IMG/VR virus record: IMGVR_UViG_3300009008_000004
Location: 82,004 to 146,003 of that record
Strand: one strand, 5' to 3'
Length of the DNA: 64,000 bases
DNA from: a virus
Positions 1 through 64,000 of this stretch are shown here, one piece after another (position 1 is the first letter of the stretch; the number at the start of each line of letters is the position of its first letter). The position numbers were made by a program, and so were the translations under genes. The notes under the pieces were generated by a model that did not search any database, was not told the origin of the DNA, and worked only from the letters and a program-made list of their open reading frames with translations.

Positions 1-1103
1 GCGAGCCGATGGAAACTATGAGGACAAAAGATGGACCTCTCCGCGGATATAGGAAAATCATGCTTGGGCAAAGGTGCGCCAATGAACGCGGCATCCAGAG
101 GAGATGTGCCAAGGCCCCGAGATTGGGGGGTAAACGAAATATTCCGTCTGAATAATCTCGAAGCCTCCCGCGGCCCCACCTTCTGAACAATAATGATGCG
201 CTGGAATTCCGAGGGCTTTAGGATTACCCCTTTACCCAATAGTGCGCCCAGGGCAGACCCAAGAGGTCGCTCGGATAGGCGCTGTAGAAGGGGCTCGGGC
301 AGAGACTTCTCCCGTTTGAAAAGAGGATTGAGTTGATCTGCCATCCCTGGGACGTCCTTGAGGATAGAGGACATCTTATCCTGTGTAGCCACCTTTACAG
401 AGGCTACCTTTTCCAGAGCAAAGCCTGTCCGATCTGCCCCAATCAAAACAAAGGACAGGTCAAAGAACCGGGGATTCGGGTTGTAGAGGAAAACCTTGCG
501 TCCATCAGGATAAACCTTACCCAATTCTGTTCTACCGTGAGTACAGTAGTCTGCCCGGGTACGAGAGCGATGCCCGCAAATAGAGCAGACGTCATAGGCC
601 ACGCGGCAGCCCATGCTAACTGGGCAGTGCTCCCCTGCCTCAAGCTGGGAAATCAGAGTATCATGACCCTCGTCACGACCCTTTTTCTTATCAATCTGGA
701 TAACAAGCTCGACCCGGTGCATCTTCCGGTTGTAGGCCGCAAGAACAATTTTCCCGAAACTCTTTTCCTTATCCTTATTAACGTGATGCCTGTAGACGCC
801 GGCATTGTAGAAGCTCTTGAACCCGTAGGCCGGCCCATTGGGATGCAGGAGTTCCTTCTCCTCGAAGTAATCGTTATTGATATTCGAGCCGTAGTACTCC
901 CCAGCGCCAAGGGCAGAAACAAGGACGTAAATGAACCCCGGCTTCTTTTTTATCCCATTGAGATATTTGCCAATCTCCGGGTCGTACTCTTTCTTTGTCC
1001 GAGCAGTCTTCTCAAAGCCTGAGGCGTTCGGATCGTAGACCTCCGTAAAGATCTGCCCTGTGTCCGGGTCAATACCTGGAAAGTCTAAACGTTTCTCGAG
1101 CAT
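1..1103 (-). CDS. Capsid maturation (prohead) protease, C-terminus cut by window edge
   Basis: The frame is open from the ATG at 1103 to the left edge, so 367 residues are visible and the end is missing. The layout fits HK97/U35-type prohead proteases: a conserved beta-rich start (residues 57-86), a His pair at 106-107 followed by a Gly-Lys 10 residues on, and a Ser-Met-Gly at 163-165 about 56 residues after the His. These are candidates for the catalytic His and Ser. A Cys cluster follows directly (C173, C176, C187, with H178 and H189 nearby), a likely zinc knuckle not usual in small prohead proteases. The family cleaves scaffold and capsid proteins during head maturation. Residues 230-240 hold two copies of the lysine-alanine motif seen in neighbouring head proteins. 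Assignment is by motif spacing only. Confidence 0.7.
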   Translation of the reverse strand, partial: MLEKRLDFPGIDPDTGQIFTEVYDPNASGFEKTARTKKEYDPEIGKYLNGIKKKPGFIYVLVSALGAGEYYGSNINNDYFEEKELLHPNGPAYGFKSFYNAGVYRHHVNKDKEKSFGKIVLAAYNRKMHRVELVIQIDKKKGRDEGHDTLISQLEAGEHCPVSMGCRVAYDVCSICGHRSRTRADYCTHGRTELGKVYPDGRKVFLYNPNPRFFDLSFVLIGADRTGFALEKVASVKVATQDKMSSILKDVPGMADQLNPLFKREKSLPEPLLQRLSERPLGSALGALLGKGVILKPSEFQRIIIVQKVGPREASRLFRRNISFTPQSRGLGTSPLDAAFIGAPLPKHDFPISAERSIFCPHSFHRL

Positions 1104-1125
1104 GAGTCCGCCTACGAGTTACAGG

Positions 1126-1440
1126 TTAGCGCCGTTTCCGCCGACGGACGCGCTTCCGCTTATTAGGGCCATGCGCAAGGTTAGCACCAAGGGCTCCCCC
1201 AGCCATTACCCCGGGCAATATCCCACCCATACGGCTACCGGTGAGCATGCTACCGACTATACCGCCGAGAATCTGGCCTGTAAGAGCGCCGCCCCAAGTG
1301 CGCAACCGCTTGCCATCGGAAGCACCCAGCGGTGCACCGGCAGCAAAGATCCCAGGAACAGCGCCGCCAAAGGTGGCTGCCGTTTGCCCCGCCATCTTCT
1401 CCAATTCATCTTCGAATGCTTCCCAAATAATGTGTTCCAT
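1126..1440 (-). CDS. Small Gly/Ala-rich membrane-like protein
   Basis: This 104-residue protein is not recognised. After a short acidic N-terminus (AFEDELEKMAG at about residues 8-18) it is dominated by Gly, Ala and hydrophobic residues, enough for two or three membrane-inserting segments between about residues 20 and 95. It ends in a very basic tail of Arg and Lys. The acidic start closely matches a segment of the protein at 7257-8420 (AFTDELEKAAG). It lies between the protease and another tiny gene, with gaps of 22 and 2 nt. A G-rich stretch sits upstream of the ATG. The role is unknown; an internal head or ejection protein is possible but unsupported. Confidence 0.65.
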   Translation of the reverse strand: MEHIIWEAFEDELEKMAGQTAATFGGAVPGIFAAGAPLGASDGKRLRTWGGALTGQILGGIVGSMLTGSRMGGILPGVMAGGALGANLAHGPNKRKRVRRRKRR

Positions 1441-1442
1441 GG

Positions 1443-1679
1443 CTATACCCCCGGGACCGCGTACGGGTCTTTCTTCGCTTTAGCAGCTGGCGGAGATTTG
1501 GGCTTCAAACTCTTCATCCAGTCTGTCTGCTTCTTAACAGCCTTGCCCGCAGCACCACCACCGGGCGTGATCGTCATAGCTTCACTGGGGCCGTAGGTAT
1601 ACTCCGTCAGCGGCTTACCTTCGGCAAGTTTTTCCAGGTTCTCATTGTAGAATTGCTCAAACAGTTCAACTGAGTCCAT
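1443..1679 (-). CDS. Small head-module protein of unknown function
   Basis: This 78-residue protein matches no family I know. The N-terminal 25 residues are acidic and probably helical (VELFEQFYNENLEKLAEGK), and include the recurring EKLA motif. The rest is rich in Gly, Pro, Lys and Ala and probably disordered. The ATG at 1679 is preceded by GGAGGAATCC, a strong ribosome-binding site, which settles the start. It sits 2 nt upstream of the gene at 1126-1440 and 33 nt downstream of the gene at 1713-2177, in the same leftward run. Its size and tail composition resemble small head-associated proteins, but that is only a guess. Confidence 0.65.
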   Translation of the reverse strand: MDSVELFEQFYNENLEKLAEGKPLTEYTYGPSEAMTITPGGGAAGKAVKKQTDWMKSLKPKSPPAAKAKKDPYAVPGV

Positions 1680-1712
1680 CGGATTCCTCCAAATTATTTC
1701 AATATGATAATA

Positions 1713-2177
1713 CTATTTCTTTCCCTTTGCCCCAGCGAACCCCGAAAGGGGGCCACGAAGAGTATCGGCGAAAGAATTCCTACGCTGTGCTGAGTGGACG
1801 CGGCTAAGGGCCTCGACGTCCTGCAGGGGAAACCCAACATCCTTGAATTCATGTGCCCGACGGATAAAGGATCCGGCGGCAAGGGGGTCTCCTGCAACTT
1901 CCGGGGCAAAATGCATCAGTGACCGAAAGTATGGTTTTATAGACTGCTTTTTCCGCTTGAGGTCCGGGTTGGACGAAAGCATCTTATTGAAATACCGCTT
2001 TGCTTTGACCTTAGTACCTACTGCCTCAATCCCTTCTGCGGCAAGCGCCCCAGTGGTTGCCATGCCCGCGCCAAGCAAGCCAAGTTTCAACGCAGCACGC
2101 CAATTAATTGCTTCTTTGGTCTTACCTGCGAGGCTCTCAATCACTGCCTTTGTACGAGCAAATTCGATATTTTCCAT
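1713..2177 (-). CDS. Unknown head-module protein with one hydrophobic segment
   Basis: This 154-residue protein is not recognised. Residues 28-50 form a Gly/Ala/Leu-rich stretch that could span a membrane or pack into a helical bundle. The remainder is strongly basic, with many Lys and Arg. The recurring motif appears loosely near the N-terminus (SLAGKTKEA). Its start abuts the stop of the next gene upstream (2177), a one-base junction typical of translational coupling. Downstream is a short AT-rich gap (1680-1712). Basic, partly hydrophobic proteins in head modules can be internal or ejected proteins; nothing here proves that. Confidence 0.6.
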   Translation of the reverse strand: MENIEFARTKAVIESLAGKTKEAINWRAALKLGLLGAGMATTGALAAEGIEAVGTKVKAKRYFNKMLSSNPDLKRKKQSIKPYFRSLMHFAPEVAGDPLAAGSFIRRAHEFKDVGFPLQDVEALSRVHSAQRRNSFADTLRGPLSGFAGAKGKK

Positions 2178-2698
2178 TAGAACGAACCTCCAGAAGTCGG
2201 AAGTGGTTGGTAATAAGGTTGCATCTGCTGTTGCAGTACTGCCATCTCCTGAGCAGGTGCCGCGGGACCTACTGCTTTGCTGCGAGTCTTCCGCAATTCA
2301 TTGGCGAGCAACAAACCACCACCCGTAAGGAAAGGATGTCTTTGCGCTACACCTACTACGCCGCCGTATGAAGTCTTACGGATAGCTGGGATGCGATTGC
2401 CTCTGATCTTAAGCCAGGAGACCCGGGCGCGTTTATTTGCCGGCAAGTTCGCGAGCTCTTTATTACTTAGCTGCCGATACCCCTTCAGTTTCGCTGCGTC
2501 TCTCACAGACCAACGGAGGCGCGAACCCCGAAGGGGGCCAACGAGCTTCTTTGCGCCAAGCAAAATATCCTTACCAGTTGAGAGCACAGGTTTCACCGTA
2601 CTCTTTGTGGCCAGCCGCCCCAGGAGATGTACTGGGTTGAGTGGCCCCGCAAGTTTTACCATCTCCCGAGACAACTGTACCGAATTATTTCGCCGCAT
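2177..2698 (-). CDS. Unknown basic head-module protein
   Basis: The frame is open upstream to 2902, but I place the start at the ATG at 2698. It has a clear GGAGGAG ribosome-binding site seven bases upstream, and the longer version would bury 200 nt in the gene above. The product is 173 residues, basic, and not recognised. Near its N-terminus is EMVKLAG, a version of the motif shared by head-module proteins. The middle is rich in Lys/Arg, and the last 30 residues are rich in Gln, Pro and Tyr, probably a disordered tail. It overlaps the end of the upstream gene by 14 nt, so translation is probably coupled. Confidence 0.6.
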   Translation of the reverse strand: MRRNNSVQLSREMVKLAGPLNPVHLLGRLATKSTVKPVLSTGKDILLGAKKLVGPLRGSRLRWSVRDAAKLKGYRQLSNKELANLPANKRARVSWLKIRGNRIPAIRKTSYGGVVGVAQRHPFLTGGGLLLANELRKTRSKAVGPAAPAQEMAVLQQQMQPYYQPLPTSGGSF

Positions 2699-3461
2699 TG
2701 AGTATCTCCTCCACCTGAGGCATGGTCTCTGCTTTGGATTCCATGTACAGACGGGTTGCTTCTTTACACTCCGCGGCCTTAACCAACAGCGGGTGCTTGG
2801 GATTCGGGATAGAAGAGGCTGGGTCATTCCCTGTACCGCGGCAAACTTCTGTTCGAGCGCAAGCAATCTTAATGAACTCCGGGCTGGAGCCAGAAGCTGC
2901 AAGTGCTGAAGATACTTCGTCTACAGAGAGCTCGCCAGTTTGTACTGCCTCCGCCACGTAATTCTGCAAAGAGGCTACCTTACTCAGGGCCCGCGATTTC
3001 AGGTCCTCTACTGCATCCAACATATGCGCCAGCTTCTGCCGGGTAGCGATCGGGTCCTCTACCGCGGATGTCTGCTCCTCAGCTCCGCCCACCTCCCCGA
3101 ACAACGCGTGTGCCAGCTTTTCCGTAGAGATGAAATCCTCCCCTGGGATATAATTGGCCTTCGCAAGTTTGGTCTTCACCTCAGTACCTCCACATTTAGT
3201 AGCATCGGCCACATCGAACGTAATGTAGCCAGCTTCCTTCTTCATCAATAGGGAGAAAGCCTCGTTATTCGCCGCCTCAACTACCCGCCGTGTCTGCTCT
3301 CGATTGAGTGCATTATCCTTCACAAAACCCGCAATAGTCGAGTTCATATCCTCTTCAGACCCAACCATCTTACGAGCAGCGGTTTTGCCTAAATCCTCAA
3401 GGAAGTCCTTTGTCTTATGCGAGGGGCCGCAGGACGTAAGAAACCGCACGATTGAGTCCAT
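2685..3461 (-). CDS. Unknown acidic/helical head-module protein
   Basis: This 258-residue protein matches no family I can name. It is mostly helical in character and carries several copies of the recurring motif or close variants (EKLA near residue 113, QKLA near 142, SKVA near 160, KEAG near 75). The ATG at 3461 has GGAGGATCG upstream. It lies 67 nt downstream of the terminase large subunit gene, the longest gap in this stretch. That position and composition would suit a scaffold-like or internal head protein, and scaffold proteins are classic substrates of prohead proteases. This is inference from context only. Confidence 0.6.
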   Translation of the reverse strand: MDSIVRFLTSCGPSHKTKDFLEDLGKTAARKMVGSEEDMNSTIAGFVKDNALNREQTRRVVEAANNEAFSLLMKKEAGYITFDVADATKCGGTEVKTKLAKANYIPGEDFISTEKLAHALFGEVGGAEEQTSAVEDPIATRQKLAHMLDAVEDLKSRALSKVASLQNYVAEAVQTGELSVDEVSSALAASGSSPEFIKIACARTEVCRGTGNDPASSIPNPKHPLLVKAAECKEATRLYMESKAETMPQVEEILNAAK

Positions 3462-3528
3462 GAATCGATCCTCCTATTCGCCGAGTATATCGTAAAGAGA
3501 GTAGCGTATATGTGTCAAGATACTACTC

Positions 3529-5184
3529 CTATTGGCCTTTCTGCTCTTCCATGTATGCCACACCGGCGTTCATCACGTCCGGTCGAGGGTGGGACAGCAT
3601 ACTCGCCAGGAAACAATAAAGTGCAGAGTGGAATGCATCATCGGTACCGTCAATTAGTTTGTCGTAGACAATTGTATGCCTGTCCTCACGATACTCACTG
3701 TAGATGTTCAAGAAATCCTCTGCAAAGGGCTTGAACTCCTCCCAACGGGGGAACCGGATGTGCCCCTTCTTGATTGCATTGAAAAACATGCTCATTACTT
3801 CTGTTCGGTTGGCAATAAATCGATTGAGCTGAGATTGCCATTTGACGAGCCCGCTAAGACCGGCGTACTGGTACTGCGCTACTTTCCGCGGACCGAAGGT
3901 TGTAACAAGATCATGGTTCCTATCAAAACCACCGCCGTAATCGACCCCGATGATGTCCATGCCAGGATGCTCAGAATACAGATGCTTTATATGGGCCATC
4001 TGCCTCTTGGGTTCCGACAACTCTCCCACGTACTTATGGAAATGGATGAACGTAAACTTTCCGTGAATGTATGTTCCTATGGAAGAAACTGTATAGGAAT
4101 TTTCCGCGGAACCCCAATCAACACCCATCCACTTAGGTTGCGCAGCGGCCTTGAAGTAGGAAGTACCATGTGGGTACTGGCTGCTGTACATCGAAACGGT
4201 AGGATCACACGCTGCTTTCAACTCTGCTTCCGTAATAGGAGTTGCCCCAACATCATGGGGAACCCCAAGTACCTCATTGAGGAATTGGGCCCGGGGGTAC
4301 CTTGTCCGTTTATCCAGCAGTTCCGGCCAGGATACCCGAGGAGAGATGATCTGCGGAATACGGAAACCCTCAAACGGTTCTTCAACCCCAGGCTCTGGAT
4401 TCATCGAAACCCATTGGGCAGAAGAATGCATCGGGTGTATCTGCGCATCGCAGCGAGCACACGATAAATATTCCTTTCCGATATTTTCTTCCCCAGGCAA
4501 ATTCCAATACCGGTAATCCCCACCCCCACAAGCATCGCAAGGTATCATCCACTCATTCTGCGTAGAGAACTTCTTGAATGTTCTGGAAAGGGTATTCGAT
4601 TCAGTCAGCGGAGTTCCGGCGTAATGGAATTGCTTGTGCTCAGAAGCAAACGTACACTCCTCGATAACCGGGAGGAGGGTGGCAAGGATGTTCTGGAGCT
4701 CATCCACAAAGAGGAAATCTGTCATGATACCGCGGATGGCATCTGCAGTTAGGAATGCATAACCAAGTCGAATCTCAGACCCAGAAACAAACTCCTTGTA
4801 CATCGCATTGTCTTTGGCACCCCGATTGGTCTGGAAATTACTCAAGAAATCGGACCAAAGCAGAGGTTGCTTCAGGCGATCACGACTAAAGGTTTGCGCC
4901 TGTCCCTGACGGGGAGCAACGTAAAGTATCTTGATATACGGACGTAACACGGAGGCCGCAATCATCTTATTGCCCTGGGATGTGCTTTTCTCCACCTGAC
5001 GGCCGCACATGAGGATAGTCTTTCTCGAGGGAGTGTCGTAGACACGCCGCAAATACCTACGGCCCTCAAATGAGAAGGGCTCGAGCTTTCCACTTTTGGG
5101 TAGACGGAAAGATGTTTCAACGAAATTCGAGAGGGTGAGCTTTGCCGGTTCCCTGGATTTAGACTGGAGCCCAATGGGGAGCAC
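3529..5184 (-). CDS. terL: Terminase large subunit (DNA packaging ATPase/nuclease)
   Basis: This is the motor that pumps DNA into the prohead through the portal and cuts it. The N-terminal ATPase has a Walker A-like GRQVEKST at residues 61-68 and Walker B FLFVDE at 157-162. A zinc-ribbon pair follows (C216/C219 and C242/C245), as in GpA-type terminases. The C-terminal RNase H-like nuclease shows GVDWG (D356), GVDYGGG (D415) and an Asp pair at 515-516, the expected metal-binding acids. At 551 residues it is full length. Walker A carries Glu where the second invariant Gly of the classical P-loop would be. It lies 2 nt downstream of a small proline-rich gene. No clear small terminase is adjacent. 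Confidence 0.95.
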   Translation of the reverse strand: MLPIGLQSKSREPAKLTLSNFVETSFRLPKSGKLEPFSFEGRRYLRRVYDTPSRKTILMCGRQVEKSTSQGNKMIAASVLRPYIKILYVAPRQGQAQTFSRDRLKQPLLWSDFLSNFQTNRGAKDNAMYKEFVSGSEIRLGYAFLTADAIRGIMTDFLFVDELQNILATLLPVIEECTFASEHKQFHYAGTPLTESNTLSRTFKKFSTQNEWMIPCDACGGGDYRYWNLPGEENIGKEYLSCARCDAQIHPMHSSAQWVSMNPEPGVEEPFEGFRIPQIISPRVSWPELLDKRTRYPRAQFLNEVLGVPHDVGATPITEAELKAACDPTVSMYSSQYPHGTSYFKAAAQPKWMGVDWGSAENSYTVSSIGTYIHGKFTFIHFHKYVGELSEPKRQMAHIKHLYSEHPGMDIIGVDYGGGFDRNHDLVTTFGPRKVAQYQYAGLSGLVKWQSQLNRFIANRTEVMSMFFNAIKKGHIRFPRWEEFKPFAEDFLNIYSEYREDRHTIVYDKLIDGTDDAFHSALYCFLASMLSHPRPDVMNAGVAYMEEQKGQ

Positions 5185-5186
5185 GG

Positions 5187-5597
5187 TTATCTTCTCCTCT
5201 CCAGAGCAGCGGCGATCTCCTGCATCTTACGCTGAGCACGTCGTTTCCCCGAAATACCGGCCTCGATACCTTTCTTCCCAACACTTGCAGCAGAGAGCAC
5301 AGGACGGTAGGGATACCGCATCCACCAGGGTATCTTAGGGGAATCGACAAGCTGCGCCCCAATCTTCTGCAGCTGATTCATAGGAAGCGGGGGTGGTAAC
5401 ATTTTGGGTTTCCGTAGCTTAGACGGAAGGGGCTTCAACTTTGGTGGGGGAGGGACTCTACCCGAGACGGCGTACGGTCGCTTTGCGCGGGTTACCTGCG
5501 GGTCCTTAGTGATGAAGGGCTTGGGGGGCTTATGGGGCTTCCCAATCTCACCTCCAGTGGGGACATACTTTGGCTTCGGAATACTGTACTTCGACAT
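5187..5597 (-). CDS. Proline-rich basic protein of unknown function
   Basis: This 136-residue protein is not recognised. The first 80 residues are strikingly rich in Pro and Lys (runs such as PPPPKLKPLP and LPPPLP) and are probably extended and disordered. The C-terminal 40 residues are basic and helical. It sits directly upstream of the terminase large subunit (2 nt gap), where many phages put the small terminase subunit. However, I see no helix-turn-helix, and the composition is unlike known small terminases. It could be a DNA-binding accessory of packaging; this is speculation from position and charge. Confidence 0.6.
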   Translation of the reverse strand: MSKYSIPKPKYVPTGGEIGKPHKPPKPFITKDPQVTRAKRPYAVSGRVPPPPKLKPLPSKLRKPKMLPPPLPMNQLQKIGAQLVDSPKIPWWMRYPYRPVLSAASVGKKGIEAGISGKRRAQRKMQEIAAALERRR

Positions 5598-5600
5598 TAG

Positions 5601-7256
5601 CTACCCCGTCGGTGGGTAAATATAGACCCATTCACCAGTTTTAGGGCTACGGTACTTCCGCAAGTATTTGTGCATACGGATACCCTTGGGCTGCTTCACC
5701 TTCAAAACGTTCCGCATGCTCTCATTCAACTGGTGCTTCTTCCGGGCAACGTTGTACACCCACTGGTCAACTGTAGCCCCGGGTTTACGGTTGAAGATGA
5801 AACCCTTGGGATACGCCGTTGTATACCGTTTGATAAGCACCTTTCGCTTCTCAGGAGGCCGATGGGATTGGCCACCCAATCGACGTACGCGGGCCTCGGC
5901 CTGGTGCACACGTTCCGGGTTCCAATGCCCATCCATTGAGAAGAACGCGGTAGCATTCTTCAGGTCGAGGCCTTCTGCCCCTGCACCAGAGATAAGGACA
6001 ACCTTCTTCTTGCCGGCCTTGAAGTCTGCAATGTCTACATCCCTACTATCGCGAGTCACCTTCTTACCCCCGATAGTTCTACCAGTACCAGCAAATACCC
6101 CAAAAGGAACTCCCCGCTGTTGCAGACCAGCCGCGGCAACGTCCAACCCTCCCTTGATGAGATTACTGTAGACAACAGCCTTCCCATCCGGCGTCTCCTT
6201 CAGATGGTTTTGGAGGTCATCCAGCAGTTTTTTTGTCTTAGGGGTCAACTCAGCAGACTGTGCCTTTGTGTACTCCGGGTTGGCAGAGGAGATATCGTTC
6301 AATGCCCGGCGGGCGTGGATGATCTTCCCAAACACATGAGCAAGCTGCTGTGGAGAGAGGTTAGTCTCTCCCTTAGCAATCATCTTCTTGATTGGGCCCA
6401 GCTTATCCATGACGTAGTCGTAGTAGAGCTTTTGCTCCTTTGACATTGGAACCCGAACAGTTTCCACCTGCTTTGCAGGCATGCTCTTTCCGACATCTTT
6501 ACTTGTTCGTACGTCAACGACGGGCGTGACATAATGTGCAATCTCGCCCGGATTCACGAGAGCTTTGATATCTTTCTTACCACCCCAAAAACCCTTCTCC
6601 TTTCCAATAGTACGCATGTACCTTTGTTTGAAGAGAGACTTGGACATAAATTGCCCCCCGGTCGCAATGTTGACCAGAGTAGCAATCTCCGCAGGACTGT
6701 TATTCACCGGACTCGCAGTTAGCCCAATGAAGTTCTTACTGTACTGCCGGGCCTGAAGTGCTGCCTTATGGGTACGTGATCGCTCAGAGCGCAGCTTATG
6801 GAACTCATCGAAAACCAGGGTATCAGCGCCACTCCGGCGGATGAGGCCAATGGGGTCCCGACGGAACATATCGTAAGAGATGACCGTGTAATCTGCTGCC
6901 GGAGTTATCTCATCGATATAATGGATGTTGTCGTTGGGGTCCTTGTTGGCCGCAGCCTTTGACCCAACAACCTGGTGGGAAGACTGCGTAAACTTCTGGA
7001 TACCTTCCTTCACGAAGTTGGTCTTCAAACCAGCCGGCACAACTACAAGGGCTTTGTTCGCACGTCCGGCAGCCTTAGCTTTTTCAAAAGCAAAGATTGC
7101 AGTAGCCGTCTTCCCAGTACCAGTGGCATGCGCAAGAATCACTTGCCCCTGGTTGAAGAACTTATTGACAGCCGCCTGCTGATGCGGGTAGGGCTTGAAC
7201 CCTTCCTTTACCCCGGCTACCTTAGTTTGCCCAAGGAATTGTGCAAGCTTGTCCAT
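5601..7256 (-). CDS. SNF2-like superfamily 2 DNA helicase/translocase
   Basis: This 551-residue protein carries the full SF2/SNF2 motif set: a Q-like PHQQAAV at 24-30, Walker A ATGTGKT at 44-50, the DEAH-like box DEFH at 150-153, motif III GLTASP at 178-183, and a C-terminal helicase domain ending with a motif VI-type segment near residues 455-470 (Gln, spaced Arg, then GGQ). SNF2 proteins use ATP to translocate on duplex DNA. The first residues carry the DKLA and TKVAG motifs seen in head-module neighbours. It sits among late genes (terminase downstream, a Gly-rich protein upstream) rather than with the replication operon, so a role in packaging, ejection or late transcription is worth considering. 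Confidence 0.9.
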   Translation of the reverse strand: MDKLAQFLGQTKVAGVKEGFKPYPHQQAAVNKFFNQGQVILAHATGTGKTATAIFAFEKAKAAGRANKALVVVPAGLKTNFVKEGIQKFTQSSHQVVGSKAAANKDPNDNIHYIDEITPAADYTVISYDMFRRDPIGLIRRSGADTLVFDEFHKLRSERSRTHKAALQARQYSKNFIGLTASPVNNSPAEIATLVNIATGGQFMSKSLFKQRYMRTIGKEKGFWGGKKDIKALVNPGEIAHYVTPVVDVRTSKDVGKSMPAKQVETVRVPMSKEQKLYYDYVMDKLGPIKKMIAKGETNLSPQQLAHVFGKIIHARRALNDISSANPEYTKAQSAELTPKTKKLLDDLQNHLKETPDGKAVVYSNLIKGGLDVAAAGLQQRGVPFGVFAGTGRTIGGKKVTRDSRDVDIADFKAGKKKVVLISGAGAEGLDLKNATAFFSMDGHWNPERVHQAEARVRRLGGQSHRPPEKRKVLIKRYTTAYPKGFIFNRKPGATVDQWVYNVARKKHQLNESMRNVLKVKQPKGIRMHKYLRKYRSPKTGEWVYIYPPTG

Positions 7257-8420
7257 TTACCTCGCCTCTACCCGCTTAATAGCAGCAATCAATCTCGCAC
7301 GAGCAGGAGTATCAGGGAGAGACTTAAAGAAAGCTTTATCTCCGCCCCCCGAAGGAGTTTTCTTTATGGCAGTAACCATTTTCCTTACGAACGGCGCACC
7401 GCCCATTTCCCTAAACTTCGTTGTTACCTCAGAAGGGGAAAGCCCCCGCCGTTTCCAGCTATCACCCACTTTCCCTACAGAACGGGTAGTGGCCTCAAGA
7501 AGCCCCTTCTTGTGGGGATTCTTGGCTAAAGCCAGCGTCCGCCGCACCACCTGCTTCAAGCCAGCAGCCTTCTCCAGCTCATCTGTAAAAGCTCCCATAA
7601 TAAGTTCTTCCATAATATCCTCCTTAGATGCTTTCTTTACCTTACCTTTCTTATTAGCTGCGAGGACTTTCTGGAGAACCCCGCCAAGTACCATCGTACC
7701 GAATGCCCCGGCTGCCCCACGACCAACAGTCTTGGGCAACCACTTTACTGGCTGCTTGAATGCTTTTCCGTAGGCTTTCGGGGAGAACAGCTTTTTCTGC
7801 TTGGAGACATCAGCAATGACTGTTTCCGAGAGCCCCTTCCCGGCACCGGTCAGCCCACCAAGAGCAGCAGCTACAGGAAGGATGCTCTTTGGTTTCTTCC
7901 CCTTCTTAGCACCCTTTGTATTGGACTTCATCTTATGGGCAAGCCCCAGAGCCAAAGCAGATGCAAGAGCGGTTGCTGTAGCACCCCGGCCAAGGGCCTT
8001 TGGGCCAAAGTGTTTGCCCCAATTTGGCTTCTTCTTAGCATAAGCTTCCCAGGCACCCTCAATGCCACCCTTGCCGTAGCCGTAAATGGCTCCCGAGCCG
8101 ATAACCTTTGCGATGCCCTTCTTTGTCCGCTTTTTCTCACCCGACTTGATATCCGCCATGCCACTTGCGAAAACAGGGAAAGTTGCAGTGCCGCCGATGA
8201 GACCGCCGAGCCCGCGACCGGTAGCGCGTCCTTTGAGCGCACGCAGCATCTTGCTGCCCTTAAATGCCCCGCGAACAGGCTTCCCGGTCAACTTCATCTT
8301 AGTTGCATCTGCAGCGACCTGGTCCACAGCTCCTTTGGGGATATCGCCGATGATAGACTTTGTAGCACCGCCTACCAGCCCGGCATACAGGGCGTCTCGT
8401 TTTTTACTTCTCTTCGCCAT
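7257..8420 (-). CDS. Large Gly/Ala-rich basic protein, possible internal or membrane-active virion protein
   Basis: This 387-residue protein is not recognised. It is built of alternating Gly/Ala-rich hydrophobic stretches and Lys-rich loops. Several stretches (about residues 12-22, 70-90, 145-165, 185-200, 235-255) could form membrane-active helices. At about residues 270-290 it carries AFTDELEKAAG, almost the same segment as the N-terminus of the 104-residue protein at 1126-1440, followed by a basic globular tail. It begins 17 nt inside the preceding gene and ends immediately before the SNF2-like gene. The composition recalls ejection proteins that breach membranes, but that is inference. 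Confidence 0.65.
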   Translation of the reverse strand: MAKRSKKRDALYAGLVGGATKSIIGDIPKGAVDQVAADATKMKLTGKPVRGAFKGSKMLRALKGRATGRGLGGLIGGTATFPVFASGMADIKSGEKKRTKKGIAKVIGSGAIYGYGKGGIEGAWEAYAKKKPNWGKHFGPKALGRGATATALASALALGLAHKMKSNTKGAKKGKKPKSILPVAAALGGLTGAGKGLSETVIADVSKQKKLFSPKAYGKAFKQPVKWLPKTVGRGAAGAFGTMVLGGVLQKVLAANKKGKVKKASKEDIMEELIMGAFTDELEKAAGLKQVVRRTLALAKNPHKKGLLEATTRSVGKVGDSWKRRGLSPSEVTTKFREMGGAPFVRKMVTAIKKTPSGGGDKAFFKSLPDTPARARLIAAIKRVEAR

Positions 8421-9264
8421 CGGTCAGCCTCTTGGGGGCGTTGGGTCCAGACATTTGAATAATCTTGCCCCCACGCGCCTGCAACTCCTCCGCTGAAGGG
8501 GGAGTATCTTCACTAAAGCGTAACATAATCATCTCGAGCATTTGAAGTGCTGTGTCTGTAGAAGACTTGGCCCGTTCCTGCAAATCAAGTCCGCGAAGAG
8601 CGATATCCGCCCACGTCTTCGCAGACCCCGTAGTCTTTACGTTGGTTGGATCTGCAGACGCCACCGCCCTGAAATTAGAGAAGGCCTGGTCAGTCATGTA
8701 CTTCAGCATATCCTCGGGCTTCAACTGCAGAGGTTCCCCCACAGCCAAAAGCGCGGCATGTGGATCGGAAGCTACATAGACAGACCAAAGGCTGCTCCCA
8801 TGCTGGTACTTATCAAGGAGGGCCTTCCAATCATCCAGATCCAGCAGATCTTTATTCCAAAAGTAATGGGCGTAATATCCGATTACTTCCTCGTCAATTT
8901 CCTTTCCGAAATACTTAGAGATGACATCTCGAATGACATCAACTGGGACTTCCCCGAGCAACATGGCTTCCAGCTTCTGCCTAAGATTCCCGGTACCCAA
9001 TAGGGTAGATGCCGCGACAACCTTTGGTCGCCGGACTACAAGGTCGTATAGCTTATTGTCTCGTAGCCAGCGAATACAGTGGAGTGCGTTGGGGTCGAAC
9101 GGCTTTGGCTTGGTTTTCTGAAGTTCCTGCCGCAGTACTTCCAGGTAGACCTCGTCAGGAGTAGGGAATCTACGGAGGGCTACCGCACTTTGGATATCCT
9201 CATTGGAAAACTGCGGCTCCATCGACAACAGAGCCTTTATCCAGTATTCGCATGGTAGCCGCAT
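8404..9264 (-). CDS. Unknown helical protein of the head/packaging module
   Basis: This 286-residue protein looks soluble and largely alpha-helical, without low-complexity regions. I do not recognise a family. Notable is a Tyr/Trp/Asp-rich helical segment at about residues 125-150 (VIGYYAHYFWN, then DLDDWKALL). Proteins with similar aromatic-acidic helices occur near phage packaging genes, so a small terminase or connector role is conceivable, but the match is weak. The start at 9264 lies 3 nt below the upstream stop, with AGGATAG as a modest ribosome-binding site. The stop overlaps the next gene by 17 nt. Confidence 0.65.
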   Translation of the reverse strand: MRLPCEYWIKALLSMEPQFSNEDIQSAVALRRFPTPDEVYLEVLRQELQKTKPKPFDPNALHCIRWLRDNKLYDLVVRRPKVVAASTLLGTGNLRQKLEAMLLGEVPVDVIRDVISKYFGKEIDEEVIGYYAHYFWNKDLLDLDDWKALLDKYQHGSSLWSVYVASDPHAALLAVGEPLQLKPEDMLKYMTDQAFSNFRAVASADPTNVKTTGSAKTWADIALRGLDLQERAKSSTDTALQMLEMIMLRFSEDTPPSAEELQARGGKIIQMSGPNAPKRLTDGEEK

Positions 9265-9267
9265 CCA

Positions 9268-11262
9268 CTATCCTGCCTGTACCTGTTCGCGGCCCTTCAA
9301 CTTCAAGAGCTCCAGCCCCGCGGTAATTGCCTCAAGGGCGTTGATCGCACGAACAGCTGCATCTTCGGGAACATCCGAAACACCCAGCTGAGATGCAAGC
9401 AGAAGCTCACAGACTTTCGAACTGGCCTCTTCCAGGAACGGGAGGTAATCGATGAAGATTGCCATGTTCTCAGGAGTGATGAAATTGAGCCCAAGTACAG
9501 CATCTACCGTATTCTCCTCCTGGAGAGCGGTCGCCACCTTGAGCAGGGAATAGTCTTCTTCTGGGAAGTGGGGCATCGCCTCAACTGCTGCGACCTTGGC
9601 CAACTCCTGCTGTGCTTCGTAGGTCTCAATAATCCGCGGTGCACGAACAGTAGTTCTTCCAAAGACCTGCGCTTCCGCCAGCTTGGTTTTACCAAGTACC
9701 GGGGGCACACCAGCGAGACCCAGGAAGAAAGTAGCCTGCGGTTCTCCAACAAAGGAGGTTTTACCACCGAGCGCCTGCACCGGAGCACCGGAGAGGGTAT
9801 ACTCTCCATCGGAATGTGATATTTCCACCTCAGACCCGCGCAAATTAGCGCTCGCCAGCTTTACTGCCACAGCTTCATTGGTGGCAACTTTGACCTTCTT
9901 CCCAAGAGGAAGGAAGCTCACGAAAGTTTCAGGGTGGGCTGCGTAAAGGCCGGCAGCGAGTTTTACGAAACCATCGGCAGGATCGACGCCTGTAGTAACT
10001 CGGATCTTACCGGAAGTCATTCCGGAATCGTAATGGGCATATTTCCCATCGGACTCTTCGTAGAAACGGATGTTGACCGGCGGGGAGGCAATGGCACCCG
10101 CAGACCCTTCCTTCACAAAGCAACCGCGGCCACGGGGAAGCTCAGTCCACACCATCTCAGTCAACTTCGCAGGCAGGTTATCCGTAGGAGTCCCATAAGC
10201 CTCTTGCACGTAGGAATGCCCGGAGGCAGTCTTGATAAAAAGGCCATCCTGCGGTTTCCCATCCAAGTCTCGTACGTGGGTAAACACGAGAGCAGGCTGA
10301 GAGTGTGTGCTGGAAGTCTGCACCATGTACGCCCCGGAGGTCTTAATCTTCTGCGGCGGGTTTACTTCCTCTGGCGCAACATTGAGATTCCGGATACGAA
10401 CTGCGTACCCCTTAGCATCAGCTTCCTTTCGAAGGGCTTCAGGCAACGCAGCCTGCAACTCACCGGTCAGCTCGTCCACCTGGTCGAAGTAAGCTCTTGT
10501 ACAAGCAGAGGCAAACTTGTAGCCATCCGGAGTTCTTTCTACCAGCACAGCATCCGTCGGAAGATTATTCCGGACAGTGGCTTTGATAGCAGAAGCTTCC
10601 TTGGACTTCGTGGAAAGGAAGTGCTCAACCTTCTCCCGGAAGTGCGGATTCTCCTTGAGACCGTGCAACAGAGTGGGGTCTGAGGAGATAAATTCGGCAA
10701 TCTTCTCCTTCCGCGAAGGGGAGATCGTTTGCCCAACAAGACCGCACAAGGAAGCCGTCTTTACTACACCCTCCCCCGGGGTATCAGGGAACATCCCACT
10801 ACCGGACAAAGTCCCAGTACCAACACCCGCCTGAGTCTGTGAGATGTCAAAGGCCGATGGGGAATAGAGGACAGCATCTACACGCCGCTGAGTAAGCGGG
10901 TAGGCCAAACCGTTTGCCGGATTGATGAAGGTGAGCAGGGGCTTGAGCTTCCGCTTTTCCACAATAAACGGGACGCGGATCCCAGGACCTGTTGAGGGCA
11001 GAGGAGTATTCGGCCCAGTATCCGAAGGACGCAAATCCGGTGCAGACTGCGGAGTGACAGCAAAGAAGCCATAAGCATATCCGCGCTTCTCATCCTGATC
11101 GAGCGTACGTTGGTCAATTCGGTACTGGCCCAGATACCCGGCCTGCTCAAGCAGAGCACTAATCAACTCCTTAGACCAAAGACTCGGATCATCGCTCAGC
11201 TTGGTACGCGGTGCCGCGGTCTTCTCCATGTCCGGTGGAGTAGTCAGAAACAAAGACTCCAT
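9268..11262 (-). CDS. Unknown structural-module protein with many K-x-A motifs
   Basis: This is a 664-residue protein with no recognised domain. It reads as a mix of beta-rich and helical segments, with an N-terminal region rich in Pro and Gly. It contains the best set of the recurring motif: MEKTA near residue 12, VVKTA near 166, FIKTA near 341, FVKLA near 432 and AVKLA near 467, plus looser AKVA and LKVA near 555 and 575. The ATG at 11262 has TAGGAGG eight bases upstream. It lies between the spike gene and the unknown helical gene, with gaps of 21 and 3 nt. The motifs could mark domain boundaries cut during head maturation; untested. Confidence 0.65.
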   Translation of the reverse strand: MESLFLTTPPDMEKTAAPRTKLSDDPSLWSKELISALLEQAGYLGQYRIDQRTLDQDEKRGYAYGFFAVTPQSAPDLRPSDTGPNTPLPSTGPGIRVPFIVEKRKLKPLLTFINPANGLAYPLTQRRVDAVLYSPSAFDISQTQAGVGTGTLSGSGMFPDTPGEGVVKTASLCGLVGQTISPSRKEKIAEFISSDPTLLHGLKENPHFREKVEHFLSTKSKEASAIKATVRNNLPTDAVLVERTPDGYKFASACTRAYFDQVDELTGELQAALPEALRKEADAKGYAVRIRNLNVAPEEVNPPQKIKTSGAYMVQTSSTHSQPALVFTHVRDLDGKPQDGLFIKTASGHSYVQEAYGTPTDNLPAKLTEMVWTELPRGRGCFVKEGSAGAIASPPVNIRFYEESDGKYAHYDSGMTSGKIRVTTGVDPADGFVKLAAGLYAAHPETFVSFLPLGKKVKVATNEAVAVKLASANLRGSEVEISHSDGEYTLSGAPVQALGGKTSFVGEPQATFFLGLAGVPPVLGKTKLAEAQVFGRTTVRAPRIIETYEAQQELAKVAAVEAMPHFPEEDYSLLKVATALQEENTVDAVLGLNFITPENMAIFIDYLPFLEEASSKVCELLLASQLGVSDVPEDAAVRAINALEAITAGLELLKLKGREQVQAG

Positions 11263-11283
11263 TATATCGCCTCCTAAGTTAGC

Positions 11284-12519
11284 TTACCCACTCAACTTCA
11301 CAATACTCGAAAGCGCTATTCCTGATTCGAGTGATGCAATCCAATCCGCCGTTGGCACCCCGGTTATTGGGGGCGCGCCAGGTGGTACCGGTGCGGGGGG
11401 CATATGTACATGTGCGGCCAACATACCCATCAACACCTTCCCAAGGACCGCGCTCTCAAGCGCCACATTACTGCCCAAGTTTATAGTCCCCGAGTCTATC
11501 GTGCAACTCCCTGTCCCAGAGGACAGAGATATACCGGACAGGGCCTCTACAACAAGTTCTTGCACTGTAGCCTTCAAAGAACCGTCAGATTCTCCTGTCA
11601 GTTTCCCGGCAGAACCAAACTCCACCACGAACCCGTTCTCGGCGTAGACGTGACCCGTATCCATCTCCCAATGCATATCCCCGGTAACCTTTGTAAAGAC
11701 GTTACCAAGAGTATCTACCTGGAAAGTGTAGGTACACCCAGTGTTCTCAGGATCAACGCAAATGGAGATAAGTGTTGTCTCCTGCGTATTCCCCGGATAG
11801 GACCCGGAACCAAACTTGTATGCCTTGTCTCGAGTAGAGCCGAATAACTCATCTTGGCTCGGCGAGAACTGGTCATCCCCGGCACGGCCGGCACGTACTT
11901 TGATAGTTACATGCTGGTCCTCAACATCTTTTTTCATACCCCAGTAGAGCTGGGCAGCAGTTTTATCATCACCGGTTTGGATAGTTCCATGCTTCCAAAA
12001 AAGAGTGCCAAGCAAGGATTTGGCCTCATAGTTCTGGAAGAAGTGCCGGATGAAGTTATCGATAGGGATGTAAAGAGTCTGCGCAAGGGGAGAACTTCCG
12101 ATCTGCAGGGTACCACCTTTACGCAGTAGGACTGTAGCGCCCCGCGAGTTGTAGAGGGCGATGTCCCCAGGAGCCAGGCCCATCCTCCCACCAAGGAAAT
12201 CATCGTCCGGTTCTGCTGCGTCATCCTCTGAGAAGGCTCCATGGAGGGGGGCACTCAACCACCCCATTACAACAGGGTCGGATCCATCGGACATGAGGTA
12301 GACGAAACACTTAGACCCTACCTCCGGGACAAAGTCGATATGGGTCCCAGTTACCACATTGGTGTACAGGGTGCCGTACGGAACGTTGCTGTAGATATCA
12401 GACTCCCCGGAAAGGTCGACCTCGACATCTACTGTGCGGGTACCTGGGTATACCTGCACGATGGTACCGAGTACTACTGCTGCTGATGTTGTTCCACTCT
12501 GCTGAGGACCGCTTACCAT
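11284..12519 (-). CDS. gp5/gpV-like baseplate spike protein
   Basis: This 411-residue protein fits the central spike of contractile tails, which punctures the outer membrane. The N-terminal 100 residues look like the OB-fold domain (alternating beta strands, DPVVMGWL as in other spike proteins). The middle is beta-rich and Gly-rich, ending in repeated short strands typical of a triple-stranded beta-prism. Near residue 369 is AAHVHM followed by a Pro/Gly-rich tip region; His-x-His near the end is the usual metal-binding site of spike tips. I see no lysozyme domain. It lies directly downstream of the RNA polymerase gene, far from the main tail cluster. Confidence 0.75.
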   Translation of the reverse strand: MVSGPQQSGTTSAAVVLGTIVQVYPGTRTVDVEVDLSGESDIYSNVPYGTLYTNVVTGTHIDFVPEVGSKCFVYLMSDGSDPVVMGWLSAPLHGAFSEDDAAEPDDDFLGGRMGLAPGDIALYNSRGATVLLRKGGTLQIGSSPLAQTLYIPIDNFIRHFFQNYEAKSLLGTLFWKHGTIQTGDDKTAAQLYWGMKKDVEDQHVTIKVRAGRAGDDQFSPSQDELFGSTRDKAYKFGSGSYPGNTQETTLISICVDPENTGCTYTFQVDTLGNVFTKVTGDMHWEMDTGHVYAENGFVVEFGSAGKLTGESDGSLKATVQELVVEALSGISLSSGTGSCTIDSGTINLGSNVALESAVLGKVLMGMLAAHVHMPPAPVPPGAPPITGVPTADWIASLESGIALSSIVKLSG

Positions 12520-12540
12520 AGAAAAATCCCATTTAGATAT

Positions 12541-15500
12541 TTAGTATGTTCCCTTCTCTCCCTTCCCAAATTCTGCTCCGTAAACTATCCCGGGAATCGG
12601 ATGTTCCCCATGGAGATGTGATATCCCCTGCTGGGATCCGGCCTGCTTCAGCACATCCCGCAAATGCTTATAATTGAGCTGCGTCAGCCAATCATCATGC
12701 AAATGGAAGGGCAAGATGTTTGTGCCTCGCAAAACAGGGGTATACTTGACAGTGTCCTTTTTCCCATTTTCAGAGTTCCAGGATTGGATCGCTCGGACAG
12801 GCACAATATCTCCGGGAAGATAATCTGGGTGATCCCCCGACTCCCGAACTTCCGCGACATCTGTTAGCGCCCGGACAATTACCTCGAGGTGCCTGTGGCG
12901 AATCTTCTCCGGGTCGTACAGCTTTCCGAGCTCATCTACCAGGTAGTTTTGTACTGTTGATACATTCGTAAGCCCAAGAAGTTCGCGGGGGTTGATGGGC
13001 CCACTGCTGAGTGCCCCACCCTTGGGAATGCGGGTTCCCTTAGTAACCTTAAGCTTACGGCTCGCAGGTACATGGTGCTGCTCAGAGCCTACCTTAACAT
13101 CCCAACCCCCAACGGGGCTCTTGGAGATGGAATTGACTACCCCGGCATTCTTGCTGAGGATAGCGGAACCCTTCAGCTTTTGGGGCATTTGTAGCACCTG
13201 CTTCAACCGCTCTATTCCATCCACAAGACCAGCGCCACCAGTGGCTGCGCCGCCGGTGTGAAAAACGCGCATCGCAAGCTGCGTGGCCGGCTCTCCGATG
13301 GATTGTGATGCGATGACCCCTACGTTCTCTCCTATGGGTGCGGGGTTGCCGGAAGGGTCGAGCCCGTAGCATTTCTGGCATAGGCCCTTCTTAGCCTGGC
13401 ACTTCAAGGGGCTGCGAACGAGAATCTTAGAGACCTTTGCCTGCCGTAACTTAGCTACTGTGTCGGGGGTAATCGTCGAGCCTGCCCGGAGAGTCTCGCC
13501 CCGCACCTTGACGTTGTTCGCCAAAGTACGATCCAACACAGAAAGATCTGTTACAGGGACATGCATGCCTTTAGAGGTCTTGCAGTCATTCTCAGTAAGC
13601 GTAATACCCATGGTGGTCTTGACTACCTGCTTGGTAATTGCCCCCGGGTCCTGAACCTCCTGCGTCTTGGAAATGATACCCCGGCGAATACCTCCAGAAG
13701 ACAGCCAGTAATCATGAAGGGAGAGCCCGGAGCCGTAGCTCCCAGTAATTGCGGCTGGGATCGGCTTCCCTGCTGCATCGCTTACCATCATACGCGCCAA
13801 GACGATCTGTTTGATCTGCTCCCAGTTTGGCTTCACCCCTGCCCGAGACATTATCCAAAGAGGATTATCGTCTTTCTCAAGAGAGGCAAGGGCTTCCTTC
13901 TGCATCTTCGCAGAGGCCTTTGTGTACAGGTCTACGATCTTCGCATCCCGTTCAGCCCGCGGCAATTTCGCCTGCTTCTTTATGGCGGCAACCTTAGGCT
14001 CTACTTCCTTCAAAGTCTTATCGCGAATCTTATCGAGCACCTTAAAGGCATCAAGATTGAAGGAGAACCCAATTTTGTGGGCATGGCCGAAGCCGAGGTC
14101 CTTCAGCGTCTGCGCAAACTGCGGGTACTCTTGCGGAGTCTTCTGTGCCACATCTTTCAAGATAGCCCGCAGAGACTGCTTGTGGAACGCCCACTCTTTC
14201 CCAGTACCCAGGTGCTTGTGTAATTTCGCGGGTATCTTCTTTTTAAGTAGCTCACGACCCGCAGTAGTTGCTGTACCCCCTACCTTCACCCCCACGTCCC
14301 AACGAACTTCCCGGTTCTCTGCTGCTTTCAACAGAGCATCAGCGGAGGCGTACTTTTTGGAAGTGGTACCTTTCATACGGCTAAGGAGATATAGCCCAAC
14401 CAGGCCTTCCTTATCTGGGACAAACATTGGCTGCCCAGTAGCTGCGCTCAGGAGATTCCGGCTCGGCAACATATCATAGGCTTCCTTTACAGCTGCCTGG
14501 GATACGGGAACAAACAAAGACACCTGGTCCCCGTCAAAATCAGCATTGTACCCACTACATACAAGCGGGTGGATGTGTATCTCTTTATCGCCTTTAATAC
14601 GAACATTGAATGCCATAATCCCATACTTATGGAGGACGGGATCACGTTTCATCAATACCGGCCGTTCCTTCAGCACGGCATCAAGGGCAATCCTCGCTTC
14701 AGGTCTTCTATTGAGAATAATGTCTTTGGCCTGAAGAGGCCGCATACCGCCCCGCACCAAATGTTGCATTACAAAAGGACGGAAAAGTTCCATAGCGGTA
14801 GCTTCCGGCATCCCTACTTCATCGAGCTGCAGTTCCTGGTCCGGGACAATAACCCCGCGGGCAGACATATCCTGCTTCCGCTTTACCAACTGCTCCATGA
14901 AGTAGCCAGTCTTCGGAGATTTCCCTGCGATAATATCGAGGATCCCCTTTGGGATATCCAACCGCTCACGGTCCGGACCAACCAGTCCTGCTAGAGCCGT
15001 AATACCGCCATAAACCTCCGCGCGGAGTTTAGCCAACTCTTCATCAGGAGTTTCGGGAGGCATCTCCGCCAGGCGCGAGTTACTCAAGCTCAACTCTTTG
15101 TATAGCTGGTTCAGATCTCCCCGATTGAGGTTGCCATCATCCAGCACAGTAATCGGACGTAGGTTGGGCGGGAGCACAAGAACATTGCCCTGCATGTACA
15201 CATCAGCGGAATTATCCGCACGCTTCAGAGCACGCAGATACTTCACTTTCCGGTTGAGCTGGTTACGGTTCGAGTCTTTAGCTCCCTCAAGACTCTTCTC
15301 AGCCTTCCGCAATTCAGTGGGGATATCCAACTCCTTAAGGGCTCGGCCAAGCGTAGCTCGAGGCCCAATACGAGTAGCCTCCTCTGCGGGGACCACATTA
15401 CCATCCTTATCCATCCCCAATTCACCGGAGACAAGCTTACTGAAGGTGTCGTGTTTCAGTCCCAGAAGCGCCATAATCGGCCGCTCAAACAATGGGTTGG

Positions 15501-18500
15501 GGAAAGCTTCCGCAAGCGCAAAATGGGAGAAGTGCTTTCCTCCTACACCACCGGTAATCTTCTCATCGAAGAGACCACCAGCCTCAGGGCGTAGGTCTTT
15601 TGCACGTAGGATTTTTCCGGGGTCTTTCAACTCTCCATTGGAGAGCTGTTTTACCTGCTTATCCGTAAAGGGAAGAACGGTGAGGACATCACCTTCACGC
15701 TCAACATCCAATCCAAGAACCTTGAGGTAGGCCAAGAACTTTTCGAACGCAAAAGGTACCTGCGGGCGAGGAAGGGGGTGGCCAAGTTGCACAGCTGTCC
15801 AAATATCATCCTGAGATTGGTCAGATTTGATAGTCTGCATCTCACGGATGTTATTCACTGCCCCATGCGCCAGCATCGCAAAAAGCCCCAACTCACCTAC
15901 ACGTTGTGCCCCATGCTTACCACCACCCTTGGGCTCCATATTAATGGTATATTCGTACCCTGGCCCCCAAGAACGAGCGGCTGCTTTCTTCTCTGCCTGA
16001 TGGTTCAACTTGATGATATACTGGTGGCCAACAAGCTGCTTCCCGAGCGCTTTCCCATTATCATCGAAAAGCTCAGCTTCCTCTGAAAGACCGCGAGCAT
16101 CCAACATATCATCAACAATGGAACGATAATCCCTCTCATACTCATAGGGCTCAATCCAAACTTTCTTCGTGCCCTTAGCGGAAGTCTTCACTGTACGCCA
16201 GTGACCCTTAACCTTAATAATGCGCGTAGACCGGTCCGCCTGGAAGTTCCGTACTGCAAGAGGAGATCCCTCGTGGATAGCGACATGCGAAAGGGAAGTT
16301 TCAAGCACCTGCCCGGCATTCATACGGCCGGGGACACCTAAGGGGTTCATAACAATATCGACGGCGTTGCCTTCTTTATCCCGGGGCATCTCATCATCAG
16401 GCAACACAAGGGCAACGACACCTTTGTTCCCATGGCGACCCGCCAACTTGTCCCCAGGCTGTGCCGGGAAATCTGCTCGTACGTGGACCTCGATGTACTT
16501 CCCACGACGAACAACGTCCACCACCTCACCGCGTACACCCTTGTCCCACACAACCGAGCGGTCTGTATACTCCCGAACAAGACTTCGGTGAATGCCCTTC
16601 ATCAGAGCTTTCTCAGGTGTCATCGGGGCCTTCTTAGCTGCAGCTACAACAGTATCTCCAGGCTCAACCACTTCCCCGACCTTGATAACACCGTCGTCAT
16701 CGAGCTTTCCGCGATTCTCTGTACTCATCGCTTCTGGGAAAAGGGTAGTGAACTTCTTCTTATTGAGTACGTAATCGCGGTCCATAAAAATGGAAGGCTT
16801 GTGCATGTGAACAGAAGTCAACTTCTTAGAAGCCGACTCAGAAATCAACAAGCCATCTTCAAAAACAAGGCCCTTGTACGGCAGGTAACCCACCCGCAAG
16901 TTAGTACCAAGAGCCAGTGTACCGTCCTTAGTGAAGTTAGTATCGGCGATTATCTCACCAGTCTTGACCGTGTCCCCAACAGCTACGGCCGGTTCAGAGC
17001 TCAGGTAGGCTTGCAGCTCATTCAGGGGGAAATTGTCATAGAGCTGTACTGTGTGCCGTTTTCCATCTTTCCCTGTAACCGTAATCCCGTCTTTCGTGAT
17101 ACGAGTTACCTTGCCGCTTACAGGAGAGGAGTGTGCGGCAAACGCCGCCCATGCTCTCTCATGGGTCCTCCCCGGCTCATCAAGAGATCGGCTGTGCGTT
17201 TGGATAAGCGGAGGCTCACGGTTCTTCAGGGGAAGCGCCTGCTCCATATGCCGGACTGCCATCTCCACTCGAGTACCATCATCGTTCTGTAGGAAAGGAA
17301 CCAGATTGGTCATAGGGGAGAACATCGTAGTTGCCGAGGGCAATACGTAGTCTACCTTTGCCGGGTCCACTACAGCCTTCAAATCTTCAGGGGTCTGCGC
17401 AGAGACCTTCTTAGTTACTGGAACCCAACCACCTTTCTCTTTGCGGTATTGGTCCGGAAAAGATACCACTGCCTGCGCAAGCTGAAGCGGGGTAACCAGC
17501 TCGAGTTTCTTTGTTTTCGTGTTGTACGCGGGGATAGTTACCGCCCCATCCTTTCTACGGGCATCAGTAGTTAGCTTGAGAGAAATGCCTGCGCGATCCC
17601 CTTCAGGGGTATGTACTGGATCAAGGACACCGAGCTGTGTGGGATCTGCTGCCTTGGCATCAGCGGTAACACCGAAGGCAGAGCCGATGGCCCCAACATC
17701 TGCGCCAAGCAACGTAGTTCCCAGGTACCGTGACAACATAGATACCGGGTTCGTTTGGGGAGTTTGGTTGGCAACAGAGGATTCCCGGAAGAATGAAAGG
17801 AGTGGGCCGGAGAAAATATCTGATGCGAATATTTCTCTAACCTTGTCCTTCCGATCCAGGTTATTCTTCATTTTCCGGGCTACTCTATTTCGCGCGCGGT
17901 CCAACCGATCCGGCAACAAGTCCTCTATCCCTAAGAGGTCCTTGAAGGGCAGCGCATCCCGATTATCTGGTTCTCGCTTACCCTGGTGTATCTCCAGAAG
18001 ATTGGTAGAAGCCTTTAGAAGAGGTTCTGCGTTTACTGTGGCATACGGCTTCCCCAAAGTAAGTGCTGTAGAGTCGGGACGAAGTTCTGTATCCGCAAAG
18101 CGGCTTCTTACCGCGTCTATCACCCCGGCCTCTGTTGCGGGCACCGGGTCCTTTAAAGAAGTAAGGAGTTTGCGTAAAGCAGCCTGCTTATCGCGGGGAG
18201 AAGTCTTTGCGGCGTTGAAGAGGTCTTTCCCCCAGGCCTTCTCCATAGCGCCGTCGGAAACCCCAAGGGCAGAGAGTACCGGGTAAAGGGGTACCTTAGC
18301 CGATGCATACTTAAAGGAAAAGTTCTTCTTGTTGGGATCCAGGATCAGGCGAAAACCACGTTGGTTAAATCCCTTCTTCAAGTTGAACATAATCTCGGGT
18401 TCTCCCGTAGCAGCAATACGAGAGTAAACGCCCGACTTCAGTCTCCAGACGTGATCGGTCTGGTACTCCTTGCCATCAATGATAAAGCTGTAACGGCGGG

Positions 18501-18825
18501 TAAGAGTGGGGAGGCCCACTATCTTTGCCTTTGGTACCCGATCGATAGTTTTCCCAGTAGCCTTATCTACAAGAGAAAAATCCCCGTGCACGCCAACAGA
18601 CCAGGTACGCCCGTTACGCCTTGCCGTTTCCTGGCTTTTGATGTCGTCAACCGACTTGGGGTCGGAGACCAATACACTGTTTAGCTTCAAGACGTGTTTC
18701 TTGCCTACAAGCGGGAAGAAGCTCTTTATCTTGTCGGCTACTTTCTGCTGAAGGTTATCAGTAAGAGTCTGCGGATTAAGGACAAGCATTTTTTTCGCAC
18801 CCCATGACGGCACTTTCCGCTCCAT
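12541..18825 (-). CDS. Single-chain fused beta-beta' DNA-dependent RNA polymerase
   Basis: This 2094-residue protein contains both large catalytic subunits of a cellular-type RNA polymerase in one chain. Beta part (to about 1045): HTPEG near 405, a FED acidic pair in the middle, GDKLAGRHGNKG near 790 with the two catalytic lysines, and the C-terminal clamp segment ending in TIKSD. Beta' part: FRPF, then NADFDGD at 1427-1433 (the three Mg-binding Asp), a bridge/trigger segment near 1700, a CxxC (CQKC) of the C-terminal zinc site near 1812, and SIGEPATQL to FHTGGAA near 1840-1860. The N-terminal beta' zinc ribbon is missing. E. coli beta plus beta' total about 2750 residues, so this is a compact version. 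No alpha, omega or sigma gene is seen here. The start is uncertain: the ATG at 18825 lacks a ribosome-binding site, and Met13 is an alternative. Confidence 0.95.
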   Translation of the reverse strand: MERKVPSWGAKKMLVLNPQTLTDNLQQKVADKIKSFFPLVGKKHVLKLNSVLVSDPKSVDDIKSQETARRNGRTWSVGVHGDFSLVDKATGKTIDRVPKAKIVGLPTLTRRYSFIIDGKEYQTDHVWRLKSGVYSRIAATGEPEIMFNLKKGFNQRGFRLILDPNKKNFSFKYASAKVPLYPVLSALGVSDGAMEKAWGKDLFNAAKTSPRDKQAALRKLLTSLKDPVPATEAGVIDAVRSRFADTELRPDSTALTLGKPYATVNAEPLLKASTNLLEIHQGKREPDNRDALPFKDLLGIEDLLPDRLDRARNRVARKMKNNLDRKDKVREIFASDIFSGPLLSFFRESSVANQTPQTNPVSMLSRYLGTTLLGADVGAIGSAFGVTADAKAADPTQLGVLDPVHTPEGDRAGISLKLTTDARRKDGAVTIPAYNTKTKKLELVTPLQLAQAVVSFPDQYRKEKGGWVPVTKKVSAQTPEDLKAVVDPAKVDYVLPSATTMFSPMTNLVPFLQNDDGTRVEMAVRHMEQALPLKNREPPLIQTHSRSLDEPGRTHERAWAAFAAHSSPVSGKVTRITKDGITVTGKDGKRHTVQLYDNFPLNELQAYLSSEPAVAVGDTVKTGEIIADTNFTKDGTLALGTNLRVGYLPYKGLVFEDGLLISESASKKLTSVHMHKPSIFMDRDYVLNKKKFTTLFPEAMSTENRGKLDDDGVIKVGEVVEPGDTVVAAAKKAPMTPEKALMKGIHRSLVREYTDRSVVWDKGVRGEVVDVVRRGKYIEVHVRADFPAQPGDKLAGRHGNKGVVALVLPDDEMPRDKEGNAVDIVMNPLGVPGRMNAGQVLETSLSHVAIHEGSPLAVRNFQADRSTRIIKVKGHWRTVKTSAKGTKKVWIEPYEYERDYRSIVDDMLDARGLSEEAELFDDNGKALGKQLVGHQYIIKLNHQAEKKAAARSWGPGYEYTINMEPKGGGKHGAQRVGELGLFAMLAHGAVNNIREMQTIKSDQSQDDIWTAVQLGHPLPRPQVPFAFEKFLAYLKVLGLDVEREGDVLTVLPFTDKQVKQLSNGELKDPGKILRAKDLRPEAGGLFDEKITGGVGGKHFSHFALAEAFPNPLFERPIMALLGLKHDTFSKLVSGELGMDKDGNVVPAEEATRIGPRATLGRALKELDIPTELRKAEKSLEGAKDSNRNQLNRKVKYLRALKRADNSADVYMQGNVLVLPPNLRPITVLDDGNLNRGDLNQLYKELSLSNSRLAEMPPETPDEELAKLRAEVYGGITALAGLVGPDRERLDIPKGILDIIAGKSPKTGYFMEQLVKRKQDMSARGVIVPDQELQLDEVGMPEATAMELFRPFVMQHLVRGGMRPLQAKDIILNRRPEARIALDAVLKERPVLMKRDPVLHKYGIMAFNVRIKGDKEIHIHPLVCSGYNADFDGDQVSLFVPVSQAAVKEAYDMLPSRNLLSAATGQPMFVPDKEGLVGLYLLSRMKGTTSKKYASADALLKAAENREVRWDVGVKVGGTATTAGRELLKKKIPAKLHKHLGTGKEWAFHKQSLRAILKDVAQKTPQEYPQFAQTLKDLGFGHAHKIGFSFNLDAFKVLDKIRDKTLKEVEPKVAAIKKQAKLPRAERDAKIVDLYTKASAKMQKEALASLEKDDNPLWIMSRAGVKPNWEQIKQIVLARMMVSDAAGKPIPAAITGSYGSGLSLHDYWLSSGGIRRGIISKTQEVQDPGAITKQVVKTTMGITLTENDCKTSKGMHVPVTDLSVLDRTLANNVKVRGETLRAGSTITPDTVAKLRQAKVSKILVRSPLKCQAKKGLCQKCYGLDPSGNPAPIGENVGVIASQSIGEPATQLAMRVFHTGGAATGGAGLVDGIERLKQVLQMPQKLKGSAILSKNAGVVNSISKSPVGGWDVKVGSEQHHVPASRKLKVTKGTRIPKGGALSSGPINPRELLGLTNVSTVQNYLVDELGKLYDPEKIRHRHLEVIVRALTDVAEVRESGDHPDYLPGDIVPVRAIQSWNSENGKKDTVKYTPVLRGTNILPFHLHDDWLTQLNYKHLRDVLKQAGSQQGISHLHGEHPIPGIVYGAEFGKGEKGTY

Positions 18826-18859
18826 GATATTGGATGGGGGGTAGTAGCGTCAACCTCTT

Positions 18860-18913
18860 TACTCTAACTGGTATAAGGGAAATGTAAGGAGCGGATACCC
18901 CGCATACTCTAAC
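18860..18913. repeat. Direct repeat TACTCTAAC flanking a promoter
   Basis: The 9-base sequence TACTCTAAC occurs at 18860-18868, directly abutting an extended -10 box, and again at 18905-18913, between the likely start of transcription and the ribosome-binding site. The copies are 45 bp apart, about four helical turns. Such an arrangement would suit a repressor that binds both sites, but no regulator is identified. Confidence 0.4.
18869..18877 (+). promoter_or_regulatory. Extended -10 promoter of the micro-ORF pair
   Basis: TGGTATAAG fits an extended -10 element (TGnTATAAT, five of six in the hexamer). No good -35 box is visible at 17 bp. Transcription would begin near 18884, about 50 nt before the first micro-ORF. 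The same TGnTATAAG form precedes the replication operon at 23350-23358. Confidence 0.5.
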
Positions 18914-18932
18914 ACGGAGGAAGGAGCATGAG

Positions 18933-19046
18933 ATGGTAGACAGCCACGACGGAGGGACAACCTCCCTCGACCACTTCGCCGACGGATTGGCCGTTGACGA
19001 AGACGAAGACCTTGGAGATTGGGTTGACGAAGAGGACGACGAGTAA
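18933..19046 (+). CDS. Acidic micro-protein (37 residues)
   Basis: The ATG at 18933 follows a very strong GGAGGAAGGAG ribosome-binding site. The product is 37 residues long and extremely acidic: about 16 Asp/Glu, concentrated in the last 15 residues (DEDEDLGDWVDEEDDE), and no Lys or Arg. It matches no known family. It is the only plausible gene in this stretch, because the opposite frame is a basic low-complexity shadow. It is read against the flanking polymerase and portal genes and has its own promoter and terminator. Short, highly acidic phage proteins are often DNA mimics or host-enzyme inhibitors; this is only a possibility. Confidence 0.55.
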   Translation: MVDSHDGGTTSLDHFADGLAVDEDEDLGDWVDEEDDE

Positions 19047-19052
19047 CACCCA

Positions 19053-19151
19053 ATGGCGCTGGGGCTATTCCTCGCCGGCCATTTCCTGATTGGTGTCGGT
19101 GTAGAACTAATCTATGAGGCGAAAGATCTCCTCGTAGAAAAAGCCCTATGA
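19053..19151 (+). CDS. Putative hydrophobic micro-protein (32 residues)
   Basis: This frame begins 6 nt after the stop of the acidic micro-ORF and encodes 32 residues. The first 20 are hydrophobic (LGLFLAGHFLIGVGVELI) and could insert in a membrane; the last 12 are charged. The ribosome-binding site is weak, so translation would have to be coupled to the preceding frame. No family is recognised. Support is limited to its position, its non-random hydrophobic/charged layout and the terminator downstream. It may be a chance frame. Confidence 0.35.
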   Translation: MALGLFLAGHFLIGVGVELIYEAKDLLVEKAL

Positions 19152-19210
19152 AGGACCGAAAGCAAATACAACTGAAGGGTGTCCCTTCGTAAAAGGTACT
19201 TCGTGCGAAA

Positions 19211-19251
19211 ATGTTGGGGCCCGGCGCATAGCGCGTTTGGGCCCCTATTTT
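19211..19251. terminator. Bidirectional hairpin terminator
   Basis: Arms GGGGCCC (19216-19222) and GGGCCCC (19239-19245) form a perfect 7-bp stem with an inner GCGC/GCGC pair. On the plus strand it is followed by TATTTTA. On the minus strand it is followed by AACATTTT. It can end both the plus-strand micro-ORF transcript and the minus-strand portal transcript, separating the portal unit from the RNA polymerase gene. Confidence 0.75.
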
Positions 19252-21181
19252 ACTTCTTACTTGTTAGGGGAGGGGGACCACCGCTGAATTGGTCAACCTG
19301 CATTCTATTTACTTCATCGAGAATTGCAGGGTAAAGGCTTGGAACCTGCTTCTGCAGCTTAATAAGCGCTTTCGGGCGTTGGAAGGAATCCAGAGCAAAT
19401 AGGCTACGGGCAGCCTGCCTTGCCAGGAGTTCAGTCTCCGGGCCGGTAGGGGGCTGAACCTGCGGAGCTTCCGGAGCTGCTGGAGGCATAGCCATATCTT
19501 CTGGACGCGCACCTAATGCCTGCATTTGCTCAGGAGGCAGGCTACCGGGCTGCTGGGGAGCGCCCTGCGGTGCCTGTCCCGGAGGGGCCTGGCCGGGGGG
19601 CACCTGCCCTGGAGGAGGCGGAGGCATCGATTCCTGCATAGCCTTCTGCTGCTCTCCCTGATATTTAGCTGAGATAATTCCAGCCTCTCCGTTGATCTCC
19701 GCGCCGTCGGTAGCGGTCTTCTCGTTGATCTTCCGCATGATATCCAGATCGTTGAAAATCTTCTGCTGTTCCGTATTGAAGTCGAGGTCCCTGGATTCCA
19801 GCAGAGTCTCGGGGCTGATGAGCTTACGGTCGTAAAGCTGGAGGTCATATGCGGCTTTCTGCAATTCGTCTGCCATGCGGAAGGGCTTCTGCCGCACCTC
19901 ACACAGAGGAATGCCGAAAGCATTAGCAATGTCCCTAACGATGAACTTGATCATATGGTGGACATCCTCCCTCATACGGAGGAAAGAGTTCTCCATTGTC
20001 CGCATCGAAACGCTTGACCCACTCCAGCGCAACCCGCCAAAGACAAACTCAGAGGGGACGCCGAGACCCGCGAGAATCTGCTCCTGCAGAACCTTAATCT
20101 CGTTATGGAGCAGAAGCATTTTACCTTGCCCACCAACAACCTGGTGCCCCACCGGATACGGCATTACGGGCATGTAGTTAGGGTCCTTCCTCCAGGTAGT
20201 AATCTCAGACTTTACGTGGTCCTGCCAGTCGAGCAGGTTATACGTGGTATAGGGATCCGCTTTCGGGTCGGAGGTCTGCGGGAAGAAGATACGCATCGGT
20301 ACAATGTGCTCGAGGGCAATCGCTTCCTGCGCTTTCAGCAGAATCCTGTAGTAGAACGCGGTCTTCATTACCGGGGTAATCAGGGGGAGACCCCAGCCGG
20401 CATCATGCCTTGAAATGGATGTTCTACGCAGATGGAATATTGTTCCCGGGCGGAAAACCAGCTTCTTGCCCTTGGCAACAGCGTTGATGAACGCTTGCGG
20501 AATAGTCTGCAGGGTATCCTTCCGACCAACCAGAATAGCGTTCGAGATGGCAGGGGGGATCGTGTACACGTAGATTGTACGCCCAGTTGCGGGGTTATGC
20601 TCAATCTCCATGTAGTTCGGGTTGATCCTGAGGACTCGCAGGTCCTTCAAAGATTTGATGTACTGGTCCTGAACCTTGGCGTACCCACTGTAAGTACACT
20701 TGGGGCAGGTATACATGAACTGGTAAGAACTCCAGGTGTAGTCTGTAGACTCTACCGGAACAGAGTGCCCACATTCCCGGCACACCAACATCTTCCGTAG
20801 TGGGTGGTGGACGTATACAAAAGAGTTCCCGTAGGTATGGTAGTCCATCAGGACCTCTACGAGGAATGCACGAATCTGGAATACTTCCTCAAAGATGTAC
20901 TTGTAGGTGTCGTTTACCCACTCGTTCTCACTCAGATACGCAAGATCCGTAATGGGGTACGCCGAGAGCTTGGCTATCGCTGCATGGATAAGTGGGTCCA
21001 TGACCGCGAAATACTCGCACCATTTGAATTGCGATTTTACGGTACGCGGGAGGTACAGGTTGGAGACATCCGCAAACACATTGGCGTACGGAGCGTAATC
21101 AGTGCTTCCTGCACGAGATCCGTAACCACTGAATCTCCCGCTTGAGCCCGACGCTACATCGTATGGGTTGCTCCCAAACAT
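19250..21181 (-). CDS. Portal protein
   Basis: The portal forms the dodecameric ring at the unique head vertex through which DNA enters and leaves. The 643-residue protein has the portal-type core: a membrane-free alpha/beta N-terminal half, a segment near residues 355-400 with GLGVPSEFVFGG and then a Ser/Arg-rich helix (the usual crown/stem entry), and helical repeats after it. A zinc ribbon (C134, C137, C159, C162) is inserted in the N-terminal half. Residues of about 510-580 are a Pro/Gln/Gly-rich linker with repeated PPGQAPPG-type units. The ATG at 21181 follows AGGAG. The stop abuts the bidirectional terminator, so this ends a transcript. Confidence 0.9.
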   Translation of the reverse strand: MFGSNPYDVASGSSGRFSGYGSRAGSTDYAPYANVFADVSNLYLPRTVKSQFKWCEYFAVMDPLIHAAIAKLSAYPITDLAYLSENEWVNDTYKYIFEEVFQIRAFLVEVLMDYHTYGNSFVYVHHPLRKMLVCRECGHSVPVESTDYTWSSYQFMYTCPKCTYSGYAKVQDQYIKSLKDLRVLRINPNYMEIEHNPATGRTIYVYTIPPAISNAILVGRKDTLQTIPQAFINAVAKGKKLVFRPGTIFHLRRTSISRHDAGWGLPLITPVMKTAFYYRILLKAQEAIALEHIVPMRIFFPQTSDPKADPYTTYNLLDWQDHVKSEITTWRKDPNYMPVMPYPVGHQVVGGQGKMLLLHNEIKVLQEQILAGLGVPSEFVFGGLRWSGSSVSMRTMENSFLRMREDVHHMIKFIVRDIANAFGIPLCEVRQKPFRMADELQKAAYDLQLYDRKLISPETLLESRDLDFNTEQQKIFNDLDIMRKINEKTATDGAEINGEAGIISAKYQGEQQKAMQESMPPPPPGQVPPGQAPPGQAPQGAPQQPGSLPPEQMQALGARPEDMAMPPAAPEAPQVQPPTGPETELLARQAARSLFALDSFQRPKALIKLQKQVPSLYPAILDEVNRMQVDQFSGGPPPLTSKK

Positions 21182-21189
21182 CTACACTC

Positions 21190-21723
21190 CTATGTCTTCT
21201 TCGAGATCAAACGTCCCAGGGCAGCTCCCGCTGCTTCCCCGCCGGACCATGTCGCCAGGGAGGGAAGGAATTTCATTCGTGCGCTCGCCAACCAGCCCAG
21301 GGAACCACCCAACATACGTCCGACGTGTTGGCCTTTCTGGCCCTTCTTCGCACGCGCAGCAGCACGAGCCGCTTCTAAAGCCTGTCCTACAAAGAAAATC
21401 CGTCCAAGGCTCGGAGCCGCAGCAGAAGGAACACCCTTCTTGTAAGCAAGCCGGGGAAACCACTTCCCCTTGCGAGTCGCAATCCCCTTGATTTCTTTCG
21501 AGGGACCCAAGGCTGTCCAACTCTTCTTTGCAGCCTCTCCGGGATTCTTGGCATATGCCCGCACTACCTGGGGTATGGTGTGCTGCTTGAGATTTCCGGG
21601 GAGTACCCTTTTACCATGATGCTTCGGCTTTCTGGAGTAGAATCCTTCGAATTGCCCTCGAAAGGGGTTCCACCCAGCGTGCTTAGCGAGCAGCGATCTT
21701 GTTCGCGAGAGCGAGATGCTCAT
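21190..21723 (-). CDS. Basic protein upstream of the portal, unknown
   Basis: I take the ATG at 21723 as the start, with AGAGG eight bases upstream; a longer version to 21798 would run far into the preceding gene. The 177-residue product is strongly basic (many Lys, Arg and His in the first 120 residues) and then Ala/Gly-rich with a hydrophobic stretch near the C-terminus. No family is recognised. It overlaps the upstream gene by 41 nt and ends 8 nt before the portal, so the three are probably translated together. A head-internal or DNA-associated role would fit the charge, without proof. Confidence 0.55.
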   Translation of the reverse strand: MSISLSRTRSLLAKHAGWNPFRGQFEGFYSRKPKHHGKRVLPGNLKQHTIPQVVRAYAKNPGEAAKKSWTALGPSKEIKGIATRKGKWFPRLAYKKGVPSAAAPSLGRIFFVGQALEAARAAARAKKGQKGQHVGRMLGGSLGWLASARMKFLPSLATWSGGEAAGAALGRLISKKT

Positions 21724-22315
21724 CTTGCAGCCTCTTATATTCAAGCAGGTAATTCTGCAAATCCCGGTGCCGAAGTACCTGCGCAGCGAGGACAGCATCC
21801 TTTGGCAAGGACCGGTCTGTCCCGTTCAAAATCTTTTCCATCTTATCATATAAGTCCCGAGATACCACCTTCCGTATGCGTCTACCCAGGAAACGCAATT
21901 GCTTTGGTGGATTAGTGAAACCTTCTGCCAACAATATTCCACCGAGATATTTTTCAACATCGGAGGAGTAAGGGTGCGCCCGCAGCTGCTGCATAACGTG
22001 CACCCCATGAGTAGCCGCAGCTACAGAAGGTTTTTGTAAAACACCGAATTGTGGTGCTACAAAACTAAAAGGAAGTACTACCTTCTCGAATACATACCAA
22101 TCATCATAAGGTGCCTTGCTGGTATGTACTGTCCTACATGCATTGATCTTCGATTTATTGAGTAAGCTTGGTTCCTGAGAAAAGCGGGAGCGCAGTTCCT
22201 GCCAAATAGTTTCAGGCTCCCACCCAAGATACTCAGGCCCAAATTCCCGAAGACAGAGGACATGTAGGGCGATTGGGTGTGTTAGCGGAGACGTAAGGAA
22301 AGTAGCCGAGTTCAT
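21683..22315 (-). CDS. Unknown protein of the portal operon
   Basis: This 210-residue soluble protein has a mixed, globular composition: Trp- and Pro-containing N-terminal half, helical C-terminal half rich in Arg, Leu and Lys. It matches no family that I can name. The ATG at 22315 lies 3 nt below the stop of the gene at 22319-23257. It is the second gene of the transcript that begins at the sigma-70-like promoter at 23286-23315 and ends at the terminator after the portal. A connector or neck role is possible from its position upstream of the portal but is not supported by sequence. Confidence 0.65.
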   Translation of the reverse strand: MNSATFLTSPLTHPIALHVLCLREFGPEYLGWEPETIWQELRSRFSQEPSLLNKSKINACRTVHTSKAPYDDWYVFEKVVLPFSFVAPQFGVLQKPSVAAATHGVHVMQQLRAHPYSSDVEKYLGGILLAEGFTNPPKQLRFLGRRIRKVVSRDLYDKMEKILNGTDRSLPKDAVLAAQVLRHRDLQNYLLEYKRLQDEHLALANKIAAR

Positions 22316-22318
22316 GCA

Positions 22319-23257
22319 TTAACACTTCTTCGCTATTTTTGCGAGCGAGACCTGGGTGTCTTTGGGAAGGCTGTTGAATACCGCAACAGGAGCTTCCTTG
22401 AACTGGTTTACAAACGAAGCCGGGAACTGCTCTGCGAAAGCATCAGAACCCGCCAACTTTTCGATATCGAGATCGGTAACTACGAGGGACCCGAGATGGA
22501 ACACCTTACTGGCAACCTTAGCTATCTCAGCCAGCTTTTCCACACCCTGAGCACCGAACACGGTAGTTACCGGATCGGGGATACCGCTCCCCCAATGCTG
22601 GAACATGCCGCTCTCCTGGTCCAGGTGATTGACAAAGGCAAGAAGGGCCGGTGGGGACATCGCGATCTTCTCAAGCTGCTCAAAAGCCCACTCGCGTGTA
22701 TGCGTATCCATATAAGGACCGCGCATCTGCATACCGCGGGCGAAGGAGTCGGGGTCTACCGGGGTGGTAGCCGCTACCTTCTCCAGAGGAGCATCGAAGT
22801 CTGCTTCTACCTCTTCTTCGTACCCACTGTATGCTTCTTCTTCCCGCTGCTGCTGAATCGCATGGGCAACCTTCTCGAAGCCCTCGGGGGCGGCTGCCCT
22901 TACATCTTCCCCCGCCGCCAGCTGGTGGAGTTCTTCGGGAGCCCGCAGACCGTATGTCTCGCAAGCATCCTCCAGGCGACGAGCAGCCAGTTTGCGCAGA
23001 GGCTCGGGAAGATTGTGGCCGGTACGAGTGAAGTACATCGTACTCAACCAGACATTTCCGCGGTCCACCATGGCGAACTTACGCATGGAATGCATCCCAT
23101 CAGCGTAGGTCAGTGCCCAGTGATCTGAAGGAAGTTCTTCCGTAGGAGCCTGAGCTTCTTTTACAAAAGGTGGCAAGACTTCGGGGTTGGGGAACAGTTC
23201 CCGTACAAGTGCGCCACCATCATCAGTTAGATCGTAACAAGCAAAACGCCAATCCAT
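22319..23257 (-). CDS. First gene of the portal transcript, rich in EK-x-A motifs
   Basis: This 312-residue acidic protein is not recognised. It carries an unusual number of copies of the recurring motif: FEKVA near residue 124, LEKVA near 158, LEKIA near 194, VEKLA near 237, IEKLA near 262 and AKIA at the very end. The ATG at 23257 is preceded by GGGAGGAAACCT, a strong ribosome-binding site, and by a near-consensus promoter 30-60 bp upstream. It heads the minus-strand unit that includes the portal. Regularly repeated motifs in an acidic helical protein recall scaffold or protease-substrate proteins; this is inference. Confidence 0.65.
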   Translation of the reverse strand: MDWRFACYDLTDDGGALVRELFPNPEVLPPFVKEAQAPTEELPSDHWALTYADGMHSMRKFAMVDRGNVWLSTMYFTRTGHNLPEPLRKLAARRLEDACETYGLRAPEELHQLAAGEDVRAAAPEGFEKVAHAIQQQREEEAYSGYEEEVEADFDAPLEKVAATTPVDPDSFARGMQMRGPYMDTHTREWAFEQLEKIAMSPPALLAFVNHLDQESGMFQHWGSGIPDPVTTVFGAQGVEKLAEIAKVASKVFHLGSLVVTDLDIEKLAGSDAFAEQFPASFVNQFKEAPVAVFNSLPKDTQVSLAKIAKKC

Positions 23258-23285
23258 AGGTTTCCTCCCAGCAGATACCGTAACA

Positions 23286-23315
23286 ATACTATTTGTGTGC
23301 CCGTTCCTCTGTCAA
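23286..23315 (-). promoter_or_regulatory. Sigma-70-like promoter for the portal unit
   Basis: Read on the minus strand, a perfect -35 box TTGACA (23310-23315) and a -10 box TAGTAT (23286-23291, four of six) are separated by 18 bp. The start codon of the first gene follows about 29 bp downstream, leaving a short leader with a strong ribosome-binding site. A bacterial sigma-70-type holoenzyme should recognise it. Confidence 0.6.
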
Positions 23316-23349
23316 GCAGGATGTTGCCCCGGAAAGCATTGAAGGAAGC

Positions 23350-23358
23350 TGTTATAAG
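23350..23358 (+). promoter_or_regulatory. Extended -10 promoter for the replication operon
   Basis: TGTTATAAG fits TGnTATAAT with five of six matches in the hexamer. A clear -35 is absent. Transcription would start near 23365, giving a leader of about 36 nt before the ATG at 23401. It is back to back with the minus-strand promoter, about 60 bp apart. Confidence 0.5.
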
Positions 23359-23400
23359 ACGTGTGCGAAAACTACCCCTAACAAAAGAGGAGGCCAAGCG

Positions 23401-23568
23401 ATGGCCAAAAAAGAAAGTGTTATTCGTGTTGCGCTGGCAGCGCTCGAAGGAGGATTGAAGGAGGTAAAGAAAATACTTGAAACTCCAGAGGAACCGGGTG
23501 ATACTGAAGAACAGCCCGAAACGGGCACTGTGCAAAGTATGAGTGAAGAGGACGGAGAGAGTGAGTAA
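23401..23568 (+). CDS. Small acidic leader protein of the replication operon
   Basis: The ATG at 23401 has a GAGGAGG ribosome-binding site eight bases upstream; an in-frame start at 23293 would lie upstream of the promoter. The product is 55 residues: a basic, helical N-terminal half followed by an acidic tail rich in Glu, Pro and Thr. No family is known to me. It is the first gene of the plus-strand operon and its stop overlaps the helicase gene start by 8 nt. Being small, first and charged, it could be an early host-takeover or regulatory protein, which is a guess. Confidence 0.6.
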   Translation: MAKKESVIRVALAALEGGLKEVKKILETPEEPGDTEEQPETGTVQSMSEEDGESE

Positions 23569-24922
23569 GTTCCCGGAAAACCTGGGCCCGGGCGGGGTAG
23601 ACCCCTCAACTACGTATCGAAGTGGCATGCTTTGGCTACCAAAGACCAAGGTGAATGTTACGGCGATTCGTTCTGCCTGCACCATCCTGGGAGTTGATGA
23701 CCGAACGAAGAAGGAATATTCCATTTCTATGTATGAGGAGACTGACGACCATATCCTCGTGCCGAGGGAGCTATTCCCCTACGAACGGTTACCCACACCA
23801 GTGATAGACTTGGTTGTCGAGGGAACCAGTTACCCCTTCCTGGATCAGATCGCACTCCGGAGTAACCAGGGTAAGGCCTGGGAAGACCTGTACTTTGCTC
23901 GTGGCGGAGTCCTAAACCTGGGCTGCGGCAAAGGAAAGACCGTCTTAGCGTTGAAGAAGATCGCTGCGGTGGGCCGCGCAGCAATTGTCATCATCCCGAA
24001 TACCGGGCTGATGGAGCAGTGGAGAAAAGAAGCGGAGACACACCTGTGGTTAGCCCCCAAAGAGATCGGGATCATCCAGCAGGACCGCTTCGAGTGGGAC
24101 CGGCCCTTTGTAATTGCCTCCTTGCAGACTTTAGCAAGGCGAGCGCGGGATGGACAAATCCCGGACGGAATCAGAACCCACTTTGGCCTGGCTGTATGGG
24201 ACGAGGTACACCACCTTTCAGCACCGCTGTTTTCTCAGACAGCCCCACTATTCTTGGGCCGCAGACTCGGATTATCCGCAACACCAAAGCGGAGTGATGG
24301 GTTAGAGGTCATCTACCTCGCCCATCTCGGAGGAATATTCCATTCAGATATTTCTCATGAGATTACACCTCGCATCTACTTCCACAAGTTGGATACCCAG
24401 CTAAGTATGTTTGATGAGCGGATCTTGGATAAGATCGGCAACTTCAATGTAGGAAAATTCTGGCGTACCCTTGGGGAAGACCTTTCCAGAAATAAGGCAA
24501 TCATTGCACAGATCCAGCAGGCCCAGGGGAACGGCCGAAAGATTCTTGCTCTGAGCCACTCAAAAGCACACGTCGAGTTACTGAATCAGGCGGTACCCTA
24601 CTCCGGGCTTATCGACGGAGAAGTACCACAAAACGAACGACAGAGTATCCTGAAACGAAACAAGGTAGTTTTCGCAACTACACAGGTAGCTCAAGAAGGG
24701 TTAGACGCCCCGATGCTCGACACCGTGTTTTTCTTGACCCCATTCAAGGAGTGGAATATTGTCCAGCAAGGCGTTGGACGTGCCTTACGATCCCATGACG
24801 ATAAGCGGCACCCGGTCGCAGTATTCTTCTGGGATTACCAGGTTCCCGCGGCAAATGCTATGTGTAGAACATTGATGAGAGAAATGAGGAATCGTGGCTG
24901 GCAATTCAAAGTCACCGAGTAG
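23561..24922 (+). CDS. UvsW-like superfamily 2 DNA helicase
   Basis: I place the start at the GTG at 23561 (453 residues), preceded by GGAG. An earlier GTG at 23543 has no ribosome-binding site. Motifs: Walker A GCGKGKT at 121-127, DEVHH at 214-218, LSATP at 238-242, and motif VI with QQGVGRALR near 415-425. The order and an N-terminal domain of about 110 residues fit the UvsW/XPB-like SF2 helicases, which in T4 remodel replication forks and recombination intermediates. The same function suits this operon. It overlaps the leader gene by 8 nt and the next gene starts inside its 3' end (24894). Confidence 0.9.
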   Translation: MSKFPENLGPGGVDPSTTYRSGMLWLPKTKVNVTAIRSACTILGVDDRTKKEYSISMYEETDDHILVPRELFPYERLPTPVIDLVVEGTSYPFLDQIALRSNQGKAWEDLYFARGGVLNLGCGKGKTVLALKKIAAVGRAAIVIIPNTGLMEQWRKEAETHLWLAPKEIGIIQQDRFEWDRPFVIASLQTLARRARDGQIPDGIRTHFGLAVWDEVHHLSAPLFSQTAPLFLGRRLGLSATPKRSDGLEVIYLAHLGGIFHSDISHEITPRIYFHKLDTQLSMFDERILDKIGNFNVGKFWRTLGEDLSRNKAIIAQIQQAQGNGRKILALSHSKAHVELLNQAVPYSGLIDGEVPQNERQSILKRNKVVFATTQVAQEGLDAPMLDTVFFLTPFKEWNIVQQGVGRALRSHDDKRHPVAVFFWDYQVPAANAMCRTLMREMRNRGWQFKVTE

Positions 24923-25652
24923 TCCAATGGAAAAGACTGCTCACGAGAGTGCACTTACGGAGCTCTGCTCCGCATGGATGGATTGTAAGGCGTGTTCTTT
25001 GTATGCCGATCGGTACCGCCTGGTACCGGGGCAGGGGCCTGTTCCCGCAGACGTAGCTATTGTGGGAGGAGCCCCGGATCGCCACGAAGATGAAGAAGGT
25101 AAACCATTTGTAGGAGCTTCAGGGGAACTTCTGGACCTCCTCCTCGACACAGCCGGCTTCAGCCGGAAGGAGGTATTTCTCACAAACGCAGTAGCGTGTA
25201 TGACACCGAACAGCCAAATTCCTTCACGAAAACAGTTGAAGGCATGTAAGCCACGCTTGATGGATGAGTTACGTATAGCGGATCCGCTACTTATCATTAC
25301 GATGGGTGAGGTCGCTACTACAGCTTTGTTCGGGAAAAGCGTGCTGATGTACGAGGTAGCCGGGAAATTCCGCACAATGGACCTCCAGGGACGGTATGGT
25401 AAGTGGCGCACTACGGTGCTCCCGACATACCACCCTGCGTACATCCTACGACAAGGGGGCGCATCGCAGGATGAAGCCGCCAAAGAAACGTTCGGACACA
25501 TTTGTTCCGCAGTGGAGTCACTGCAAAAGTATGAGATGCTACGGAGGAAAGCGTATGGCAACACGAATGCAGAAAGCCGCGGAGGGGGCTACCTCGAGGC
25601 GGCGGAGAACCCAGAAGTTCAACCAACTGAAGACAGTTACCCAGAAGCTTGA
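24894..25652 (+). CDS. Family 4-type uracil-DNA glycosylase
   Basis: This enzyme would remove uracil from DNA. The four Fe-S cluster cysteines have family 4 spacing: C31, C34, C102 and C118. Motif 1 is VGGAPD at 57-62 (usually GEAPG), followed by the conserved KPFVGASGELLD. Motif 2 is HP at 180-181. The length of 252 residues includes a C-terminal tail of about 45 residues beyond the usual end, Glu-rich and probably disordered. The start is the GTG at 24894 with GAGG upstream; the ATG at 24927, just after the helicase stop, is an alternative. Its last 98 nt overlap the next gene. A phage UDG may counter cytosine deamination or exclude uracil-containing DNA. Confidence 0.9.
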   Translation: MAGNSKSPSSPMEKTAHESALTELCSAWMDCKACSLYADRYRLVPGQGPVPADVAIVGGAPDRHEDEEGKPFVGASGELLDLLLDTAGFSRKEVFLTNAVACMTPNSQIPSRKQLKACKPRLMDELRIADPLLIITMGEVATTALFGKSVLMYEVAGKFRTMDLQGRYGKWRTTVLPTYHPAYILRQGGASQDEAAKETFGHICSAVESLQKYEMLRRKAYGNTNAESRGGGYLEAAENPEVQPTEDSYPEA

Positions 25653-26013
25653 AGCCTTCAGGGCCCAGCACGCTGCGGTCCTTGAAGAGCTCGGGGAATT
25701 GGCGAAGGAGTACAACGCCGCCCTCTCCGACGTTGAGAAGCACCTGAGGGCCAACCCAGAAAAGATTCACATTGGGGCTTTCAAGTCATACTTCAAGCGG
25801 AGTACACCCCAAATCGATTTCACCCAGATCATCCTCAATGCACCCGGGATTCTCACCGAACCGGGAGTAGTTACCAGGATTGATGTGGACCAGGCGCAAA
25901 TTGCAGCAGAGCGGCTCAAATGCGAAGATGAGCTCAAAGCCGCAGTAACCGAGACGGAGACCATGGCTCTGTCGAAACCAAAAGCACTCCAGTTGGAGTG
26001 GACGCGGGAGTAG
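25555..26013 (+). CDS. Unknown protein overlapping the UDG gene
   Basis: The start at ATG 25555 is fixed by GGAGGA seven bases upstream. The frame is open further upstream, but only as a shadow of the UDG. The product is 152 residues: a basic N-terminus (several Arg/Lys in a row), a long helical segment that could form a coiled coil (about residues 20-70), then a mixed domain. No family is recognised. The first 32 codons are encoded in a second frame of the UDG's C-terminal tail, an overlap of 98 nt that is unusually long for this window. It sits between UDG and two further small unknown genes. Confidence 0.65.
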   Translation: MATRMQKAAEGATSRRRRTQKFNQLKTVTQKLEAFRAQHAAVLEELGELAKEYNAALSDVEKHLRANPEKIHIGAFKSYFKRSTPQIDFTQIILNAPGILTEPGVVTRIDVDQAQIAAERLKCEDELKAAVTETETMALSKPKALQLEWTRE

Positions 26014-26016
26014 CCC

Positions 26017-26388
26017 ATGTCAGAGAAAGTGCAGTTCGCTGCTACCGTATCTTCTAAAACAGAGCCCGATCTGTGGGCGCAGTGGCGCAAGAAGTACAAC
26101 AACACCCTAACTGACTTCTCCGCAGGAGAGGCCAGGGTGGAGGAATCCGTGCTCTACAGGGAAACGCATAAACTGATTGTCCCGATCGCCGGCGGCGCTC
26201 GAGAACAGTTTGTCTCCCTCGAGTTTTCCTCCAAGGTTGGGCTGAATGCGCCACACACCGCAGACGGCGTACTCCAGGGGCAGTCGCTGGCAAGGGAGCT
26301 GGCGATGCATACACAGTTCGAGTGGATCGACGTAGCAAGGAAAGAGCTGCTCGACTTCGCTCGAGATCGACTCAAGAAGGGAAGCTAA
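26017..26388 (+). CDS. Unknown small replication-operon protein
   Basis: This 123-residue soluble protein is not recognised. It has mixed alpha/beta character with no low-complexity segment. It begins 3 nt after the preceding stop, and its own stop overlaps the start of the next gene by one base (TAATG), a coupling junction. Its position between a UDG and the replicative helicase suggests a replication accessory, possibly a helicase loader or regulator, but no motif supports that. Confidence 0.65.
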   Translation: MSEKVQFAATVSSKTEPDLWAQWRKKYNNTLTDFSAGEARVEESVLYRETHKLIVPIAGGAREQFVSLEFSSKVGLNAPHTADGVLQGQSLARELAMHTQFEWIDVARKELLDFARDRLKKGS

Positions 26389-26699
26389 TGAAAACTGGCT
26401 TGGTGTCGAACCTATCAAAAGTCTTCCTGATGAGCCTCCAAATGGATATGGACCCGAAGCGGCAAGCATCGGGTCGTATCCGTCTTGGTTTGCTCGGGCC
26501 GGACGACTTCTTGGTCCCCGTTGAGTTTCCCCTGCCACCGGAGCTGTCCACCGCTATCAATGCCTTTGTGGATGAGGTAGAGGAATGGGCAGCCCGGCAA
26601 CACGTTCTGTTCTCCGCAACCCAGAAGAATAATACGGTGGTGTCTGAGTTCGATGATTCTCCACCAAAGAATCTTCTGGTAACTGAGGAGGATTCGTAA
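26388..26699 (+). CDS. Unknown small protein upstream of DnaB
   Basis: The ATG at 26388 overlaps the previous stop by one base; an in-frame upstream start would lie deep inside that gene. The product is 103 residues: a short helical N-terminus with several Met, a likely beta-rich centre containing FLVPVEFPLPPE, and an acidic C-terminus. I recognise no family. It ends one base before the GTG of the DnaB-like helicase, and its 3' end supplies that gene's GAGGAGG ribosome-binding site, so the two are tightly coupled. Confidence 0.65.
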   Translation: MKTGLVSNLSKVFLMSLQMDMDPKRQASGRIRLGLLGPDDFLVPVEFPLPPELSTAINAFVDEVEEWAARQHVLFSATQKNNTVVSEFDDSPPKNLLVTEEDS

Positions 26700-26700
26700 C

Positions 26701-28128
26701 GTGAGCGCCTGGGGACTCCAACTGGTAACTGCAATTGTGGAATCGCCTGATCCGCGGGCGGCATTTTTGCATATACTGGAGGACCAAAAGATAACGCCAC
26801 AGCATTTCCTAAATGCAGAAGCCCGGGGAGCCTATGAGTTCATCAACTATTGGTTCCACCGACCTACTGAGTTTGGGCATGTTCCGTCTCGGCAACGCTT
26901 AGAAGAGCAGTTCCCGCAAATGACTTTCCCGCCCGCCCAAGAGCCCCTCAAGGATTTGGGGAAGACAGTGCGGCAAGAATTCCTTCGCCGGCAGCTACAG
27001 GCTATCCGGGAGGAATTCAAGGTACAGTTGCAGGAAGCAGAGCCGGAAGAAGCACTTAATTTCCTCAGAGACCGCATTGGACACCTCGATGAACAGCATG
27101 TGGTGGACAACGATGTAGACTTTAGCACCTCCGGCCCCCAGATTGTCGCAGATTATCTGAAACAAATAACGACATCTGGTGGGCTCTTGGGTATCCCGTG
27201 GCCCTGGGATCAGCTGAATGAGGCCACACAGGGGATGCAGAAGGAAGATTTGATTGTCTTCTTCGGACTACCGAAGAGCATGAAGACCTGGCTGGTGCTG
27301 TACCTGACCATACACCTCATAGAGCACAACTATAAGGTCTTGGTATTCTCTCGGGAGATGAGTGCGACTACCATGTCACTCCGGTGTGCATCGGTGATGG
27401 CCAAACTCAACTACTCGCGGCTTAGAGCCGGTAACCTCTCTTTAGAGGAGTATACCGACCTCGCCTGCGCAATGGATCGCTTGGAAAAGAAAATTGGGAG
27501 CGGTAAGCTGATGTTTACCCGCGCCTCGAAGGCCGATGGAAGTCCCGGTGGTGTCTCTGATATCCAACGGAAAGTCCAGCGGTATCGTCCCGATCTTGTA
27601 GTTCTTGATAGCGCGTATATGATGACGAATGACCGTGCAGGCGGTCATTCCCTAAAATGGGGCGACCTTGCAGCCATCTCACAGGATGTAAAACAGATGG
27701 CTACAACAGCTGGTGTGCCCACTATCATGATCTGGCAAGAGAACGAATCTAAGGCCATGAAGTTCAAAGGGTCTGGGGCTCGTGGGACTGCTTCTTTGGC
27801 CATGGCGTCGCAGCTGGTGTATTACTGCGATATGGCCATACGATGTGTTTTGCAGGAGGAGAAGCAAGAACTCTCCCTGCACTTAGCAGCAACTCGTGAA
27901 TTCAAACACCCGGGATTCACAATCCACGCTAAACCGGGGCACAACTTCTCGTTCATCTCCTATGACCTACATGATGTAGCGGAGAAGAGCACGGGAGATC
28001 CCGGCACAGCAGCACATGTTCCAAAGGACCAACTTGCAGCTCTATCCGCAGCAACGCACCTGCTAAGCACCGCGGAAACCGAGCATTGCCTAAACCCGAA
28101 TACGGAGGGAGGCGATGCTGGTACGTAG
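26701..28128 (+). CDS. DnaB-like replicative DNA helicase
   Basis: This 475-residue protein has the architecture of replicative helicases: an N-terminal helical domain (about 1-130) and a RecA-fold motor. The P-loop is GLPKSMKT at 189-196, where Met replaces the Gly before the catalytic Lys. A Walker B-type DLVVLDS lies near residue 300. After it come conserved segments with Gln-Glu and Ser-Gly-Ala-Arg-Gly-Thr near 345-365, like DnaB motifs 3 and 4. It unwinds DNA ahead of the fork with the primase encoded next door. The GTG at 26701 has GAGGAGG upstream. The primase gene starts 14 nt before its stop. Confidence 0.85.
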   Translation: MSAWGLQLVTAIVESPDPRAAFLHILEDQKITPQHFLNAEARGAYEFINYWFHRPTEFGHVPSRQRLEEQFPQMTFPPAQEPLKDLGKTVRQEFLRRQLQAIREEFKVQLQEAEPEEALNFLRDRIGHLDEQHVVDNDVDFSTSGPQIVADYLKQITTSGGLLGIPWPWDQLNEATQGMQKEDLIVFFGLPKSMKTWLVLYLTIHLIEHNYKVLVFSREMSATTMSLRCASVMAKLNYSRLRAGNLSLEEYTDLACAMDRLEKKIGSGKLMFTRASKADGSPGGVSDIQRKVQRYRPDLVVLDSAYMMTNDRAGGHSLKWGDLAAISQDVKQMATTAGVPTIMIWQENESKAMKFKGSGARGTASLAMASQLVYYCDMAIRCVLQEEKQELSLHLAATREFKHPGFTIHAKPGHNFSFISYDLHDVAEKSTGDPGTAAHVPKDQLAALSAATHLLSTAETEHCLNPNTEGGDAGT

Positions 28129-29164
28129 TGAGATAGTTGCGATGCTTGAGCATAAGTTACGCATTATAGACCACACCGGTGAGAACCTGGCGTGTATCTG
28201 CCCATTCCATAAGGGTGGGCGAGAAAGCAGGCCATCGTTCTACGTCTATGTTGGTCCTGTCTATGGAACCAAGGTTCCGGGGATGGCCTTCTGCCACACC
28301 TGTAATCGCGGTTGGTCTTTGAAGGGTCTGCTGAAAGACCTTGGCACCCCTTTGAAGAGAATCGATGCCCTCACCAAGGATATCCCTACTGTGGGGGAGC
28401 GCATCACACCGATCCGGTATGCAAAGGGGCTCACCTTCGATAATCCGGTTCTACCTGAAGGTCTGCTGGGGGTATATGATAGCTGCCCGGTGGATCTCCT
28501 GGATGCCGGGTTTGAGATGAGCATCTTGCGCAAATACGAGATCGGGTTCGATCCGTTCCTCGACCGCATCACTTTCCCGTTGCGGGACCACAAAGGCAAT
28601 CTCATTGGAATATCCGGCCGCTCAGTAGCGAAGTTCCCGAAGTACAGATACCACTTGTACCGGGGGGATGACCTGCGAAAGGCCGGAGACGACGACAAAG
28701 AGTTGGCGCGGGCCTGTTCCGGGTATAAGCTATTCAAAGGACGGTTCCTTTGGAACCTCCACTCGATGTACACAACAGCTATCATGGGATCTATCCCGTA
28801 CGTTATTGTTGTAGAAGGGTTCAAGCAGGCCATGTGGCTCGCCCAGGCTGGGTGGGACTACACAGTTGCATTGATGGGTTCGCATATGTCTCGGGAACAG
28901 GCGACTCTTCTGATGCGGCTGGGGGCACCTGTCTACATCTTTCTCGACAATGATGCTGCGGGGCAGCAGTCAGCACCGAAGCTGGTGAAGTGGTTGCGCC
29001 GGCAAAGTCCTGACATCTACCAAGTAACGTACCCTGTGGGTACTGAGGATCTCTCCCCGGATGACTTCCGGCCGGAGGATCTATCGTCAATCCTAACAAT
29101 AGTGGGGCAACAGAATGGACAAGTTGCAAGCATTCACCAAGAAGTTCAACAAACAGAAGGCTAA
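28115..29164 (+). CDS. DnaG-type DNA primase
   Basis: Primase makes RNA primers for lagging-strand synthesis. The N-terminal CHC2-type zinc finger is visible (C29, H32, C60, C63; C27 is also near). The TOPRIM catalytic domain shows VVEGFKQA near residue 232-239 with its Glu, and FLDNDAAG near 272-279 with its two Asp. At 349 residues it is short: cellular DnaG is about 580 because it has a C-terminal helicase-binding domain, which is reduced or absent here. The ATG at 28115 has GGAGGGAGG upstream and overlaps the helicase gene; its own end overlaps the next gene by 50 nt. Confidence 0.9.
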   Translation: MLVRSEIVAMLEHKLRIIDHTGENLACICPFHKGGRESRPSFYVYVGPVYGTKVPGMAFCHTCNRGWSLKGLLKDLGTPLKRIDALTKDIPTVGERITPIRYAKGLTFDNPVLPEGLLGVYDSCPVDLLDAGFEMSILRKYEIGFDPFLDRITFPLRDHKGNLIGISGRSVAKFPKYRYHLYRGDDLRKAGDDDKELARACSGYKLFKGRFLWNLHSMYTTAIMGSIPYVIVVEGFKQAMWLAQAGWDYTVALMGSHMSREQATLLMRLGAPVYIFLDNDAAGQQSAPKLVKWLRRQSPDIYQVTYPVGTEDLSPDDFRPEDLSSILTIVGQQNGQVASIHQEVQQTEG

Positions 29165-30197
29165 GCAGCCGAAAGGTGGGGGCGGTGATCGCAAGGCCCC
29201 GGCTTGGGCCCAAAGAAGAAAGGCGATCCGCATGGGACCCACTCCCGTCTGGGTGTGGCTCTATCCCGGGGAGTATGAGGATGGGATGCCCTTGTATGAG
29301 TACTGGGCAACCTGGCTGAAAAGAGATGGTAGAAATCGTTTCATCCTCTGCAACTGTCACGGAGGGCAGAGGGAGGGGGCGAAATGTCTCCTGTGCCATA
29401 AGATGCAGGAAGAAGAGAACGATCATTACATTCCGAAACCGAGAGTGGCGATCAATGCAATCGAGCTTGCGGACTTCCACAAGATCGAGAAGAAGAGTGA
29501 GAAGGGCACCGTTTGGTACGAATACGAACGTTGTGCCGGTACCGACGCACTCGGCCGGAATTTGTGTAAATATTGCGATGCGAAGATCGAGACCGTCTAC
29601 GGTCGCCGCGGGTTTTTGAACCTTGGAAAGGGCTACTGGAACAACTTCCAGAAAGTCATGGAAGAGGCCCGTAAGATCTGCAAGACCTGTGGTGGGAGCC
29701 TTCATCTGCTTCGGTATGTGTGTGCTGAGTGCGACGAGGTATTCCTCGACCCGGCAAAGAGCACCGTTACCGAGGAACAGCGGCAGGAGATGGAAACCAA
29801 GGATACCGTATGCCCGATGTGCGTACACAAGGGCCCGGCCAAAAAGGTCGTCGGTTGTTTCAAGAAGGACGAGGATACGGATAAGTTCGTGAAGGGTTGT
29901 GATACACCCATCCCCTCCGACATCTTCGACTTCCCACTCCTCCTTTCCATTGAAGGTGAAGGACCCGGCAGCACACTGACTTGCGACGTCCAGCAGATGG
30001 AACCGCAGGAAATGCCGGATGAGGTCCAGGCCATGATGGTGCCTTACGACTTCGAGTCCTTCTTCGGAGAGATGCCTGTTACCGAGCAGGCAAACATCAT
30101 GGGCGTAAATGAAGTTCCCAAGCATCTGCTTGCGGAATCTGAAGGTGGGGACGCTTCCGCCGAGCCGAGTAAGCCCAAGACCATCAACTACGAGTAG
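29115..30197 (+). CDS. Cys-rich protein, candidate single-stranded DNA-binding protein
   Basis: This 360-residue protein has about six Cys pairs of zinc-ribbon type, between residue 77 (CNCHGG) and residue 275: CxxCH, CKYC, CKTC, CAEC, CPMC and a last C...C. The N-terminus is basic and the C-terminus acidic and disordered (Glu, Pro, Ser), a layout common in phage ssDNA-binding proteins such as gp32, whose acidic tail recruits partners. It sits between primase and DNA polymerase, where phages often encode the SSB. No OB-fold signature can be read by eye, so the function is a proposal. It could also be a zinc-dependent replication or transcription factor. Confidence 0.6.
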   Translation: MDKLQAFTKKFNKQKAKQPKGGGGDRKAPAWAQRRKAIRMGPTPVWVWLYPGEYEDGMPLYEYWATWLKRDGRNRFILCNCHGGQREGAKCLLCHKMQEEENDHYIPKPRVAINAIELADFHKIEKKSEKGTVWYEYERCAGTDALGRNLCKYCDAKIETVYGRRGFLNLGKGYWNNFQKVMEEARKICKTCGGSLHLLRYVCAECDEVFLDPAKSTVTEEQRQEMETKDTVCPMCVHKGPAKKVVGCFKKDEDTDKFVKGCDTPIPSDIFDFPLLLSIEGEGPGSTLTCDVQQMEPQEMPDEVQAMMVPYDFESFFGEMPVTEQANIMGVNEVPKHLLAESEGGDASAEPSKPKTINYE

Positions 30198-30201
30198 AGC
30201 T

Positions 30202-32100
30202 ATGCTACGCGCCGGAAATCTACTGCCAAAACCTATTACTATCCGGACGCAGAGCCAGCTTGAGCAGGCAGTAGCAGAACTGTGGGATGCCCCGATGTTG
30301 GCGTACGATACCGAAACCACCGGTCTCAGCCGACCTCGGGACATCGCCCGGTTCCTGGCATTGTCAGATGGTAAGCGCCGCTATTGTATTGGTCCAGAGC
30401 TCATCATGGCCGACGAGGTCAAGTTGTTGATGGAGAAGCCAGACCAAAAGCTAATTGCGCACAATGCCAACTTCGACGCCTGGATGATGCATAACATAAA
30501 TGTGCACGTATACCGGATTCCCGAGCGGACATACGACACGGCTGTAATGCACCTACTCTATGATGATCTCTCCCCGCACAGCCTGGACGTTGTTGCCAGC
30601 CAACTGGTCAACATCCATAAGTACTCTTTCACCACAGCTTTCCCAGAAGCTAAGAAAGAGAGGGGAATCAAGATCGGGGAAATGTTGGACAAGATTTGGG
30701 CGACCGACCCAGAACGCGTTAGCCACTACGCCTCCCTCGATGCTTACGCTACGTACAAGGTATTCATCAAACTGCGGGAGCTTCTGCAGGGGATGAAGAT
30801 CATGGACGAGCAAACACTGTGGGACTACTACTGCACCTATGAGCTCCCGTTCACCAGCGTACTACTCAGCATGGAAATGACGGGGGTTGAGGTGGACATG
30901 ACCACCCTGCAAGCAATGCGACCGGACTTGGACCAAAGAGAGCATGATCTTCGGCGCTGGTTCGCAAAAGAGGCAGGTACACTGGTTCGACCGACAGGTA
31001 AGAAGATATCGGAATTCTTTTTCGATAATCTCAAGCTTCCCCCACTCAAACTCTCGGAAGAGACAGGTGTCCCTTCCCTAGATAAAGAAACTTTGAAGAT
31101 GTGGGCTGCTACCGGTAGCGAGCATGCGCAAAAGCTTCTGGAGTGGAGGCAAACTATCGACATGCGCACACGATATGTCGCTAACCTGGAAAACCTGGTC
31201 CACAAAAAGACAGGGCGGTTGCACACGACGTTCAATCAGCACATTGTGAAGACCGGGCGTTTGAGTAGTTCTGACCCAAACCTGCAGAACCAGCCCCCGG
31301 AAGTACGCAAGGTCTTTGTAGCCAGTAAGGGCAAACGCCTGCTGGTTATGGACTATGGACAGGTGGAGTGGCGAATAACCGCGTATCTCTCCGGTGATGT
31401 TCGGATGACCAAGGACATACAAGAGGGGAAGGATGCCCATGCTGCAACCGCGGCTGCGATGTTCGAGGTTCCATATGAGGACGTTATTGCGGCTAAAAAG
31501 GTAGAGGATGAGGAACTACTTACTGAACGGCAAGTACAACTTCTCCGTCTAAGGTCCTTGGCTAAGACACTTAACTTCGGAATTCTTTACGGAGAAGGCC
31601 CACACAAGCTGTCGCAACAGTTGGGTATTACCGTAGACGAAGCTAAGAGCCTGTTACGTAAGTTCCGAGAAACTTACCCGGAGCTACACAAGTACTTCCG
31701 TGATACGATCAATCTGGCCACAGAGATGGGCTACTGCCAAACACTCTTGGGCCGTCCCCGGCAGCTCCCTAACCTGGGTTCTGCCAACCGTGCCAGAGCA
31801 GCCAGTGACGAACGTCGAGCGAAGAATAGCCCAATCCAGGGTTCTGCCGCAGACATCATCAAAGCCGCAATGGTAAATCTATGGAGAAACAAGTATTTCA
31901 CCTCCGGGCAAGCTACGATTTTGCTGCAGGTGCACGACGAGCTTGTTATCGAAATAGACGAAGAGTTAGAGCACGATGAAGCGTTCAATACTACAGTGGA
32001 TTACCACATGAAAAACCCGCTGGGACCACTCACATTGGGCCCAGATATTCCGCTTACAATTGATAAGGCGTATGCGGACAATTGGAGGGAGGGGAAGTAG
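30202..32100 (+). CDS. polA: Family A DNA polymerase with 3'-5' exonuclease
   Basis: This is the replicative polymerase. I start it at the ATG at 30202, 4 nt after the previous stop (632 residues). The proofreading exonuclease has YDTETTGL (D36, E38), IAHNANFD and an ExoIII YASLD. The polymerase has motif A DYGQVEWR at about 384-391 (usual form DYSQIELR), motif B with Lys, NFG and a Tyr near 455-470, and motif C QVHDE near 576. The residue that decides ddNTP/dNTP choice in the O-helix is Phe, as in E. coli Pol I, where T7 has Tyr. There is no 5'-nuclease domain. The next gene starts at once after the stop. Confidence 0.95.
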   Translation: MLRAGNLLPKPITIRTQSQLEQAVAELWDAPMLAYDTETTGLSRPRDIARFLALSDGKRRYCIGPELIMADEVKLLMEKPDQKLIAHNANFDAWMMHNINVHVYRIPERTYDTAVMHLLYDDLSPHSLDVVASQLVNIHKYSFTTAFPEAKKERGIKIGEMLDKIWATDPERVSHYASLDAYATYKVFIKLRELLQGMKIMDEQTLWDYYCTYELPFTSVLLSMEMTGVEVDMTTLQAMRPDLDQREHDLRRWFAKEAGTLVRPTGKKISEFFFDNLKLPPLKLSEETGVPSLDKETLKMWAATGSEHAQKLLEWRQTIDMRTRYVANLENLVHKKTGRLHTTFNQHIVKTGRLSSSDPNLQNQPPEVRKVFVASKGKRLLVMDYGQVEWRITAYLSGDVRMTKDIQEGKDAHAATAAAMFEVPYEDVIAAKKVEDEELLTERQVQLLRLRSLAKTLNFGILYGEGPHKLSQQLGITVDEAKSLLRKFRETYPELHKYFRDTINLATEMGYCQTLLGRPRQLPNLGSANRARAASDERRAKNSPIQGSAADIIKAAMVNLWRNKYFTSGQATILLQVHDELVIEIDEELEHDEAFNTTVDYHMKNPLGPLTLGPDIPLTIDKAYADNWREGK

Positions 32101-32277
32101 ATGGAAAAATATGGAGTAGAGACCGACCCCGCATTGGAGAAGGCGGCAGGAGTAGGAGCCACCTGCCCGGTGTGCGGAGCAAAGACAGAGCAACACGGGC
32201 CAGTTACAAAGTGCCCCGCCTGCGGCACAAAACCCTTCGAGAAAACTGATGGTAGCAAAGAAAAAGAAGAGGGGTAG
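32101..32277 (+). CDS. CPxCG-type zinc-ribbon microprotein
   Basis: The ATG directly follows the polymerase stop and has a GGAGGGGAAG ribosome-binding site, so translation of this 58-residue protein is well supported. Two pairs of cysteines (CPVCG at residues 22-26 and CPAC at 38-41) make a classic zinc ribbon; the tail is Lys/Glu-rich. Its last 29 nt overlap the RecA-like gene. Tiny zinc ribbons of this type often act as adaptor or regulatory subunits, so a polymerase or recombinase accessory role is plausible. No closer family can be named. Confidence 0.8.
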   Translation: MEKYGVETDPALEKAAGVGATCPVCGAKTEQHGPVTKCPACGTKPFEKTDGSKEKEEG

Positions 32278-33388
32278 CGACCCGATACCGCTCGACGACG
32301 TTTTGGAGCAGATTGCGGCCAAGACGAAAGGAGTCAAATTCCGCCCGGCAGACGAAGTAGTCACAAGCTACAGTTTGCGCAGGAGATTCGGAATCCCTCG
32401 ACTCGACATTGGCCTACGGGGAGGAATCCCTGCGGGCACACTGAACCAACTCTTTGGGCCTGAAGGTTCAGGTAAGGATTATCTGGCCAACCGGATGATC
32501 GCAGAGGTCCAAGAAGCCTATGGCGATGAGGCTGCGATATTCATTGCCAGCTTTGGCTACAAGCTTGATAGAACAGCGATGTTGATGGCCGGGGTCCATA
32601 TGGAGCCTTCCGAAGACCTCGCAAGCCTGGGCATTACACCAGATGACCCGCAATACAAAGATCAGCTGGTGCCGAAGGGGAAGATCATCAATCTTGAGCT
32701 GAAGGAGATGACAGACGAAAAACATCCAGCAGAAGCCATCCTGGAAGCGGTCCTCGCTTGTGTAGAGTGCGGACGGTTCCAGCTTGGAATTATCAACGAG
32801 CTGCCAGCCGCGGAAACAGGGTACCATAAGCAGTCTTCTTTGCTTGATACTACCCGTCCCGCTGCGCTTGCCTCATTGATGGCGGATTTCCAGCGGAAGT
32901 TCTACAACGCCATGAAGGTGCTCCCGAACAACGAGACTACTGTTATGGTGATCAACCAGGTGCGTGCGAATATGTCGGCGACCGGTCCTTACGCTAAGAA
33001 GACAAGCGAGACCGGTGGTTTTGCGTTGAAGCACTTGAAGGCAGCGGACATCCACATCCGCCCGATTGGTACCCTCAAAGAGGGGCCCACTGTAATCGGA
33101 AAGGATATTGGGTGGAAAGTGCAGAAAGGTAAGTGCGGGCTAAGCGAGGGGGCTGAAGGCTCTTTCAACTTCCTCTACTACATGGGGGCAGACCTTATCC
33201 GCGACCTAGTTGACGCAGCAGTTGAGTACAACCTCATCCTACGGAAGGGAGCGTATTACTACTTTGGGGATCAGAGCTTCCAAGGACTAAACGGCCTACG
33301 GGAGTATCTGTCCGACAAAGACATTTACGATCAGCTGTACACCGCTGTCCTGGCAGCAGCCGGGTTGGCCAGCATACGGTACAAGTGA
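32249..33388 (+). CDS. RecA/UvsX-like recombinase ATPase
   Basis: This 379-residue protein has the RecA fold order: an N-terminal basic stretch, a GIPAGTLNQLFGP approach, and a P-loop GPEGSGKD at 70-77. A Glu region, a loop with INQVRAN near 235, and a segment near 270 follow, as in RecA/UvsX. RecA family proteins form filaments on ssDNA and drive strand exchange. The P-loop ends in Asp, where RecA has Thr. It begins 29 nt inside the zinc-ribbon gene and its stop overlaps the start of the next gene. A DnaB-like or RadA-like relative cannot be excluded, but the position with nuclease genes favours recombination. Confidence 0.8.
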   Translation: MVAKKKKRGSDPIPLDDVLEQIAAKTKGVKFRPADEVVTSYSLRRRFGIPRLDIGLRGGIPAGTLNQLFGPEGSGKDYLANRMIAEVQEAYGDEAAIFIASFGYKLDRTAMLMAGVHMEPSEDLASLGITPDDPQYKDQLVPKGKIINLELKEMTDEKHPAEAILEAVLACVECGRFQLGIINELPAAETGYHKQSSLLDTTRPAALASLMADFQRKFYNAMKVLPNNETTVMVINQVRANMSATGPYAKKTSETGGFALKHLKAADIHIRPIGTLKEGPTVIGKDIGWKVQKGKCGLSEGAEGSFNFLYYMGADLIRDLVDAAVEYNLILRKGAYYYFGDQSFQGLNGLREYLSDKDIYDQLYTAVLAAAGLASIRYK

Positions 33389-33825
33389 TGGGGAACGAGA
33401 GGACTCGAAGGGAACGACGGGTTGCCCGGAAGCACGGAGGTAAGGCACGTCCTGCCTCCGGTGCTTTCTGGGGATTGAAGAGGGATGTTAGGAGCGCAGG
33501 CGAATTCCTGATGGAACATAAGGATACACAGGCGAAAACCTATCGCTTCGATGTCCGGGATTTCATACTGCTGGAGAAGCAGTGTTCCGACCCTCTTCCG
33601 ATCTACCTCATCGAATTTGAAGGTCGCGGTGCGCTATACGTATTGCCGGATTGGGTAAGTGAGGAACACAGGAAGATTATCACAACGAAATATTTCTCCG
33701 TGAAGCTCGATCCAGTGGAACACCGTAATGTGCGCATCGCTTTCACAAACTCTAACAAGAAAGTCCTGGCAGTCGGCTATGACCGGTTCCAGGAAATTTG
33801 CAAGGAACTAGATGTCCGAACCTGA
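33388..33825 (+). CDS. PD-(D/E)XK nuclease, candidate Holliday junction resolvase
   Basis: This 145-residue protein (the ATG at 33388 overlaps the previous stop; a GTG three bases earlier is possible) has the layout of small archaeal/phage Hjc-like resolvases: a basic N-terminus with Arg and Lys, a Gly-rich turn, an Asp at about 33, then FLMEHK with Glu43 and Lys45, and hydrophobic strands around an IYLIEFE segment. That D...ExK pattern is the usual catalytic set of PD-(D/E)XK nucleases. It would cut branched DNA during recombination or packaging. Its 3' end overlaps the Cas4-like gene by 14 nt. Confidence 0.6.
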   Translation: MGNERTRRERRVARKHGGKARPASGAFWGLKRDVRSAGEFLMEHKDTQAKTYRFDVRDFILLEKQCSDPLPIYLIEFEGRGALYVLPDWVSEEHRKIITTKYFSVKLDPVEHRNVRIAFTNSNKKVLAVGYDRFQEICKELDVRT

Positions 33826-34546
33826 CAAACGAGAGTATATTGAGCCAAAGGACCCGCTCGAGCACCGTTGTCTTGGGGGAGAGCTTCCTCTCGAGAATAT
33901 TGAGTTCTCCCTCAAAGAGGAAATCGACGCCTACATGCGCGGCAAGGGATCGAAGGAAAGGAACAGCCGCGGGTGGATATACCCCTCAGGTATCGGCAAG
34001 TGCGATCGGCAAGTTGTCTACAACCTGCGGGAGGGGACACCGGGGAGAGAGACAGCCTCCCCGTTGGACCAGAAGTTGGGCGGCATTGGGCACGCCTTGC
34101 ACGATAAACTTCAAGAATGGTCGGCAGAGGCAGTGGGAGCGGAGGAGTTCGAGGCAGAGAAAGCGGTACGCTATGGACTCTATAAACTCTCGATGCGAAT
34201 CGATGGCGTTATGGCCGCTAAAGATTGGATCATCGAGTATAAGACCTTGGGCGATTCCGGGTATAAAAACCTTAGGAAGCCCCGGGAAGACGACATCTTG
34301 CAGGTGCACTGCTATATGTTTGTCCTCGATATCCCGCGGACTATCCTCTATTACTTCAATCGTAACACGGGGGAGGACTGCGAATTCAAGGTCTATTTCG
34401 ACCACAACATTTGGGAAGGGATACTGGAGAATATCGGGCGGGCGATGAAGCACGTCAAGGAGGGGACTACCCCGCCGCGGATCAAAAACAAGTTCTGGTG
34501 CTCGAAGTGTCGGTACAACGAGTACTGTATGAACGACAAAAGCTAG
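33812..34546 (+). CDS. Cas4/RecB-like nuclease with Fe-S cluster
   Basis: This 244-residue protein combines the RecB-type nuclease core with four cysteines in the Cas4/AddB pattern. The first Cys is C64 (GIGKCDR), and the C-terminal three are C230, C233 and C239. The nuclease residues are H94 (in GIGHALHD), D131, E142 and K144 (IIEYK). This is typical of Fe-S exonucleases that resect DNA ends. There is no CRISPR array in the window, so it is a replication/recombination enzyme rather than an adaptation protein. The ATG at 33812 follows AAGGAACTAG. It lies between two resolvase-like genes. Confidence 0.85.
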   Translation: MSEPDKREYIEPKDPLEHRCLGGELPLENIEFSLKEEIDAYMRGKGSKERNSRGWIYPSGIGKCDRQVVYNLREGTPGRETASPLDQKLGGIGHALHDKLQEWSAEAVGAEEFEAEKAVRYGLYKLSMRIDGVMAAKDWIIEYKTLGDSGYKNLRKPREDDILQVHCYMFVLDIPRTILYYFNRNTGEDCEFKVYFDHNIWEGILENIGRAMKHVKEGTTPPRIKNKFWCSKCRYNEYCMNDKS

Positions 34547-34555
34547 GAGGTGGCG

Positions 34556-35116
34556 ATGCCGAAAGACATGGATCCCGCCGTTATTGACGAGATGCTCGCT
34601 GAGCTTGAGGCGAAGATTCAGGCCTACAATGATGTACCTGGGTCCGTAACCAAAGTTCTCGAGACCCTTGGCTTGTCCATCGTACCCACTGAGAAGGTCC
34701 CGGAACCAGTACTGCCCGAGGATATCTCAGCGCTTTCGATGGGAGAGCTGAACCGTCTGTATGATGCGTGTGTAATGCGCTACGATTACATCATCCGTCG
34801 GCTGGCAAAAGAAGAAGGGAACCTTGCAGCAGTAGTTAGGCTGCGGAAGCTGGTGGAAGCTGCTTTGTACTTCAAGTACAAGGGGCACCCCGGCCTTCCC
34901 ACTGCGAAAGACAGGGATAATGCAGTTGTCCTTGACTGGCAGTTCATAAAGGTAGATGCGCAGCATTGCCACTTCTCGAGCCTCGTCGATTCGTTGAACC
35001 TGAAGAAGTCCTCGATTGGGCAATCCAGGGATCGGGTGTACAGAGAAATTAATCGCAGAACGCGCAAGGAAGGACACTTTTCCTCTCCGAAGCAAAGCCT
35101 GCTCAGGGGGGATTAG
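34556..35116 (+). CDS. Unknown replication-operon protein
   Basis: The AGGAGG at 34545-34550 and its 5-nt spacing select the ATG at 34556; a GTG at 34550 would lie on the ribosome-binding site. The 186-residue product is acidic in its first half and basic in its last third, which has several Arg/Lys pairs. No family is recognised. The second half contains a likely alpha/beta stretch with AVVLDWQFIKVD. It sits between the Cas4-like nuclease and the RusA-like resolvase, with 9 and 2 nt gaps, so a recombination or repair role is likely but unproven. Confidence 0.65.
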   Translation: MPKDMDPAVIDEMLAELEAKIQAYNDVPGSVTKVLETLGLSIVPTEKVPEPVLPEDISALSMGELNRLYDACVMRYDYIIRRLAKEEGNLAAVVRLRKLVEAALYFKYKGHPGLPTAKDRDNAVVLDWQFIKVDAQHCHFSSLVDSLNLKKSSIGQSRDRVYREINRRTRKEGHFSSPKQSLLRGD

Positions 35117-35118
35117 TT

Positions 35119-35547
35119 ATGCTCTGGAAGGCAACCATCCCGCTTGTTTCCCAAGACCTGGGCGCAGTATCTGTAAACAGGTTGTATATCACAAGGAAGC
35201 AGGATGGGCGTAAAGCACTCAGCAAGGTTGGGCGAGCTTTCCAAAAAGAAGTTGTAGCAGGGCTACTCCACGCCTGGGGCTTACGAGAGACCCCAGACCC
35301 AAATGCGGAATACCGATTAGTGCTCGAGTTCTATCTGCCGGCCGTCTTCTCAAAAGGTTGGCCGAAGACCGCGAAGTTCCGGTTCCGCCGGATTGACCAG
35401 TCGAACCTGATTAAGTTCTTCCAGGACTGTATTGTTGCTGCATCGGGAGTGGATGATGCAAACCATACAATGCTGCTGGTGACAAAGCGGGAAGACGCAG
35501 AAAACCCAAGACTCGAGGTTCAGTTGGAGGTGTGGGAGTGGCTCTAA
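35119..35547 (+). CDS. rusA: RusA-like Holliday junction resolvase
   Basis: This 142-residue protein has the RusA signature near its middle: D93, N96, K99 and D103 in RIDQSNLIKFFQD, followed by the acid pair D112/D113 and K123. E. coli RusA (120 residues) uses such acids to bind magnesium and cut four-way junctions symmetrically. The ATG at 35119 lies 2 nt after the previous stop. It is the second resolvase-like nuclease in this operon. Its last codons contain the ribosome-binding site of the next gene, which starts 10 nt before its stop. Confidence 0.85.
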   Translation: MLWKATIPLVSQDLGAVSVNRLYITRKQDGRKALSKVGRAFQKEVVAGLLHAWGLRETPDPNAEYRLVLEFYLPAVFSKGWPKTAKFRFRRIDQSNLIKFFQDCIVAASGVDDANHTMLLVTKREDAENPRLEVQLEVWEWL

Positions 35548-35846
35548 AATTCATCAGCCATGGGGAGATGGTAACCACGGCGAAAAATGAAGGATACGCA
35601 GTTGATGACTCAGTGCCAACAGATCTCCTCCGAGAAATTCTCGGTGGAATATTAATTGATCCCGGTGTCCCAACTCCATTCCGGAATGCCGCGGTAGAAA
35701 TGCAGGCCTTTGTTCAACAATACCGTCACCAACTCAACCTGGAGTGCGCTGGTATATGTGTCGCGTGCGCAGAGGTCGTAATGGCCACATGCTACGAGCA
35801 ACTCCCACTGGTAAGGAAGGAAATAGATGAAGAGAATTTCAAATAA
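35538..35846 (+). CDS. Unknown small protein after RusA
   Basis: I choose the GTG at 35538, because GGAGG at 35526-35530 lies 7 nt upstream; a GTG six bases earlier would be too close. The product is 102 residues, mixed in composition, with three Cys grouped near residues 71-85 (CAGICVACAEVV), possibly a metal site. No family is known. It overlaps the RusA-like gene by 10 nt and the next gene by 20 nt, so all three are translated as a block. Confidence 0.6.
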   Translation: MALKFISHGEMVTTAKNEGYAVDDSVPTDLLREILGGILIDPGVPTPFRNAAVEMQAFVQQYRHQLNLECAGICVACAEVVMATCYEQLPLVRKEIDEENFK

Positions 35847-36657
35847 AGTTCTTGAGGAACTGAGCCACTTTGAGATGCGGATCTTGCTTGCACACAAGGT
35901 AGAGCTCGACCCAACCGCTGTAATGGCCCTGACGGAGACCAAGACGCTCATAGCAGCTATCGGAGAACATCAGGAGAAACTTTTGGACGGTGACTATACC
36001 ACCGGCAAGTATTGGGAACGGCTGCCCGAGGATCTCGTCCCATTCCTTGAAATGTGGGAGCGTTACGCAAATGGGGAGATCAAGACCGTGCCACCAAGAG
36101 GCACCCTTTCCGAGGCGGAGATCGTACTCACCAAGAAGGGAGAGAAGCTGGCTGCTAAGAGTAAAGAGGCGGAAGAGCCTGCTCCCGAAGAACCCGTAAA
36201 GGAGGAACCTGTAAAGGAGGAGCCTGTGGAAGAAGTTGCGGAGGAGCCCGCAGAAGAGCCTGTGGTGGAGGAACCTGTGGCGGAGAAACCTGCGGCCGAG
36301 CCGCCCAAGACCCGGAGGCTGCGGACCAAGCGGCTGGGCAAGAAGAAGGCCGACGCGCCGGCGGAAGCGCCTGCAGTAGGAGCTGATACCGCCGCAATCA
36401 TCGGCGTGCTCAAGGAATTGGCGGTAGACCTGGGTAATACCCAGAAGCAGGTATCTTCAGTCCAGAACGATCTCGTCGCGATGACAGGGGTAATGAAGAA
36501 TATCGAGCTGCTCCCGAAACTCGTACAGAGAATCGCGGATATGGAGACCGTTTTGCTCTACATCTGCAACGAAAGTGTCATCGACTACGATGAAGATGAG
36601 GATCCCGTCGCGAATTACGCTGAGTTGGTAGAGATTGCCAACACCGGCACCAAGTAG
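35827..36657 (+). CDS. Protein with Glu-Pro repeat linker, unknown function
   Basis: This 276-residue protein has three parts. An N-terminal helical domain (1-95) is followed by a linker (about 105-175) of repeated Glu-Glu-Pro-Val units, such as EEPVKEEPVKEEPVEE, which then becomes basic. The helical C-terminal domain (about 180-265) has a likely coiled coil. Such acidic proline-rich linkers space two domains in many phage proteins. No family is recognised. The ATG at 35827 has AAGGAAGG upstream. It is the last gene of the replication operon and is followed by a strong terminator. Confidence 0.65.
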   Translation: MKRISNKVLEELSHFEMRILLAHKVELDPTAVMALTETKTLIAAIGEHQEKLLDGDYTTGKYWERLPEDLVPFLEMWERYANGEIKTVPPRGTLSEAEIVLTKKGEKLAAKSKEAEEPAPEEPVKEEPVKEEPVEEVAEEPAEEPVVEEPVAEKPAAEPPKTRRLRTKRLGKKKADAPAEAPAVGADTAAIIGVLKELAVDLGNTQKQVSSVQNDLVAMTGVMKNIELLPKLVQRIADMETVLLYICNESVIDYDEDEDPVANYAELVEIANTGTK

Positions 36658-36659
36658 TA

Positions 36660-36690
36660 CTTAGGGGGGCGTTCGCCCCCCTTCTTTACC
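36660..36690 (+). terminator. Rho-independent terminator of the replication operon
   Basis: Arms GGGGGGC (36664-36670) and GCCCCCC (36675-36681) form a perfect 7-bp stem with a GUUC loop, followed by TTCTTT. It sits between the stop of the plus-strand operon (36657) and the stop of the first minus-strand tail gene (36693), where the two convergent operons meet. On the minus strand the downstream U-run is poor, so it mainly serves the plus strand. Confidence 0.85.
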
Positions 36691-36692
36691 TC

Positions 36693-39600
36693 TTAGTAAA
36701 CCGTATTGCTCGCTACCGTACCCGGGGCCAGGATACCACCACCTGCGCCGCCTGTAGTGTCGTATGTAGTATTCCCCACGACAGTACAGCTGACTTCGGC
36801 ACCAGCACCGGTAATGGAAAGGTGATGTGGGGCCGCAGCATTCTGTGGCCCGCAGAAAGTGTTGCCTGTGAAAGTAAGGGCCTGAATAGTGTCCCCCAGA
36901 GCTGTTGTAGCATCCACAAGATCTACACCACCAGCAGCAACCGCAGAGCTGATGAACACATTCCCAGTAAACGAGCTCCAAGCGATGTTAGTACCAAGGC
37001 TCACACAACCAGCATCCGCCGTCTCGAAAGTATTGCCTGTCATCGTCCAGTACCGATGGGTAGCCGGCGCAACAAGGGCAAAAGTGCTAAAGCAGAATCC
37101 CGCGGCCACCTGCACGCTATTATTTGTGATGGTGACGTTGGTGGAATCGGCTGTACAGAATAGAGCAGCGGAACAAGTGCTCCCCTCAATTGTATTGCCG
37201 GAAATCAGCATGGGATCCGCATTGGATGCGCCCACGAAAGAGATGAGCATTCCTACCGCAAAATCCCAATCTTGGATGGTGTTATTCAAGCATTTCCCGC
37301 CATCCGCGGTAAACGCAATTGCAGACCCGCCGTTAGCTATAAGGGAGGAAAATGTACTTTCCTTCACTACGCATTTCTCGCCCCCAATCTGGAACCCGTT
37401 TCCACTAGGCGTTTTGGTGGCGGCAACGTTGTGTATCCCCGGCCCAACAATCCCATAGTCCGCCTGCGGTGTCAGGATGCAAAATGCAGTGCCGTCATAG
37501 TCAGTAATCGCAACATCCTTAATGCGCGGATAAGGTTGGTTCGAGTAAATAGCGGGCCCTATCGGACCTACAATTGTGCACGCAGTGTTATTGATCTCAC
37601 AGCCATCGCCTACTACCAGATACTCGACATCCCCATAGACCGCTGTTACCGCGACATCATAGATGTGCGTAGAGAGGACTTGGGCATGGTCCGCGTGCGC
37701 TCCCGTAAGGTACACGCCGTAACCAAAGGCATCCCCCGCAACAGTACTCTCGCAATGTAGGTGGCAGTTGCGGACCTTCCGGAAAGCTTTTGAGTATGTG
37801 GTAGCGATCGCATCATCCAAACGGATGTTGATCGCCGCCTGAGTAGCAGCATTAGCCCTAGCCCGGAAACGGAAATCATTGATATCCCAAGACCCAAGAC
37901 CGACTACACCCGCAGTAACACCGTCGATGTTAATTCCATGTTCCGTGGATTCCCAGCTTACGTTGGTAACCTCAAGCCTACCAAGATTCTGGTTGTTGCC
38001 CCCAGAGGTAATCTGCAGCAAATGGGCGGGATACCCAGAAACTGCAGCGAAGGTTATGTTCTCCAAGATCAGCTGTGCCGTTGTCGAGTGGGCCGTCAAC
38101 GGGCTCATGAGGATAGCAGCATGGCCGGCAGAAGCCGTATCATCATGAGCAATAACTACGTTCTTCAGAGTCAACGAGGTAACATCACCGTCAACAATAA
38201 AGATATCCGTAACTCCCGTGGGGGCCCAGGTAAGAGTATGCCCATCTCCGTCAATGACCAAAGAATCAAGCTGCGTAATAGTTGTGGCAGCCGTAACCAC
38301 CACGGAGGAAGTCAGGCGAATAGTAGCTTCAAAATTGTAATCCGAATCCCCAGTACCACCGGCTGTAACAAAAGTGAGCAAGTTCTGTACGAAGCCTACG
38401 GCGGACTCAATGGTCGAAAAGTTCGCCGACTCACCAGAGCCTACAGTCAATGCAAGGGCATGATCAAATTTCCCAAAAACGCGGGCCGGCTGGACATCAA
38501 GTACGTTTCCGCCGGCAGTTGTAAACCACCCAAGCAGGACATCCCCGCCCACAGGATACGGGGACGCCCCAGCAGGATCCCCAAGATCCGAGAATAGGAT
38601 ATTAGCCGGTGTATCAGTCGCCGCAACCGCCCCCGTTGCTGCAACATAATAGAGGAAGTACGTGGTGTTCAGGCCTGCCCAACCACCACCACTTGTAATA
38701 AGCGGGGAGGCCGCGGAAATCTGCGCAGTTACACCAGCTGTAGAAACAAAGAAATCATTCGCAGCGTCAATGTCGGGGCTTGCACCCGGGGTAGAAAACC
38801 CGGGATCACTAAGCAGCCGACCGGCATTCGTCAACTCGTTCCCTGTCTGCTGCTCAATGATATTACGCTGGATACTTACACTTGCAGATCTGTAAGCATC
38901 AAAAGGTGCTACCTTTTCAGTGGCCGCGGGGGCTACAGCGTTGTACGTCCAACCATCTTCGTTGGTCCATGCTACCGGAGCACCCGAAGCATTGTAGACT
39001 GCTACCTGCGGCTCATCCCACAGATCAGCATTGTGGGCTGTAACACGCACCTTCTTGTCGGAATTGGTTCCCGGCTGGCTAATCTCCCCAAGGGATGCAC
39101 GGGCGTTCAGGTGCTCCATCTGCGGAGTACTGCTAACCGCAAATGCCGACTCACTCAAGTAACGGTACATATCTTCAGTAGCCGCGTGGACACCGATATT
39201 CAATCGGTATAAATCTGTGGCAGCGCCACCATCCAACGCTGCGGCGAAGTTAACGGCTACCGTGTGGCCGGCCGTACCAATCGGTACAAACCCCGGGGGA
39301 CAATAGAAGTCAAAACCAGTCGAAGCGGCAGCAACGGAGGTATCAAAGACAATCGGTTCGCCCACATCTTCTATGGCACGAGCAGTAAAGTCCACCTGAC
39401 ACGTCTCACCAGATGCGGCATTAGTAAGAACATCATTATCAGCCAGAGCGTAGATATTGTTTACCTGCCCAGTGGTCCAAGGAACACCAGTCCAGGGGTG
39501 GACCCAAAGGTATCCCTCGCCACTACCTGCGTCGTAGTCATAGTCAAAGACATAGAAGTACTGTCCTGCCGCTGTCTGGAAGACATGGCCGGTGTAAGGA

Positions 39601-40397
39601 CCGCCTACCCACGGAGCAGGAACAAAAGTGTCGATGGGTATCTTCTTAGCCGCAGTCTTCATAAGGACTGCCTTACGTCCTGTACCATCGATCTCAACAA
39701 TCTGATACCAGCCCGGATTTACAGTGCCCGAGATTTTGACATAAGCTCCGGGGTAAACATCCATTGCCGAAAAGGCTCCAAGGCCTGAAATACCATCCCG
39801 CTCAAAGACATTGGCTCCCGCGCCAGGACTGAGAGTACCGAAAAGGTGCGCAAGGGGGGCTACCTCAGTAGGCTGCGTAAGCGCAAGTGTCAGAGTAGAG
39901 TTCGCATTGAACATCGCACCCGCGTCATAGGTAACGCCTGCGGCAGCGAGCTGTTGCCGAACCTTAGCTCCTGCACGATAGGTATGCGCCGGCCCATGTG
40001 TAACAGAGAACGGCTGTCCCATAACCTGGTCCAGGAACAGTCCCACATTCACATAAAGGGGGCCAATAGTTGCACCAACCGCTGTCGCAATATCGAGGTT
40101 AGCCGCAGCACCACCTGTAAGGTCGAGCCCCGAAAGGATAGTCGAGTCGAACGTGCAGGGGACTGCATTGTAGAACGAGTTGATCATCTGATGCATATCG
40201 TTCTGACCAGATACCCCAGCAAGAGCCCGGTTGAAGGCAGAGGAGGTAGCAGACTCTCCGTACCCCATAAACTTCGTACCGGTTGGCTGCGCTGTACCGG
40301 GCAGGTACCCGCCAACCCGGTTAGCAGGGGTTGCCCCACTCAAATTCTCCGGGGTGTTCCCTACAAGTTTTCCTGTTGTGTCATAGTTCCTGGGCAT
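36693..40397 (-). CDS. Large tailspike/tail fibre with beta-helix
   Basis: This 1234-residue protein has a virion-binding N-terminal part followed from about residue 640 by long runs of short, regularly spaced beta strands with Asn, Gly and Thr turns (VVIDGDGHTLTW-like strands, NNTI, GNTF and GNTIEG steps). That is typical of a right-handed parallel beta-helix. These tailspikes bind and often cleave surface polysaccharide; no catalytic residues can be named by eye. The first 110 residues are Thr/Gly-rich with likely trimerisation or attachment function. It lies at the downstream end of the tail cluster, with a second beta-helix protein two genes upstream. Confidence 0.8.
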   Translation of the reverse strand: MPRNYDTTGKLVGNTPENLSGATPANRVGGYLPGTAQPTGTKFMGYGESATSSAFNRALAGVSGQNDMHQMINSFYNAVPCTFDSTILSGLDLTGGAAANLDIATAVGATIGPLYVNVGLFLDQVMGQPFSVTHGPAHTYRAGAKVRQQLAAAGVTYDAGAMFNANSTLTLALTQPTEVAPLAHLFGTLSPGAGANVFERDGISGLGAFSAMDVYPGAYVKISGTVNPGWYQIVEIDGTGRKAVLMKTAAKKIPIDTFVPAPWVGGPYTGHVFQTAAGQYFYVFDYDYDAGSGEGYLWVHPWTGVPWTTGQVNNIYALADNDVLTNAASGETCQVDFTARAIEDVGEPIVFDTSVAAASTGFDFYCPPGFVPIGTAGHTVAVNFAAALDGGAATDLYRLNIGVHAATEDMYRYLSESAFAVSSTPQMEHLNARASLGEISQPGTNSDKKVRVTAHNADLWDEPQVAVYNASGAPVAWTNEDGWTYNAVAPAATEKVAPFDAYRSASVSIQRNIIEQQTGNELTNAGRLLSDPGFSTPGASPDIDAANDFFVSTAGVTAQISAASPLITSGGGWAGLNTTYFLYYVAATGAVAATDTPANILFSDLGDPAGASPYPVGGDVLLGWFTTAGGNVLDVQPARVFGKFDHALALTVGSGESANFSTIESAVGFVQNLLTFVTAGGTGDSDYNFEATIRLTSSVVVTAATTITQLDSLVIDGDGHTLTWAPTGVTDIFIVDGDVTSLTLKNVVIAHDDTASAGHAAILMSPLTAHSTTAQLILENITFAAVSGYPAHLLQITSGGNNQNLGRLEVTNVSWESTEHGINIDGVTAGVVGLGSWDINDFRFRARANAATQAAINIRLDDAIATTYSKAFRKVRNCHLHCESTVAGDAFGYGVYLTGAHADHAQVLSTHIYDVAVTAVYGDVEYLVVGDGCEINNTACTIVGPIGPAIYSNQPYPRIKDVAITDYDGTAFCILTPQADYGIVGPGIHNVAATKTPSGNGFQIGGEKCVVKESTFSSLIANGGSAIAFTADGGKCLNNTIQDWDFAVGMLISFVGASNADPMLISGNTIEGSTCSAALFCTADSTNVTITNNSVQVAAGFCFSTFALVAPATHRYWTMTGNTFETADAGCVSLGTNIAWSSFTGNVFISSAVAAGGVDLVDATTALGDTIQALTFTGNTFCGPQNAAAPHHLSITGAGAEVSCTVVGNTTYDTTGGAGGGILAPGTVASNTVY

Positions 40398-40407
40398 CTA
40401 AAGCCTC

Positions 40408-41130
40408 CTACTTGAATGTGATCTCCCAGATCACCTCGAGTTCTACGTTGGGGGTCTTCACTATCGGGGACATCAAACCATACGCAATCATCCCCGGCAC
40501 ATCTCCCGTATGCGTACCAATATCAGGAGACAAGAAGGGGTCGGCGGCGGACGTAAACAAAGCCACCTCCGACACCGGCACCGAAGTCCCGTAACTATTC
40601 TTTGCGTGGACAAAAGAGACATCTGTTTCCGCGAAGAGCGCATGGAACACGATAGTCCCATCATCGGGAAAATCAGTAGGGTACGCCTGAGGCAACACCT
40701 GCTTCATCCATTCTTCCCCGGTGCTGAGCGTAGATGTCTTCACAATCGAAGGAGCTTCAAGGCCCGCGATTGAGGGAAGCTCTGTGTAACCGCCGGGAGT
40801 CCCAATAGTCTGGAGAACTCCGCCAGTACCAACACCTACCCATCGCACACGGTAGGTACGAGCAGCACCGGTGTCCCATGAGGTATCGATGGCGTAGTCC
40901 GTACCCGCCCCGTCATCTGTGGGAAGGTCCGTATCCCGCATCCCAGCAACTGTAGCACTTGGGGGAACTACCGGTGGGTATGCAGCAGCGCCAATGAGTT
41001 TCGACAGCCAGATACGACCATTGTAGGTGAAAACGTTATGCTTCTTCCGCTCGTCAACAACCTTATCCCCCTTCTTCAACCGAAGGTAAAGGTTGTCTTG
41101 GATGCGAAGTCCTTCTCTTTCGTAGAGCAT
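40408..41130 (-). CDS. Tail-associated structural protein
   Basis: This 240-residue protein has a basic start and then a long beta-rich body. The segment VSEVALFTS near residue 187 and the end AYGLMSPIVKTPNVELEVIWEITF are typical of small phage virion proteins in tail-fibre regions, whose C-terminal strand ends in an aromatic or acidic pair. No enzymatic signature is seen. It is 10 nt upstream of the large tailspike and 18 nt downstream of the second beta-helix protein, so an adaptor between the two tailspikes and the baseplate is a reasonable inference. Confidence 0.6.
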   Translation of the reverse strand: MLYEREGLRIQDNLYLRLKKGDKVVDERKKHNVFTYNGRIWLSKLIGAAAYPPVVPPSATVAGMRDTDLPTDDGAGTDYAIDTSWDTGAARTYRVRWVGVGTGGVLQTIGTPGGYTELPSIAGLEAPSIVKTSTLSTGEEWMKQVLPQAYPTDFPDDGTIVFHALFAETDVSFVHAKNSYGTSVPVSEVALFTSAADPFLSPDIGTHTGDVPGMIAYGLMSPIVKTPNVELEVIWEITFK

Positions 41131-41148
41131 GCTACCCCCTTGCGGTGC

Positions 41149-43056
41149 CTATGTTACCGTAATCACCTGGTCGTTGAAAATAGTTGATTCTCCGTTCGGG
41201 TTAATTATCTCAATGTAATAATCTCCTGCAGGAGTACCCGTAGGTATCTCCACGGAGACCAAGCGGGACCCCATCCGTGCCCAATCTGAATAAGAAGTCA
41301 ACAAAGGAAGCGCTGCTGCGGGAACGACTGCCCAGGCGATGCTCCCAGAGGTAGGATCTGCTGTATCCAGAACCTTACCGGATACTGTTAACTCCGTTAC
41401 AGACGCTACCGCCGAAATTGTAGCGGCCCCCCAATTGGTATAGTCGCAGTTGTACATGTATATCAGTTTCCCGACGTCTGCCTTATCGAACATAGCCGTA
41501 GCATCGATAAAAGTTGTCGTACTCCCAATCGTACCCGCAAGCCCGGTAAGCAACCCAAAGTCAGAGAGGAAATCTGTGGAGGGCACAATATTCGTCGCAG
41601 CCACCTTCGTTGCCGGATTAGAGGCAAGGACAAAGTTTGCCGCCAATGGCGACCCAGACCCCACAGCAAGGTGGGACCCGAGTACCCAAACCTTTGTATT
41701 TTCCAAGTACTCATACGCACCCAAATCCATGGCCGATCCTTGGGGACGCGAATACCCGGCTACATCATACCGTACAGTAGGCACCGCAGTACCTGCATCA
41801 ATAAGCGTAGAAGTGGCCTGGAGACGGTAGTCATGTGTGACAGGATCCTCGAACAGGGGATCCACGTCAATCATATCATTTACTCCTGCACCCCAGTTAC
41901 CATGATAGTCGTTCGGGTTGTTGTGGCTGTCATTGTAATCACTGACTACATTGCCGGCGTTCGTAGCCAGGTAGCCCCAACCACCTGGGGCTGCACCGGT
42001 TACGATATTGTTGTACGCGAAGAAACAAAGAGTAGCCGGAGGCAGCGTGCCCCCGGCGTAGGGCCCATAAGTAATCGTAGCAGCACTACTGTCACCGACC
42101 ACAGTGTTGTTGCTCATGTGCACCGCGGTGACCAGCGCGCCATCAACCTCCAAACCCTTACTGGTACTACCGCCTGTGGCCAGGCAATCGTACAGCAAGT
42201 TGTTGTGGATATAGGATGTCGCTGGATTCCAAAGATACACACCCCAAAAGCGCTCGCCACCATTCCAACCACTAAGGGTGTTTCGCAGAATGTAAGTTGT
42301 GTTTCCCGCCCCGCCTCCACCGTAAATGCCGTAAATCCTGCCTGTCGGCGCTAAGTTGGAGAGAGTGCAGTCAAGAATTGAGATACCCGTGAGGGTGTAA
42401 CCGTAGATAGCATACACCCGATCATCCGCTACCAGATTATCTATTGTACAATTATAGATAGTAGGTGTTACGGCAGCTGTCGCCATAGAGATGCCATATG
42501 CATCCTTCCCCGCCCCGGTAATCGTTACATCCTCGACGATGCAGTTGGAGATTAGCACATTAGCTGCTGTTCCCCCGATGTATATCCCAATCCAATTTTG
42601 ATTTGTCGGATCTACAGGGTTATCGACAAGGAGATCATCGAATGTACTGCTGTTCCCGGTAGTCACTGCAGTGAGCTGTTGGGTGCCTATCACACCGTTT
42701 GCTGTAAGGCGGAAGCCCGCAATGCTATTATCCGCACCAGCGTTAACGAACGGTTGCGCCGCGGTATACCCGGTAACCACTACACGACCTGAACCGCTGT
42801 TCGTATTGATGTTCCACCCAGTGTTCGTTGCTGCCAAGGAGAAACACACCCCAGTAGCTCCGGTACCATCAAGTGTGTAATCACCACCTACATGGGTCCA
42901 GGTTATGTCGCTGATACCCGCAGGCGGAGCAATAGTTTGGTTAGACTCGGAATACGGGCCATAAGATATGATGCTATCCCCAGTAAGAAGGGAAGCAAAT
43001 ACCACAGCCAGTTGGGAGGCCGGTTGCCCGAGCCCTACGTGGTAAGTCGTAGCCAT
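41149..43056 (-). CDS. Beta-helix tailspike protein
   Basis: This 635-residue protein consists of short strand-turn repeats of about 20-25 residues from about residue 100 to 440 (ISNCIVEDV, IYNCTIDNL, ILDCTLSNL, MSNNTVVGD, YNNIVTG), the hallmark of a parallel beta-helix. The helix ends in the MDLGAYEY motif, common at the C-terminal cap of such domains in bacterial surface proteins. The last 180 residues form a separate beta-sandwich domain ending in a repeat-like TGTPAGDYYIEI. It probably binds or depolymerises a host glycan. Its start is 1 nt into the preceding gene. Confidence 0.8.
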   Translation of the reverse strand: MATTYHVGLGQPASQLAVVFASLLTGDSIISYGPYSESNQTIAPPAGISDITWTHVGGDYTLDGTGATGVCFSLAATNTGWNINTNSGSGRVVVTGYTAAQPFVNAGADNSIAGFRLTANGVIGTQQLTAVTTGNSSTFDDLLVDNPVDPTNQNWIGIYIGGTAANVLISNCIVEDVTITGAGKDAYGISMATAAVTPTIYNCTIDNLVADDRVYAIYGYTLTGISILDCTLSNLAPTGRIYGIYGGGGAGNTTYILRNTLSGWNGGERFWGVYLWNPATSYIHNNLLYDCLATGGSTSKGLEVDGALVTAVHMSNNTVVGDSSAATITYGPYAGGTLPPATLCFFAYNNIVTGAAPGGWGYLATNAGNVVSDYNDSHNNPNDYHGNWGAGVNDMIDVDPLFEDPVTHDYRLQATSTLIDAGTAVPTVRYDVAGYSRPQGSAMDLGAYEYLENTKVWVLGSHLAVGSGSPLAANFVLASNPATKVAATNIVPSTDFLSDFGLLTGLAGTIGSTTTFIDATAMFDKADVGKLIYMYNCDYTNWGAATISAVASVTELTVSGKVLDTADPTSGSIAWAVVPAAALPLLTSYSDWARMGSRLVSVEIPTGTPAGDYYIEIINPNGESTIFNDQVITVT

Positions 43057-43376
43057 TAGTCGTCCTCCTTAGGATCCGGGGGCCGAGAAGGTGGCTCTAC
43101 CGGCTCAACCAATGGCTTTCGTGGAAAGAGGAACTCTACCTCCCCCTTCTTCACGTAGCGTACACGACCCGCAGCTACATCCTCGGGGATAAAGTCTTCG
43201 GGTTGCCAAATCTTCTTGATCCCAAAAGCACTTTTATCCTTCTCAGCCTCACCCCATTCCCAGGTCTTTGTGCTATGGCCTACGACAATCCGATCGGATT
43301 TCCGAAAGCAAATGCTAATGCGTTTCCGCTTCTTTTTCTGCTCCTTTTTCGGAGCCTTCTTTTCCTTCTTACCCAT
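43056..43376 (-). CDS. Small basic protein between tail genes
   Basis: This 106-residue protein starts with about 20 residues that are mostly Lys and Arg, then a globular segment of about 50 residues with Trp and Phe, and a Pro/Glu-rich tail. No family is recognised. It shares one base with the start of the beta-helix gene (TAATG) and lies one base below the 1718-residue tail gene, so translation is coupled to both. It may be an assembly factor for the tailspike rather than a structural protein; this is a guess. Confidence 0.6.
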   Translation of the reverse strand: MGKKEKKAPKKEQKKKRKRISICFRKSDRIVVGHSTKTWEWGEAEKDKSAFGIKKIWQPEDFIPEDVAAGRVRYVKKGEVEFLFPRKPLVEPVEPPSRPPDPKEDD

Positions 43377-46300
43377 TTACACCACCGGCGAAATAATTAT
43401 CGCAACCACCCACGGCTGCTGGTACCACTGATCTGGACGGAACCAGGTATGCCCATGCGTAACATTTGGCATCCGGTCCCCCGCAAGGGTGTACCGGTAT
43501 ACTACTGCATTTCGTAAAACATAGTCCACCTTTACCGGACTCCAGGTATTCGTATACCAAGAAGGAAGACAACACCACTGGAGGGAGCCGGAATTTGCAT
43601 CGGGGAACGTAAAAGTAGCGGGAGCAAAGGTTAGGGTGGCCCCTGCCCCAGTGATGGTAAACCAACCGTTGTTAGCGGGATTCGCAGCACCTGTAACGTA
43701 CAGCCAATCGCCTATCGCCGCCCCATTATAAGAGTTGGCAACACCCGAGACAGAACTGAAAGAGTTGGCTGCAGCGATTACCCCGTCATTCAGGTTCTCA
43801 GGAACAGTCTCGTTCCAGAAATCAATGGGCTGGAAGAACGCAGGGGGCATAGCTCCGGGAGCAACATCCAGGTAGTCGTCAACTACCGGCACATCTACCC
43901 ACCAAAACTGCCCATAGTCGAAACTCGGGACGAGGTTGGAAGTTGGGACAGTCGGGCTACCCGTAGGAGTTACGTAAGGCTCCACATCGTCAATGACAAG
44001 TCCATGGTCCAAGGCAGGAAGCATGCTTGCGGCCGGGGAATAGAACGAAGTTGTAGGACCGGGGTGGGAGTCGGGACGCATCAACCCGCCGTCTACCTCA
44101 AAGATGTAGCTGGGGTACGTCCGGATTGTTTGGATAACGCCTGTTTCACCACTTGTCCCACCGGTGATGGTGTCTGCTACAACAAAGTCCAGCTCTTCCA
44201 GTTTCCCCATCTCAACGGGAACAGTCGAATCCTCGGGCCTACGTTGGACGAGAACGAACGATTCCGGGTGATTCTCAGGATGCAGCAGGTTCTGCACGTA
44301 AAGGACGCGTGCGCGTCCCTGGAGAGCTCCTGTGACCCATTCATTAGGCTGGAAGCCGGTGGTCCCGCCAAGTGTTACCCGGAGCCACGTAATCGACTTA
44401 CTGTGATCCTCATCACTATCCAACTGGTTTACAGAGACTACGGCATTCTCCGGTGAGTAGATTTCATAGGCATCTGTAATTATCGGATTGGGATAAAACC
44501 AGGTGGAATCCGGTGTGTACCTAAAAGAGATGGCCGTGTTCCCGGGATCGATAGTGGCCCACAGGCCATACGGCCCGAGAGTGGGGAAGTGTACGTAGTA
44601 CCCATCCATATTCCCGAAAGAGGCCGTTCCGTCCGCGATATCTACTTGCGCTCCAACAGGAGTAACTGCGGTAACTGTTCCCGAAGTATAGAGGGTTACA
44701 CCCGGGGCATTTGGGTGCCAACTACCATCCCCGCTGTAATCATCGAGATGACCTGCCAGGTAACACGATTCGTAAACTTCGTGGTTCTGCATAGGGAGGG
44801 CAGAGTAGCGCGGAGGAAATGCCACCGCGTTTGCCGGGATAGAGGCTACTGTCGGGGCTACTGTCGGGGTAGCCGTTGTATAAATAGCCTGCGCCGGGTT
44901 ATCCGCTACATGCACAGAGACCGAGAAACTGTGCTCTGCAACAACATCAACGGCATCCTCTTGGTTGAGGACAATCACAAAAATGATGTCAGTGTACTGC
45001 GGCTTAAGCATGTGGAACTGCTGCACCAGCAATTCGATGTCATCCTCAGTAAGCGCTGCCCCCGCAGCGATCTTCACAGTGAAGTAAAAATATCTCTTTA
45101 CGATATTTTCCCCGGTAAGGTACCGAGCAAACCAATCGGCATCCGACTTATAGTCCTCTACTGTCAGCCCGCCGTTGATGGGCCAGTACTGCTCGACGGT
45201 ATCCCCAACAGCATACGCTGCATCCGTAGTAGGATTGATAGCAAGGCCCAGTACCTTGTTATAGGGGTACACGAAGACAAGTCCGGTTACGTCGTCCAGG
45301 ACAAAGACACGACCCTCAGTTGCATTGTACACCGGATCGATGGACATAATGGTCCCGTCAATCAAGAAAAGCTGCCGGTCAACAATGGCGTTAGCTGCAA
45401 TCTCGAGATTGGCGAGAGTTGGTCCATTCCAAAGGCAGAACCACAAAGCGGTAACGTCTGACTTGTAGTGCTCCTGTGCTACCTTGGGAAGGCCAACAAC
45501 TGCCCCAAAGTTATCTGAGATGGTCTCATCATTGCTGAAGTAAACAACCTCTGCCCACGCGATCTCAGGAATATCAGTCAATACCCCAAACTTGGGAGCC
45601 CACCCTGTATGTGCGCCAGCAGAGATGGGATGTGCATCAACAGTAGCCGTACCCGCGGTGCTGTCATAATCGTAGGTCTTGAGTACGTCCCCGCTGGGCA
45701 GGTAAATAAGTCCGGGATCCGCAGTAAGCCCCGAGATAGTGCCCTCAATCCAGGTAAAAGAGAGAGTCGTCGCCTCCCACGAGATATACTGGTTGCCATC
45801 GCTTTCGGTAGCCAGGTCGTAATTCGCCGGGTAGTAGTAAGTGGTGTCCCCAGTAATGGTGTCTTTGAGGACCGGCACCTCGAGGATACTATCGTCCGCC
45901 GGCAAGTACGTGTGCGCTACATACCCAACCAAGGCAGCCTCCAGCTCAGACAGATAGGCAAAAAGGGCGGAATACGTCTCCTTATCATCGATGATGTTCT
46001 GGATCGCCTCCTTAAGCCCGGCAGAGAACGATGTAGCAAAGAGGTCTGCTGTATCTAGGGCCGCGAGATCTCTGGCAAATGCGAACCAGTCGACGAATAC
46101 CATGTCGTCGGTATAGTGCCGGATCGGGGGGTAGGAGTAGTACGTTGTCCCGTTCACCTCATAGCTGATCTTAGCCAGAGCATGCATAGGAGGCGTCTCA
46201 GTAATATCGAACTTGGGGTACAGCACCAGCTCGTAACTTGTGTTCACCGGAGAAAGGATGGACCAGGAGTAGTGCAGCCCCGTAGAAGAGAACCCGGCCC

Positions 46301-48533
46301 AGGAGTAGTCCTTTGTGCAGTAAGGGGGATTATAGTAGGGGTGCCGGATCGGATCAGCGTCGATCCCCCAGGGAATAGCAACCTCAGGCTGGAAAGCGGC
46401 TGCACCGCAGATAACCCACACACCCGCAGGATCTACCGCAGTAATGGCGAAGGTGCCCACGTTAGCAGCAAGTGTTCCACGGAGGTGGAGCATCTGTCCG
46501 GGCACTACACCGGTGAAGGGGGCCGTGGAAACTTCGAATAGAGTAGGGAACCCAGGAAGGTTCGTACCGCCAACCATAACGTTGACGCGGGTACTATCTG
46601 TCGGGTCCACCGAGTCGATATGGTAATAGTTCGAGTTCGTATACAGAATATCGCCCGCACACGTAGCCGGGAACACCCCGTAGGCTGTGTGGAACACTGA
46701 CTCTGTCAGCATCTTCCCGGAGTCTCCGGAGGCGGTCTCGGTATAGGCTGCGTGCTCCGCATCAGTAGTCAGATACACAGGAGTATCACCAGTGACTACA
46801 ACCTGTGCTACAAGGTCGGAGAAGACCGTTTCATTGCTGGAGAAGACCCCATAGTACCCGGAAGAGAGGAGATCGTAGTACTCACTGCCGCCCGCCAGCA
46901 AGAACAGCTGTGTGTTGACGTCGGTATCCTCGTCATCCTGCAACGTCAGGGAGACTTTCACATAACCATCAAACCCGGAGATGTCTCCCGTAACTTCCTG
47001 CTCAGAGGGAAACCCAACCCACTTCCGCTGATACTTGAGTGGTATATCCGCAAGGGACTTTGCGTAGTCATCCTGCCAGGCTCGTAGCAACTGCCCGGTC
47101 ATCAGCTGCATAAAAGAAGACCAGATCGTGGTGAACACAGAACGATCCGTTTGCGATAATTTCCCCCAGAAGTCCGGAAGGGTATCCCAAATGAAATCAG
47201 CCTCAGGCAATGTCTCCAGCAGAGAATCCAAAGGAGAAACAGAAATGGTATGAAGAACCTGCGCCCCAGAAAAGACCCCATCGTTTACAGTCAGACCAAG
47301 GGTGTAGTTACCTTCCGCCATCGGCACAAATACAGGGTCAGGCTTAGTTGAATCAACTCCACCTGAAAAACTGGAGAGCGCAAACAAGGGAGTGGCATCC
47401 AAGCCATTGCCCGTCGTCAACTCCGCTTCGAAAGTCTGGGAGATAATCGCGGGCTGACCATACTTCGTCGACTCGTTTATCATATAAACAAGCTCGATGA
47501 GTGTGGTGGTAGCGGGCACTGTTGCTGTAAGCGCATACCCTGTAAGATCCAGATCCAACGTACCGTGCTGTATCTCAAGAGTATAGAGATTCCCCGACGT
47601 CCCCTGGTAGGATGTGGCGAGAGTAATTACGCTTCCCATGCCGCCGGTTACGGTTATCTCTGCGGGAACAAGCCCACCTAGAACAGGCGTAGCACCCTCC
47701 GGAGCGGTAACTATTTCCCAGGCGTAAGTAATGGGAAGGCCCTCAGGGTCATAGCTCCCCGTACCGTTCAACTTCATAGCCCGCCCAACAACGCCAGTGT
47801 CCGGGGCTGCAACGACAGCCGTCGGTTTGACGTTAGAGCTCAACTCAAGACTACTTAGACGAAAAGATTCCAGGACAGCGGTAGCCCCGGAACAATAGAA
47901 ATCAGCTACATCTGTAATACCGGCAGTGGACTCCGGAGCCGCAATAGTCCACGAATTGCTCCCAATTTGGGCACCCGCTGCATCCTCGGTTGTCCCGTAA
48001 AGAGTAACGTTTCCGCTCTCCCCATCCGACACAAAGTGGAGCTTGAGGTGGCAAGGGTACTGAAGGATGTCCGCAGACCCGGAGAGCAGCTGCAACGAAG
48101 CGGTGGGATCGTTTTGTGGTAGAAACCCAATCCCCTCTTGGGCAACACAAACCCGAAGTCCAGTAGAACCGGAATCGAATACCCCTATACCTACACGACC
48201 ATCCTCAAAGGTAGCCGGCAACCAATCTTGCTGATGGAAGTACATCTCTACCTGATATGTGTACTTCGCGGGGACCGCGGAACTCATCGCGATCTGTGCT
48301 ACGTCGGCTGCTCCAGATGATGTGAGCTGGAGATAGTTTGTATCAGCGGGGTATGGAATTGCCGAGCCAGTGTGGTATATTGGATTCCCGAAGTTAGCGG
48401 GGATTGAATAGGTAGGTATCGTTGGATCGTTCGGGTAGGCATCCCCCGCCGGCGTGAGGTTCGCATGCCGGTACCAATCGAAGATGTCATACCCGGCTCC
48501 GCCGTTTGCCTTTGTAGTAGTGGGGATCGCCAT
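43377..48533 (-). CDS. Giant tail/baseplate protein with PKD-like domain
   Basis: This 1718-residue structural protein is almost entirely beta-rich with many Thr, Gly and Asp. At about residues 234-280 lies a PKD-type domain (the GTGSYDPEGLPITYAWEI pattern), common in cell-surface adhesion proteins. A Trp/Leu-rich helical segment near 440-500 follows (FIWDTLPDFWGKL and ADIPLKYQRKWVGF). The position between the 1777-residue baseplate protein and the tailspikes suggests it links the baseplate to the fibres. The ATG at 48533 overlaps the start of the plus-strand zinc-ribbon gene in a shared CATG, with GAGGAG upstream. No enzyme domain is seen. Confidence 0.7.
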   Translation of the reverse strand: MAIPTTTKANGGAGYDIFDWYRHANLTPAGDAYPNDPTIPTYSIPANFGNPIYHTGSAIPYPADTNYLQLTSSGAADVAQIAMSSAVPAKYTYQVEMYFHQQDWLPATFEDGRVGIGVFDSGSTGLRVCVAQEGIGFLPQNDPTASLQLLSGSADILQYPCHLKLHFVSDGESGNVTLYGTTEDAAGAQIGSNSWTIAAPESTAGITDVADFYCSGATAVLESFRLSSLELSSNVKPTAVVAAPDTGVVGRAMKLNGTGSYDPEGLPITYAWEIVTAPEGATPVLGGLVPAEITVTGGMGSVITLATSYQGTSGNLYTLEIQHGTLDLDLTGYALTATVPATTTLIELVYMINESTKYGQPAIISQTFEAELTTGNGLDATPLFALSSFSGGVDSTKPDPVFVPMAEGNYTLGLTVNDGVFSGAQVLHTISVSPLDSLLETLPEADFIWDTLPDFWGKLSQTDRSVFTTIWSSFMQLMTGQLLRAWQDDYAKSLADIPLKYQRKWVGFPSEQEVTGDISGFDGYVKVSLTLQDDEDTDVNTQLFLLAGGSEYYDLLSSGYYGVFSSNETVFSDLVAQVVVTGDTPVYLTTDAEHAAYTETASGDSGKMLTESVFHTAYGVFPATCAGDILYTNSNYYHIDSVDPTDSTRVNVMVGGTNLPGFPTLFEVSTAPFTGVVPGQMLHLRGTLAANVGTFAITAVDPAGVWVICGAAAFQPEVAIPWGIDADPIRHPYYNPPYCTKDYSWAGFSSTGLHYSWSILSPVNTSYELVLYPKFDITETPPMHALAKISYEVNGTTYYSYPPIRHYTDDMVFVDWFAFARDLAALDTADLFATSFSAGLKEAIQNIIDDKETYSALFAYLSELEAALVGYVAHTYLPADDSILEVPVLKDTITGDTTYYYPANYDLATESDGNQYISWEATTLSFTWIEGTISGLTADPGLIYLPSGDVLKTYDYDSTAGTATVDAHPISAGAHTGWAPKFGVLTDIPEIAWAEVVYFSNDETISDNFGAVVGLPKVAQEHYKSDVTALWFCLWNGPTLANLEIAANAIVDRQLFLIDGTIMSIDPVYNATEGRVFVLDDVTGLVFVYPYNKVLGLAINPTTDAAYAVGDTVEQYWPINGGLTVEDYKSDADWFARYLTGENIVKRYFYFTVKIAAGAALTEDDIELLVQQFHMLKPQYTDIIFVIVLNQEDAVDVVAEHSFSVSVHVADNPAQAIYTTATPTVAPTVASIPANAVAFPPRYSALPMQNHEVYESCYLAGHLDDYSGDGSWHPNAPGVTLYTSGTVTAVTPVGAQVDIADGTASFGNMDGYYVHFPTLGPYGLWATIDPGNTAISFRYTPDSTWFYPNPIITDAYEIYSPENAVVSVNQLDSDEDHSKSITWLRVTLGGTTGFQPNEWVTGALQGRARVLYVQNLLHPENHPESFVLVQRRPEDSTVPVEMGKLEELDFVVADTITGGTSGETGVIQTIRTYPSYIFEVDGGLMRPDSHPGPTTSFYSPAASMLPALDHGLVIDDVEPYVTPTGSPTVPTSNLVPSFDYGQFWWVDVPVVDDYLDVAPGAMPPAFFQPIDFWNETVPENLNDGVIAAANSFSSVSGVANSYNGAAIGDWLYVTGAANPANNGWFTITGAGATLTFAPATFTFPDANSGSLQWCCLPSWYTNTWSPVKVDYVLRNAVVYRYTLAGDRMPNVTHGHTWFRPDQWYQQPWVVAIIISPVV

Positions 48534-48762
48534 GAAAAATACTCCTCAGTTCTCTCAGGAAGAATTAGTTACCTTGGTCAAGGAGAGCGAAGACATCCTC
48601 ACCCCGCTACTTGAGGAAGCAATGCCTGCTCCCCAGCCCTGCCCAAACTGTGGCTCCAAAACAGTCTGCATAGTTGATCCGCATAACCCCTTTACGCCGG
48701 GGAAACTGCTGCAAAACTTCATCCTCCAATGCCCGGCCTGCTGGACCCACATCTCCTCCTAA
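48532..48762 (+). CDS. Plus-strand zinc-ribbon protein within the tail cluster
   Basis: This 76-residue protein is read against both flanking giant genes and fits exactly in the 225-nt gap between them. The first half is helical and acidic. The second half has two Cys pairs, CPNC and CPAC, about 30 residues apart, the classic zinc-ribbon layout, which a random reverse frame is unlikely to produce. The ATG at 48532 shares CATG with the minus-strand ATG. The stop TAA (48760-48762) overlaps the minus-strand stop by two bases. The ribosome-binding site is weak (GGGGAT). The role is unknown; small zinc ribbons may be regulators or assembly factors. Confidence 0.7.
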   Translation: MKNTPQFSQEELVTLVKESEDILTPLLEEAMPAPQPCPNCGSKTVCIVDPHNPFTPGKLLQNFILQCPACWTHISS

Positions 48763-51700
48763 CCCTTCGTCAAAACAGTGCTAACAGCGAGGAATGCCGC
48801 GCTGTCTGCTATCTGGTATTCCTCTGTTACCTTATACAAGCGGAACTGCCTTGAGGTATCAGGCTCGATAACCAGAATCGTTGGGGTGTTGTTCACCAAC
48901 ACGCCCTTCGCCCGCATTGCGGACGTGAACTCCCGAACGGTGAACAATGTTCCGTGCGGGAGAGTACGGAAATAATCGATAACCGCATTCTTGGCTGCCT
49001 CAAGAGAGGTGGACCCGCGGTAAGTAAACCGGACGGTAACCTCGAGGGGCACCGAAACCTTCGCCAGAGTGTTACAAGTAACCGTCCGCTCGCCCTTGTT
49101 CTGCATGAAGTAATGCGCAGTCTCTACCTCAGGAGCGTATTTGTACGTTACCTGCGCATTAGTCCCAAGAACCGGAGTCGGGTACTCCTTCGCAGAGAAT
49201 ATTCCATCGCAATAAATCTTGAGGTCCTCAATGACACTGTAGCTGTGGTCCTGGTCCGCTACGTAGGTAAACCCATTAGAGCGGATACCAGTAACCGTCG
49301 TAGCAGCAGTCTCCTCCCGAAGGATTTGGTCGGGCCCCGGATAGTACGAAGAAATGTCCAGGTCCGCATAGTAGTAACCGCCGTAGGCAGTCAGATCCTC
49401 TTCCTCAAATATTTGGGTGCCGGCCCGAACGATGCGCGCATGGATTCTATGCCCGGCCAACGAACCAATCGGCATCGGATCATCAGTACCCAACTGCACA
49501 AGGCGCACAACTGCTTTATTTGCTGCTTTTATCGGAGGACTTCCGCTCTCTACCCCAACTCCGTTCCAACCAATCTGGAATGGGCCACGTTGGATCGCAT
49601 CAACAACGTTGGTCTGCCCAGCAGTCAGCTGCAGAACACCATTTGCAGTTCCCGTCCCAATAACAAGGTCATCCGAAGAGAACAAGTGCAGTCTGTATGT
49701 CCCCGGCGCAGAAAGGTCTTCGTAGATCTTTGCGCCTACAGAGGGGAAGGCAGCTTCAATGTACTGCGGCAATGCCGTGTACGCAATTGAGTTCGTAGTG
49801 AATGTATATGTAGCGTCCGCACCATTGATATTGATGATCAACGTCGTACCCGCAAGCGGAGTAAGGGTAGCCGCCAGTGCAGTACTGAAGATGTCCATGT
49901 GGTCGATATAGACAAGGTCCGAATCAGCACGGACACCCATATCCACCTCAGAGTTCTCTTTTATGTACCGAACTGCCCAATCATTAGTTGCAAGAGCAGA
50001 GGTGAGCGCAGTCCATGTAGTTGCCGTGGGATGGATTGCCCACTGCAGCACGGTACTCGCAGGACCCGGAAGACCGGGAGCAACAACTGTGAGTTGGTTG
50101 GCCGCTGGTACAGCTGCAATCTGGTACGTACCGATATTAGGGTCGGCCGCGGGGCCTACAATGTGTAGGAACTTACCAACATCCGAGGCGACAAAGGGAG
50201 TACCGCTCACAGTAAAGGTCGTAGTAGGGAATCCCGCTGCAATAGTCCCATCAACACCGGTGGGCAGGGGAGACAGGTTCTCTATCTCCAAGTCCGTATC
50301 CGCCGTGTCTTCCTCGAAGATCGTGGTAGATGTGTCCGGATCAGGCATGTACACCTGCCCATTACCGATGGTAATACGGAAAGCAGGATCAAACACAACC
50401 CGCATCGGAGACTTGAAGTAACATCGTGCAGTACCCTGTGCAGCAGCACCAATTTCAAATGTAATCCCAGTTTCTGCGGTGACTACTTCAAACTGCTCCC
50501 CAAGCTCAAGGTGGGACGGGGAACCAGCTGCAACGCTCTTCACAGGGAATGAAAGCCCATTGAACAAGCCAGAGGTAAATTCAAAACGATGTCCCTCACG
50601 AACGCCGATTACATCAAAGTCCACAGTAGTACTGTAAATCCGGGAAGGAGTAGCTGTAAGTGTGTAGGCTGTTGCACTCTCAACGCCTTCGGCAGGGAAC
50701 ACGAGTTGGTTACCAGGCATTGAAGCGGCCCGCACCAAAGCACCCAGGGCATCCCCATACGGCAAAGAGGCGGCAACAGCTGCTCCATCGGCATCCATAC
50801 CCTCGACCTTGGTAACCTCAGTGGCCGGGAGCGAAACAGAGCCACCCGACGTGAAGACATCGAAGTCGACGTTGGTCTCCCCTCCCCCAAGGGCAGCAGA
50901 AAGCGTCAGCTGCGTGTTCGTTATCGCAGTAATGGTGTGGTACCCGAGATCCCCACCTTCCTTAATATAGAGGATGTCGCCCTCAGCCACACCCGCGGTC
51001 ACAAAATTGGCTGTCGCGGAAGAAACGTATACCAATCCGATATTCGTCTTCAGGTCAGTACCATTCTTGACCTTGAACAGTTTCGTAGGAGTGAGGTCTG
51101 TGGTAACCCCGCGGAGCACCAGGAACTCCAAGCCCGAGTGGACTGCGGCATCTGGGAAGGGCGGGTAAACGCGGATTGTGTTCGTGTAGTACTTATCCTG
51201 ATCTACAATGGCGTACGCCGTCAGGTAGTAGTCATGGGTAGCGGGCCCAGTGATGACCAATACATCGCCCCATTGCCAGGAGTATCCTGAAAGGGCTGAA
51301 GCAACGAATACCCCGTCACTTGTCCCATACTTCTGGGCAACGCCACCCGTGGCAGGGGCTCCCGTATAGGTTGCGGGGATAACTACATCACCATCCTCAT
51401 AAGACACCCAGGGAGCCATAGACAAAGAAGTCTTCGGTATGCTGGAGGGGTTACAGTAGACATCCATCATCCCGCCGATGTGTATCTCGTCGGGCGGGAT
51501 CTCCACTTCCTCGAGAACCTCGGGGAGTTGGGAAAGGACAATACCTACCTCAACATCATCAGAAGTAGCCGGTTTCCGAAGAGCCCACTGGTTAAGGAAG
51601 GGGTGCCATGCCCAGAGAGGGGCGGCATCTACCACGAACTGCGCAGCCCAATCGTCTGTGCGATACATAAGACTACCACCACCCAGATTCCGGAGAGGGT

Positions 51701-54092
51701 CTCCACAGTCAGTGAGGCCCCATGTAAACCAACTACCGTAGAACCGAATGGGGTATGAGATATCTGTTCCCAGCTCAACCCCGGACTCGATAGTCTCGTG
51801 CCCGTATGGGGGAGTATTTCCTGTAGCCGCCCAGGCAGTAGTTATCGCCGGCAGTCGGTCAGAGGGTACCCGTAGGATAGCCCACTCTACTGCGGTGTAC
51901 GGCTCAAACGTAGGCTCCTGGTTGGGGTCGACGGGAGTAGAAATAGTCCCGCGGGTCTCCGGAAAAGCCTCACCAAACTGCCGGTGGTAATCTACAGCGC
52001 CACCAGCACCAACATCCCAGGTAGAGTCCCAGGCGTACCCTACCGGAAGATTCCACGCGGGAAGATACGATGTGGGCCAACAGAAGGTACTATCGGGAGT
52101 ACCGCTGCCCGCCCCGTTCCCTCTACGGACAGACCAATTGCAAGAGTACAAAGCAAGCCTTGCTTCCCCTGCAGGAGCAGGCCCCGCAGGATCGTAAGGA
52201 CCACCTGCGTTGAATAGTGTAGGGAACATGGCGCTTACGCCATTGTAGAGCCAATCTCTATCTTGAATACAAATCAGATTACCCGTAGCAGTATCATGCT
52301 CCTGCACTACTACTTCCAACCATAGGAGCACAGTACCGTCGGAGGGGACTGCCGGAACCGGGATGGGGTTCGCTACATCCACTGCGAAAAGGGTGATAAA
52401 GTCCCCCGGGAGAATACCTTCTGCCGCAAAATCCACGTCTGCTGAAGGAGTAATGAGGATCTTGTCGGTTCCTACCGCCCCAGCAAAGTCGATCCCTACC
52501 CCGCGATTTGTTTGGGCAGCACCAGAGGTTACCCCGGTCTCCCAGTTCACAACCGTTGTGTCTGGAGCGCCGTACGTGACCCAATCGACATCCCGAGGAG
52601 TGTAGTGTGCATTCTGGGAGTAGACGAAAATGTTGGTTGTTCCGCCCGAATCAGTAGCCTCTTTGATAGGAAAATACTTAGCGCGGGAGTAAAGGCCGCT
52701 TCCCGACCCACCAAGACCAACCGAGTACGTTGTATCCAAAATCATAAGCCAATCAGTAGTACTACTAAATGACGCCTTTACAGCAGCAGGGATCGTAACC
52801 GACAACCCAAGACGATCCTGGAAGAACATTGGGGCGCAGGTCATCTCCCCCGCGCTTCCTGCCGGGCTGGGCATAAGGGGTCCGCCAGTCTTAGCCTGGA
52901 CAGTGCCACCAGAGCTGTACGTATCGCTGGAAGCTACGATTGTGCAATCCAGCTCAACCTCTGCTGCGGGAAAGGCGGTTACAACGGAAGTAACGTCAAA
53001 AGCATTGCCGAAGACAGAGACCTGGTCACCTACCTCAATAGCCTCATTGTACCAGCCCGAGTGGACATCGTTGGCCAAGGCACCCGGAATAGTTACCGTC
53101 GGAGCCATGTTGATGAGGCGGTTATTGATGGGAAACCGTTGGGTTGTCCAAATATCCCAATCAGTTGAAAGCCCGAAGTAGGCGTTGACGCCAGCAGCGT
53201 AGACGGGCCCATGCCCCAGACCATCCGCGATCTCCGTCGATCCACGGATGATATCCCGGGTCATATCATCATCGCCAGTACCAATAACAGAGACACCCTT
53301 TAGCTCAGTGTACTCTTGCAGCAGGGTCGTCCGAACCCCGCGCTCAGTTACAAGCGAACGTTCAGTAATAAGGTCACCCGCGCGCAAGAGCAATTCCGCG
53401 TTGGTCTCGAGAGTAACACCCCCAGTGAATGCGTCGGGGTTATCTACTTTGACATACCCGGGAAGCCCACTTACAGAAACGAGAGAGCCAGCCTCGATAT
53501 TTGCATCCTCACTCTCCACCACCGAGAGCACAGGAATATCTGCATAGTATAATTCTCCCTCAGTTTGCGAGGACATCTCTGTGGCGGTGACATCAAAAGA
53601 GCCACTGGCGACAAAGAGCTGTCCATTGGAGGCTGTGAAGGAGATTGTAGGGTCGGCCTGAATAGTAGTCGGAGAGGTGTAGTAAACCCGGGCAGTTCCT
53701 GCCGAGTGGGAGCCGGGACGCCGGACAACAAACACATTCGCAAGCAAGGAGTCCAGCTCCTCTTCGCTTAGTGTACTGGTCTGGTTGAGGCTCTGCGCCT
53801 CCCGGATGGCGACCAGCTCACGTTTGATCGCCTGAAACAAGAGAATAACCGGGTTGACGAAGACATCCTTGGCGACAGAACCTGCCGTATCAATATCCAG
53901 ATCAGGGAATTCATCCCGGATTCGCTGACTAACAAAACTGTCGATGTCTGTATCGAAGATATCTTCACCAAGGCGGTCCAGGATAGGCTGAACTACCTGT
54001 GCATAAAGATCGGACCCCTCCTCAGCATCAAGCTCCGGAAAGAACTCAGCAAGACGAGAGACAATGAACTCCTGGATGGATGTCGTAACCAT
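48759..54092 (-). CDS. Giant baseplate wedge protein (baseplate J/gp6-like)
   Basis: This 1777-residue protein begins with the helical and beta-rich layout of the baseplate J family (T4 gp6, P2 J), which forms the ring around the tail hub: an N-terminal helical part to about 110, then at about 127-180 TARVYYTSPTTIQADPTISF-type strands. The rest is a long series of beta-rich domains. A second, clearly related segment (TARCYFKSP, GNGQVYMPDP) occurs at about 1215-1270, so a domain has been duplicated. T4 gp6 has 660 residues, so this is a much enlarged relative. The gp25-like gene lies 3 nt upstream, as in other contractile phages. Confidence 0.85.
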   Translation of the reverse strand: MVTTSIQEFIVSRLAEFFPELDAEEGSDLYAQVVQPILDRLGEDIFDTDIDSFVSQRIRDEFPDLDIDTAGSVAKDVFVNPVILLFQAIKRELVAIREAQSLNQTSTLSEEELDSLLANVFVVRRPGSHSAGTARVYYTSPTTIQADPTISFTASNGQLFVASGSFDVTATEMSSQTEGELYYADIPVLSVVESEDANIEAGSLVSVSGLPGYVKVDNPDAFTGGVTLETNAELLLRAGDLITERSLVTERGVRTTLLQEYTELKGVSVIGTGDDDMTRDIIRGSTEIADGLGHGPVYAAGVNAYFGLSTDWDIWTTQRFPINNRLINMAPTVTIPGALANDVHSGWYNEAIEVGDQVSVFGNAFDVTSVVTAFPAAEVELDCTIVASSDTYSSGGTVQAKTGGPLMPSPAGSAGEMTCAPMFFQDRLGLSVTIPAAVKASFSSTTDWLMILDTTYSVGLGGSGSGLYSRAKYFPIKEATDSGGTTNIFVYSQNAHYTPRDVDWVTYGAPDTTVVNWETGVTSGAAQTNRGVGIDFAGAVGTDKILITPSADVDFAAEGILPGDFITLFAVDVANPIPVPAVPSDGTVLLWLEVVVQEHDTATGNLICIQDRDWLYNGVSAMFPTLFNAGGPYDPAGPAPAGEARLALYSCNWSVRRGNGAGSGTPDSTFCWPTSYLPAWNLPVGYAWDSTWDVGAGGAVDYHRQFGEAFPETRGTISTPVDPNQEPTFEPYTAVEWAILRVPSDRLPAITTAWAATGNTPPYGHETIESGVELGTDISYPIRFYGSWFTWGLTDCGDPLRNLGGGSLMYRTDDWAAQFVVDAAPLWAWHPFLNQWALRKPATSDDVEVGIVLSQLPEVLEEVEIPPDEIHIGGMMDVYCNPSSIPKTSLSMAPWVSYEDGDVVIPATYTGAPATGGVAQKYGTSDGVFVASALSGYSWQWGDVLVITGPATHDYYLTAYAIVDQDKYYTNTIRVYPPFPDAAVHSGLEFLVLRGVTTDLTPTKLFKVKNGTDLKTNIGLVYVSSATANFVTAGVAEGDILYIKEGGDLGYHTITAITNTQLTLSAALGGGETNVDFDVFTSGGSVSLPATEVTKVEGMDADGAAVAASLPYGDALGALVRAASMPGNQLVFPAEGVESATAYTLTATPSRIYSTTVDFDVIGVREGHRFEFTSGLFNGLSFPVKSVAAGSPSHLELGEQFEVVTAETGITFEIGAAAQGTARCYFKSPMRVVFDPAFRITIGNGQVYMPDPDTSTTIFEEDTADTDLEIENLSPLPTGVDGTIAAGFPTTTFTVSGTPFVASDVGKFLHIVGPAADPNIGTYQIAAVPAANQLTVVAPGLPGPASTVLQWAIHPTATTWTALTSALATNDWAVRYIKENSEVDMGVRADSDLVYIDHMDIFSTALAATLTPLAGTTLIININGADATYTFTTNSIAYTALPQYIEAAFPSVGAKIYEDLSAPGTYRLHLFSSDDLVIGTGTANGVLQLTAGQTNVVDAIQRGPFQIGWNGVGVESGSPPIKAANKAVVRLVQLGTDDPMPIGSLAGHRIHARIVRAGTQIFEEEDLTAYGGYYYADLDISSYYPGPDQILREETAATTVTGIRSNGFTYVADQDHSYSVIEDLKIYCDGIFSAKEYPTPVLGTNAQVTYKYAPEVETAHYFMQNKGERTVTCNTLAKVSVPLEVTVRFTYRGSTSLEAAKNAVIDYFRTLPHGTLFTVREFTSAMRAKGVLVNNTPTILVIEPDTSRQFRLYKVTEEYQIADSAAFLAVSTVLTKG

Positions 54093-54095
54093 TCG

Positions 54096-54800
54096 CTAAA
54101 CTCCCATTTTCACTACTGCCTGCCGAGCTGCTGTCTGGATCTGCAGGACAATAGAGATCGCCAGCTTGTCTGAATCGAAGGACATATCAATCGGCACTAC
54201 GTCCAAAAGGACCTCATCGGCCGGCAGCTTCCATCGACGGTCCCGCTGACTCTCTTTGATAGCATCGGCGCACCGCTTGATCGCAAGGTGTAGCTGCGAT
54301 GCGAATCCCTGAATATTGGTCCGATCCAGGGTCATACCCACAAACTCGTGGAGACCCCCGCCTTGGTCAGGATTGAAGAAGTCTGTACCGGGGGTGGTCT
54401 TCAACAACTTACAGAAACTCTGCATGACTTTGGTAATTCCGCGGATCGAGCGGAAATTAGAGAACTCGAACGAGAGAGTAGTAATCTCATCCAGCTGTGT
54501 TACATCTTCCCCGAGGACAAATATCTTCTCGAGAGGCTTAGACCAAAGAGCCTTAGGGCACACAAGCCGGATCATATCGGGGGCCAATATCTGAAAGCTA
54601 CCGAGAATCTCATTGTACCCGTCGGTAGTATCGTCGAAGTTCTGGGGTGCAGGTTCTACCAAATACCCGTTTACGGACACCTGCGATGCGTGATCGAAGT
54701 GCTCCCCGGTGAGGGTTATTACCAGAGGGTACATGCTCACAAGATCGGCTGTCTTTACGGGCAAGGAGTCTATAGCTTTAATCAGCCGAAGGTCGAACAT
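54096..54800 (-). CDS. gp25-like baseplate wedge protein with N-terminal beta domain
   Basis: This 234-residue protein contains, at about 130-234, the helix-turn-strand pattern of gp25/GpW-type baseplate proteins (a KLLKTTPGTDFFNPDQG segment followed by an amphipathic helix and C-terminal strands). This family joins the baseplate to the tail sheath. The N-terminal half (about 20-110) is an extra beta domain with the order seen in IPT/TIG-like folds (PLVITLTGEHF, then a strand ending near RLVCP). T4 gp25 has about 132 residues, so the extension doubles the size. It is coupled to the gene at 54800 by a TAATG junction and lies 3 nt upstream of the gp6-like gene. Confidence 0.7.
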   Translation of the reverse strand: MFDLRLIKAIDSLPVKTADLVSMYPLVITLTGEHFDHASQVSVNGYLVEPAPQNFDDTTDGYNEILGSFQILAPDMIRLVCPKALWSKPLEKIFVLGEDVTQLDEITTLSFEFSNFRSIRGITKVMQSFCKLLKTTPGTDFFNPDQGGGLHEFVGMTLDRTNIQGFASQLHLAIKRCADAIKESQRDRRWKLPADEVLLDVVPIDMSFDSDKLAISIVLQIQTAARQAVVKMGV

Positions 54801-55087
54801 TATGCCTCCTCGATGGCATCTATCTCATCCAGAACATCTTGCACGGTTTTCTCCATTGCTTCAAGTCGATCGAGTACAGTAGTCCGCCCCTGAGTGATGG
54901 TGCACCCGAAATACGTAGTTGCCGTAGAATCCCCGGAGAGATAGGCGAGCTCTTCGTCAACGATATAGGCTAAAGAGAATTCCCCGACGTACCGGTCGAC
55001 GACCTCACGCTGCACGATAAGAGCGATCAAGTCCTCGTAAACACCCGCCAAACGATTAGAAAGACGGTCTCTTTTTACCTCATCCAT
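54800..55087 (-). CDS. Small helical tail-module protein
   Basis: The start is placed at the ATG at 55087, with GGGAG seven bases upstream, rather than a GTG 39 bases earlier that has no ribosome-binding site. The product is 95 residues: a helical first half and a coiled-coil-like C-terminus of about 25 residues (LDRLEAMEKTVQDVLDEI). No family is recognised. It shares a base with the gp25-like gene start. Its size and position match tail-assembly or wedge accessory proteins, but no detail supports a function. Confidence 0.6.
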   Translation of the reverse strand: MDEVKRDRLSNRLAGVYEDLIALIVQREVVDRYVGEFSLAYIVDEELAYLSGDSTATTYFGCTITQGRTTVLDRLEAMEKTVQDVLDEIDAIEEA

Positions 55088-55149
55088 AGTACACTCCCGG
55101 TACTCCAGCCAAAAGTGTAGCACCACAACAGAGAGCTAACAACAGTATC

Positions 55150-57282
55150 TTATAGGGAGTTAAGTACCTCACTCAACTGCTGAAGCACACTCTCAGCCCC
55201 CGAAGCCTCTGTGATTGGCTGCGGAAGGAACGAAGGAATATCGCCCCGCTGTAGCGTCGCAGCCGCCCGCGTATACCCGTGTTGTCGCAACAAAGAAATA
55301 ACCCAGGGCAACCGCTTTATAGAGAAGCTCGCCGACGACAGTTGACTCCGAAGATCGGCCATATCAGTAAGGTACGGCGCAAAGGCCTCCTTGAAGGCAG
55401 AAAAGCTGGACCAGGTCATAGAGGACAACGTTTTATCTAACAGGTGGAGGATATCCAGTTCGGTAGTCAACGCCTTATTCAGGGTTGGGCCAATAGTAAG
55501 ATTGGCAAACAATTCGCCAAGCCCGGAACGAATCTCAAACTCTGCGTAAGCAGTGGGGATCTCCGCTGCCAACACATACGGAGATGTGCTGCTCAACAAA
55601 GTAGTAGTTGTGGGGGCAGAACCCCCATACTCTACGATATCCCCAATACGAAGCGGTACTGTTGGCTCCGAGGGGAGCGTAAGCGTAGTGCCGCCGGCGT
55701 AATCAAATGTAGCCGCTGCTCCGATCTCCACCTCTCCAGCGAGCTCAATGTAAGTAGCAGACTCCAGGGAAATATCACAATGAGATATTTGCACTGTGAT
55801 GGCCTCCCCCGTACCAAGCTCTGTTGTTGGAATACGGCCCGACGCAATGAAATCGATGGGGGAGCTAAGGCCCGCCTCGGGAGTTATGGCTACGCCGCCA
55901 ACGATTGCGCCAATCTTGTATGTGGCAGAGGCCGGAGTATTGAAGACCGGGGAATTATAGGAGACCGTAATAAGATGGTCGGTGGTGAGTGTAGGCTGTG
56001 CAACAGACAGGGCTATAGTGCCCGCTGCTGAAAGCGTAGCAGCCAGAGGTGTAAGGCCCAAAGGATACGTAGTCTCCACTGAGACTGTGGGGGAGTCGGT
56101 ACTCGTTAGATCCGCGGGAGCGTAATCCCCCCGAGCCCAACCATAGTCCGCTCCAGGACAAGAACCGTTGAATAAACCAGTACCTACCAAAGGGCCTGCC
56201 TGCGGGAAATACAGCTGCATCCCCTGCGAACGATTGGTATCGAGCATCACCAAGAAAATCTCATTCCCGGATACTACAAAATCAAAGGGCCGGGGCACTA
56301 CGGGACCAGACACCTTCGTGTCTAACTCCACCGCCATAGTAGCCGAAGTATAGACAGCAGCCGCCAACGTACCAGTGTACTCGGTGTTGTTTACGCGGCA
56401 GTAGAAGGTATCATTTGCGCCAGCACCAATTGTCCAACTACCGGCAGCTGGCTCACCCACAACCGGATCGCACGCAACACCCAAACTTACAGATGCAGCT
56501 GTAGCCTCTGGAATTGTCCACGCTGTGGGTGCGCCCCCGGGAGTATCCAACCAATTCATAGTAGTTGCGGGAGGTACCGCAAAGACCGGGGGACCAATGG
56601 AGATGGACGCGGGAGCGAGACTCCCCAAAGCCCCGGCACCCAAAGCGTACTTCACCCGCGCAGGAGATTGCCGGTTCTCTGCAAGAGTAGTCAGGTAGTG
56701 TATGCCCCCGAGAGCCTCTACTGCCTCAACATGGTCAATATCCTCAGCGAGCACCTCATCCGTCCACTCAATAATGCGGTCTTTGAAATATCCTGTGAAC
56801 AGGCGGAGCTGGAGCTGCTGCGTTGTCTTGAACACCAAAACGGCCCGGAAACACTCGAGCAACGCTGCCCGAAGTTCCTCTACCTTTGTACGGATTGCCG
56901 CCCCCTTAGCGCTGCTCTCCTCATCCCGCCGGGGATAATTCTTGATCAGCTCCTCGAGCTTCGAGGCGTAGACCGTCGCAGAGGGGGCCGTGGGGTCCAG
57001 AGGATTATCCAGAATAATCTTAGAGTCCTTAGGAGGGATTACCTTGTTGGTACGAAACGCCTCGGTTATGTCATCAAGAAGAGTTAGTACACTGCTCTCG
57101 GCTGTAAGATATCGTTGGGAGGCGAGGTAACAGCCTTCCCACAAAGTATCAGAGTCGAGATACGCAGTTAGCCCAAAAATGAGCTTAATATCGTTGAGCA
57201 GACGAGCCCTGTCTTCCCGCACAGCATCACGGGAAGTATTGAGCAAGGTCGACAATAATCGCCGGACGGCTTTAGTATACAT
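55150..57282 (-). CDS. Tail/baseplate structural protein
   Basis: This 710-residue protein has a helical N-terminal region (1-200, with Leu/Arg-rich amphipathic helices), a long beta-rich centre (about 230-560) with Thr/Ala/Gly-rich strands, and a helical C-terminal domain. This suits a structural component of a large baseplate. No enzyme or named family is visible. The start at 57282 overlaps the gene at 57272 by 11 nt, and a gap of 62 nt separates its stop from the next start. Confidence 0.65.
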   Translation of the reverse strand: MYTKAVRRLLSTLLNTSRDAVREDRARLLNDIKLIFGLTAYLDSDTLWEGCYLASQRYLTAESSVLTLLDDITEAFRTNKVIPPKDSKIILDNPLDPTAPSATVYASKLEELIKNYPRRDEESSAKGAAIRTKVEELRAALLECFRAVLVFKTTQQLQLRLFTGYFKDRIIEWTDEVLAEDIDHVEAVEALGGIHYLTTLAENRQSPARVKYALGAGALGSLAPASISIGPPVFAVPPATTMNWLDTPGGAPTAWTIPEATAASVSLGVACDPVVGEPAAGSWTIGAGANDTFYCRVNNTEYTGTLAAAVYTSATMAVELDTKVSGPVVPRPFDFVVSGNEIFLVMLDTNRSQGMQLYFPQAGPLVGTGLFNGSCPGADYGWARGDYAPADLTSTDSPTVSVETTYPLGLTPLAATLSAAGTIALSVAQPTLTTDHLITVSYNSPVFNTPASATYKIGAIVGGVAITPEAGLSSPIDFIASGRIPTTELGTGEAITVQISHCDISLESATYIELAGEVEIGAAATFDYAGGTTLTLPSEPTVPLRIGDIVEYGGSAPTTTTLLSSTSPYVLAAEIPTAYAEFEIRSGLGELFANLTIGPTLNKALTTELDILHLLDKTLSSMTWSSFSAFKEAFAPYLTDMADLRSQLSSASFSIKRLPWVISLLRQHGYTRAAATLQRGDIPSFLPQPITEASGAESVLQQLSEVLNSL

Positions 57283-57613
57283 CCTCCAAACCCGACTTCC
57301 TTAATCCACGCAACCCCTCTTCCGAGATTTTTGGGAGTTGCTCCAGAAGTCTATCACCATCTACGTCCAGGATTCTACATATTGACCGAAAACTACCCAG
57401 ATCCTCAGAATCGGGGGAATAGAACCACGCGAGCAATTCCTCCTCTTCATCAGTACCTGCCTCAATAAATACGTAATCCTGAAGGGCGCGCTGGAGGACA
57501 GCTAACCAAAGCCGGCGAATTTTAGGACCCTGCTCAAGATCAAGGTCCCGACGAATATAATAACGGAATACATTCTCCGGGAGCAATTGTTCTTGGACAG
57601 CCTCTATTGCCAC
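57272..57613 (-). CDS. Unknown helical protein of the tail cluster
   Basis: This 113-residue protein is helical and rich in Leu and Arg/Asp. The second half shows an order (Trp, Phe and Asp, then SFRSICRILDVDGDRLLEQL) found in a widespread family of small phage proteins of unknown role. That family often reads as a helix-turn-helix, so DNA binding is possible. It overlaps the gene at 55150-57282 by 11 nt and lies one base downstream of the gene at 57615. A regulator within a structural operon would be unusual, and the match is only by pattern. Confidence 0.55.
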   Translation of the reverse strand: MAIEAVQEQLLPENVFRYYIRRDLDLEQGPKIRRLWLAVLQRALQDYVFIEAGTDEEEELLAWFYSPDSEDLGSFRSICRILDVDGDRLLEQLPKISEEGLRGLRKSGLEDVY

Positions 57614-57614
57614 T

Positions 57615-58520
57615 TTAGGTAACCTCCACTGTCAAAGTACCCGAAATTGTTGGTGCAGGCAAAAGAAAATTTTCGGCTACTGGCAATGGAGTCATTGTAT
57701 AGGTACCAGGCGTAACCCCGGTGATAGTCAATTCTGTGTCACCAAGACTGAAAGTATACTCAGTGGCAGACGTCGCATACTGTATAAAAGAAGTGAGAGG
57801 TTCGGCTGCTACGGCCGAACGGAGAAGGCCAGATATAGACAAAGTCTTCGAAGCCCCGGCCGCGATAACTACATGTGTAGTTGGTACCCCGGCCTCCAGA
57901 TACGTAACACTATACGGGTAGGGGAACACTACATCTGGGAGATTCGCGCTTGCCGCATCAGGAATGAAGATCTGCTGTGCCATATCGATATAATCGGGGA
58001 TCATCACATACAGTTCCGCCCCACGAGGAAGATCGATCTCCCCATAGCCATCACTGTTGAGGGTGAGTTGCTGCGTTTGATCGAAGATACCCATTGTGGT
58101 TGAGGACGAGATGGTACCTGCAGGAATCTCTGAAGGCCGGGAGAAATAGAGGGAAAGGCCCGCGGCAGCTGCGCCGGTAAGATCTGTGAAGTATCCGCTA
58201 CAACGACAGAAGCGTGCGTCGCTCGACACCGGAGTAGCTACCGATGCCGCAGTAATTGTCACGGAAATATCTGAACCAGCTAAAGTAGCGTTCTGCGTTA
58301 GCCCAGCAGGAACAGTAAAAGGATTAGAGGCGGGTACCCGGACACGGATGAAGTAATCCCCGTCGGCGTACCCAACAAACGAGGCACGACCATTGGCGTT
58401 AGTCGTATCCTCCGCCAGGTAGACGCCAAACGCACCATCATCCTCATAGAGCTTGATCACCACCCCGGTAAAAGGGCTGAGGAGTGCGTCCAACAGGTTT
58501 ACATAAATATCCGATGCCAT
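57615..58520 (-). CDS. Tail protein with carboxypeptidase-regulatory-like domain
   Basis: This 301-residue beta-rich protein starts with a segment (about 1-80) in which short strands and a YLAEDTTNANGRASFVGYADGDY-type pattern match the regulatory-like beta-sandwich used as a spacer in surface proteins. The remainder is made of further beta strands with many Thr, Ser, Ala and Pro. No catalytic residues are seen. Similar domains appear in the 501-residue protein at 62397-63902. The stop/start junctions on both sides are one base, so it is in a tight operon. It probably decorates or extends a fibre or baseplate part. Confidence 0.6.
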   Translation of the reverse strand: MASDIYVNLLDALLSPFTGVVIKLYEDDGAFGVYLAEDTTNANGRASFVGYADGDYFIRVRVPASNPFTVPAGLTQNATLAGSDISVTITAASVATPVSSDARFCRCSGYFTDLTGAAAAGLSLYFSRPSEIPAGTISSSTTMGIFDQTQQLTLNSDGYGEIDLPRGAELYVMIPDYIDMAQQIFIPDAASANLPDVVFPYPYSVTYLEAGVPTTHVVIAAGASKTLSISGLLRSAVAAEPLTSFIQYATSATEYTFSLGDTELTITGVTPGTYTMTPLPVAENFLLPAPTISGTLTVEVT

Positions 58521-60808
58521 TACTTAGTTCCCCACAGCTTTTTGGCCTCTTCAGGAGTAAGGCTCTCCAGCAGTTTACGGTTAGAAGCAGAGAGTCCCTT
58601 GAGCTGCTCCGCCGGAATATGCTTCTGCACTAACTTGTTCTTAAAGGTATACGCCGGCTTCTGCGAAGCGGCCGCAGGCTTCGCCGGTGTGGCGGGTGTC
58701 TGCTTGCCGCCCGCAAGAACCTCATCTACGCTTCCCGCAGGCGCGGTACTTGGCTTGGTCTCCCCAACGGCACGGCCGGTCTCCGGAGAGACTTTTTGTT
58801 GTCTGGGCGAGACGCCCCCACCGACAGTCTTCGCCGGAGTAACGCCGCTCGGCCCAAACTTTTTACCCGCCCATCTGCCTGCCTTGCCAGCCAAATTACG
58901 CCCGGTCTCTGTTAGGCCAGCAACGCCAAGCCCACCAGCGGTAAGCGCACCCAAACCTGCTGTACGCGGGCGGTCCTGGGCGAACCGGCGGACAGGACTC
59001 GGCTCATGCCCAGCACTACGCAAGATACGATTCTTCGCAGCGACACCCACACGATTAGCCTTAAGTTCCCCGGCCAAACCCCTCGCCTGCTGCTTCAAGG
59101 TATCCAATGTAGCCTTCTCGGCAGGCAGCTTACCAAAGCCCTTACTGAGCTCCCCAATACGATCCTTCAGCTGCCGTTCAAGGACAACGGCCTCCTGCAA
59201 GTTTACCGCCTTCTTAGCCTCTGGGCCCATGGCTGCCATCTCTTCCCATGCAGCGGGAGTATGGACTTCACCAATACCCTTACTATAAGCTTCGAGGTTA
59301 ATTTCGCCCTTACCCGGGGCGGCAGCCCCAGCTGTTGGCTGCCCTGCGGGTGCAGCAGGCTCCTTTACCGGTGCTTCTGCTACTTGCTTCCAGGTCCCAC
59401 GTTCTCCGCTACCCTCAAGTCCACGACCTCTCGCTACTGCGGGCTCACCCGAGCCAGGCGGAAGAACTCCTTCGCCTTCTGCGGGAGTTTTAGGAGTAGC
59501 AACCTCTGCCTTCGCCTTTTCGGCTGCCGCTGCTTCCGCCTTCGCCTTTTCCGCGGCTTTTGCCGCAGCCTCTGCTTTTTGAGTTGCCTTAGCCTCAGCT
59601 TTGGCAGCCGCCGCTGCCTGCCGTTGCTCCGTCTTGACAAGCTTCGCCTCCATACCCTCGCCTTTCGCCATTGTACGTACAGAAGGCTGTGAGGGATCAA
59701 CGAAGGGGTCGGGTTCTTTGCCCGCGGCTTCCATCTTCGCCAGCCTACGTTCAGCAGAAGAGGTATTCTTCAAGCGATTAAAGAATTCTCTGCCACGAGC
59801 GAAGAAACCAGGGGCTGCTTCCCCGGCTGGTGCGGCTGCTCGACCCACATTCGCTGCCTGCTCTACACCAGCACCAACACCCGTACCAAATACGGGCTGT
59901 GCCGGCTGTGCTGCAGGCTGGCTGGGCAGACGAGTACCAGCTCTACCAGTGGGGCTGGTAATTACCCGCCCTGCTGCAGGAGGGGCACCAAAAGTACCTT
60001 CAGCACCCCGAGCAAGCCGTTGTGCAAGACCGTAACCTCTTGCCAGCAGCGGTGCAGCAAGCCCAAGACCCGCACCACCAAGCTCGAGTGCTGCTACGTT
60101 TGCGGGAGTAGCTACATCGCTTAGGTTGGAAAGAGCCGGATAAGCTTTCCGGGCCAGCTGCTCCTTATATTCAGGAGAGGTCTCGAGCATACCCCCGCTC
60201 TCTAGCTGAGACATCAGCCGCATCTTTATCTGTGCCTGCCGCTGAGACATAGTAGAAGGGTCATGCCCCTCGTACACAGGTTGGCGGGCTTGGTGACGAG
60301 CTGCAACACCCGCAGCGTAGTCCCCTTCCTGCCGATTATGCGGAGATTGAGCCAGCCGATCATAACCTGCCTGATTCTTCGCCCGAGTCTTTGCGAGAGA
60401 GGTTCCCATATCCCCGACCTTCTTCTCAACCGTGTCGCCAATTGTCTTACCAAAGGCAACTTGCGCAGGCCCATACTTGGGAGCTCCCGCAGTAGCAAAC
60501 GGGTCAACACCGCCATAAGGCTTGAACTTCTCTTCACGAGCCTTCTGCTCTTGACCCCGCATCTGCTGACTACGCTGCACAGAAGAAATATTTCGTTGAG
60601 ATTTTGTTGGGTCAGCGGCCAAAAGTTTCGACTCAGCAGCAGGTCCCTTACGCTTACGCGCATTGAACTTATCCCAATCTGTTTTCACCGGTTTTGCCGG
60701 TTTGAAGCTCTTAGTGGGATCGAATTCGTCAGCAGCCCGTTTCTCCAGTCCTTTCAAGACTGCGGGATCCACAAGACCGGCCAACATACCTATGAGTTCT
60801 CTTCGCAT
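58520..60808 (-). CDS. Long low-complexity Ala/Lys/Pro-rich protein
   Basis: This 762-residue protein is dominated by low-complexity sequence. At about 370-440 it has an Ala/Lys/Glu helix with repeats such as AAKAEAKATQKAEAAAK, and Gly/Pro-rich stretches lie on both sides. The N-terminal 60 residues are charged and contain a LEKRAADEF version of the recurring motif. No family is recognised. Such extended proteins are found among phage internal or tape-measure-like virion proteins, but the predicted helix is short for a tape measure. It is coupled to both neighbours by one-base junctions. Confidence 0.6.
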   Translation of the reverse strand: MRRELIGMLAGLVDPAVLKGLEKRAADEFDPTKSFKPAKPVKTDWDKFNARKRKGPAAESKLLAADPTKSQRNISSVQRSQQMRGQEQKAREEKFKPYGGVDPFATAGAPKYGPAQVAFGKTIGDTVEKKVGDMGTSLAKTRAKNQAGYDRLAQSPHNRQEGDYAAGVAARHQARQPVYEGHDPSTMSQRQAQIKMRLMSQLESGGMLETSPEYKEQLARKAYPALSNLSDVATPANVAALELGGAGLGLAAPLLARGYGLAQRLARGAEGTFGAPPAAGRVITSPTGRAGTRLPSQPAAQPAQPVFGTGVGAGVEQAANVGRAAAPAGEAAPGFFARGREFFNRLKNTSSAERRLAKMEAAGKEPDPFVDPSQPSVRTMAKGEGMEAKLVKTEQRQAAAAAKAEAKATQKAEAAAKAAEKAKAEAAAAEKAKAEVATPKTPAEGEGVLPPGSGEPAVARGRGLEGSGERGTWKQVAEAPVKEPAAPAGQPTAGAAAPGKGEINLEAYSKGIGEVHTPAAWEEMAAMGPEAKKAVNLQEAVVLERQLKDRIGELSKGFGKLPAEKATLDTLKQQARGLAGELKANRVGVAAKNRILRSAGHEPSPVRRFAQDRPRTAGLGALTAGGLGVAGLTETGRNLAGKAGRWAGKKFGPSGVTPAKTVGGGVSPRQQKVSPETGRAVGETKPSTAPAGSVDEVLAGGKQTPATPAKPAAASQKPAYTFKNKLVQKHIPAEQLKGLSASNRKLLESLTPEEAKKLWGTK

Positions 60809-62397
60809 TACGTCGTCTCCGGCTTCTTCGGGTTGTAAGGGCTGGTAAGACCAGTGTCCTTAGCCTTGGGCTTGAATATGGACATCAGACCCGGGTCCTT
60901 CTTAGGGACTGTCTGCTGCGGCTTATAAAGATGCGCAAGCCCTGTATCCTTGGCCGGGGTAGGCTTCGGAGGCGTTGGCGTGAACTGGAAATTCTCCTTA
61001 CCAGCGTTCAACGACTTCTGAGCATCCGCGGCAAGAGGCATGAACTTCTGGCCCTTAGCAGCATCTCCCACAGAAGGCTGGAACCCCGGCTTCATCGGAA
61101 GTGTCTTGCCCTTCGCAGGCCCCTGCCCCTCAAGAGCAAATGCCGTCTGTACCGGAGGCTTCGGGGTTCTCTTTACAGGTGCGGCCCGATTCTGGGTCGC
61201 CCAGGAGGCATAATCCTGCCGGGCTTGCCTCAGTGCCTTGGGATCTTTTCCGGCCTCAGCACCAAGCCACCGCATACGAAGGCGGTCCTGGTGGACACGC
61301 CTCCCAAGATACTTGTCCCCGCCGTATTTCCAGTGCTTGGCCCAAGCCTTATTATCTCCCTTGAATGAATCCAGCTTCTTCAGTTTTGCCTGGTAATCAG
61401 CAATACGATCTTTTGCCGACATCCCACCGTAAGTATACCCAGCGCGCCCTTTCTGCTGCATATCTGTAAGCAGTCCCTGAATCTGCTGTTTAGCAGTACC
61501 GATATCTTTAGGGGCAACAAACTTTTGAGGGTTCCATGTAGAGGCGGCACTTGTGGTTCCTGAGGACATCCGTTCTTTAAGCTTCAGGAGTTCTCTGCGA
61601 CGATCCAGGTTCTGCCCTGCTTGCGTATAGCCTTTCTGTAGCCCGCGAACAGCGCTCGCCCCAAGAGCAGCCCGGCGCTTAGGATCTGCGAGAGTGCTAT
61701 ATGTATTAGCGGCTAAACCCGCGATAGGGACATTCTTACGAACAGACCCAGCAATCGCCCGAAGATCTCCTGTAGTAGGCTTTCTTTCGGCTTTCTGCGC
61801 TCGCATCTCCCGGAGCCTATCCAATTTAGCTTTTAGGTCGCCCGGAGCGGGGCCCTCTTTTGGGGTGCCCGTAGCGGGCGGGGGAGTAAGCTTTGAGGCG
61901 TCTACAGTAGCTCCCGGCAAGACCTTCCGCTGGGGGTCTCGCCCAACAGGGCGACGCCTACCTTTTGGAGGAACAAAGTTACCGCCCATAGGATCGCCTT
62001 CGCGAGAAGCTCCAAAAGAATAGTCTGTTTTCGGAGCCGCCCAACGTCCTCGAGTGGCCCATTTTCGGTGTATATCAGCCACCTGCAGCTTCTTCCCTGA
62101 GGGAAGTGCGTCAAAGCTCGCTGCCCCCGTGTGCGTTTTAGCAAGTCTGTTGAGATCAGGATTTGCAGCAGCGTTATACCAAAAAGGTTTCCGGCGGGGA
62201 CGGCCGTTTGGCCCGACTTCCTCTACATCCCATATAATCTTCCGCTCCTCAGGAGAGAGGGCCGACCACGGCTTGCGGAACTTATCGAGAGCAATTACAT
62301 CCCAACCATGCATGGTACGGTCCTTTTCCTCAGCCACCTTCTCAAGGGTATCTACCTCTCCGATAAACTGTAGGAGCTTCTTTGTTTTTTCATACAT
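60808..62397 (-). CDS. Basic protein with C-terminal GL-x-YxPK repeats
   Basis: This 529-residue protein is basic, with many Lys/Arg and Pro. The N-terminus contains a helix with EKVAEEK, another version of the recurring motif. The last 60 residues hold three near-repeats of the form KDTGLxxLYKP: KDTGLAHLYKP, KDPGLMSIFKP and KDTGLTSPYNP, about 17-20 residues apart. Repeated short linear motifs at a C-terminus suggest binding to a repetitive partner. No known family. It starts at 62397, sharing one base with the end of the gene upstream. Confidence 0.65.
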   Translation of the reverse strand: MYEKTKKLLQFIGEVDTLEKVAEEKDRTMHGWDVIALDKFRKPWSALSPEERKIIWDVEEVGPNGRPRRKPFWYNAAANPDLNRLAKTHTGAASFDALPSGKKLQVADIHRKWATRGRWAAPKTDYSFGASREGDPMGGNFVPPKGRRRPVGRDPQRKVLPGATVDASKLTPPPATGTPKEGPAPGDLKAKLDRLREMRAQKAERKPTTGDLRAIAGSVRKNVPIAGLAANTYSTLADPKRRAALGASAVRGLQKGYTQAGQNLDRRRELLKLKERMSSGTTSAASTWNPQKFVAPKDIGTAKQQIQGLLTDMQQKGRAGYTYGGMSAKDRIADYQAKLKKLDSFKGDNKAWAKHWKYGGDKYLGRRVHQDRLRMRWLGAEAGKDPKALRQARQDYASWATQNRAAPVKRTPKPPVQTAFALEGQGPAKGKTLPMKPGFQPSVGDAAKGQKFMPLAADAQKSLNAGKENFQFTPTPPKPTPAKDTGLAHLYKPQQTVPKKDPGLMSIFKPKAKDTGLTSPYNPKKPETT

Positions 62398-63902
62398 TAG
62401 ATATCCGCCTGTACAGCTGCAGGTACCTGAAGGCGCACAATATCAAACAGGTCATCCTGGGTAAAGTGGTCCAGGAGATTGAACTCGGTTTGACTCGGCA
62501 CTAACAGGTTCCGTCGTATTGAGGTTCCCTCTATCGCAACCTCTACAGTCAGCCCGCGAACCAGCTGCGTAGTGGCCATCCCCATTCCATCCGTCTGCAC
62601 AATAAGCGGGTGCCCTGTAACAGCCACAGCAGTCCCGGCAACAGAGGTTGTCTGAAAGGGTACATAATTATGCGATATGAGTATCTTCAGCCCAGCAATT
62701 GGGTTGCCCTGGAGATCAACGAACTGCGCCTTCATCGTCGAGAAATAGTCTTGACCAACAAGCGGGGCATCCGTATACCGCGGTGTAAGGAAATTCGTGG
62801 ACAACACAAAGTCATTGGTCGCTGTAGTAGAGTGGCGATCAACCACATTGACCGTAAAATTATTAATCCCGAATATGTGTTTGTCCCGCCGGAGTACTGC
62901 GTAATACGCGCCCGGGGGCAGAGAAGTGTAGAAGCGCCCGTCGGGCATTGAGTACCCCCGACGTACCGTTACACCATCAGAATTCAGGAGGGCAACCTCC
63001 ACACCAGCCAGGGCTTGCGACGTGGTGCTTTCGACGATCTCGAAAGTGGTATCGGCGTAGGTGTTATCAGAGTAAATGAAAACATCCTCGGTTGCCTGTA
63101 CGGTGGTATCGTCACACCAGATAAAAACGTAGTTGCCTTCGGGGAGTTTGATATACTCATCAGTCTCGTAAGCCAGAGAACTATCAACAGCAGTGAGAGA
63201 AATCGGGGGGCTGGTATACGAAGCAGTATATGTCCCAGCTGTGAGCCCAAGCTCAGTAAGAACAGCAGCATCCCCATCAAGGACAACCTGGGTATCTTCC
63301 GTCAAAGAATCCGACTCAATCCGCAATTTACCCGCAGAAGTCAGGGCACGACCAAAACGTATCTGGCTATTTATCTCATCGAGAACTTCCAGCAACGTAC
63401 GCACGCCTGTAGTTAATGTAATGGAATACGTGGGCGAGGTCGCATCGAAAGTCAGCTCAATGTCTGAGGATGCCGGGATGGTATATGATGCCACAACCTT
63501 CGTCGACGTAACCGAAGCCGCGAGCTGTGTGAGTGCACAGCTGGTAACCGCGGTAAGTGTGTTGTCGAGAATGTAAAGCTGCGGTGTGCCCCACCCGGTG
63601 CCCTCAACCAGATACTTCCGGAGGTTATTCGGGTATTCGTCATTGGGAGGCTCTGTTTCTACAAGGCACTCTTCCCAATCGGTGTACCCCGTCGCAGCCC
63701 ACTTAATGCGATAGGCCCCCGCCGTAGAGAAGGTGTACGCGGCTGTAATACGCATGAAATCGATGGGTGCCGTAGTCATCGCTGTTGTAGCCAGCGAAGT
63801 AACCAGGGTACCTTCGTCATCGTAGATTGTGAGCGTCAGATCAGTCAGGTCCGACGTATGGTAATGCCAGAATTGCTTTGACTGAGACAGCTTTACAAAC
63901 AT
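62397..63902 (-). CDS. Beta-rich structural protein with carboxypeptidase-regulatory-like domains
   Basis: This 501-residue protein is composed of successive beta-sandwich-like domains. The segments near 280-350 (FEIVESTTSQALAGVEVAL, then PDGRFYTSLPPG) fit carboxypeptidase-regulatory-like spacer domains. A second similar pattern (FVDLQGNPIAGLKILI, GMGMATTQL) appears near 395-450. It ends in a helical, Asp-rich tail. It is likely a tail or fibre component. The ATG at 63902 has GGCGGGAG upstream, and an uncertain gene end lies about 12 nt further upstream. Confidence 0.65.
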   Translation of the reverse strand: MFVKLSQSKQFWHYHTSDLTDLTLTIYDDEGTLVTSLATTAMTTAPIDFMRITAAYTFSTAGAYRIKWAATGYTDWEECLVETEPPNDEYPNNLRKYLVEGTGWGTPQLYILDNTLTAVTSCALTQLAASVTSTKVVASYTIPASSDIELTFDATSPTYSITLTTGVRTLLEVLDEINSQIRFGRALTSAGKLRIESDSLTEDTQVVLDGDAAVLTELGLTAGTYTASYTSPPISLTAVDSSLAYETDEYIKLPEGNYVFIWCDDTTVQATEDVFIYSDNTYADTTFEIVESTTSQALAGVEVALLNSDGVTVRRGYSMPDGRFYTSLPPGAYYAVLRRDKHIFGINNFTVNVVDRHSTTATNDFVLSTNFLTPRYTDAPLVGQDYFSTMKAQFVDLQGNPIAGLKILISHNYVPFQTTSVAGTAVAVTGHPLIVQTDGMGMATTQLVRGLTVEVAIEGTSIRRNLLVPSQTEFNLLDHFTQDDLFDIVRLQVPAAVQADI

Positions 63903-63914
63903 ACCGGCTCCCGC

Positions 63915-64000
63915 CTAAGGTCCTGTTGAGGATTGTAGCAACAGCAGAAGGGCCACGCAATCTCCCATACTACGGCTCCTCCCCCAGGAAATCAGAGATA
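63915..64000 (-). CDS. Possible 3' end of a gene continuing beyond the right edge
   Basis: On the minus strand one frame is open from the window edge to a TAG at 63915-63917; the visible 27 or so residues contain a short Leu-rich run. The stop lies 12 nt before the next gene, matching the spacing in this cluster, so it may be the end of the preceding gene. The stretch is too short to identify. Confidence 0.25.
   Translation of the reverse strand, partial: SLISWGRSRSMGDCVALLLLLQSSTGP

Follow-up and report, generated by a model that had tools for sequence, protein, structure and literature searches.

The 182,719-bp genome of the virus record examined here (G000, a ~183-kb phage) encodes an RNA polymerase (RNAP) in which β and β′ are genuinely fused in one real frame of 2094 residues. 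Its catalytic motifs are intact, and the N-terminal β′ zinc ribbon and the flap tip of β are missing throughout its lineage. No α gene could be detected, one type of σ factor co-occurs with the polymerase, and the gene lies in a head-gene module behind the portal. The lineage to which the enzyme belongs is large and has been little described, and the enzyme is a variant on the two-barrel RNAPs already known from phages. Positions are given for the window, i.e. the whole 64,000-nucleotide stretch of DNA that was analysed (Table 1).

Table 1. Features of the RNAP gene and its surroundings, in window coordinates
Feature	Position	Strand	Residues	Remarks
Single-chain β-β′ RNA polymerase	12541..18825	minus (18825→12541)	2094 aa	
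β part	15688..18825	minus	1-1046	End of bacterial β aligns at 1046; Pfam matches
β′ part	12544..15687	minus	1047-2094	Pfam Rpb1_2 and Rpb1_5 over cut-off; AlphaFold model
GRHGNKG, β catalytic barrel motif	16420..16440	minus	796-802	K793 and K801 kept
Shortened β flap	16441..16530	minus	766-795	Flap-tip segment missing
NADFDGD, catalytic aspartates	14527..14547	minus	1427-1433	
Trigger-loop motif TQLAMRVFHTGG	13249..13284	minus	1848-1859	
Site of bacterial β′ N-terminal four-Cys zinc ribbon	15529..15549	minus	1093-1099	Ribbon absent here
Second β′ zinc site	13369..13584	minus	C1748/C1809/C1816/C1819	Aligned with bacterial sites
Portal protein	19250..21181	minus		Directly upstream of RNAP gene; 31% to Arash portal, E 2e-86; weak phrog_9232
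SNF2-family helicase	5601..7256	minus		Homologue of Arash virion helicase gp217
Terminase large subunit	3529..5184	minus		
Putative promoter motif copy GGTATAAG	18870..18877	plus		
Putative promoter motif copy GGTATAAG	28722..28729	plus		

One frame for β and β′

GRHGNKG of β and NADFDGD of β′ follow one another in a single frame. The Pfam models Rpb2_6, Rpb1_2 and Rpb1_5 matched the 2094-residue chain above cut-off, and the matches in the β part were to Rpb2_3, Rpb2_6 and Rpb2_7, the last of these below cut-off. The last residue of Pseudomonadales β aligns with residue 1046 and β′ begins immediately afterwards, leaving a linker of about 2 residues at most. The same single frame is found in a relative with 77% identity; this relative begins at M13 of our chain (window position 18789), which is possibly the true start. 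An IMG/VR contig from another metagenome (3300007510_000032, here L005) spans the gene and is 99.985% identical to G000 over 26,282 bp.

The hallmarks of a two-barrel core were all found, namely the NADFDGD triad, the catalytic lysines of β, the bridge helix and the trigger loop. No four-cysteine ribbon was found after GLFDEKI in the 2094-residue chain, and four of the only five cysteines in the whole protein make up the second β′ zinc site. The β flap is about ten residues shorter in every family row compared, and from its position we take the missing segment to be the flap tip. Alignment with the bacterial enzyme also revealed changes at four positions (Q to N, D to P, H to R and S to T), which we take to be rifampicin-contact sites from the role generally ascribed to them. 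AlphaFold models of the β′ half (pLDDT 79.8, pTM 0.59) and of residues 601-1800 (pLDDT 76.4, pTM 0.61) both matched bacterial β′ chains in the PDB, with E-values down to 2.5e-65 and 3.3e-44, respectively. The β′ half is predicted by these models to adopt a cellular-type fold, and nothing in them contradicts an active-site channel, although they were not used to measure how the two halves sit relative to each other.

An initial annotation of this stretch had proposed that motifs of both subunits run in order through one 2094-residue frame, that β ends at about residue 1045 with practically no linker and that the N-terminal β′ zinc ribbon is missing. All three claims held, with the gene on the minus strand and the end of bacterial β at 1046. 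The further claim that a C-terminal CxxC pair is kept was too weak; a complete four-cysteine set is present there. Two outcomes had been named that would refute the annotation. A frameshift or assembly join near residue 1045 was looked for in L005 and in the 77% identical relative and none was found, and structure prediction gave nothing to suggest that the β′ half cannot form the active-site channel.

A lineage of fused phage polymerases

Relatives were gathered by scans of IMG/VR, in which we counted 173 distinct β-bearing frames. Single chains that reach the end of β′ make up 102 of these, 38 frames stop after the NADFDGD domain and 27 stop soon after the start of β′; five run off their contig and one, at a contig edge, comprises β only. 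None of the 173 stops at the β/β′ boundary, and across the family the median gap between the β and β′ profile matches is 2 residues. The fusion is common to the whole lineage and the additional breaks all lie inside β′. Two-chain members include those of Arash and Vibrio phage D69. Single chains of 2.4-3.0 thousand residues also exist, owing to insertions. The insertion in one single chain (L007) resembles an intein.

The N-terminal ribbon pattern was found in none of the 167 fused members scored and in all bacteria scored. Among phages with unfused RNAPs, the ribbon is kept in YerA41, RHph_TM30, 1.031.O, Va2, Carin-5 and L309 and has a variant form in L327; it was not seen in L366. Ribbon loss and flap shortening are common to one-chain and multi-chain members. 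Salmonella AFYI/AGRM and Acinetobacter MD-2021a 'phage' records, as well as unannotated Staphylococcus/Listeria/Enterococcus clone matches, were excluded as apparent host rpoBC contamination.

In a tree of concatenated β and β′, one-chain and split members formed one clade with 100% SH-aLRT support, separate from the sampled bacteria; inside it the split group was supported at 96% and the one-chain group at 75%. The same clade appeared at 100% in a β′-only tree that included more unfused phages, with weaker inner support. These trees have several long branches and were made without archaeal, eukaryotic, fused bacterial (Helicobacter) or published mReC sequences. The clade is distinct from the bacteria that were sampled, and these samples do not settle how deep the lineage is. 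Nor is the direction of change proven, i.e. whether one chain was later broken or two chains were joined, the β-to-β′ fusion being common to all members.

The initial annotation had also suggested that a compact, full-motif fused enzyme is uncommon in a phage and may represent an independent lineage. Independence held against the sampled bacteria, fused bacterial enzymes being outside the sample, and a lineage of fused, full-motif, ribbon-less phage RNAPs is supported. The suggested rarity must be qualified, with 102 distinct single chains among the sequences fetched. In the open-access phage-RNAP literature that we searched, no phage β-β′ fusion of this kind is described; subscription papers were outside the scope of the search.

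The nearest described relatives are gp206/gp216 of Salmonella phage Arash (PMC10585845; OQ632216) and the enzymes of Vibrio phages D69, D181 and D148, which at ~30% identity have the same linker-free fusion of β to β′. The Arash/D69-type relatives also lack the N-terminal zinc ribbon and have a gp10-type σ. The portal upstream (shown for Arash) and the GGTATAAG motif described below are likewise common to Arash and G000, but the motif is not shown in D69. Relatives of this type retain the fusion but differ from G000 in that their β′ is cut downstream, after the NADFDGD domain (~residue 1515), so that the enzyme consists of two chains; the annotation of Arash gp206 reads merely 'beta'. In its fusion, its loss of the ribbon, its upstream portal and its gp10-type σ, the RNAP of G000 meets the features of the Arash-type lineage.

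Multi-subunit-RNAP-encoding Caudovirales (mReC) resemble the lineage in that their β and β′ are recognisable by cellular models. They branch apart from cellular enzymes, and for the lineage studied here such a separation is seen against the sampled bacteria only. They were reported to have β and β′ as subunits, with no mention of fusion, and the capsid proteins found in them (8 of 97 contigs) were all PF07068 (PMC7481178). Neither G000 nor any of the 17 fused-lineage records checked matched that capsid family, which was present in seven phages with unfused RNAPs. The terminase of G000 matched PF05876 and not the mReC-type PF03237, whereas the Arash terminase matched both. We rejected filing the phage as an mReC on these capsid and terminase features. 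The RNAP sets of the two groups might still overlap, given that the capsid was detected in only 8 of the 97 mReC contigs. PMC7481178 names some mReC examples, and none of the contigs fetched here bears one of their dataset numbers.

The phiKZ/AR9-type vRNAP and nvRNAP are also α-less phage two-barrel enzymes, one form of which is packaged in the virion, and AR9 has a σ-like subunit; they consist of four or five chains and are far more diverged, in contrast to the single chain of G000. Both barrels lie on one polypeptide in gp66 of the crAss-like phage phi14:2 and in gp96/gp64 of P23-45, and gp66 and gp96 are virion enzymes, but these proteins have low similarity to cellular RNAPs. Unlike crAss-like and YonO-like polymerases, the G000 enzyme has colinear β and β′, can be aligned with its bacterial counterparts from end to end and gives strong profile and PDB matches. 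Some bacteria, such as Helicobacter, have a fused rpoB-rpoC with β followed by β′ in one chain. The phage clade differs from this type in lying outside all sampled bacteria, although the tree held no fused bacterial enzyme.

Gene neighbourhood, partner proteins and a putative promoter

Of the 76 family loci with sufficient flanking sequence, some of them near-identical, 74 have a portal gene upstream of that for the RNAP. G000 has homologues of the Arash portal, terminase, capsid, SNF2-family helicase and σ. The last of these, a gp10-type σ, is encoded at G000:146100-146999 on the minus strand, ~100 bp beyond the window; each of the 25 fused-lineage records contains this type, with E at or below 1.1e-5, and three phages with unfused RNAPs do not. 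Pfam finds region 3 alone in the gp10-type σ. We dropped the idea that a lack of region 4 in this σ accompanies the loss of the flap tip, as by eye its C-terminal part looks like a diverged region 4. A second σ-like protein in G000 has Pfam regions 2 and 4.

No match to α (PF01193) over cut-off was obtained in G000 or in 28 records, the control for this model being positive in 13 of 14 genomes. Searching the whole G000 genome with the RNAP protein found one RNAP only. A weak PF04997 match at window positions 29562-29834 was considered as a second RNAP and rejected, the frame that overlaps it having no family match. A tRNA search of genome pieces found none.

Exploratory word counts upstream of genes, covering many words in G000, yielded the motif GGTATAAG, for which Arash and other records served as an independent check. 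The motif occurs 27 times on one strand of G000 and twice on the other and ranks first of 560 same-letter permutations, the permutation mean total being 5.2. At all 30 plus-strand sites (27 GGTATAAG and three GGTATAAA) a purine is found at offset +14, and at most of them a pyrimidine at +13, as would be expected for a -10 element with a start site. At the G000 sites no -35 element resembling TTGACA is conserved, and neither TATAAT nor TGnTATAAT, the canonical forms, is enriched in that genome. The strand distribution in Arash is 30 to 1; 25 of the 30 sites lie 13-61 nt ahead of an annotated gene start, all 30 have a purine at +14, and the +13/+14 pattern is as in G000.

Among other lineage members, GGTATAAG is strongly enriched in G009, G014, G016, G017, G020, G021 and G023 and weakly in G008. 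It is not enriched in D69, G013, G012 and G007 and is therefore not universal in the lineage; neither is it enriched in five phages with unfused RNAPs. The putative promoters are mainly on the strand of small, mostly non-structural genes. We consider GGTATAAG a likely -10-like promoter, as inferred from sequence alone, and that the fused enzyme is its reader is likewise an inference.

Proposed function and alternatives

The explanation we favour, with moderate confidence, is that the enzyme is an α-less virion RNA polymerase with its own σ, which starts transcription at GGTATAAG promoters. The one polypeptide would be a complete DNA-dependent RNA polymerase core, with a bacterial-type β joined end to start to a ribbon-less β′, and fusion of the subunits would allow folding without the α dimer, the scaffold of bacterial β/β′ assembly. 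The enzyme is inferred to be packaged in the virion, as for the Arash enzyme, virion proteomics being available for Arash only. It would enter the cell along with the DNA, then join the phage gp10-type σ, and this holoenzyme would start phage genes at GGTATAAG promoters without host polymerase. In Arash, gp206/gp216, σ gp10, helicase gp217, the portal and the capsid were all detected in virions, and gp206 had the highest spectra count of all virion proteins (PMC10585845).

An origin of the fused frame in faulty assembly or sequencing can be practically excluded. One independent copy, L005, does carry an in-frame stop, but this stop is one of only four differences from G000, clustered G-to-T changes in codons 699-713 that are distant from the junction, and the artefact reading is already refuted by 102 distinct, independent single-chain sequences. 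Together with the agreement of L005, these sequences rule out a frameshift or assembly artefact at the junction. It is also unlikely that the enzyme is produced in the infected cell to transcribe middle or late genes, without being a virion polymerase, and was found in Arash virions through carry-over. The Arash authors themselves raised carry-over from heavy expression (PMC10585845), and an enzyme that is the only RNAP found in its genome could be needed at every stage. Against this stand the top rank of gp206 among Arash virion spectra, the location of the gene in the head module adjoining the portal and the bias of the putative promoters towards the strand of small, mostly non-structural genes.

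Similarly doubtful is the possibility that the chain is a core only, which borrows host α and/or host σ and leaves phage transcription dependent on the host. The absence of an α gene from G000 and the 28 records and the bacterial-like β and β′ core would fit such dependence, but a dedicated σ type is present in 25 of 25 lineage records, and the phiKZ and AR9 enzymes are active without α and ω (PMC8287921, PMC9209446). Use of host α by the fused enzyme is nevertheless not excluded. A more serious possibility is that the GGTATAAG promoters are used by host polymerase carrying a phage σ rather than by the fused enzyme. The second σ-like protein, with its regions 2 and 4, might serve the motif on host polymerase, and this counts against the explanation we favour. 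Conversely, most of the phages tested from the fused lineage show enrichment of the motif, none of the five with unfused RNAPs does, and the canonical elements are not enriched in G000.

Beyond a virion polymerase with its own σ in this one phage, a bolder reading, which we would neither endorse nor dismiss, is that the virions of a widespread phage lineage contain a transcription machine of two components, an α-free, ribbon-less, bacterial-type single-chain core plus a dedicated σ, and that this machine has its own class of GGTATAAG promoters, a class conserved even where the polymerases of the phages are only ~30% identical. Bacterial RNA polymerase normally requires α to unite β and β′. A natural single chain that is readily aligned to the bacterial enzyme would offer a minimal test of whether α, the N-terminal zinc ribbon and the flap tip are dispensable. 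Its one-, two- and three-chain relatives provide a tree for following fusion and later breakage, and the proposed promoter makes the role of the enzyme directly testable with phage Arash in a laboratory strain of Salmonella.

Variation among single-chain RNA polymerases

In the RNA polymerase of L007, a compared single chain carrying beta and the entire beta' in one frame, the beta C-terminal region is interrupted by an insertion of ~370 aa (columns about 1045-1418 of the RNAP alignment A1). This insertion begins with Cys, ends in GN|S and contains LAGLIDADG-like motifs, and the RNAPs of L008-L010 carry an intein-like insertion as in L007. By sequence, these insertions resemble inteins. Further long single chains, of 2.4-3.0 thousand residues, were present in L059, L066, L069, L083 and L225.

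An almost identical phage (L005, IMGVR_UViG_3300007510_000032) was recovered from a different metagenome. Its RNAP gene carries four G-to-T differences in one cluster, one of which creates a stop; this cluster is likely an assembly error.

Sigma-like genes and other large genes

The second sigma-like protein of the virus record (G000) is distinct from the gp10-type sigma of virions. In Salmonella phage Arash (L022, OQ632216), the sole late-strand copy of GGTATAAG, the putative promoter motif, lies at position 11588 (plus), immediately preceding gp9-gp10, the site of the virion sigma gene. The lone odd-strand copies in the fused-lineage records G017 and G021 are likewise close to the sigma gene.

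Among the very large gene products, the 1777-aa protein has a baseplate-wedge match; family matches of the 1234- and 1718-aa products were absent or merely marginal.

Locations of the second sigma-like gene and the very large genes
Feature	Location	Strand	Basis
Second sigma-like protein	G000:C1 6338-6925 (outside window)	plus	Pfam regions 2 and 4
Genes for very large products of 1234, 1718 and 1777 aa	window 36693-54092	minus	baseplate-wedge match for the 1777-aa product only

Phages with unfused RNAPs

In Carin-5 and YerA41, which have unfused RNAPs, the beta' gene comes first, followed by beta. A PF07068 (T4 gp23-like) capsid match was found in all seven comparison phages with separate beta and beta' (L183, L184, L185, L186, L187, L327 and L366); two of the seven matches fall under the curated cut-off. 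PF07068 is the capsid type described for multi-subunit-RNAP-encoding Caudovirales (mReC; PMC7481178).
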